This document shows, in pieces, positions 1-33,761 of a stretch of 33,761 bases of DNA. This DNA is from Deltaproteobacteria bacterium (GTDB lineage Bacteria > Myxococcota_A > Bradymonadia > REDH01). The first letter of the stretch is position 1. The number at the start of each line of letters is the position of its first letter. The DNA is taken from positions 1 to 33,761 of the forward strand of contig JABMMX010000136.1 of the NCBI GenBank assembly GCA_013205435.1, in the 5' to 3' direction. The position numbers and the translations under genes are program-made. The notes under the pieces were generated by a model that had not been told where the DNA came from, did not search any database, and was given only the letters and a program-made list of their open reading frames with translations.

Positions 1-584
1 GAGAGCTCTCCTCTCGGTCGACCGGCCTCTTCGCACCCGGCGCACGCTCGCAACTCGAAGCGCCCGACAAACGGCTCGAGACGCTCTCCGGCTGGTACTC
101 CGACCTCTATCGCGGCATCGCCATCTCGGACTTCACGGTGGCTCCACTGGCGCCGCTTGGCGCCCCTGTTGAAACAAAGGTCAACTTCACCGGCGGCACC
201 TGGGCGACGCGCTCCGGCAACGCGCTGCAGCTCCGCCCGGTCGGGCGCGACTCCGACATCAGCGCCCGCTTCGCCGCTGCCGCACGGCGCACACAATCGC
301 TCGAACTCGCTCAGGCCTACCGCATCGTCGAAGACCACGATCTCGAACTCCCGCCCGGCAGTTGGACCTCCGGCTCGCCCGTCCGTTACGAGCGCTCCAA
401 CGAGCAACTCCGTGTGGTCGTCAACATCGAGACCGGCCCGCGCAGCCTCAAGGCTCACTACGAGTTTGAGCTCCTCGCCTCCCGCATCGCGCCTGCCGAC
501 TACCCATCGTTCCGCGCACTCTTGGCAGAGGCAGAGGCGCTGCTCGACCGAACCTATGGATACGAGCTGGAGGTGGCGCCATGA
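1..584 (+). CDS. C-terminal part of a DUF3857/transglutaminase-like protein (5' truncated by window edge)
   Basis: Frame 3 is open from base 3 to the stop at 582-584. The C-terminal region resembles the C-terminus of the next gene (e.g. '...YEFELLASRIAPADYPSFRALLAEAEAL' vs '...HTITAPYRYVAASDYPAFAACAASIEEAQ'). It overlaps the next ATG (ATGA). Confidence 0.7.
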   Translation, partial: ELSSRSTGLFAPGARSQLEAPDKRLETLSGWYSDLYRGIAISDFTVAPLAPLGAPVETKVNFTGGTWATRSGNALQLRPVGRDSDISARFAAAARRTQSLELAQAYRIVEDHDLELPPGSWTSGSPVRYERSNEQLRVVVNIETGPRSLKAHYEFELLASRIAPADYPSFRALLAEAEALLDRTYGYELEVAP

Positions 585-3500
585 GCCCGAACATCAGACG
601 AACCCTCGCGCTCGGACTCCTCTTGCTCACGGGCTGCGGCGCCCCGCGCCTGCTCCGCGAAGTGCTCGATGAGCCGCTCCGAGCGCTCCCTCCTGCCCCC
701 GCGGCGGCGCTCGATGCACTCGTGCTCGAAGGCTCGGGAACAGGCTGGTTCGCCTCTTCACTCTTCGAGGCCGCCGACCTCCCGAAGCAGGCCTTCGACG
801 CGCTCCGGCAGCCTGCGCTCGCTGAGGCGCCGTGGGAGCCGTGGCTGCGAACGCTCGCGGCCGCGAGGCTCGCCACTGACAACCCTGCATTCGTCGGCGA
901 CCCAGTCGGAGCGGTCGGTCTGTCGGGCCCCTGGGAAGACCTGCGGCTCGCCGCGCTCGCCGAACTGCGTGAGGTGCGGGGGCTCGGCATTGCCCAGAGC
1001 GGAGCCACCCCGGAACGAGGTCAAAATCCGCTGCTGCCGCAACTCCGGGTCGCCGGCCCCTTCCCGCTCGACCCGGTCAAGGGCCTCGACACCGCGCTCG
1101 CCGCCGCGGACGACGCACTGCTGGCGCCGACCTATGCGTTGGGCGGGCTCGCTCTGCCAACCTTCGAGGTCGAGCAGGCCGGTGGTACCGCCCAAATCGC
1201 CACCCGCGGCATGGGCCTCTACATCGTTGAAGCCTGGGTCGTTGTGGAGAGAGAGGGCAGGGCGGTTGTCTCGGTGACAGCCGACAGCCCGCTCCGCCTC
1301 GAGCTTCAGCAGAGCAACTTGCTGCGTGTCGACCGCGACCGGCGCTACGAGGGCGATCGCAGCAACGCCTGGGTCAAACTTGGTCGCGGCACCGTCCGCA
1401 TCCGCGCCGTCGTCGCCTCAGCCACGGGGCAGCTCCGGCTTGGGCTCCGCATCACGCCTACCGCAGACGAGGGTGCCCGCCTTGCGCCTGCCGAACGGCC
1501 GGCCGGCCCCGACCGCGCCAGTGTGTCGCTGCTGCGAGTACCGGATCCCGTCCGTGAGCTGCGCGCCGCGCTCGCGGAGGCGCTCTATGGAGGCCTGCTT
1601 CCCAAGGGCGCGTCGGCTCCGCTCTGGTGGTTCGAGTTCGCCCACGACACGGGCGACGAAGAGCTCCTTCACGCCCTTGCCTCGCGCGACAACGAGACCG
1701 ATGCGCCGCTCCAACTCTGGCGCCGCGCAAACGCCTACGCCGAACTCCCATGGTTCGCAGAGACCGAGCGCGCCCACCTGGCCAGAGCCCTGCTCGAACG
1801 CTCCGTCGCGGGCTGGGAGCAAGATACGCTGCCCGAGATTGCCCTCGCCAAGGCGCTCGCCACCGACGGCCGCGCCCGTGCTGCCCGCAATCGACTCGCC
1901 GCACTGCCGGGACTGCAACGCTCCCCCGCTGCGCTCCTCGCGCTGGGCGGTCTGCTTCGCGACGAAGGCGACTTCGATGCCGCCACCCGCCTCCTCCTGC
2001 AAGGACTCGGCAGCGTCCCGGCGCCCTGCCGGCTGGCTTCCGAACTGCTCGCCTGGAGGGCGTCGGAAGGGGCCTTCGCCGCCTCTGCCGCACTCCCCGC
2101 CGCCATCGCATCCTGCGAAGCAGGCCGCGTCTGGCGACTCGAGCATGAGTCACTCGCCAAGGGCCGATTCCAAGAGGCCTTCGAGGAGGCACGCGCGCTC
2201 TCCGCCCTACGACCCGGCGACCTCGAACGGGCGAGGCAGCAGTTCCTGCTCTCCGCCTACACAGGCAATCCGGCCGACCGCGCCGAGACCCGGAAAGCCC
2301 TCGAGCGGCGCTTCGCAGAGCCGGCCATTCTGGCCTCACTGCTCGCTGCTGAGGCCCCAGCCCGTGCCCCTGCCATCGCTGCCCTACAACAGGCAGCAGA
2401 GGCTGCGCCCACAGACCTGCGCCGCGAACTCGCAGCCTTCCGGCTCGGACTGCCCAGCCTCACCCCCGAAGTCGCGACCCGCTCCGCCCGCATCCTAGCC
2501 GCCCGCAAGGAGCGCACAGAGCAGGTCGTATCCGGCGCCACCTACCTGCTCGATGCCATGGATGTCCGCATCGCCTCCGACGGCAGCGCCCTCACGCTTG
2601 TGCATCAGATCATCGAACTCGGCACCCGCGATAGCCTCGACGAGCTCGGAGAGGTCAACCTCCCCGGCGAAGCAGAGCTCCTCCTTGCGCGCTCTATCAA
2701 GCCCGATGGCACCCCGCTCCCCGTCGCAGATACCGCCGGCAAGGAGAGCCTCTCCTTTGCCAACCTCGAGGTCGGTGACCTCATCGAGGTCGCATACCTC
2801 CTCGAGTCTCGACCCTTCGCCCCCGAGGTCTGGGCCCCCACACCCCGCTTCATGTTCCGCGCACCAAGTGCCCATTTCGTCGAGTCCAGCGCGAGCTACG
2901 ACTTCCCGGAGAGCTGGGAGAAGGGGCTAATCGTCGATGTCCGCTTCGCCAACCCACCGGCCGTCACCCGTGCCGACGGCCGCGTTCACTACGCCTTCGT
3001 CGAACGCGACATGCAGCCCTACCGCAGCGACGAACCCTCGGCTCCGGAAGAGGAGTTCGTGCCGAGCGTCGCCATGGCCCGCAACTTCAACATGCAGACC
3101 TGGCTCCTCTGGCGCATGCGCTGGCAGTGGTTCGACGAAGTCGCACCCGCGCGGCTCCTCGCGACCGTGACCGGCGGGCTCCCCGCGGGTAGCGACGAAG
3201 CTACGCTCCGTACCCTCTTCCGCTGGGTCAACACCAACGTGCTGCCCGCCGATGACTGGACCCAACCCACGGGCTTCGCCTCGATACTCCGCAAGCGTGG
3301 CGACCGTAGTGCAGCGCTCCGGCTTCTGCTCGCCTCGCGCGGCTTCAAGACCGCCGAGGTCGCCATCCGCTCCATCGACGCCGACCCCGTCAGCCGGCCC
3401 CTCTTTGACAACAGCGCTTGGGGCTACCGAGCGCTCCGCGTCGACCTGGGCGGCCGCGCATACTGGCTCGACCCCGAAGACGATGATGCCGTCTTCAACC

Positions 3501-4225
3501 TCCTCCCGCGCTCCGTCCAAGGTACCGTCGCCATCGATCAGCGTTCGCCCGATACCCTTCTGCAGGTGCCCGCCGCGCCCCGCGCAACCTGGCAGAACCG
3601 CATCCAGGCAGTCCTCACGCTTGGCGCCGACGGCAGCGTCCAAGGCGCCCTCACCGAGTCTGTGCCACTCTCCGACGCAGCCGCCTTTCGGCGCTTCGTT
3701 CACGCTGTACCCGACGACCAAGAGCGGCTCCAGCGCTCCGAAAGACGGCTCTCCCGCACCTTCCCCTCCATCGCGCTCAGCGAACTCAAGGTCGACGGTC
3801 TCGACGCACTCGATGCCCCGCTCTCCGTCCGCTACGCCTTCACCGCCCAAGGCTTCGCCCGCGCCGAAGCCACGCGCCTCCACTACGAGGGCGCGCTCTT
3901 CGCCCGTCCGCTCGCCCAGGCCTTCGCCACGGCCGCCGAACGGAGCTCGCCGCTCCGCGCGGAGGCCTACCTCGACGAGACCGTGCGCATCGAGTTCCGC
4001 CCGCCCGTCGGCTTCAAACTCACCAAGCTCCCCGACCCCGTCAGTCTCGACTGCGCCGGACTCTCGTTCCATCGAACGGCCGAGCAGGAGGGCGAACTGC
4101 TCACCATCGAGCACACCATTACCGCTCCGTATCGCTACGTCGCGGCCTCTGACTACCCCGCCTTTGCCGCCTGCGCAGCCTCCATCGAAGAGGCGCAGCG
4201 GCTGAGACTCGACTGGTCGCGCTAG
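581..4225 (+). CDS. Large lipoprotein with TPR-like region, DUF3857-like domain and degenerate transglutaminase-like domain
   Basis: 1214-aa ORF with lipobox (LALGLLLLTGC). The segment 'ALTLVHQIIELGTRDSLDELGEVNLPGEAELLLARSIKPDGTPL' is DUF3857-like. 'GFASILRKRGDRSAALRLLLASRGF...AYWLDPEDDD' is transglutaminase-like. Start overlaps the previous stop. Confidence 0.8.
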   Translation: MSPNIRRTLALGLLLLTGCGAPRLLREVLDEPLRALPPAPAAALDALVLEGSGTGWFASSLFEAADLPKQAFDALRQPALAEAPWEPWLRTLAAARLATDNPAFVGDPVGAVGLSGPWEDLRLAALAELREVRGLGIAQSGATPERGQNPLLPQLRVAGPFPLDPVKGLDTALAAADDALLAPTYALGGLALPTFEVEQAGGTAQIATRGMGLYIVEAWVVVEREGRAVVSVTADSPLRLELQQSNLLRVDRDRRYEGDRSNAWVKLGRGTVRIRAVVASATGQLRLGLRITPTADEGARLAPAERPAGPDRASVSLLRVPDPVRELRAALAEALYGGLLPKGASAPLWWFEFAHDTGDEELLHALASRDNETDAPLQLWRRANAYAELPWFAETERAHLARALLERSVAGWEQDTLPEIALAKALATDGRARAARNRLAALPGLQRSPAALLALGGLLRDEGDFDAATRLLLQGLGSVPAPCRLASELLAWRASEGAFAASAALPAAIASCEAGRVWRLEHESLAKGRFQEAFEEARALSALRPGDLERARQQFLLSAYTGNPADRAETRKALERRFAEPAILASLLAAEAPARAPAIAALQQAAEAAPTDLRRELAAFRLGLPSLTPEVATRSARILAARKERTEQVVSGATYLLDAMDVRIASDGSALTLVHQIIELGTRDSLDELGEVNLPGEAELLLARSIKPDGTPLPVADTAGKESLSFANLEVGDLIEVAYLLESRPFAPEVWAPTPRFMFRAPSAHFVESSASYDFPESWEKGLIVDVRFANPPAVTRADGRVHYAFVERDMQPYRSDEPSAPEEEFVPSVAMARNFNMQTWLLWRMRWQWFDEVAPARLLATVTGGLPAGSDEATLRTLFRWVNTNVLPADDWTQPTGFASILRKRGDRSAALRLLLASRGFKTAEVAIRSIDADPVSRPLFDNSAWGYRALRVDLGGRAYWLDPEDDDAVFNLLPRSVQGTVAIDQRSPDTLLQVPAAPRATWQNRIQAVLTLGADGSVQGALTESVPLSDAAAFRRFVHAVPDDQERLQRSERRLSRTFPSIALSELKVDGLDALDAPLSVRYAFTAQGFARAEATRLHYEGALFARPLAQAFATAAERSSPLRAEAYLDETVRIEFRPPVGFKLTKLPDPVSLDCAGLSFHRTAEQEGELLTIEHTITAPYRYVAASDYPAFAACAASIEEAQRLRLDWSR

Positions 4226-7128
4226 GCGACCGGCGCTGCAGGCGGCGCCTCCGCCACAAACCGACCGTTCGAGCTCGGCTGCGCGGGAAGACCCGGCGTG
4301 CGCGGCTGCTTGAGCGCCAGCAGGCGATCGGCGAGCGAACGCAGCGCATCCGCACGCTCTCGCCGTACCCGGAACAACTTCGTGCTCTTGCGCCCCTTCT
4401 GCTCCGACTTCGACTCCAAGAAGTCGCCCACGCCGAGGTCGCTGTCTCGGAAAATCTTGATCGCGTTGTCGAACGCACTCACCGCCAGCGACTCGGGGAA
4501 GAGCAGGCGACCCTCCTGATAGCTGCGACGTCCGCGCGACAGAATCGACTTCGACAGCGACTTCGCATCCAGCCACTCCCCCTCTTCCGACGCTGCGCTG
4601 TCGGCCAGCACATCGGCGATCAGCCAGTAGGTCTCGATGGTCGACACCAGCAGCGCACGAAGGAACTCCGCGCCCGGATGAAGCGGCCGCGTGATCTCCA
4701 TCGTGCCCTCGGCCCCGTTCGACGCCCAGCCGAGTGAGACAAAGCGGCGCCGCGTCTCGTCGAAGACCTCGTCGAAGCGGTCGCTGGCCTCAAAGCAGAA
4801 CTCGAGCTTGAGCAGCTTGGAGTAGAAGGCCGCGCTCTCGCGCACCTGCGCTACCTGCACCACCACGTCGCCCGATTCAAACAGCGCCGTCGCGAACACC
4901 GCCTCCGCCACGAAGAAGTGGAGGATGTTGTTCTTGTAGTAGGTCAGCTCTACCCGCCGGTCGTCCGGCACCGAGAAGCGCCGCTCCGACTCCTGCTCCA
5001 CAATCTTCACCACCTTCTTGCCCGCCAGCAGCTCCAGCGCCCGCGCGATGGGCTCGCTTACCGCAGCACCCAACCGGTCCGATGGCGAGGCCGTCCCCTC
5101 TGCCTGCGCCGAGAACTCGCGTTCGTACGGGTCCGAGAAGGCCTCGGCGTTCTGCACCGAGTCGGTCGCATGAATCCGGCTTAGGTGGGCTGAGTGGGCG
5201 TCGCGGAGCACCCCCGAAAGCCGCGCCTGCTTGTTGGTCAGGAAGGTGCAGACAAAGCCTGCTTCCTGCGCGATCTCCTCCATCGTCAGCGAGCGTGCCG
5301 GATTGTTGAGCAGGATGAGCGCGCCAATGGCCCCAGGCGTCACTGTCGTCACATCGTTGATCTCGTGGATGAGCTTGTAGGCCAGACGGCGGACCGTCTT
5401 GGCGAGCGCCTCTGGCGCTACAGGCGCCCGGCCCGGACCGTGGTACCGCTCTACGAAGGTATCGAGGTCAAAGGGCGTGCCGAACTCCACAAAGACCCTG
5501 CCGTAGCGCGCCCGCAGCACCTTGGGCGCCGTGAGCAGGTCGGTCAGCCCCTCCGAACGCTTCTCGCCGCCATCGAGCTCCTTCTTGTAAGAGGCGCCCT
5601 CGATGATGGCCTCGTAGCCAATCGAGACGGGAACAAAGGCCACCTGCTCCAGCTTGCCCTCGCTGAAGGCCTCCACCAGCACGTTCAGCATGCCATACTT
5701 CGGAGGATTCAGTTTGCCTGTGCGCGACCGCGTCCCCTCAATGAAGAATTCCAAGGGGAAGCCCTCCGACAGCACCTTCACCAGGTAGGTCTTGAAGACC
5801 CACTCGTAGAGGATGTCGCCGGCGAACGAACGGCGCAGGAAGAAGGCGCCCGCACCGCGGAACAGGCCGCCAATGGGCCAGAAGTTCAGGTTGATGCCTG
5901 CAGCAATATGAGGCGGCATCAGCCCGTAACGGTAGAAGAGGTTCGACATCACAAGGTAGTCGATGTGGCTCTTGTGGCTTGGCACCAGCACGATCTTGCG
6001 CGTCTTGGCCGCCTGACGCAGCTTCGCCAGCCCCTCGTCGTCGACCTCAAACCCCTCGTAGATCTGCGACCAGACCACAGACAGCACCGCTGAAAAGGCC
6101 TTGACCCAGAGCAGGTCAAAATTCGAGGCCAGCTCCGTCAGAATGCTGCTCGCCTCCCGCCGCACATCGTCCGGGTCCTTGCCAAGCCGAAGCGCCAGCC
6201 CCTCGAGCGCCTCGCGGTTTTCGGCATCGGAGAGAATCTCTTCGCGCAGCTCTTTGGAACGCTTCACAGGCGGCCCCGTCACCACCCGCTCCTCGTCCTC
6301 CATGTGCTGCGTGACGGTCTGGTGCAGCAGCACCGCCAGCTCCGCGTCGCTCAGACCGGGGTGCGACTCAGCAAAGCTCCTCAGGTTGACCGTCTCGGCC
6401 ACCTGCACCGTAGGTTCGCCGAGCTTGAGGAACGACTCGTAGATGCTCCGCAGTACCCATGCCGCCTTCCGAATAAGGCTGGGCGAACGACGCGTACCGA
6501 GCACCTCAGCGGCGATGCCACGCACCGGTTTCTCAGGTCGGCGCTCCCAGACCAGCAGCTGCGGTGCAACCGAGATAGGTGCCTCGGTGCGACGCTGCGC
6601 GCCGAACGCAGTCTCCATCAGCCTGACAACCTCAACGTTCGGCACCCGCGACTGGCTGCGTGGCGCGTCGAGGAAGATGACCGCCGTTGAGCCGGCCTCC
6701 AGCGTCTGACCAAGGCAGACGCTGTCCTCGGGGAACCTCCGCCGTCCGAGCAGATAGGAGCTCAGCCAGGAGACGAACGGGCGCAGCCAGGTAACATCCA
6801 GCCTCGATGCGAACCGCGACAGCCGGATCCCCTCCCGCCGAAAGGCAAAGTTGAAGTAGAAGTAGTCGAGCCAGCTCCGACTACGCATCACGATCAGCAG
6901 CGGACCCTGCTCCTGCGCCGCCCGAAGCCGCTCCACGTCGACCCGCGGAAAGACCACGCCAGACAGAAGCCACGACAGCAGCCAGATGGTCAGAATGCCA
7001 GGCTTGTCGACCATGCTCGAAGGATGGCGTCCGGCGAGGAGCCGCTCCCGAAGTCGCTTGAGGTCGTCGGCCTGCCGGTCGGGTTGCATCGGTTGGAGCT
7101 GTACGCTGAGGACTGCGCCCCGGTCCAT
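4222..7128 (-). CDS. plsB: Glycerol-3-phosphate 1-O-acyltransferase (PlsB-type)
   Basis: Motifs VPSHKSHIDYL, PPHIAAGINLNFWPIGGLFRGAGAFFLRR, EFFIEGTRSRTGKL and PVSIGYE are PlsB-typical. The ORF track extends to 7146 (GTG); the ATG at 7128 (MDRGAVLSVQ) seems the better start. Confidence 0.9.
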   Translation of the reverse strand: MDRGAVLSVQLQPMQPDRQADDLKRLRERLLAGRHPSSMVDKPGILTIWLLSWLLSGVVFPRVDVERLRAAQEQGPLLIVMRSRSWLDYFYFNFAFRREGIRLSRFASRLDVTWLRPFVSWLSSYLLGRRRFPEDSVCLGQTLEAGSTAVIFLDAPRSQSRVPNVEVVRLMETAFGAQRRTEAPISVAPQLLVWERRPEKPVRGIAAEVLGTRRSPSLIRKAAWVLRSIYESFLKLGEPTVQVAETVNLRSFAESHPGLSDAELAVLLHQTVTQHMEDEERVVTGPPVKRSKELREEILSDAENREALEGLALRLGKDPDDVRREASSILTELASNFDLLWVKAFSAVLSVVWSQIYEGFEVDDEGLAKLRQAAKTRKIVLVPSHKSHIDYLVMSNLFYRYGLMPPHIAAGINLNFWPIGGLFRGAGAFFLRRSFAGDILYEWVFKTYLVKVLSEGFPLEFFIEGTRSRTGKLNPPKYGMLNVLVEAFSEGKLEQVAFVPVSIGYEAIIEGASYKKELDGGEKRSEGLTDLLTAPKVLRARYGRVFVEFGTPFDLDTFVERYHGPGRAPVAPEALAKTVRRLAYKLIHEINDVTTVTPGAIGALILLNNPARSLTMEEIAQEAGFVCTFLTNKQARLSGVLRDAHSAHLSRIHATDSVQNAEAFSDPYEREFSAQAEGTASPSDRLGAAVSEPIARALELLAGKKVVKIVEQESERRFSVPDDRRVELTYYKNNILHFFVAEAVFATALFESGDVVVQVAQVRESAAFYSKLLKLEFCFEASDRFDEVFDETRRRFVSLGWASNGAEGTMEITRPLHPGAEFLRALLVSTIETYWLIADVLADSAASEEGEWLDAKSLSKSILSRGRRSYQEGRLLFPESLAVSAFDNAIKIFRDSDLGVGDFLESKSEQKGRKSTKLFRVRRERADALRSLADRLLALKQPRTPGLPAQPSSNGRFVAEAPPAAPVA

Positions 7129-7137
7129 GCGCCAACC

Positions 7138-7166
7138 TTGACGCACCGCGGGCCGCTAGATAGACC
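7138..7166 (+). promoter_or_regulatory. Candidate sigma70-like promoter TTGACG-N17-TAGACC
   Basis: TTGACG at 7138-7143 and TAGACC at 7161-7166, upstream of the ATG at 7241. Confidence 0.4.
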
Positions 7167-7240
7167 GCTAATAGGCTCTCGACCTTTCGGCAAGCGGCCC
7201 GAGAAGGGTGGGAGCAGCGGTCAACCTCGGTGCAGGTCCG

Positions 7241-8278
7241 ATGAAATCAAATCGTCTTCTCTTGTTTCTGTTTGGCGCGACGCTGTTCGCTGCCACACCT
7301 CCTGCCTTCGCCCAGACCGAAGAGGCCGATGGCTTCGTGTTCGGCGAGGAAGAGGAAGGCCCCCCCGGACCCGAAATCGGTGAGCCCCTCCCCTCCACCC
7401 TCGATGTGGAGGGAGAGCTCGGCGCCTTGCCGGCAGACGACGGCATCACGCAGGTTACCGCCATCGTTGTCCCCAGCGAGCTGCTGAGCGCAGCGCAGGC
7501 CGACGAACTTGCCGCTAGCGTCCTCAAGAGCCTCGAAGCAATCCCAGGGCTCACCATCGTGACCAACGAGAAGCTCCGAAGTGAGTTCGAGGTCATGGGC
7601 GCAGAGCTCGCCTTCGAGTGCGCCTTCGACCCCATCTGCCTCGGCCGCTACGGTCGCGAACTCGGACTCGACCGCATCGTCGTTGGTCGCGTCGCCGCTG
7701 CGGTGGATGGAAAGTGGGGCACCACCTTCGACCTCTTCGAGACCCCCACCTCCGCCATCGCCAGCTACCGCTACTTTGAGACCCCGGCCGGCGTAAACAT
7801 CGTCTCGCAGGTCGTTGAATCGGAGCTCAAGGTCCTCTTCGGCATCCGTGATGCCAAGGAGCGTGGGCCGGAGATCGTCCAAGAAATGAGCCCCTGGCAG
7901 CGCTACTCCGCTTGGACCTCGCTCGGACTCAGCGTCGCCGCGCTCGGCGCCTCGGCCACCTACGCGGCCGCCGCGAGCGACACACAGACCAAACTCGATG
8001 ACTGCAAGCAGATCTCGCTCAGCGACGGCACCTCCGTCTGCAACCGGACCCAGAAGGATGCCGAAGCAGACATCTCCAAGGGCGAAGAGCAGGCACTCTA
8101 CTCCAAGGTCTTCCTTGGCTCAGGCGTCTTCTTCGGTGCGGTCTCGGCGCTGCTGTTCAACATCCAGCCCGGCGAAGAGGCCGTGGAGGAAGAAGATGAA
8201 GATATCGCCCAGCGCTTCCGCGTCTACCCACGGGTGACCCTGGACTCCGTTGGCCTTGCTGGAAACTGGAGCTTCTGA
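7241..8278 (+). CDS. Exported protein of unknown function
   Basis: Signal peptide MKSNRLLLFLFGATLFAATPPAFAQ. The N-terminal part resembles domains common in myxobacterial exported proteins (ITQVTAIVVPSELLSA...DRIVVGRVA). Two hydrophobic segments lie near the C-terminus. The ORF track start at 7208 is a GTG; the ATG at 7241 gives the signal peptide. Confidence 0.75.
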   Translation: MKSNRLLLFLFGATLFAATPPAFAQTEEADGFVFGEEEEGPPGPEIGEPLPSTLDVEGELGALPADDGITQVTAIVVPSELLSAAQADELAASVLKSLEAIPGLTIVTNEKLRSEFEVMGAELAFECAFDPICLGRYGRELGLDRIVVGRVAAAVDGKWGTTFDLFETPTSAIASYRYFETPAGVNIVSQVVESELKVLFGIRDAKERGPEIVQEMSPWQRYSAWTSLGLSVAALGASATYAAAASDTQTKLDDCKQISLSDGTSVCNRTQKDAEADISKGEEQALYSKVFLGSGVFFGAVSALLFNIQPGEEAVEEEDEDIAQRFRVYPRVTLDSVGLAGNWSF

Positions 8279-8280
8279 CC

Positions 8281-10083
8281 ATGGTACACGCTAGGCTCCT
8301 CATGCTTCTCGCAGCTGCCACGCTGCTCTCGGCCTGCTTCGACGTCACCCGCGACGGTATCAACGGCGGCAAAGTCGGCTTCCTCTGTGCCTCCGCCGCC
8401 GACTGTGTCGAGGGGTTCGGCTGCAACATCCCCCCCAATTCGCCCGACGGGCTCGGCGTTTGCCAAAAAGCCACCTCGTCGCAGTGCTATGATACGGACT
8501 CCGATGGCTTCTTCGCAGGCATTGGCTGCGAGAGTATCGAACGCGCCGACTGTGATGACACCAATCCCCAAGTCTCGCCCGGCGGCGTAGAGGTCTGCAA
8601 CGGAATCGACGACAACTGCGACGGCGAAACCGATGCCAACGTCGCCGCCGACGGCACCGTCAACCCCATGGCCGACGGCGATCGCTACCGCGAGTGCCCC
8701 AAGCAGATCGGCATCTGCAGCGGCGCACGCGTCGAGTGCACCGACGGCGCCTTCCCCGCCTGCGTCCCAGGCAATGGCTACCCCGCCAACTTCGAGCCCA
8801 GCGAGACCTCCTGCGATGGTATCGATAACGACTGCGACGCCGCCGCTGACGAAGACTGTGAGTGCGTCCCCGGCTCCGTCTCGACCTGCGTCTACACCGT
8901 CCTCCGCGACGACGTGGAGCGCACCGCGGTCGGACAGTGCGAGCGAGGCCTCCAGTTCTGCATCAACGGCGTCCGATCGGAGTGCCTTGCTGCGCCGGCA
9001 GTGGCAACCGCGGGCGTTCTCGTTGACTGCTCCGCCGACCCCGCCGTCTGCGGTGCCGGCTCCTACTGCGTCGATGAGGCCCTCGAGCCCAACGAAGACC
9101 TGGCTGACGGTTGCGAGCGCGTCTGTGGCACAGCCGAAATCCCCGCTGAAGACAACTGCGTCCTCAACGCGGCCTCCACCAACTGCACCCGCTCCGTCTG
9201 CCGCACCACGCAGGACGCCGGTGCCTGCACCGACGACGCCGGCTGCGACAACGGCTTCGCCTGTGTCCAGGCCGTCTGCCGTCGCATCAATGTCGCGCCC
9301 ACCGACGAGCTCTGCAACGGACTCGACGACAACTGCGACGGCATGGTCGACAACAAGACCGGCATCTCCGGCTCCGAGGTCTGCTCGCAGTGCCCCTTCA
9401 ACATGGTAAAGGTCCAGGCCGTTACCCCCTCGGGCGCCGCAGCCGATGTCTGTGTCGACCTCTACGAGGCCTCCCGCCCCGATGCCACCAGCGCCGACCA
9501 GGGACAGTTCGGCTACTACGCTCAGAGCGTCGCAGGCGTCCTTCCCTGGACCGGCGTCACCGCTGAGGAGGCCACCGCCGCCTGCCAGGGCGAAGACTAT
9601 TACGACTACTTCAAGCCCGGCCCGCGCCCCATCAAGAGCAAGCGCCTCTGCAGCTACTTCGAGTACGAGCAGGCCTGTGGCGGCGTGAACGGCGACCCGA
9701 ACGGAGACTACGCCTACCCCTACTCCACCACGCGCGCAGGCGACCAGTTCGTTGCCGGCGCCTGCAACGACGCTAGCAGCGCAAACGGCCTCCAGCCCAC
9801 CGGCACCTCCACCTGCGGCTTCGACTTCCAGACCGCTTCCGGCGACATCGTCACCACCTACGACATGGTCGGTAACGCAGCAGAGTGGGTCCGTGGCCCC
9901 GGCTCCAACCTCATTGCCGGAGGAAGCTACCTCGAGACACCCTCAGCCGCCACGCGCACCCGCAGCGGCTCGCCCACCCGCAGCGGCCCGGTCCTCTCCT
10001 GCACCGACCTCTCGCTCGCGCCCGCAGCAACCGACTCCGCTGAAGACATCGGCTTCCGCTGCTGCACCGCCGTCACGCCCTAG
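8281..10083 (+). CDS. Cys-rich lipoprotein with MopE-like D/C repeats and a C-terminal FGE-sulfatase-like domain
   Basis: Lipobox LLSAC. Repeats VCNGIDDNCDGETD, SCDGIDNDCDAAADEDC and LCNGLDDNCDGMVD. C-terminal 'TYDMVGNAAEWVRG...LIAGGSYLE...DIGFRC' is FGE/SUMF1-like. Confidence 0.8.
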   Translation: MVHARLLMLLAAATLLSACFDVTRDGINGGKVGFLCASAADCVEGFGCNIPPNSPDGLGVCQKATSSQCYDTDSDGFFAGIGCESIERADCDDTNPQVSPGGVEVCNGIDDNCDGETDANVAADGTVNPMADGDRYRECPKQIGICSGARVECTDGAFPACVPGNGYPANFEPSETSCDGIDNDCDAAADEDCECVPGSVSTCVYTVLRDDVERTAVGQCERGLQFCINGVRSECLAAPAVATAGVLVDCSADPAVCGAGSYCVDEALEPNEDLADGCERVCGTAEIPAEDNCVLNAASTNCTRSVCRTTQDAGACTDDAGCDNGFACVQAVCRRINVAPTDELCNGLDDNCDGMVDNKTGISGSEVCSQCPFNMVKVQAVTPSGAAADVCVDLYEASRPDATSADQGQFGYYAQSVAGVLPWTGVTAEEATAACQGEDYYDYFKPGPRPIKSKRLCSYFEYEQACGGVNGDPNGDYAYPYSTTRAGDQFVAGACNDASSANGLQPTGTSTCGFDFQTASGDIVTTYDMVGNAAEWVRGPGSNLIAGGSYLETPSAATRTRSGSPTRSGPVLSCTDLSLAPAATDSAEDIGFRCCTAVTP

Positions 10084-10140
10084 CGAGACCCCAGCTTCGG
10101 TGCCGCGCTGCGGTACCAGACGAGCCGCAGCCCTCGCGCC

Positions 10141-10419
10141 TCACTTCGCGAAGGTCCCGTACATCGGCATCCAGCCGCAACGGCACTCCGCGCAGCTGCA
10201 GAGCGGGTCTGGAAGCGGCGGGATGATAGGGTAGCCCTGCACATCCTTCGGCAGTTCGCTCATCAGGAAGGTGTCGCCATCGTGCGCAGCACAGTGCTCG
10301 CACCGGTGGCTGTCCGGAATCGAGCAGCGGACGATCTTGATCTCGTCCATCTTCCAATCGCGACCGGCCGCTTCGATGGTCACCTCTCCATCGCCCACAT
10401 CCGGGCGGCGGGTCGACAT
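10141..10419 (-). CDS. Small Cys-rich protein of unknown function
   Basis: 92-aa ORF; its ATG overlaps the stop of the upstream aminotransferase (TGATG). Six Cys, including RCEHCAAHDGDTF and LCSCAECRCGW. Confidence 0.6.
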   Translation of the reverse strand: MSTRRPDVGDGEVTIEAAGRDWKMDEIKIVRCSIPDSHRCEHCAAHDGDTFLMSELPKDVQGYPIIPPLPDPLCSCAECRCGWMPMYGTFAK

Positions 10420-11615
10420 CAGGGGGCCTGCAAAGCGGCAGCGATGCGACGGATACCGGTCGTGATCCGCTCCTCGCTCGTTGCGTAGCTGAGCCGCAGG
10501 AAGCCTGGTGCACCAAACGGTGTCCCAGGCACGACCGCCACACGCGCTCGCTCGAGCAGGTAGCTCGCAAGGTCCACGTCTGTCTTGACCTCGAAGCCAT
10601 CGTAGCTCCGGCCCAGGTAGGCCGAAAAGTCGGGAAACAGGTAGAATGCACCGCGCGGCCGCGGCACCACAACGCCCGGAATCTCCTGCAGCAGCGACAG
10701 CGCAAGATCGCGGCGCTCGGCAAACCGGGCCCGCATCGGCGCGATCAGCGTATCGCCTTGGCGCAGTCCCTCGGCGGCACCCGCCTGCACAATCGAACTC
10801 GGGTTGCTGGTGCTCTGCGACTGCAGGTTGGTCATCGCGGCCACGAGCTCCCTCGGCGCGAGCGTGTAGCCAAGCCGCCAGCCGGTCATGGCAAACGACT
10901 TGGAGGAGCCACTCACCAGCACATATCGGTCGCGCAGCGAGGGCGCGAGCGTGAGGAGCTCGGTGTAGGCGAGCCCGTCGAAGACCAGCGCCTCGTAGAT
11001 GGCATCGCTGATAACGACGATGTTCGGGTGGCGCTCCAGCCAGGCTGCGATCGGCCGAAGCTGGTCGGTATCCCAGAAGGCTCCGGTCGGGTTCGAAGGG
11101 TTGTTGATGATGATCGCGCGGGTCCGCTCCGTCACGACGGCGTCGAGCGCCTCGATGGAGGGCACGAAGTCGTCCTCCGGGCGGCCATGGACGATGACCG
11201 GTAGGCCGCCGGCCATCTCAATCTGAACGGGGTAGCTCACCCAGAAGGGGGCGGGCAGGATGACCTCGTCACCCGGGTCGAGCAGGGCGAGGAAGAGATT
11301 GTAGAGCGAGTGCTTGCCGCCGCACGAGGCGATGATCTCAGCATCGCTGTAGGCGAAGCCAAGCCGCGGCTCGTAGTAGCCTCGAATGGCGGCCTTGAGC
11401 TCCGCCGTGCCACCCACGGCGGTGTACTTGGTCTGGCCAGCCTCCATGGCCCGCACAACGGCGTCACAGATGGGCTTGGGCGTCACAAAGTCGGGTTCGC
11501 CTGTACCGAACGAGACGACATCCACCCCTTGGGCGATAAGTGCCTTCGCCTTCGCATCAATGGCGAGCGTCGGAGAGGCCGGAATCTGCTGCACCCGCTT
11601 AGAAACTCGCATCAC
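10419..11615 (-). CDS. Pyridoxal-phosphate-dependent aminotransferase, aspartate aminotransferase family
   Basis: FGTGEPDFVTPKPI, AIIINNPSNPTGAFW, YVLVSGSSKSFAMTGWRLGYT and LRLSYATSEE are class I/II aminotransferase motifs. Start overlaps the coaD stop (ATGA). Confidence 0.92.
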   Translation of the reverse strand: MMRVSKRVQQIPASPTLAIDAKAKALIAQGVDVVSFGTGEPDFVTPKPICDAVVRAMEAGQTKYTAVGGTAELKAAIRGYYEPRLGFAYSDAEIIASCGGKHSLYNLFLALLDPGDEVILPAPFWVSYPVQIEMAGGLPVIVHGRPEDDFVPSIEALDAVVTERTRAIIINNPSNPTGAFWDTDQLRPIAAWLERHPNIVVISDAIYEALVFDGLAYTELLTLAPSLRDRYVLVSGSSKSFAMTGWRLGYTLAPRELVAAMTNLQSQSTSNPSSIVQAGAAEGLRQGDTLIAPMRARFAERRDLALSLLQEIPGVVVPRPRGAFYLFPDFSAYLGRSYDGFEVKTDVDLASYLLERARVAVVPGTPFGAPGFLRLSYATSEERITTGIRRIAAALQAP

Positions 11616-12112
11616 GCTCTCTTGCCCTGAAGTTGCTTTACCTTCGCTGTGAGTCGGGCCAGCGCCTGCGGCGGCACAGAGCCCGAGATGTCGCCGCCCA
11701 GCAGCGCCACCTCCTTCACCAGCCGCGAACTCACAAAGAAGCTGCCCGGCTCAGCCATCAGAAAAACTGTCTCCACCTCCGGCGCAAGCCGGCGGTTCAT
11801 GTTGGCCATCTGGGACTCGTACTCGAAGTCCGCAACCGCCCGGAGTCCACGCAAAATCGCGTTGGCCTGAACCTCCCGCGCATAGTTGACCAGCAGCCCA
11901 GAGAAAGTCGTCAGCCGCACCCGCTGCTCGTCGGGGAAGACCTCACGCAGGATCTCCATCCGCTCCTCGACCGAGAACATCGGAGCCTTGTTCGGATTGT
12001 GAACGATGGCGACCACGAGCTCGTCACAGAGCGACAATCCGCGCTCGATGATGTTCACATGCCCGTTGGTGAGCGGGTCGAAGCTGCCGGGATAGAGCGC
12101 AATTCGCTGCAT
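11612..12112 (-). CDS. coaD: Phosphopantetheine adenylyltransferase
   Basis: MQRIALYPGSFDPLTNGHVNIIERG...AILRGLRAVADFEYESQMANMNRRL...SSRLVKEVALLGGD. The ORF track extends to 12172; the ATG at 12112 fits the family N-terminus. Confidence 0.95.
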   Translation of the reverse strand: MQRIALYPGSFDPLTNGHVNIIERGLSLCDELVVAIVHNPNKAPMFSVEERMEILREVFPDEQRVRLTTFSGLLVNYAREVQANAILRGLRAVADFEYESQMANMNRRLAPEVETVFLMAEPGSFFVSSRLVKEVALLGGDISGSVPPQALARLTAKVKQLQGKRA

Positions 12113-12155
12113 TTCGTCTGCCGAGACACGGGTGAGTTCGCGGAGGGTAGCAGAA

Positions 12156-12728
12156 TCAATGCGGTGCGTCATGCGAAAGCCGCCAGACGGTCATCACCGT
12201 ATCGCCATGCACCCGATGGTGAACCGGCGTCGCCAGCCCCTCGAGCGCAGGCGCATGCTCAACGCCATCCTCCCAGACCAGCGTGGCACCCGGAGCGTTC
12301 AGGCGAGCGTCGATGAGCGCTGTGACGAGCGCGACCGCATCGACTGTGCCGTAGGGGGGATCGCAGAAGATGAGATCGAAACGACTCCCCGTCAGACGGG
12401 TCAGGGCCTGCGGCAGTCTGCCCCGTACAATCCGGACCCGGTCCTGGTAGCGCAGTGCCGCGATGTTTCGCTCCATGGCAGCGAGCGCTGCGCCATCGCC
12501 GTCCACCATGACTGCAGAGGCCGCACCGCGGCTCAAGGCCTCAAGGCCCAGCGCTCCTGAGCCGGCAAAGAGGTCGAGTATCCGAAGCCCCTCAAACCCC
12601 GCCTCAAGCCCGCCATGCGCCAGCTGGTTGAAGAGCGACTCCCGGACCTTCCCGGAGGTGGGGCGCGTGTTCATCCCGCGCGGCGCGTAGAGCGTCGCGC
12701 CCTTTCGATCGCCGGCGATGATGCGCAC
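12156..12728 (-). CDS. rsmD: 16S rRNA (guanine(966)-N(2))-methyltransferase RsmD
   Basis: MRIIAGDRKGATLYAP...TRPTSGKVRESLFNQL...LDLFAGSGALGLEALSRGA...FDLIFCDPPYG. GTG start preceded by AGGAG. Confidence 0.93.
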   Translation of the reverse strand: MRIIAGDRKGATLYAPRGMNTRPTSGKVRESLFNQLAHGGLEAGFEGLRILDLFAGSGALGLEALSRGAASAVMVDGDGAALAAMERNIAALRYQDRVRIVRGRLPQALTRLTGSRFDLIFCDPPYGTVDAVALVTALIDARLNAPGATLVWEDGVEHAPALEGLATPVHHRVHGDTVMTVWRLSHDAPH

Positions 12729-12856
12729 ACTGCTCCTTGGCCACGGCGGCGTTTCGGTGGCGCCGTACAGGGCGCCTTGTGCTGTGGCGCGCCGCGCCGG
12801 TCAAGTTCACAGAGGCCCGATTCCCTCGGCTTCGTGTCGAAACTACTCTCGGGGGG

Positions 12857-12885
12857 TTGACCGTTGTCAGGTCATCGTCTAGCAC
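12857..12885 (+). promoter_or_regulatory. Candidate promoter TTGACC-N17-TAGCAC upstream of tRNA genes
   Basis: TTGACC at 12857-12862 and TAGCAC at 12880-12885, placing a start site about 10 nt before the tRNA-Ile gene. Confidence 0.5.
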
Positions 12886-12902
12886 CGCAACCCTCTGCCT
12901 AC

Positions 12903-12976
12903 GGACCAATAGCTCAGGTGGTTAGAGCGCACCCTTGATAAGGGTGAAGTCGCAGGTTCAAGTCCTGCTTGGTCTA
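12903..12976 (+). tRNA. tRNA-Ile (anticodon GAT)
   Basis: Acceptor GGACCAA/TTGGTCT, anticodon arm CACCC-TTGATAA-GGGTG, T arm GCAGG-TTCAAGT-CCTGC. CCA is not encoded. Confidence 0.95.
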
Positions 12977-13000
12977 CTTACCCGCCCGACGGGATCGTTC

Positions 13001-13073
13001 GGGGCCTTAGCTCAGTTGGGAGAGCGCCGCCTTTGCAAGGCGGAAGTCATCGGTTCGAACCCGATAGGCTCCA
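13001..13073 (+). tRNA. tRNA-Ala (anticodon TGC)
   Basis: Acceptor GGGGCCT/AGGCTCC, anticodon arm CCGCC-TTTGCAA-GGCGG, T arm ATCGG-TTCGAAC-CCGAT. CCA is not encoded. Confidence 0.96.
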
Positions 13074-13075
13074 CT

Positions 13076-13561
13076 TCACCAGAACAGCGCAACCCAAGCC
13101 GCAACAAAGACGGCAAGGGAGGCTGAACTGGTGGCATACCCTCGCCGCTGCCGTCGGTCTGCTTCGGGTGGTAGAAGCGCGGCAAAGGGTGCGGTGGTTG
13201 GCAGCTCCTGCTCATGCTCCAGCGGCCCAAGCGTGGGTTCAAGGGGCAGGGCAGCAAGACCGGCGGCGGCCATCGCCGAGAGCAACTCGAGGTTCACCGC
13301 GCCGAGCCGCAACGTCTCTCCCGGCCACCAGAGGCTCCATCCATCGAGACTGTGGCCGTTGATCCAGCTTCGCCGATCGGTGCTCTCGTCCAGCACCCAG
13401 AGCGCCGAGCCGTCCCATCGCAGTCGCGCGTGTCGTCGCGAGACGGTGGGATGGGTGAGATGAAGGCTTGACCCGCCGTGGCGGCCGACGCAGTAGTCGC
13501 CCGGCTGGCCGATCGAAGCGACCGTCACCCTCTCTCCTGCAACCGACACAACGACCTTCAT
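13076..13561 (-). CDS. FHA-domain protein with C-terminal hydrophobic tail
   Basis: DYCVGRHGGSSLHLTHPTVSRRHARLRWDGSALWVLDESTDRRSWINGHSL is an FHA core. C-terminal SASLAVFVAAWVALFW. ATG at 13561 is preceded by AGGAG-N7 on the minus strand; the ORF track extends to 13624. Confidence 0.82.
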   Translation of the reverse strand: MKVVVSVAGERVTVASIGQPGDYCVGRHGGSSLHLTHPTVSRRHARLRWDGSALWVLDESTDRRSWINGHSLDGWSLWWPGETLRLGAVNLELLSAMAAAGLAALPLEPTLGPLEHEQELPTTAPFAALLPPEADRRQRRGYATSSASLAVFVAAWVALFW

Positions 13562-14291
13562 GCTGAAGCTCCTGAGCTCGAACGGAACGGTCTCTGATCT
13601 GCCACGAATCGCCGGCGCCTTCATCCTATTTGTTGGCGGGGCCTTTTTTGATTCAAGTATCTGTTATGCATCAGAAAATGAGGTTTCGATCCGCTTTGAA
13701 GGTGGCGTCGCGCCCTACGCAAAGATCGAATGGGTCTGGAGCGAACGCGACGGCTTCGGCTCTCTGGGCGTCACAAGAGCCCACGCCGGCCAGCTTGGTG
13801 CTCATGCCGTCGTCGCTCTCCGTGGGCAGGGTGCGCTTGCGGCTGCTGCCGCCGAGCTTCGCGGATGCCTGTCGCTGCCCCACCTGCCCGCCACCGCCGG
13901 AGAGGCCCTCCTGACGCTCACAACGGAGCTTGTCGAAGAGGCCGAGGAGCAGCAGACCGCGCTCGCCGCTTCGGGAGCTGCGGCAGATTGCATGCGCGCG
14001 GTTGTGCTTCGCGAGGCGGGCGAGGGCTTTCTGGCCCGTCCCTACGAACATCCCTACTGGGTCGCCGGCGAGTTCGGCACCCTTCGGACCAATACCGACC
14101 TGCCCGCGGAGCTCTGGGTGGACGGTCGAAAGAGCGGCCGCGTGACGCCCGTGAGCAGTCTGCGCTTGGAGGCAGGCCCGCACACGCTCTACTGGCGCGC
14201 AATCGCAGCGAACTGGCATCGCACCGAGGGCATCATCGTCGAGGCAGGTCGAACGGTAACGCTCAACGTCTACCTCGAACCTGCGCTCTAA
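13560..14291 (+). CDS. Putative exported protein with C-terminal PEGA-like domain; start uncertain
   Basis: C-terminal 'NTDLPAELWVDGRKSGRVTPVSSLRLEAGPHTLYWRAI...VEAGRTVTLNVYLEPAL' is PEGA-like. The N-terminus has a hydrophobic stretch (GAFILFVGGAFF). The only in-frame ATG lacks a Shine-Dalgarno and overlaps the divergent FHA start. Confidence 0.6.
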   Translation: MLKLLSSNGTVSDLPRIAGAFILFVGGAFFDSSICYASENEVSIRFEGGVAPYAKIEWVWSERDGFGSLGVTRAHAGQLGAHAVVALRGQGALAAAAAELRGCLSLPHLPATAGEALLTLTTELVEEAEEQQTALAASGAAADCMRAVVLREAGEGFLARPYEHPYWVAGEFGTLRTNTDLPAELWVDGRKSGRVTPVSSLRLEAGPHTLYWRAIAANWHRTEGIIVEAGRTVTLNVYLEPAL

Positions 14292-15529
14292 GCCGCGGCG
14301 CGAAGCAGGGTGGGAGGCGCGGTGCCGGCTGCGCAGGCCGCGGTGATGACCACCTCTGTCACCCCCTCCATGGTCGGCAGATCGAACATGATGTCGAGCA
14401 TCATCTGCTCCATGATCGCACGCAGACCGCGTGCGCCGCTCTTCCGCTTCACTGCCAGGGCGACCACATGCGCCAGCGCCTCATCCTCGATGCGGAGCTT
14501 GACCCCCTCGAGTTCGAACATGCGCTGGTACTGTTTGACGAGCGCATTCTTGGGACGCCAGAGGATCTCGACAAGGGCCGCTTCGTCCAAGTCGTCGAGC
14601 GTGACCACCACCGGTAGCCTGCCGATGAACTCGGGGATGAGGCCATAGGTGGCGAGGTCTTCACTGCGCACCTGGCGGAGGATCTCGTTGCGCGAGGCCA
14701 GGTCGCCGGAGGTGGTGGCGCCGAAGCCGATCACCGACTTCTTGAGCCGTCGGGCGATGATCTCCTCTAGTCCCTCAAAACTGCCGCAGCAGATGAAGAG
14801 CACATTCTTGGTGTCGATCTGGATGAGCTCCTGCTGCGGCCGGTTGCGGTTGCCGTCGGGCGGGATGGAGACCTTCTGACTCTCGATGATTTTGAGCAGC
14901 GCCTGCTGCACCCCTTCACCGCCCACGTCGCGGGTGGAGGCGGCGGCACCGCCGGAGCGGCCGATCTTGTCGACCTCGTCGATGCAGACCACACCCTTGG
15001 CGGCCAACTCTGGGTCGCGGTTGGCGGCCAGCCAGAGGTTCTTGATGAGCCCCTCGACATCCTCGCCCACGTAGCCGGCCTCTGTGAGGCTGGTTGCGTC
15101 GGCCATCGTGAAGGGGACGCCGAGCTTCTTGGCGATGGAGCGGGCGAGGAGCGTCTTGCCGGAGCCGGTCGGGCCGATGACCAAGATGTTGCTCTTGGTC
15201 AGTTCGACCTCGTCGCTGCCATCATTTTCGGCGCGTAACCGCTTGAAGTGGTTGTAGACGGCCACGGCGAGGACGGTCTTGGCGCGGTCTTGGCCCACAG
15301 CGTGTTCGTCGAGGTAGCTCTTGATGGCGCGGGGCCGGAGGTCGTTGAGGAGGGTGGTCCCAGGCTCCTCGTCGCGGACCGGGTCGTCGGCGAGAATCTC
15401 TCTGCAGAGTTTGATACACTCGTCGCAGATGGCAGCTCCGGCGACCCCTGCGGTGAGCTGCCCGAGGTCAGCAACCTCTTTGGTGCAGAAGGAGCAGCGG
15501 AGTCGGACAGGGGCGTCGGCGTCGGTCAC
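14288..15529 (-). CDS. clpX: ATP-dependent Clp protease ATP-binding subunit ClpX
   Basis: Zn finger CSFCTKEVADLGQLTAG..ICDECIKLC; Walker A GPTGSGKTLLA; SLTEAGYVGEDVE; CIDEVDKI; EFIGRLPVVVTLDDLDE. The ORF track extends to 15649; the GTG at 15529 gives the normal N-terminus. Confidence 0.95.
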   Translation of the reverse strand: MTDADAPVRLRCSFCTKEVADLGQLTAGVAGAAICDECIKLCREILADDPVRDEEPGTTLLNDLRPRAIKSYLDEHAVGQDRAKTVLAVAVYNHFKRLRAENDGSDEVELTKSNILVIGPTGSGKTLLARSIAKKLGVPFTMADATSLTEAGYVGEDVEGLIKNLWLAANRDPELAAKGVVCIDEVDKIGRSGGAAASTRDVGGEGVQQALLKIIESQKVSIPPDGNRNRPQQELIQIDTKNVLFICCGSFEGLEEIIARRLKKSVIGFGATTSGDLASRNEILRQVRSEDLATYGLIPEFIGRLPVVVTLDDLDEAALVEILWRPKNALVKQYQRMFELEGVKLRIEDEALAHVVALAVKRKSGARGLRAIMEQMMLDIMFDLPTMEGVTEVVITAACAAGTAPPTLLRAAA

Positions 15530-15556
15530 GGTGGGCTCAAAAGAGGGCAGTCCTGC

Positions 15557-15585
15557 TTGACACGCAGGGGAGGGCAGTCTAGGTG
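15557..15585 (+). promoter_or_regulatory. Candidate promoter TTGACA-N17-TAGGTG upstream of rpsP
   Basis: TTGACA at 15557-15562 and TAGGTG at 15580-15585, about 70 nt before the rpsP ATG. Confidence 0.45.
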
Positions 15586-15657
15586 CGCCCCTTCCGTGAA
15601 GCAAGCGCGCCGCTTCGGCGTTCGGCACTTTGCAGAGACCACCTACCAAGCGATCCC

Positions 15658-16017
15658 ATGAGCGTAAAAGTCCGTATGCAGCGCCACGGCGCCAAGAAGC
15701 GCCCGTACTACCGTATCGTCGTCGCCGACTCCCACTCGCCGCGTGACGGCAAGTTCCTGGAGCTCGTTGGCACCTACGATCCCAGCCGCAGCCCCGCCCT
15801 GCTCGACATCAAGCTCGACCGCGTGGAGCACTGGATTGGCCTTGGCGCGCAGCCCTCGGACACCGTTCGCACCCTGATCAACCGCCTCAAGCGCGGTCTG
15901 ACCCAGACCCGCGCCGAGCGCGATGCCTCGCAGAAGGAGGCCCTCCAGGCCGCCCGCAAGGCTACCTACGAGAACGCAAAGGCTGTCGAGGCTCCCTCCA
16001 TGTCGGCCTCCGAATAA
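15658..16017 (+). CDS. rpsP: 30S ribosomal protein S16
   Basis: MSVKVRMQRHGAKKRPYYRIVVADSHSPRDGKFLELVGTYDP; operon position before rimM/trmD/rplS. Confidence 0.97.
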   Translation: MSVKVRMQRHGAKKRPYYRIVVADSHSPRDGKFLELVGTYDPSRSPALLDIKLDRVEHWIGLGAQPSDTVRTLINRLKRGLTQTRAERDASQKEALQAARKATYENAKAVEAPSMSASE

Positions 16018-16032
16018 GTCGAGAGGCGCGCC

Positions 16033-16281
16033 ATGGCGGATTTCAAACTCGAACCCTTGGCGCGCATCCTCATGGAGCCCATCGTTAGCGGTGAGGCGAC
16101 CATGACCTTCACCGAAGAGACCGACGCGGCCAACAACAAGCTGCTCGTGACCGTCTCCGCTGGCGAGCTCGGCCGCCTCATCGGCACCCGCGGCGCCACC
16201 GCGCAGGCCATCCGCCGCGTGCTCGATTTCGGCGCCGCCCAGCAGGGTCGCCGCTGCTCCATCGATGTCGTCGAATCCTAA
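16033..16281 (+). CDS. khpA: KH-domain RNA-binding protein KhpA (YlqC-type)
   Basis: Short KH protein with 'GELGRLIGTRGATAQAIRRVLDFGAAQQGRRCSIDVVE', located between rpsP and rimM. Confidence 0.88.
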   Translation: MADFKLEPLARILMEPIVSGEATMTFTEETDAANNKLLVTVSAGELGRLIGTRGATAQAIRRVLDFGAAQQGRRCSIDVVES

Positions 16282-16783
16282 CGACGCGCTCATCCCTGTC
16301 GGCCGTCTGGGCAAACCGCACGGACTCCGCGGGCAGCTTACGCTCCACCTCCACCATCCGGACTCTGACCGGATCTGGAAGGCCAAGTCGCTCGTCATCC
16401 GTGACGCCGCCGGCGACCGCACTGTGCAGGTTGAACGGCTCGAACGGGTCACCAAGGGCGGCCTCGTCTCGCTTGCGGGCTGCACCAGCCGCGAGGCCGC
16501 CGACGCCCTCGTCCACGCGGAGGTGCTCGTGCCGAGCAACTTCTTCCCGCCTCTGCCAGAGGGCGATGGCTACTACGCCTTCCAACTCGAGGGGCTCACG
16601 GCACTTTCAGAGACAGGCGAAAAGCTAGGCGTGGTCGCCACGCTCACCTCCTTCGGTGCCGGCGATATTCTGGTCGTGGATGTCCCGGGCGACAGCTGGC
16701 TCCTCCCCTTCGCCGAACCCTACGTCGGGCTGGTAGACTTGGTGGCCCGCACGGTCGTGGTGCGTCCACTGGACGACATATGA
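16265..16783 (+). CDS. rimM: Ribosome maturation factor RimM
   Basis: IPVGRLGKPHGLRGQLTLHLH...YYAFQLEGLTALSETGEKLGVV...WLLPFAEPYV; operon position. Confidence 0.92.
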   Translation: MSSNPNDALIPVGRLGKPHGLRGQLTLHLHHPDSDRIWKAKSLVIRDAAGDRTVQVERLERVTKGGLVSLAGCTSREAADALVHAEVLVPSNFFPPLPEGDGYYAFQLEGLTALSETGEKLGVVATLTSFGAGDILVVDVPGDSWLLPFAEPYVGLVDLVARTVVVRPLDDI

Positions 16784-17580
16784 GCGACCGCGCCGCATTC
16801 GGCGTTGGGCTGGTGACCCTCTTCCCCGAGTTCTTCGCCGGTCCGCTCTCGCTCAGCATCCCAGGTCGCGCCGAAGCGGCCGGTGCGGCGCGCTGGTCCT
16901 ACTTCAACCCGCGCGACTTCTCGACTGGGCGCCACCGAACGGTGGACGACGCCCCTTACGGGGGAGGCGCGGGCATGGTCATGCGCCCCACCGAGCTTGG
17001 GGCCGCGGTCGAGGCCGCGCGTGCAGCCATGCCAGGCGCTCCCGTGATTCTCATGACACCGCAGGGACGCCCCGTCAGCCAGCAGCTGGTGGGCGAACTC
17101 GCGGGTGGGGCGGGCATGATTCTGGTCTGTGGCAGGTACGAGGGCGTCGACGAGCGGTTCGTGGAGCGTCATGTGGACCTTGAGATCTGCGTGGGCGAGG
17201 CGGTGCTCTCGGGCGGAGAGCCGGCGGCGCTCTGCCTGCTCGATGCCGTGGTGCGGCTCCTTCCCGGGGTGCTTGGCAACGCCTCGTCGTTGGAGCAGGA
17301 GAGCTTCGGGAGCGACCGGCTCGAGTATCCGCAGTTCACCCGTCCAGTCGCCTTCGAGGGGCTCGGCGTGCCCGAAGTGTTGAGCGGTGGCGACCACGCC
17401 GCAGTGGCGCGCTGGCGTCAGAAGGCGGGGCTGTTGCGGACGATTGCGCGACGCCCCGACCTGCTCGAGCGCACACCTCTTAGCGCAGCGGAGCAGAAGC
17501 TGCTGGACGACAGAAGGGTGGAGGTGGAGGCTTGGCTCTACGGAGCTCGCCACCGCCTCGCGGGCGACGAACCCACTTGA
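16780..17580 (+). CDS. trmD: tRNA (guanine(37)-N(1))-methyltransferase TrmD
   Basis: VTLFPEFFAGPL, RTVDDAPYGGGAGMVM, ILVCGRYEGVDERF and LSGGEPAALCLLDAVVRLLPGVLGN; ATGA overlap with rimM. Confidence 0.96.
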   Translation: MSDRAAFGVGLVTLFPEFFAGPLSLSIPGRAEAAGAARWSYFNPRDFSTGRHRTVDDAPYGGGAGMVMRPTELGAAVEAARAAMPGAPVILMTPQGRPVSQQLVGELAGGAGMILVCGRYEGVDERFVERHVDLEICVGEAVLSGGEPAALCLLDAVVRLLPGVLGNASSLEQESFGSDRLEYPQFTRPVAFEGLGVPEVLSGGDHAAVARWRQKAGLLRTIARRPDLLERTPLSAAEQKLLDDRRVEVEAWLYGARHRLAGDEPT

Positions 17581-17604
17581 CGCAAAGGCGTTATCGTGTA
17601 TGCT
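17577..17604 (+). promoter_or_regulatory. Candidate promoter TTGACG-N16-TATGCT upstream of rplS
   Basis: TTGACG overlaps the trmD stop; TATGCT at 17599-17604. Would give rplS a separate transcript with a leader of about 60 nt. Confidence 0.4.
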
Positions 17605-17670
17605 CCAGCGCCCCTCCTCTTGTCTGTTCAGGCTATGAGGGCTCTGCCCCTGTTGTTAGAGAAGAGTGCC

Positions 17671-18045
17671 ATGAGCGTACATCCCCTCGTGAAGAAGATT
17701 GAAGACTCCGAGTGCCGCACGGCGAAGGGCCAGGAGGCCCTCCCCGAGTTCCGCGCAGGTGACACCGTTCGCGTGCATGTGCGCATCGTCGACGGCGAAA
17801 AGGAGCGTGTCCAGGCCTACGAAGGCGTGGTTATCGCCATGGGTGGATCGGGCAACCGTCGCGCCTTCACCGTCCGTAAGGTCAGCTACGGCGTGGGCGT
17901 TGAGCGTATCTTCCCCTTCCACAGCCCCCGCGTCGCTCAGGTTGAAGTGCTCCGCCGCGGTAAGGTCCGTCGCGCCAAGCTCCACTACCTGCGCAACCTC
18001 AAGGGCAAGGCCGCGCGTATCAAGGAACTTCGCGACTTCAACTAG
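17671..18045 (+). CDS. rplS: 50S ribosomal protein L19
   Basis: [65 protein letters not shown] at 17671; the ORF track start at 17596 is too far upstream. Confidence 0.96.
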
Positions 18046-18089
18046 CCGAAGGTTGCGGGGTCGCTCTCTGGGCGACTAGTCTCTCCTGC

Positions 18090-19820
18090 ATGAGGCTCCG
18101 CTCCTTTCAGTTGTTTGACACATCGGGCTCAACGCTTGTGGCGTTCGAGTCCGATGGTCGTTTTTGCGAGCCGATTGTGGCCACGCTCTGGCTTCACCGG
18201 CTGCCACTCCTGCTGCGAAGCCTCGTTCAGCCCCTATCGGTAGGCGATGACGAGCTCCTCGTTGCCTTATCCGGCGAGGTCGGATTTCGCTGGCAGTTTG
18301 AGGCCGAACTGCCAAGCCTGCAGTTCCGTATCGGCCGAGGCGTTGCGCAGGGTTCGGTGAGACTCGAAGTCCCCGACGGTCAGCAGGGCTGGCGGCAGGT
18401 CGCGCTGGGCGCCGAGGCCGTCGACGATCGGCTTGCGCGCAGGCTCGCCCTCGAACAGGCTGGCGCTGTGGCTGCGCTCTGGTTCGGGGCCGGACCTGCG
18501 ATTGCAGACCTCTCCGCCGTCTCTGCCGATGGTGAGCGCCCCGACTGGCTTGAGGTCGTCGACACGCGGCGCTCCACCTCGCAGGGTGCTGCCACGGCGC
18601 CACCCAACACCGCTCTTGCAGCGCTCGTCGAAGAGCTGCGGCAGACGCGCGTGAGCGACGCACTTGCTGCCGCAGAGAGCCGGCTCATGATGGTGAGCCT
18701 TGCCTTCTCGGTCGAAGACGACGGTATGGTGCAACTGCATGCCGACCTTGAGCGCGCAAGCAAAGCTGTTGCCTCTCTTGGGCCGATCCGTCGGCTCTCG
18801 GACGAGGAGGAGGAGCTGCTTGCCAGTAGTGCCCCGCCGCCGGCGCCCGCACGTCCTCCGCTGGGTGAGGCGCTCAAGGTCTGGTGGCAGGCAGAGTCTC
18901 GCGCCTGGGTGCCGGTCTTGGTGGGCAAACTGCTCGCGCTGGCGCTCTTTGCTGGTGCTGCCGCAGGTAGTCGAACGATGGGCAAGATGTTGCCGCTCAA
19001 TGTCCTGCTGCTCGCGTGGGCCGCCTGGGGCGCAAACCGGCTCTTCGACCGTCGTGCGACCGGTCGGCCGCTGATGACCCCGCTCTTCATCCGGCAGGCC
19101 GACCCAGTCGGCGACGCCCGTGCGGCGCTTGTCGAGGAGCTTGGCTGCGACTCGGTGGAGGAGCTGGACGAACGCAACAGACAGCGGGAGATCGCGGAGG
19201 AGCGCCGTGAGCGGGCGGAGCTGTCGCTGACCAGCATGGGCGGCGCGGTGGGTACTTCCGCAGCACCTAGCGAGGGGCTCTCGCCAGAGCGTATCCGACA
19301 GGCCCGCGCGCGGCTGGTCGTCTCGGGCCGGACCGCTGCGACGATCGAGCATGAGCTACGAAGCATGGGGTTCGAGCCAGAGGCGCTGCTTCAGCTGGAG
19401 GGCACGGCAGCTCTCACCGATGCGCTGGCGCCGCTCCGGGAGGCAGGACGAACGCTCGGGCTCTGGACGGAGTCGGCTCCTGCTCCCGAGTTGCTCTCAC
19501 CGTGGACCGCAGTGCTGCGGCAGACGCTCGGCCGTGAGGTCATCGAAGTCGCATCAGGGCCGGCCGGCGCGGCGCCGCTGTTTCGCGACAGCGCAGGCCC
19601 CGTCGTACTCACCCCAGGCGAGGCCACGCGGGCATTGGCGCTGCTCCGCATCGTCATGGTTCGGGCGGCGGTCTCTCGGCGCAAAGAGGGGGCGCTGGCG
19701 GTGATGGTGACGGCCGGGATGCTCGCCGGCGCAGAGGCGGCAGAGAGGCGGCAGTGGCGGAAGGTGCTCGCAGAGCTCTCGCCCTCGCTGCAGGTGATCT
19801 GTCTCGAGGCGGTCGGGTGA
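18090..19820 (+). CDS. Membrane protein of unknown function; possible degenerate SMC/YhaN-like protein
   Basis: 576-aa ORF between rplS and rnhB. Hydrophobic hairpin near 'VPVLVGKLLALALFAGAAAGSRTMGKMLPLNVLLLAWAAWG', followed by charged, coiled-coil-like sequence. Stop overlaps the rnhB GTG (GTGA). Confidence 0.7.
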   Translation: MRLRSFQLFDTSGSTLVAFESDGRFCEPIVATLWLHRLPLLLRSLVQPLSVGDDELLVALSGEVGFRWQFEAELPSLQFRIGRGVAQGSVRLEVPDGQQGWRQVALGAEAVDDRLARRLALEQAGAVAALWFGAGPAIADLSAVSADGERPDWLEVVDTRRSTSQGAATAPPNTALAALVEELRQTRVSDALAAAESRLMMVSLAFSVEDDGMVQLHADLERASKAVASLGPIRRLSDEEEELLASSAPPPAPARPPLGEALKVWWQAESRAWVPVLVGKLLALALFAGAAAGSRTMGKMLPLNVLLLAWAAWGANRLFDRRATGRPLMTPLFIRQADPVGDARAALVEELGCDSVEELDERNRQREIAEERRERAELSLTSMGGAVGTSAAPSEGLSPERIRQARARLVVSGRTAATIEHELRSMGFEPEALLQLEGTAALTDALAPLREAGRTLGLWTESAPAPELLSPWTAVLRQTLGREVIEVASGPAGAAPLFRDSAGPVVLTPGEATRALALLRIVMVRAAVSRRKEGALAVMVTAGMLAGAEAAERRQWRKVLAELSPSLQVICLEAVG

Positions 19821-20491
19821 GCCAGCTGGAGTTGGGGCTCTCACGCGGCCCGATGGGGCAGGTCGATCTGGAGGCCTTTGGGCAGGGCTACGACATCATC
19901 ATCGGGGTCGATGAGGCGGGTCGTGGTCCGCTCGCCGGGCCGGTGAGTACGGCGGGTATCGCGGTAACGCGCGCGCAGTGGGAGCAGCTCGAAGGGGTGA
20001 ACGACTCCAAACAGATGACGGCGGCCGGTCGTGCTGCGTGGGAGAGGCGCCTGCTGCTCCTGGGCGGCTGGCACCAGGTCGATCTCGCTGCCGAAGAGAT
20101 CGACCGGATGAACATCCTCGCGGCGTCGCTGGAGGGGATGCGGCGTTGCGCGGAGGCGCTCTGCGCGGGGCACACGGGCTCTCGGGTGCTGGTGCTGGTC
20201 GACGGCAACCATGGCCTGCGGTCGTTTGCGGGGGCGCAGCAACCGCTTGTTAAGGGCGATGCACGGAGCCGGGTGATTGCTGCTGCGTCGGTGCTGGCGA
20301 AGGAGCATCGCGATCGCGAAATGGCCCGTCTGGAGGCCCTCTACCCGGGCTACGGCTTTGGCAAGCACAAGGGCTATCCTACGCCGGCCCACCTTCGGGC
20401 ACTCTCCGAACTTGGTCCATCGCCTGTGCATCGGCTGAGTTATGCGCCTGTTGCGTTGTCAGCTGCAACATCGGCCGCGCGCCGCCGATAA
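19817..20491 (+). CDS. rnhB: Ribonuclease HII
   Basis: IIIGVDEAGRGPLAGPVSTAGI, GVNDSKQM, KGDARSRVIAAASVLAKEHRDREM and YPGYGFGKHKGYPTPAH. The ORF track start is 19754; the GTG at 19817 overlaps the upstream stop. Confidence 0.95.
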   Translation: MSQLELGLSRGPMGQVDLEAFGQGYDIIIGVDEAGRGPLAGPVSTAGIAVTRAQWEQLEGVNDSKQMTAAGRAAWERRLLLLGGWHQVDLAAEEIDRMNILAASLEGMRRCAEALCAGHTGSRVLVLVDGNHGLRSFAGAQQPLVKGDARSRVIAAASVLAKEHRDREMARLEALYPGYGFGKHKGYPTPAHLRALSELGPSPVHRLSYAPVALSAATSAARRR

Positions 20492-20520
20492 TGTACCATC
20501 GACACTTCGTCGGAGGAGGC

Positions 20521-20892
20521 ATGATGGACCGGCGATTGGAAGATGGAGCGCGGGGCGAGGCAATCGCAGCCGAGATGTTGGAGCGGGCAGGCATGCGGGT
20601 GGTGGCGCGCAATGTGCGCTATCGAGTCGGGGAGCTCGACATCATCGCCGAGGACGAAGGGACGCTGGTCTTCGTCGAGGTGCGGTCGCGATGGCGGCGT
20701 AACGGGCCGCGCGCCGAAGACACGGTGACCTTTGGAAAGCAGCGTCGGTTGTCGAAGGCGGCGCTGCTCTTCTGGAGGCTCTATCGGGGGCCGTGCCGGC
20801 GTGCGCGCTTCGATGTGATCGCAGTGGATCTAGCGCGGGGGCAGGTCGCGGCCCACCATCGTGCAGCCTTCGAGCTGCGCGAAGGCGGTTAG
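20521..20892 (+). CDS. yraN: UPF0102/YraN-family protein
   Basis: GARGEAIAAEMLERAGMRVVARNVRYRVGELDIIAEDEGTLVFVEVRSR...TFGKQRRLSKAALLF...RFDVIAVD. The ORF track starts at 20491. Confidence 0.92.
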   Translation: MMDRRLEDGARGEAIAAEMLERAGMRVVARNVRYRVGELDIIAEDEGTLVFVEVRSRWRRNGPRAEDTVTFGKQRRLSKAALLFWRLYRGPCRRARFDVIAVDLARGQVAAHHRAAFELREGG

Positions 20893-21227
20893 TTGAGCGC
20901 GCGCTCGAAGATGGCGTCCGGAACGCAGAAGCCGAGCTCAGCGCTAGCCGGGCGGTCGCAGACCGAGCCGGACGGGCAACTTCCGGCGTCGTCGGGGTTG
21001 CAGGTCTGGGTGCAGAAGCCTTCCGAACCTACGTAGGTGGCGCAGAGACGTGTGCTACAGTCTGCGGAGCGCTCGTAGAGGCAGACCTCTGAGGTGAGCG
21101 CCGTGCTATCGTCGGCACAGAGGTCGGCGATGGGAGCGGGGAGTTCGCAGGCATCACCCACCTCTTCGTCGCCACAGGCGGTCAGAAGGAGCGTGGTCGC
21201 GACAAGGAGGAACCAGGCCTTGAGCAT
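20889..21227 (-). CDS. Small Cys-rich lipoprotein of unknown function
   Basis: Signal peptide and lipobox MLKAWFLLVATTLLLTACG. Ten or more Cys after the lipidation site. Stop overlaps the yraN stop. Confidence 0.75.
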   Translation of the reverse strand: MLKAWFLLVATTLLLTACGDEEVGDACELPAPIADLCADDSTALTSEVCLYERSADCSTRLCATYVGSEGFCTQTCNPDDAGSCPSGSVCDRPASAELGFCVPDAIFERALN

Positions 21228-21350
21228 GGGGGCGCATCGAGAGAGGTGGAGGCGGGAATCTCCCCGCGCAGGGTAGTCTTTTGCCCCCGTCGCGTTCGGA
21301 TGTCAAACGAAGTCGATAGGGCCGCTGCGCGATGCGAGGGGAGGTCCCGC

Positions 21351-21380
21351 TTGACACTCCATTTTGCACAGGGGTAGAGA
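21351..21380 (+). promoter_or_regulatory. Candidate promoter TTGACA-N18-TAGAGA upstream of the TPR/Glt-like cluster
   Basis: TTGACA at 21351-21356 and TAGAGA at 21375-21380 in an intergenic region with a relatively AT-rich stretch. Confidence 0.45.
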
Positions 21381-21463
21381 AACAATTTCGTGCAAATCGA
21401 ACTTCAATCAGCGAAGGTTGGATGCTGATGTGCGGAGTTGAACTTACGAGCGGTGGTACGAGC

Positions 21464-23116
21464 ATGTTCGATGACTCGAAGTCGATGATGAGGCGCATGT
21501 CGGCGCTGGCTGGCGTTGCCCTGATGACGGGCTTTCATGCCAATGCAGCGGCACAGGAGCAGCCGGCCCCCGCAGAGCCTGCGGCGGCGGAGTCGTGGGG
21601 CGACGAGGGCGGGTTCGAGTTCGACACGCAGGAGGCGCAGCCGGTAGGTGATGCGACGCCGGTCGCCCGCCTGATGGACGAGGGTCTCAAGCGTCTGGCC
21701 CGAGAGGACTTTGCCGGTGCGGCAGCCTCGTTCTGGTCGGTGCTGCAGGACCCCGACATCTCGGCCGATGCGATTCGTCCGCGGGCGCAGTTCGAGATGG
21801 GCAAGGCGCTCATGAAGCTGAAGATGTACGAAGGAGCGACGGTCTTTTTTGAAGAGATCGTGCGCGCGGGTCCCGTTCATCCCTACTTCGAGGCGACGGC
21901 GCCGTGGATGATGTTGCTGTCGCGCCGGGTGCCTGGCGACCCTGCGATGCTGAGCCGTATCTCGGCGTTCGGCTCGCTGTTTCCGGATCGCATCGACGCG
22001 AAGTACCGTGACGAGATGGCCTTCCTGCTTGGGCAGTATGCCTTCAACCAGGGCGAGTTGGAGAGCGCGCTCAGCTACTTTGCGCTGGTATCCCCCGACT
22101 CCACCTTCTGGGCGCGATCGCTTTACTACAAGGGCATTACCTATGTCCGTCAGTACGATGCGCAGCCGGCGGTCGATGCCTTCAAGGCGCTTCTGGCGCT
22201 CGACGGCAAGGGCGCAGAGGCTGCAGAGGGCAAGCGGCTGAACGAGATGGCGATGCTTGCGATGGCTCGGACCTTCTACTCGACGGGCGAGTTTGAGAAG
22301 TCGCTCCGACTCTTCGAAGGGATTCCGCTCGGCAGCTCCACCTGGCTGGACGCGCTGTTTGAGTCTTCGTGGGCCCACTTCCAGCTCGAACAGTCGAACC
22401 GCGCGCTCGGCAATCTTCACAGCCTCAACTCGCCCTTCTTCAGCGCGCAGTACTACCCCGAGGCGCCGATTCTTCAGGCGGTCATTCTGTTCGAGAGCTG
22501 CCGCTACACCGGCGTTCGCAAGACGCTTGACCTCTTCGATGATGTCTACGCACCGCTGCTTCAGCAGCTCGAGGCGTTGGCGACGGAGCGGACTTCGGAT
22601 CTTGACTACTTCGCTTTCTATGAGGCCTCTGAATCCCAGTTGGCGGCCGACTTCGACCCCCGCCTGCAGCAGATCACGCGCGCGGCGCTCTCGGATCGCA
22701 GCGTCCGCGAGGCGGAGGCTTTTGTGCGTCAGGTGGAGTCGGAGCGCGCTGCGCTTTCGAAGCTGCCGGCGGAGGTTGTCGCGGGACCCTTCGGGCAGTA
22801 CCTGGGTGGCAAACTCGACGGTGAGTTGGGGCTTGCTCAGACCAACCTGGGTGGTCTTGTGCGTCGGCGGATGGAGCGTATCACAGGCGAACTTCGGACG
22901 AAGCGGCGGGAGGCGGAGGCAATCCGCGTAGAGGTCGATCTCTCGGAGGCGTCGCTGTTGAAGGCGCAGAAGGCGATGGGCGCGGTGGGCGAGGTTCCGG
23001 ATGTTGTCTCGGAGACGCGTCCGGAGTGGTACCAGATGGCTTGGCCGTTCGAGAAGGAGTACTGGCGCGACGAGCTCGGCCACTACTCCTACCACATTGC
23101 GTCGAAGTGCCGCTGA
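21464..23116 (+). CDS. Exported TPR-repeat protein (first gene of Glt-like cluster)
   Basis: MFDDSKSMMRRMSALAGVALMTGFHANAAAQ signal-like N-terminus; repeated helical TPR-type segments (e.g. DFAGAAASFWSVLQDPDISADAIRPRAQFEMGKALMKL). The ORF track extends to 21332; another in-frame start is possible. Confidence 0.75.
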   Translation: MFDDSKSMMRRMSALAGVALMTGFHANAAAQEQPAPAEPAAAESWGDEGGFEFDTQEAQPVGDATPVARLMDEGLKRLAREDFAGAAASFWSVLQDPDISADAIRPRAQFEMGKALMKLKMYEGATVFFEEIVRAGPVHPYFEATAPWMMLLSRRVPGDPAMLSRISAFGSLFPDRIDAKYRDEMAFLLGQYAFNQGELESALSYFALVSPDSTFWARSLYYKGITYVRQYDAQPAVDAFKALLALDGKGAEAAEGKRLNEMAMLAMARTFYSTGEFEKSLRLFEGIPLGSSTWLDALFESSWAHFQLEQSNRALGNLHSLNSPFFSAQYYPEAPILQAVILFESCRYTGVRKTLDLFDDVYAPLLQQLEALATERTSDLDYFAFYEASESQLAADFDPRLQQITRAALSDRSVREAEAFVRQVESERAALSKLPAEVVAGPFGQYLGGKLDGELGLAQTNLGGLVRRRMERITGELRTKRREAEAIRVEVDLSEASLLKAQKAMGAVGEVPDVVSETRPEWYQMAWPFEKEYWRDELGHYSYHIASKCR

Positions 23117-23136
23117 TGCGGCAAGGGAGCGGGAAT

Positions 23137-26100
23137 ATGAACAAGGGCACGACGGTGTCACGTGCGGCTAGGATTCTGGGCGGCACTCTGCTGCTGCTGG
23201 CGCTCTCGGCGCCGGCGTCGGCGCAGGTGAGCAGCACCAAGAGCGAGGCGCAGATCCAGACCTTCAATCCTGCGCCTGAGGCGGCGCGCGAGAGTGTGTT
23301 CGAGGAGGCCAAGAAGGGGCCGGCTGACACCAAGCGGATGATGGCGGAGAAGATTGCCATCGAGGAGATTGAGCGCACAGAGACCGCTCTCTCGCGGCTC
23401 CGGAACCTGGTCAACACCACGCCCGCCGGAGATCGCGCGCGCGCCGACTATCTCTTCCGACTGGCAGAACTCTACTACGATCGGGCCCGCTACTACGAGC
23501 AGCGCGCCTACGACCGTCGTGACCAGGCCTTCGAGCAGAGCAAGAAAGACCCCGCGCGCGCCACTGCCTATCAGAAGGCGGCCGCCGACGACTTGTTCCA
23601 CTCGACGGAGTTCGCACAGAAGGCGATATCGCTCTACTCGGAGCTGTACGCCAACTACCGCGACACCTACGCCAACATCGACGCGGTGCTCTTCTACCTT
23701 GGCGCGAATCTGCTTCAGACCGACGACTCGGAGAGTGCGCGGGAGGTGTTTGAGGCGCTGGCCGTGAACTTCCCGGCCTCGCAGTATCTGGCGCAGGCCT
23801 ACTTCATGATCGGCGAGCTCGACTTCGGAATGGGCGACGCGGAAGCTGCGATGCAGTCCTACGAGCGGGCGGCGCAGTTCCCCGAGCGGAACATCTATCC
23901 CTTCGCGCTCTACAAGGTTGCCTGGTGCGCCTTCAATCTGGCCGAGACGGCGAAACAGAAGAAGGATGCCGTCAACCTGCTGTATGAGGCAATCCTCGCA
24001 GCCAAAGACAGGGTGGCCAAGCAGGGAGACTCCATGCGTCGGCTCCGGGACGACGCGCTCCGCGACATGACGCTCTTCTGGGCGGGCGCCTACAAGCAAA
24101 ATGATGCGCTGAAGTTCTTCACCAAGGTCACCGCCGAGACGGAGGTGTCGGAGGCTGAGCGTACGAAGTTGATCGCCCGACTGGCGCGCATCTACGGCGA
24201 GCGGGCCGACTACGCCGATTCGACTGCGCTGTTCCGGCAGCTGATTGAACTGTCGCCGAACGACTTTGCCATCGTGGGCTACCAGCGCGAGATTGTGCGC
24301 AACACGCGGCCCGACGGCAGCCGCGCCGACATCGTGAAGTCGCTCAACGACCTTACCGAGACGCTGTCGCGCGCGATGACCTTCCCGGTCGCTGACCCGG
24401 GCGACCTTCAGCGGGCGCGCGAAGAGGTGGAGCTGCTGCTCCGTCAGTTCAGCACGACCTACCATAACGACGCGCAGACAACGAACAACGAGCAGCTCTA
24501 CCAGCTCGCCGGCAGCCTCTATGAGAAGTACCTCGCGCTGTTCGGCGAACAGGCCGGCTCCTACGACATCTGGTTCTATGCAGGCGAACTGCAGTACCGA
24601 CTCAAGCACTGGTCTGAGGCGGCGGTGGCCTATGAGAAGGCACTGACGCTGAGTGGCGGCGTGACGGGCGAGGCGAAGGGGCGCTACGATCAGGAGGCGA
24701 CCTACGCCTCCTGTCTGGCGCAAACGAACCTGGTCGACATGAAGGGTTCGGTTCAGGCGACGGCGAGCAACAGCAACAGCCCCACGGGCGAACTGCCTCC
24801 CATCCCTGAGAAGCGCGAGATCTCGACCGCCTTCGTCAGCATGCTGTCGGCCTGTGAGCGTTACCTCAAGACTGGTCCGGAGGTCTCTGCGGAGACGGCC
24901 GAGATTGAGTATGCGGTGGCCTACACGCTCTATGACTACGACCATCTGGACGCGGCGGTCCCCAAGTTCGGGCGTCTTGCGCTTGACCTCTACGCGGCAG
25001 AGCCGGGGCGTGCGCAGGTCTCTGCGGAGCTGCTGCTTGATAGCCTTGCGCTGCAGCGTCGCTTCCCGGAGATGAAGGAGTGGATTGGACGCCTTGCGAC
25101 GGCCCCCGTGGGTCAGGGCAAGCTTGCGCCGAAGCTCCGTGAACTGGGTGAGCAGGTGAACTTCAAGGAGTGCCGCGACCTGCAGCAGGCCAAGAAGTTT
25201 GAGGATTCGGGACTCTGCTTCGTCGACTTCGCGCAGAACCACTTTGAGTCCAAGCTGCTCGACAAGGCGCTGTTCAACGCAGCGGTCTCGTATGAGAAGA
25301 TCTACAAGCTCGACTTCTCCATCTCGCTCTACGAACAGATCATCGAGTTCCGCCCCGACTCGGAGCTTGTGCCCGACACCACCTTCGGGCTTGCGCAGAC
25401 CTACCACCGCATCGCCATGTACGATAAGGCGGCCGACCTCTACGAGCAGTATACTCGGAACAACCCCAAGGGGACGCAGGTGGTGAACGCCTCGGCGAAC
25501 GCCTACCAGTTCCGGCAGGGACTCGGGCAGTACGACAAGGCCATCGCCAACCTCAAATCCTTCATCAAGGTCTCTGACCGCAGCAAGGCGAAGGATCGGG
25601 AGGGCATCGCCGAAGCCGACTATCAGATTGCCATGATTCAGATTGAGCAGGGCAAGAAGGCAGAGGCGACGGCGTCGCTCGAGCGCTTCGTGCGCGAGGA
25701 CGGTGATGTATCGCCAAGCCGTGCGATTGAGGCCCGCGTGAAGATGGCTGAAATGGCCCCGCCCGCGAAGGCAATCGCGCTCTTCATGGAGGCCCTCGTG
25801 GCGGTGGAGCGGTTGGAGCCTGCGGTGCGTGAGACGCTCACGCCTGCGGCGCTCGATGCAGCGTCGAAGGCGCAGTTCACGCTCGCGGAGCAGATCTTCA
25901 AGAAGTACGAAGCGATTGAGATGAAGGGCTCGGAGACGGATGTGAAGGCCGCGCTGCGCCTGAAGGCCGATGTGGGAACGCAGGCGCGCCAGGAGTTCGA
26001 CAAGGTTCGCCTGTTCAAGCGTCCGGGCTGGATGATCGCTTCGTCGACGCGGACGGGTCAGATGTACATGGACTTCTACAAGCGGGTTATCGACACCCCC

Positions 26101-26502
26101 ATCCCCGAGGGACTCCCGCCGCTGGTGGAGGAGGAGTACCGCTCGGTGCTCGAGGGCCAAGCGTTGGAGCTCAAGCAGCAGGCCAAGCAGTGGTTCGCGG
26201 GAGCGATCGAGGTCGCGCGTCGGACGGGCTGGTTCAACGACTACAGTGAGCAGGCGGCGAAGCTGCTTCAGGAGCTCGACCCGACCTTCAAGTCGTTGGC
26301 AGAGCTTCGTGTGTCGCCCGGCTACGACAGCGTCGGGTTCTATGCGCCCGGTTATGTGGATCCGAGTGAACAGAAGAAGGCCGGGATGCTCGGCGGTGAC
26401 GGGACGGGCGCCGATGCAACGCCCTCCGCCACGCCAGCGGCGGCGCCTGCGGCCCCTGAGGCTGCGCCCGCAGCAACCCCCAGCGAAGGAGGTCAGCCGT
26501 GA
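23137..26502 (+). CDS. Large exported TPR-repeat protein
   Basis: Signal peptide MNKGTTVSRAARILGGTLLLLALSAPASAQ; multiple TPR-like units (YLFRLAELYYDRARYYEQRAYD; AYFMIGELDFGMGDAEAAMQSYERAAQF; TFGLAQTYHRIAMYDKAADLYEQYTRNNP). Confidence 0.83.
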   Translation: MNKGTTVSRAARILGGTLLLLALSAPASAQVSSTKSEAQIQTFNPAPEAARESVFEEAKKGPADTKRMMAEKIAIEEIERTETALSRLRNLVNTTPAGDRARADYLFRLAELYYDRARYYEQRAYDRRDQAFEQSKKDPARATAYQKAAADDLFHSTEFAQKAISLYSELYANYRDTYANIDAVLFYLGANLLQTDDSESAREVFEALAVNFPASQYLAQAYFMIGELDFGMGDAEAAMQSYERAAQFPERNIYPFALYKVAWCAFNLAETAKQKKDAVNLLYEAILAAKDRVAKQGDSMRRLRDDALRDMTLFWAGAYKQNDALKFFTKVTAETEVSEAERTKLIARLARIYGERADYADSTALFRQLIELSPNDFAIVGYQREIVRNTRPDGSRADIVKSLNDLTETLSRAMTFPVADPGDLQRAREEVELLLRQFSTTYHNDAQTTNNEQLYQLAGSLYEKYLALFGEQAGSYDIWFYAGELQYRLKHWSEAAVAYEKALTLSGGVTGEAKGRYDQEATYASCLAQTNLVDMKGSVQATASNSNSPTGELPPIPEKREISTAFVSMLSACERYLKTGPEVSAETAEIEYAVAYTLYDYDHLDAAVPKFGRLALDLYAAEPGRAQVSAELLLDSLALQRRFPEMKEWIGRLATAPVGQGKLAPKLRELGEQVNFKECRDLQQAKKFEDSGLCFVDFAQNHFESKLLDKALFNAAVSYEKIYKLDFSISLYEQIIEFRPDSELVPDTTFGLAQTYHRIAMYDKAADLYEQYTRNNPKGTQVVNASANAYQFRQGLGQYDKAIANLKSFIKVSDRSKAKDREGIAEADYQIAMIQIEQGKKAEATASLERFVREDGDVSPSRAIEARVKMAEMAPPAKAIALFMEALVAVERLEPAVRETLTPAALDAASKAQFTLAEQIFKKYEAIEMKGSETDVKAALRLKADVGTQARQEFDKVRLFKRPGWMIASSTRTGQMYMDFYKRVIDTPIPEGLPPLVEEEYRSVLEGQALELKQQAKQWFAGAIEVARRTGWFNDYSEQAAKLLQELDPTFKSLAELRVSPGYDSVGFYAPGYVDPSEQKKAGMLGGDGTGADATPSATPAAAPAAPEAAPAATPSEGGQP

Positions 26503-27932
26503 AGCAGGCCAGAGCAATCAAGAAGATGATGCGTCTTGCGACCGGAGTTTCGTTGCTGCTGCTAGCTGCCTGCGGCGCACCCCAACAGGTGCAGGTGGAG
26601 CGGGCGCAGGAGACGGGTCCCGTAGTGGTCGAGCGTGTGAAGACGCCCGAAGAGATCGAGGCGGAGCGGGTTGAGACCCTCAAGGCCACAAGGCAGGCTG
26701 CTTTTGACGCCTATGCCGACAAGGCCGACGAGGGCCGTCTGAAGCGGGCAGAGGCGGCACTCCGCACGGCCGTAGCGTTGGACGCGGACGATCCAAACAC
26801 CTGGTTCAACCTCGGTTTGGTCCTTGCTGAGCAGGGCGACACCACAGCCGCTTCGGACGCCTTCACGCGTGCGCAGACCATCGACGCGCAGTTTATGCGG
26901 GGCAAGGCCTACGAGGGCTACATCAAGCTCAAAGAGGGCGATACGGTCGGCGCCGAGCGGGTCTTCCGCGACTGCATCACGTCGCGCGAGAACGAGACGG
27001 GCTGCAACATCAACCTTGCGATTCTGCAGCGGCAGAAGCTGCTCGCAGCTGGCAAGCGCGATGCGAAGTCGGCGCAGGAGGCGATCGTCTTCCTTCGGTT
27101 TGCACTTGCCGGCGAGTCGCTGAGCGCCGACGCCTACGCCAACCTGGCGCGCATTTACTTCGACCTAGGCCGCATTGAGCTGGCGCGGGTCGTCTGTGAG
27201 AACGCGATTCAGCTCGGCTCGGACGCGGCGACGCTCCACAACCGGCTCGGTCTGATTGCGCTTGCGCAAAAAGATGTGATCACGGCCTACCGAGAGTTCC
27301 TAGCAGCCGTGAAGCGCGATCCGGACTATGTGGATGCCCACATGAACATCGGTGCGATGGCGCTGAACTTCCGCGATTTTGAGGTCGCCAAGCGGTCGTT
27401 CGAAGCGGTTCTCGCCAAGCGTGAGAATGACCGCGATGCACGCCGCTCCTACGGGGTTGCGCTTCGCGGGCTCGACGACGGCGCCGGCGCCGAGGCGCAG
27501 TACAACCAGCTTCTCGCGCAGAACCCGAACGACTTTGCGACGCTCTACAACCTGGCAATCCTTCAGCAGGAGTTCAGCGGCGACTACCCGAAGGCGGTCG
27601 CGACCTTCGAGCAGTTGAAGGCGGCGGTCGGCAAGAGCCGGTTCGAGCGGATGGAGGATGTGGACAAGCGCATCGTCGCGCTCAAGACCCTCATTGAGTT
27701 TGGTGCCGGTGACCCTGAGCCGGAGCCGGAGGCTATGCCCGAGATGCTCGAAGGCATCGAGCCTGCACCGGCGGCCGAGCCCGCACCGGCAGCCGAGCCC
27801 GCACCGGCGGCCGAGCCCGCACCGGCGGCCGAGCCCGCACCGGCGGTTGAGCCCGCGCCGGCGGCTGAGCCCGCACCAGCAGCCGAGCCCGCACCGGCAG
27901 CCGAGCCGGCTCCGGAAGGTTCGGGAGCCTAG
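26499..27932 (+). CDS. TPR lipoprotein, GltE-like
   Basis: Lipobox SLLLLAACG; TPR units (NTWFNLGLVLAEQGDTTAASDAFTRAQ; VDAHMNIGAMALNFRDFEVAKRSFEAVL); C-terminal EPAPAA repeats. GGAGG before the GTG start, which overlaps the previous stop. The GltE assignment also relies on neighbourhood. Confidence 0.7.
   Translation: MKQARAIKKMMRLATGVSLLLLAACGAPQQVQVERAQETGPVVVERVKTPEEIEAERVETLKATRQAAFDAYADKADEGRLKRAEAALRTAVALDADDPNTWFNLGLVLAEQGDTTAASDAFTRAQTIDAQFMRGKAYEGYIKLKEGDTVGAERVFRDCITSRENETGCNINLAILQRQKLLAAGKRDAKSAQEAIVFLRFALAGESLSADAYANLARIYFDLGRIELARVVCENAIQLGSDAATLHNRLGLIALAQKDVITAYREFLAAVKRDPDYVDAHMNIGAMALNFRDFEVAKRSFEAVLAKRENDRDARRSYGVALRGLDDGAGAEAQYNQLLAQNPNDFATLYNLAILQQEFSGDYPKAVATFEQLKAAVGKSRFERMEDVDKRIVALKTLIEFGAGDPEPEPEAMPEMLEGIEPAPAAEPAPAAEPAPAAEPAPAAEPAPAVEPAPAAEPAPAAEPAPAAEPAPEGSGA
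27759..27914 (+). repeat. In-frame 18-bp tandem repeat encoding EPAPAA
   Basis: Unit approximately GAGCCCGCACCGGCGGCC; about 8 full copies plus a partial copy, with a few substitutions (one EPAPAV). Confidence 0.93.
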
Positions 27933-27941
27933 TCAGGAACT

Positions 27942-27970
27942 TTGAGCAAACGTGGGTGTCAAGGTAACGC
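27942..27970 (+). promoter_or_regulatory. Weak candidate promoter TTGAGC-N17-TAACGC
   Basis: Located in the 60-nt gap before the 79-aa ORF at 27996. Confidence 0.25.
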
Positions 27971-27995
27971 GGCAGTCCGACGAAGGGAGTGAACA

Positions 27996-28235
27996 ATGAA
28001 TCAAAAGATCACTTTGAGCATGGTTGCTGGACTTCTCCTGCTTGCCTCTTCGGCCTCGGCCCAAGAGACGCAGAAGGAGACCAATTTCAACTTCGAAGAG
28101 GACGTTGTCACCGGTACCTTGGTCCGTCCGGACCAGGAGACAGTGACCGGTCTTCGTCGTGGCAAGGAGTCGAGCTTGATCAAGATCCGGAAGGATTTTG
28201 TGACGGAGATGGTGCAGTCGGTAGAGCGCTTCTGA
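27996..28235 (+). CDS. Small exported protein, CglF-like candidate
   Basis: Signal peptide MNQKITLSMVAGLLLLASSASAQ and mature 'ETNFNFEEDVVTGTLVRPDQETVTGLRRGKESSLIKIRKDFVTEMVQSVERF'. AGGGAG before the ATG. Lies between the GltE-like and GltG-like genes. Confidence 0.6.
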   Translation: MNQKITLSMVAGLLLLASSASAQETQKETNFNFEEDVVTGTLVRPDQETVTGLRRGKESSLIKIRKDFVTEMVQSVERF

Positions 28236-28277
28236 GCGTGTTCGGCGAGAGCGGGCGTTCGAACCTGAGGATGAACG

Positions 28278-30026
28278 ATGTCTGAATCGAGACTGTTGAT
28301 TTTTGAGATCTATCGCGATGGCGCCCACGAGCGCACGGAGCGGTTAGAGCAGGACGTTGTGAAGATTGGCAGCCATGCCAAGTCCCACATCTTCCTAGAT
28401 GACGCGAATGTGAGCCGCGTGCATGCCGTGGTGGAGGTTACGGGTGACGACGTGTTCGTCATCGACCTCGGCTCCGGGAAGGGCACGACGGTAGCGGGTC
28501 AACGTGTGAACAAGCAGAAGCTTTCGCATGGCGACCGGATTGGCGTGGGCGGCTACGAGCTTGTCATTCGCTTCCACGAGGTGGGTGAGCGGAGCGGCGC
28601 CGGTGGCGCAGGCGGCGGCTCAGAGACGGTTGTAGTGGAGACGGACGACGAGATTTACACGCGCCGCTTCCTGCGCCGTGCTGAGAAGTCGGATGGTTCG
28701 GTCGAAGCGGCGATGCTGTTCCGCGACCTTGTGATCGTAGACGACCTGTACCAGCTGCCGACGACGCTGAAGGTCGGTTCGGGCGCTGATTGCCAGTTCC
28801 AGATTGAGTTGGACCTGATCCCGGGCGGCGAGATTGTGTTGCTGGAGGTGTCGAACGGCGAGCCGGTTCTTCTTCTCCGCGAGGGGATGGAGGGCGAGAT
28901 CTGGGTTGGCGATAGCCACTTCACGCCTGCCGAGGCGATGGCGTCGGGCCGTGCGACGCAGGCGGGAGCAGTCTGGAAGTTGGCGCTGACGGGTGAGACG
29001 CGCGCCCGGCTCGTGATGGGGGAGCTGGTCTTCTTCTTGCGCCGGAGCGAGATTCCCAAGTTCGTCTTCCCGATCAAGCGCGACTGGCGTGCAGCAGGTC
29101 TTGCGCTGGCGGTGTCGACGCTCATTCAGGGTGGGCTTATCCTCGTGTCGCTGCTGATGCCCCCAGAGGTCGGCGAGCTCGCCATGGAGCGTGAGGCGCA
29201 GCTGAATCGCTACGTGCAGATGCTTCTCGTGAAGCCTGAGGAAAAGAAGCCCGAGGAGAAGCCTGAGTGGCTGAAGGAGAAGCAGGAGGCCGACGAGAAG
29301 GCCGACAAGGGTGCTGAGAAGGCTGATAAGAGCAAGCCCGAGGACAAGCCGAAGGATAAGCCGGAGGAGGTGACGGAGCTCGCCCGTGCTGAGGCGCGCG
29401 ACGAGGCTATGAACCGCGGCGCAGTTGATGTGCTGAACCAGCTCGGTCCATCGAATGTCTTTGGTGGCGATGCAGCGGCAGGTGTGGCGGAGCTTGAGGC
29501 GATTGGTGGCGTGAGCGACACGGGCCTGGGCCAGAGCTACGGGCAGGGCGGTCTGGGTAAGTTTGGCGGCGGCCTCCAAGGTGGCGGCGGCCGGCTGTCG
29601 ACGGGCGTTGGCGGTGGCGCGATCGGCGTTGGTCGTTCGGGCGGTAGCAATGTCGGCGGAAATCTCCGCGAGGTGTCGGGCCGCAAGGTGCGCACGCCGG
29701 TGGTTTCGTCGCAGCCGTTCACGCTGACGGGGGCGCTCGACATGGACATCGTTCGTCGCGTCATCGCCGAGCATCGGCGCGAGATCGTGGCCTGCTACGA
29801 GACGGAGCTTCAGAAGGTACCGGACCTCCAGGGGCGTATCGACGTGGAGTTCGTCATCGGGCCTGATGGCGCTGTGGGCGGAACGAAGCTGAAGGCGTCG
29901 ACCATGAAGAACGATGCGGTACACGCCTGTGTCCAGCGCCGCGTAAAGCAGTGGCGCTTTCCTGAGCCGAAGGGAGGAGGAACGGTACGCGTCTCCTACC
30001 CGTGGATCTTCACCTCTGGCGGTTAG
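28278..30026 (+). CDS. FHA - TM - Lys/Glu-rich and Gly-rich linker - AgmX/PglI C-terminal domain protein (GltG-like)
   Basis: N-terminal FHA-like (HIFLDDANVSRVHAVVEVTGDDVFVIDLGSGKGTTVAG); TM GLALAVSTLIQGGLILVSLLM; C-terminal EIVACYETELQKVPDLQGRIDVEFVIGPDGAVGGTKLKASTMKNDAVHACVQRRVKQWRFPEPKGGGTVRVSYPWIF. Confidence 0.8.
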   Translation: MSESRLLIFEIYRDGAHERTERLEQDVVKIGSHAKSHIFLDDANVSRVHAVVEVTGDDVFVIDLGSGKGTTVAGQRVNKQKLSHGDRIGVGGYELVIRFHEVGERSGAGGAGGGSETVVVETDDEIYTRRFLRRAEKSDGSVEAAMLFRDLVIVDDLYQLPTTLKVGSGADCQFQIELDLIPGGEIVLLEVSNGEPVLLLREGMEGEIWVGDSHFTPAEAMASGRATQAGAVWKLALTGETRARLVMGELVFFLRRSEIPKFVFPIKRDWRAAGLALAVSTLIQGGLILVSLLMPPEVGELAMEREAQLNRYVQMLLVKPEEKKPEEKPEWLKEKQEADEKADKGAEKADKSKPEDKPKDKPEEVTELARAEARDEAMNRGAVDVLNQLGPSNVFGGDAAAGVAELEAIGGVSDTGLGQSYGQGGLGKFGGGLQGGGGRLSTGVGGGAIGVGRSGGSNVGGNLREVSGRKVRTPVVSSQPFTLTGALDMDIVRRVIAEHRREIVACYETELQKVPDLQGRIDVEFVIGPDGAVGGTKLKASTMKNDAVHACVQRRVKQWRFPEPKGGGTVRVSYPWIFTSGG

Positions 30027-30089
30027 TTGGCGCTGTCTGCGGCGCAGGCCGGAGATGCGGTGGATGCTGGGGAAAATGGCACTCCCCGC

Positions 30090-30117
30090 TTGCCGATGGT
30101 TTGGCAGCGGGTAGAGT
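30090..30117 (+). promoter_or_regulatory. Candidate promoter TTGCCG-N16-TAGAGT
   Basis: Intergenic, upstream of the ATG at 30177. Confidence 0.35.
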
Positions 30118-30176
30118 GAGCGTTGTGTTCGAATGTGCCGCGCTCGTCGGTGCAGGCTTCTTCGGGAGAGCGCTCC

Positions 30177-31061
30177 ATGCAGTTTGGTTGGTGTTTGCTT
30201 CTGGTCTGTCTGTCCGCTCCCTTTTTTGGCGGGTGCGATGCGAAGCGTGCCGAGGCCCTTCAGTTGGTGGAGAAGGGGCTCGCAGTTGCCGCCGAGAACG
30301 GTGAGTTCGAGGCAGAGAAGCTGTTCAGCGAAGCAGCAAACATCTGCCCCGAGTGTGGCGAGGCGCACCTCAACCGCGGCGTGCTTCAGCTTCAACACTA
30401 TCGCAACCCATCGGAGGCTGTGGGTTCGCTCGAGCGCGCCACGAAACTGCTGCCGACCGATGTTTCTGCGCACTACTACTTGGGTGTGGCGCTTCAGGAT
30501 CTCGGCAAGTCCGAGCGGGCCGAGGCGGCCTTTGGCGAGGCGCTGAAGATCAACGCAGGCCACGCTCTCTCTCTCCTGCACCTGGGGCGGCTGATGGAGG
30601 CCGCCGACAAGCCGCTCGAGGCGGCGTCGCGTTACAACGCTGCCATCGTTGCCGACGGCTACCTGGCGCAGGCCTATGTCTCTCTCGGTTCGCTCTATGC
30701 GCGGTACGGTCGTTTCGCTGACTCGAAAGCGGTGTTCGACAACGGGCTTGCGAACAACAGCAGCTCGCCCGCGCTGATGGCTGCCGCTGGTTACGCAGCG
30801 CTCTCGTCGGGTGACACCGACCGGGCGATCGACCTGCTGAAGAAGGGGTTTGAAGCGGGCGATACCAGCCCCAGCACACCTTACAATCTGGGCGTTGCCT
30901 ACGGCCGGCGCTTTGACGCAACGGGGGATCAGGAGGCGCGCCGGTACGCTGTTGCTGCGCTTGCGCGCGCGCAGACGAGCTGTAAGGCCGCCACGGAGGC
31001 CGCGCGTTGTGCGGCGACGCGCGATCGCATTGCACGGCTTGAGCTGCTCAAGCAGAACTGA
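30177..31061 (+). CDS. TPR-repeat lipoprotein
   Basis: MQFGWCLLLVCLSAPFFGGCDAK lipobox; TPR units (DVSAHYYLGVALQDLGKSERAEAAFGEALKINAGHALSLLHLGRLMEA). The ORF track start is 30123. Confidence 0.8.
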   Translation: MQFGWCLLLVCLSAPFFGGCDAKRAEALQLVEKGLAVAAENGEFEAEKLFSEAANICPECGEAHLNRGVLQLQHYRNPSEAVGSLERATKLLPTDVSAHYYLGVALQDLGKSERAEAAFGEALKINAGHALSLLHLGRLMEAADKPLEAASRYNAAIVADGYLAQAYVSLGSLYARYGRFADSKAVFDNGLANNSSSPALMAAAGYAALSSGDTDRAIDLLKKGFEAGDTSPSTPYNLGVAYGRRFDATGDQEARRYAVAALARAQTSCKAATEAARCAATRDRIARLELLKQN

Positions 31062-31141
31062 CGCACCGAGAGGCTGCGTTATCCGATTTCAGATAGTATG
31101 AGACTGGGGTCTGCAGACCCTGTTTCCTCGCCCAAGTGAAG

Positions 31142-33761
31142 ATGATGTCGAACCAGATTGCCAAGTTGCTCGCCGACCTTGCCGCCCGCCCTCAGCAGGT
31201 GGAACTGATAGATGAACTGGATCTGGCTTGGAGCAGCGAGGGCGACTGGGAGACGGTGGTCCGTGAGGTTCCCGTTCACGCGCGGCGCCTCTCAGACGGC
31301 GCGGCCTCTGCACGGCTGCTCGCGCGGTCGGCCTACATCGCGCGGCTGGGGTTGGATGATTCGGCGACTGCAGACGCGCTTCTGAACGAGGCGCTGACGC
31401 GGTCGTCCGATGCCGCAGCCTTTGCAGCGGCTGTGGTTGCGAGCGTGGAGAGTTCGGACGACTGGGATGTCGTGCTGGGCGCGCTAGAAGATGCGGAGGC
31501 AGCGATTGCATCTGCCGGCGCGAAGAGCCGGCTCGTTGTTGCGCAGGGCGTTGTTTTTGAGACGCACAAGCAGGACCACAAGTCTGCGATCGCGGCCTTC
31601 AAGCGGGCGGCGGAACTCGACCCGACGCATGCGGAGGCCTTCCGCCGCGGCCGGCTGCTTTTTGCGGCTGCCGGGAACTGGGAGAAGGTCGCGACCTTCC
31701 TCGGCGCTGAGGCGAAACTCGCTGGTTCGGCAGCTGCAAAGGCTGCGTTGATCGCCGAGGTGGCGGAGGTTCAGTTTGCCCATCTGGGTAATCCGTCTGC
31801 TGCGCGCGTGAAGGTTGCGGAGGCGCTGGCGATCGATGCGAGCTGCGCGGCTGCGCTCATGCTTTCGGCCAAGTTGCCGGCCGATCTGGGGGCCGGAGGC
31901 ACCGCGGTGCTGACAGCGCTTCCCGAGCCGGCGGCAGCACCTGTTGCGGCGGCTCCCATTGCGCCATCGCTGGTTGCACCCGCCCCGAAGCCGCCAGCGG
32001 CTCCTGCGGTCGCGGCACCTGTTGCGGCACCTGTTGCGGCACCTGTTGTGGCGGCTCCGGTTGTAGCAGCTCCGGTTGTGGCTCCTGTGGCGGCAGCGCC
32101 TTCGTTTGGTGCGCCGGCAACGGTCGCCGGCCCTCTCGACGCGGCCCGTTTTTTCCCGCTCGGGTGGGATGGCATCACGGCCTACATCGATGACCTGCGC
32201 GAGATTGCCTACGGCAGCGCCGAGGGTGCGACGCGGCTTGGTTCGCGTATCGTTGACCTTTTGGCGCGCGATGGCGCGGGCGACGATGCGCTGGCGCGTG
32301 AAGCCTGGGATCTGCTAAGCCTTTCGGACGACAAGTTCGGCCTCGCGCGGCAGCTTCTTGCGCCGCTTTATTGCCGCCGAAATGCGTGGTCAGAGCTGGA
32401 GATGCAGCTCGCTGACGCCGACAGCTCCGAGCCCGATGGTGGCTGGGCTGGCGCGCTCTATGTGGCCCGCTTCAATGCGCTTGGCGACCGTGCCGGTGCG
32501 GCGGAGATTGCGAGTCGTGCGGGTGCTGCCGCGCAGCGTGACGCAGAGGTTATCGACGCCGTTGTGAAGGGGAACTGGCGCAAGGCGCAGACGACCTTCA
32601 TGGAGCGGCTGTCGGGCTTTGGCGCGGCCGCTGAGGCAGAATCCTACCGTGAACTCGCCTACCTCGCGCTTGGCTTCCACGCCGAAGACAAGGTGGCAGA
32701 CTCGCTCCGCCGCGTGCTCAAGGCCAACAAGGCGGACGCCAGCGCGCGTGAGCTCGCGAAGGCGGTCTATCGTCGCAGCGAGAAGTGGCAGCCGCTCGCA
32801 GAGCTGCTGAAGCAGCATGCAGACGAGGCGCAGCGCGAGTCGTCGTGGCGGAGTTCGATGCTGCGTGAGCTGCTGCGCATCTACCGCGATGAGCTCAAGC
32901 AGGACATGCTGGTCGTGACGACCTACCAGGCGCTCGCGCAGCTTCACCCGACCGACCTTTCGCTCCTCGACGAGCTCGGCGGCCGGCTGGAGTCGCTGGG
33001 TCGCTGGCCCGATCTCATCGATGTGCGCCGCAAGCGGATCGCGGCGTTGGATAGCGATTCCGACCGCATCATGGCGATGCGTGAGCTTGCGCAGCTCTAC
33101 CTGGTCCGGTTCTCGAACCAGGCTGAGGCCATCAAGCTGTTCGAGCAGATTCGCGAGTTGGACGAGTCGGACGACGGCGCCATTGCCTCCCTTGAAGACC
33201 TCTATGACAAGCGTCGTGAGTGGGAGAAGCTCATTGCGATCAAGCGGATGCTCGCCGAACGGGCCTTCGGGAACGATGAGCGCATCAAGTATCTGCGCGA
33301 TGCGGCCGATGTCGCTGCGACCAAGGCGCGGAAGCCGGAGCTTGCGGTTGCGCTCTGGGGCGAGGTGCTCGACTGCGACGCGAACGACCTTCAGGCGCTG
33401 TCGGCGCTCGAGCAGGGTTACGAGCGGGAGAAGAACTTTGCCCGTCTTGCGGAGATTGTGGAGCGGAAGGCTGCGGCGACGATGGAGGCCGCCCCGAAGG
33501 CGCTGGCGCTGCTCAAGCTGGCGCAGCTTCTGGGTGATCGTCTCGGGCAGACCGAGCGTGCGCTTGAGGTCTACGAGGAGCTCCTCACGGTGGAGCCGGC
33601 CAATGCGCGAGCACGGGAGGCCATCCGCAAGGGCGCCATTGAACTCCAGCAGTGGGAGCGGCTCGAACTGCTCTACGCGCGGGACGAGAACTGGTCGGAG
33701 TATGCCCGCCAGTTGGAGGGGCTCGTTGGCACGGTCAAGCAGGCCGACATCAAGGTGGAGC
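31142..33761 (+). CDS. Very large TPR-repeat protein, 3' truncated by window edge (not in supplied ORF track)
   Basis: Open frame from ATGATG at 31142/31145 to the window end (at least 873 codons). Begins (M)MSNQIAKLLADLAARPQQVELIDELDLAWSSEGDWETVVREV; TPR-like segments; A/P/V-rich linker near 31910-32105. Confidence 0.8.
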   Translation, partial: MMSNQIAKLLADLAARPQQVELIDELDLAWSSEGDWETVVREVPVHARRLSDGAASARLLARSAYIARLGLDDSATADALLNEALTRSSDAAAFAAAVVASVESSDDWDVVLGALEDAEAAIASAGAKSRLVVAQGVVFETHKQDHKSAIAAFKRAAELDPTHAEAFRRGRLLFAAAGNWEKVATFLGAEAKLAGSAAAKAALIAEVAEVQFAHLGNPSAARVKVAEALAIDASCAAALMLSAKLPADLGAGGTAVLTALPEPAAAPVAAAPIAPSLVAPAPKPPAAPAVAAPVAAPVAAPVVAAPVVAAPVVAPVAAAPSFGAPATVAGPLDAARFFPLGWDGITAYIDDLREIAYGSAEGATRLGSRIVDLLARDGAGDDALAREAWDLLSLSDDKFGLARQLLAPLYCRRNAWSELEMQLADADSSEPDGGWAGALYVARFNALGDRAGAAEIASRAGAAAQRDAEVIDAVVKGNWRKAQTTFMERLSGFGAAAEAESYRELAYLALGFHAEDKVADSLRRVLKANKADASARELAKAVYRRSEKWQPLAELLKQHADEAQRESSWRSSMLRELLRIYRDELKQDMLVVTTYQALAQLHPTDLSLLDELGGRLESLGRWPDLIDVRRKRIAALDSDSDRIMAMRELAQLYLVRFSNQAEAIKLFEQIRELDESDDGAIASLEDLYDKRREWEKLIAIKRMLAERAFGNDERIKYLRDAADVAATKARKPELAVALWGEVLDCDANDLQALSALEQGYEREKNFARLAEIVERKAAATMEAAPKALALLKLAQLLGDRLGQTERALEVYEELLTVEPANARAREAIRKGAIELQQWERLELLYARDENWSEYARQLEGLVGTVKQADIKVE

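Follow-up and report, generated by a model that had tools for sequence, protein, structure and literature searches.

A conserved Glt-type envelope gene cluster of an uncultured myxobacterium and a candidate motor encoded elsewhere in its genome

Introduction

Most knowledge of the Glt machine comes from Myxococcus xanthus, where it comprises the clusters G1 (gltD-E-F-G-H-I-J) and G2 (gltK-B-A-C) and works with AglRQS (Luciano 2011, PMC3169522). Seven neighbouring genes on a contig of an uncultured myxobacterium resemble parts of this machine and have no motor gene beside them, which raises the question of what complex they encode and what drives it. A reading made from the sequence alone had proposed a trans-envelope complex related to Glt and Nfs that has its motor encoded elsewhere and may act in surface transport, polysaccharide organization or motility. 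We consider it rather probable that, in this freshwater myxobacterium, the cluster supplies the envelope components of a surface-transport machine of the Agl-Glt class, which most likely serves gliding and is driven in trans by an AglRQS-type trio encoded on contig C200.

Results and discussion

Organization of the cluster

The window, that is the whole stretch of DNA analysed (33,761 nucleotides), corresponds to the entire contig C83. Its reading frames placed seven co-directional genes on the plus strand between 21464 and 33761, as the sequence-only reading had described, in the order gltC, gltD, gltE, cglF (gltF), gltG, an unnamed TPR lipoprotein gene here termed gltX, and gltI (C-D-E-F-G-X-I, Table 1). 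Intergenic distances range from −4 to +150 bp; gltD overlaps the gltC stop by 1 bp, with 23137 as a possible alternative start, and the last gene is truncated by the contig end. Purifying selection acts on all seven genes (dN/dS 0.055-0.125 for each in a within-genus comparison; 0.09 for gltC). Searches of the window for MotA, ExbB, ExbD and barrel genes found none, in line with the earlier remark that neither TolQ/TolR-like genes nor GltA/B barrels were in view. A promoter and terminator scan was uninformative, its counts being no higher than those in shuffled sequences. The order trmD-rnhB-yraN-gltC is found in close relatives, and yraN adjoins gltC, on either strand, in most of the named loci and flanks the cluster in many Myxococcota.

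Table 1. Genes of the cluster and its upstream flank (window positions; signal peptides and lipoboxes read by eye).
Gene	Coordinates	Strand	Product	Basis
rnhB	19754..20491	+	RNase HII; upstream flank, no machine part	Pfam RNase_HII and NCBIfam, over cut-off
yraN	20491..20892	+	Upstream flank, no machine part	Pfam UPF0102, over cut-off
gltC homologue	21464..23116	+	Exported TPR protein, type I signal peptide, 550 aa from the ATG used	NF033756
gltD-position gene	23116..26502	+	Exported 1128-aa protein, signal peptide, many TPRs	Position, architecture
gltE homologue	26499..27932	+	TPR lipoprotein, lipobox LLAAC, C-terminal EPAPAA repeat tail	NF033758
cglF (gltF) homologue	27996..28235	+	79-aa exported protein	NF033764
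gltG homologue	28278..30026	+	FHA-TM-TonB-tail protein	NF033760
gltX	30177..31061	+	Conserved TPR lipoprotein, 294 aa, FFGGC lipobox	ORF 30123-31061, ATG 30177
gltI-position gene	31136..33761	+	Giant TPR protein, no signal peptide, first 875 aa	Position, length, architecture

Assignment of the Glt proteins

Profile searches against the Glt families matched GltC (279 bits, E 7.9e-83, profile positions 111-619 of 622; equivalog cut-off 450), GltG (296 bits, E 5.9e-88; cut-off 650), CglF (57 bits, E 1.3e-15; cut-off 90) and GltE (86.8 bits, E 1.5e-24; cut-off 225), the GltE score being about equal to that of the generic TPR model PilW (88.4 bits). Judged by their sequences, these four proteins are homologues, not equivalogs in the NCBI sense; for GltC, GltG and CglF the matches are clear even though they lie below the equivalog cut-offs, and sequence comparison establishes their identity at that level. 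The C-terminal GltC motif EYWRDELG is invariant among relatives, and CglF could be aligned with four orthologues and one paralogue. GltG has the Glt-type architecture, with an FHA domain (residues 6-100), a second beta domain (141-257), a single TM helix (270-293), a disordered Gly-rich linker and a TonB-like C-terminal domain (473-581). Its Pfam FHA and TonB_C matches and that of its tail to NF033768 all exceed the respective cut-offs, and Foldseek, applied to an AlphaFold2 model, confirmed the FHA fold.

The putative GltD and GltI were assigned by position, length and architecture, as neither gave an NCBIfam match to a model of its own: GltD matched TPR/YbgF models instead, and GltI matched none. 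Complete GltI orthologues measure 3919, 3926 and 3989 aa, and that of the relative G005 has about 4026 aa; GltI of M. xanthus has 4132 aa and lacks a signal peptide (PMC3169522). The order gltD-E-F-G followed by a giant TPR gene of the GltI type was found in the window and in relatives, gltD and gltI being recognized by position and length only. The gltD-position gene lay in the same place in 70 of 70 named loci with room for it, and the gltE position was filled in 59 of 61 loci with room; that of cglF was filled in 56 of 60 loci.

The gene order C-D-E-F-G-X-I, usually next to yraN, recurs across Myxococcota including Sorangium, and a GltC homologue was present in 217 of the 286 genomes sampled from the phylum. 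In the GltC tree the window gene falls among main-locus genes, separate from the GltC of a paralogous 'core' operon; the branch leading to a second paralogue is very long and its position unsure. The NCBIfam E-values of GltC, GltG and CglF, the phylum-wide gene order and the dN/dS values together indicate that the cluster is more than a chance assembly, and an unrelated TPR cluster is ruled out by these three profiles and the synteny. The same profile matches and synteny bear out the proposal of a Glt/Nfs-related trans-envelope complex: the outcome named in advance as speaking against it, no Glt/Nfs similarity and an unrelated conserved neighbourhood, did not occur. Given how widely uncultured Myxococcota retain the operon, machines of the gliding type are probably common in lakes and sediments.

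A candidate motor and further machine parts outside the window

The remote motor that the sequence-only reading had inferred found a candidate counterpart in an AglRQS-type trio (MotA plus two ExbD), the one such trio in the same genome, on contig C200; a motor lost altogether is thereby ruled out. The trio lies in the paralogous core operon on contigs C248 and C200, which has its own order, C-D-E-R-Q-S-G. In a tree from which M. xanthus AglR was absent, the C200 AglR groups with stand-alone Sorangium trios (support 96/90), apart from TolQ and ExbB, so that MotA and two ExbD proteins in one operon coincide with membership of the AglR clade. Both ExbD proteins carry AMIDMM, read by eye as the conserved TM-helix Asp. 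The pairs on C125 and C85 and the TolQ set were rejected as motors: their neighbours and their places in the tree suggest ordinary ExbB-ExbD-TonB or Tol systems.

The remaining parts sought in the genome were likewise located outside the window. GltA/B-type barrels (TIGR04565) are encoded by two tandem genes on C165 and one on C242, all reaching at least the 60-bit cut-off, and GltJ-type proteins on C172 and C84, with GYF_2 and Zn_ribbon_4 over cut-off and TonB-like tail matches below it. MglA had seemed absent when the Pfam Arf profile gave no match, but an MglA protein query overturned this and recovered a gene split over C273 and C211, whose product is 85% identical to the MglA of a relative; the relative's protein in turn hits the PDB entry for M. 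xanthus MglA with E 7e-84. Within the operon, nothing resembling GltH or GltK was observed; the 150 bp that separate gltG from gltX hold no distinct gene that could be gltH.

From these components we infer a single joint complex that has the C200 trio as driver and gliding as output. In such a machine, the proton channel formed by the AglRQS-type proteins would energize the TonB/TolA-like GltG, whose FHA domain would be cytoplasmic and whose C-terminal domain would span the periplasm; published work describes GltG as TolA/TonB-like and as a binding partner of AglR (PMC5349195). The exported TPR proteins GltC, GltD, GltE and GltX, together with CglF, would pass the force to the GltA/B-type outer-membrane barrels and thence to the surface, while GltI may serve as a cytoplasmic scaffold controlled by MglA.

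Another motor, another output or none

The driver might instead be a different MotA-ExbD pair, or a trio lost in assembly, an alternative that we regard as unlikely. The best candidate is the C92 set, comprising MotA, one ExbD and a TonB-like 254-aa protein with a GltG-type C-terminus that matches the GltG profile over positions 398-649 at 133 bits; its MotA, however, groups with ExbB/TonB-type pairs and not with trios, and its ExbD is single. As the genome is 81% complete and its assembly fragmented, a further trio could be missing, whereas the relative G010, assembled as one contig and 99% complete, has the Glt operon, four GltC homologues and five MotA loci but no second trio, its only AglRQS-type trio and that operon lying about 0.8 Mb apart. 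Since the one trio of the window's genome is embedded in another C-D-E-G operon, its service may also be restricted to that operon.

Slightly less probable still is an output without cell gliding, in which the complex moves or organizes surface polysaccharide (coat, capsule or slime) like the Nfs spore-coat complex of M. xanthus. Glt and Nfs are paralogous and share the AglRQS motor (PMC3858216), the clustered C-D-E-F-G genes (C to G) and the missing motor gene are common to nfsA-H and the window operon, and the nearest relatives were sampled from lakes according to their record titles. Nfs, however, includes A, B and H among its clustered genes but has no GltI, J or K, whereas here the operon contains a GltI-position gene and none of A, B and H, the A/B-type barrels are unlinked, and GltJ-type proteins are encoded in the genome. 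The presence of MglA also argues against spore-coat use, and the options left by the sequence-only reading thus narrow: the GltI of the operon, together with the MglA encoded in the genome, favours gliding as the putative function. MglA is not diagnostic of gliding, given that 56 of 58 relatives have a match and that type IV pili are a further target of the protein.

A passive peptidoglycan or outer-membrane tether whose motor is no longer used is very improbable, for although none of the 80 fetched loci has an AglR or ExbD gene beside the operon, the M. xanthus motor is likewise unlinked, GltG retains its TM helix and TonB-like domain, and AglRQS-type trios are present in the closely examined genomes.

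Comparison with known Glt-type systems

The operon resembles M. xanthus Glt in the order D-E-F-G-...-I, the FHA/TM/TonB layout of GltG, CglF, a GltI of about 4,000 aa without signal peptide, the unlinked motor, and the MglA, GltA/B-type barrels and GltJ-type proteins of the genome. It differs in that gltC comes first, no gltH is seen, an extra TPR lipoprotein gene separates gltG from gltI, gltJ and the barrels are encoded at other sites and the profile scores stay below the equivalog cut-offs. The Group B 'core complex', with gltD, E, G, C and aglRQS in one operon (PMC3169522), is matched by the paralogous C248/C200 operon, whereas the operon of the window encodes CglF, GltX and GltI but lacks motor genes; aglRQS lay inside C-D-E-G neither in the window nor in any of the 80 loci. 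The Glt-like cluster of Bdellovibrio (L155; Bd0828-0838 in PMC3169522) shares the order barrel-C-D-E-F-G; no GltX was found in the 2.2 kb fetched after its gltG, and B. bacteriovorus lacks homologues of GltH, I, J and K (PMC3169522).

GltX, a conserved TPR lipoprotein

GltX is absent from the GltA-K naming, and this conserved protein may be an overlooked component. Of the 54 loci with space for it, 44 had it at the same place, its Cys was found in at least 90% of the rows of a 34-sequence alignment, and its dN/dS was 0.08-0.11. The AlphaFold2 model is a TPR solenoid (pLDDT 94.6), and a structure search with it returned generic TPR superhelices only. M. xanthus AgmV (MXAN_4864/65), which lies between gltH and gltI and may be the counterpart of GltX, was hit by a transposon insertion in a motility screen and was judged probably no real gene in 2011; a later report places it in the outer-membrane vesicles of this species. 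It is quite possible, although we would not count on it, that GltX is a genuine ancient part of the gliding machine placed as AgmV is, and that one AglRQS motor serves several Glt-type machines per cell. The idea of one motor for several machines is testable, as the operon is fixed, the motor always lies elsewhere and G010 has one trio for four GltC homologues; GltX itself is a defined, conserved candidate part open to direct deletion testing.

A seven-gene Glt-type operon

The operon belongs to the Agl-Glt/Nfs class of trans-envelope machines known from work of 2011–2013. The analysis adds its phylum-wide occurrence, a motor encoded at another site of the genome and a component that is conserved but unnamed. 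Seven genes follow one another in the order gltC, gltD, gltE, cglF, gltG, ‘gltX’ and gltI, separated by intergenic gaps of −4 to +150 bp, and the last is cut by the contig end, the window being one entire contig (C83) of a fragmented genome that totals 3.67 Mb over 404 contigs and is 81% complete. NCBIfam profile searches identified GltC (279 bits, E 8e-83), GltG (296 bits, E 6e-88) and CglF (57 bits, E 1e-15), and more weakly GltE (87 bits, about the same as the generic TPR model PilW); all four scores lie below the NCBI equivalog cut-offs. None of the NCBIfam Glt models matched the exported TPR protein of 1128 aa or the giant TPR protein; position, length and export signal led to the names GltD and GltI. 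In M. xanthus, GltD has 1191 aa and is exported, and GltI has 4132 aa and is not (PMC3169522). Where an orthologue of the giant gene is complete, its product has approximately 3,900 to 4,030 aa. Compared with same-genus copies, all seven genes gave dN/dS values of 0.055–0.125.

Coordinates of the operon and of other features
Feature	Location	Strand	Content
Glt-type operon	window 21464-33761	+	seven genes
Upstream interval	window 20491-21464		in some relatives the operon lies between yraN and, downstream of gltI, rsmI
tRNA pair	window 12903-13074		adjacent tRNA-Ile(GAT) and tRNA-Ala(TGC)
600-aa ORF	window 8281-10083		MopE-type putative metal-binding motif (Pfam PF11617)
576-aa ORF	window 18090-19820		upstream of rnhB; no match in NCBIfam or Pfam
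Kinase-tail protein (contig C279)	L020:5366-7195	-	Ser/Thr protein kinase domain and, as in GltG, AgmX/PglI C-terminal tail (56.9 bits, over cut-off)
Small separate motor set (contig C92; also C96 of sister genome G001)	L005:2-3576		MotA-type protein, one ExbD, 254-aa protein with GltG-type C-terminus, 302-aa family-less protein
Tandem GltG-like genes or fragments, two or three, inside the operon of some relatives	L210:7291-11317 (G010); L079:12004-16242 (G038)

Conservation across Myxococcota

Among 286 sampled genomes of the phylum, 217 had a GltC homologue; only one of these (G058), in which one cluster reads barrel-C-D-E-F-G-X-I-J, exceeded the GltC cut-off. Searching named genomes for GltC homologues yielded 272 stretches, and gene order was counted in the best 80 of these, taking as denominator the loci whose contig extends far enough. 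GltD followed gltC in 70/70, and GltE was in place in 59/61, CglF in 56/60, GltG in 53/56 and GltX in 44/54, with AglR or ExbD in 0/80. In most fetched loci yraN adjoins gltC, on one strand or the other; in nearer relatives trmD lies further upstream, often together with rnhB. The gene rsmI (TP_methylase) follows gltI in one relative (G005) and, judged from N-terminal sequence alone, in two others (G035 and G038). In E. coli, the outer-membrane lipoprotein gene lpoA lies between rsmI and yraN. Sorangium cellulosum (L137, L151, L156) carries the same operon with two divergent barrel genes upstream.

GltX, a ∼295-aa TPR protein outside the GltA-K set, has a near-N-terminal Cys conserved in 90% or more of the rows of a 34-sequence alignment, although in many Polyangia the residues leading up to it (GGNC) do not match a canonical lipobox. 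Its predicted structure is a confident TPR solenoid (pLDDT 94.6), for which the fold search returned generic matches only. The M. xanthus gltG-gltI interval holds agmV (MXAN_4864/65), which had taken a transposon hit but was discounted as unlikely to be a real gene (PMC3169522); its product was later reported from outer-membrane vesicles (PMC4158809). Position and localisation thus provide a lead that GltX may be AgmV.

Motor genes and proposed mechanism

The genome contains two further Glt-type clusters. One, of barrel-C-D-E-F-GltJ type, spans contigs C242 and C84, joined via a 69-bp exact overlap; the other spans C248 and C200, whose ends overlap by 129 bp at 94.6% and which are contiguous in the sister genome G001. 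The latter, ordered C-D-E-AglR-ExbD-ExbD-G, is the only one of the three with an AglRQS-type trio. In the tree its AglR joins those of two stand-alone trios from Sorangium So ce26 (96/90) and is separate from the TolQ and ExbB/TonB types; both ExbD proteins retain the membrane Asp. The single-contig genome G010 has four GltC homologues, five MotA loci and one trio, which lies in the core operon (the C248/C200 type) ∼0.8 Mb from the Glt operon.

In the structural model of GltG, an FHA domain whose fold Foldseek confirmed is followed by a second beta domain and a single TM helix; a disordered linker rich in Gly then leads to the C-terminal domain, which Pfam assigns to TonB_C. As GltG and GltJ are described as TolA/TonB-like, GltG binds AglR (PMC5349195) and M. 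xanthus AglRQS serves both Glt and Nfs (PMC3858216), the best reading is that the C200 trio drives the window complex in trans. GltA/B are possible TonB-box barrels (PMC5349195); the genome encodes three TIGR04565 barrels, two in tandem, and two proteins of GltJ architecture (zinc ribbon, GYF and TonB-like tail). MglA is also encoded, divided between two contig ends; the query protein with which it was found, from a relative, matches M. xanthus MglA in the PDB at E 7e-84. We infer the assembly of the complex, its motor partner and its output; GltI, which Nfs lacks, and MglA favour gliding, although MglA is no proof of it, since this protein also functions in type IV pilus polarity. Because the FHA domain of GltG is of the phosphopeptide type, the C279 kinase-tail protein may be linked with it.

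Other features and organism

Such tRNA-Ile/tRNA-Ala pairs usually lie inside an rRNA operon; no rRNA gene was found anywhere in the window. The organism is an uncultured myxobacterium whose nearest named relatives are assemblies from lake metagenomes, with record titles that suggest a freshwater habitat. Its GltC shares 97% identity with the GltC of one of them, ‘Myxococcales bacterium isolate ZH-13may13-111’.
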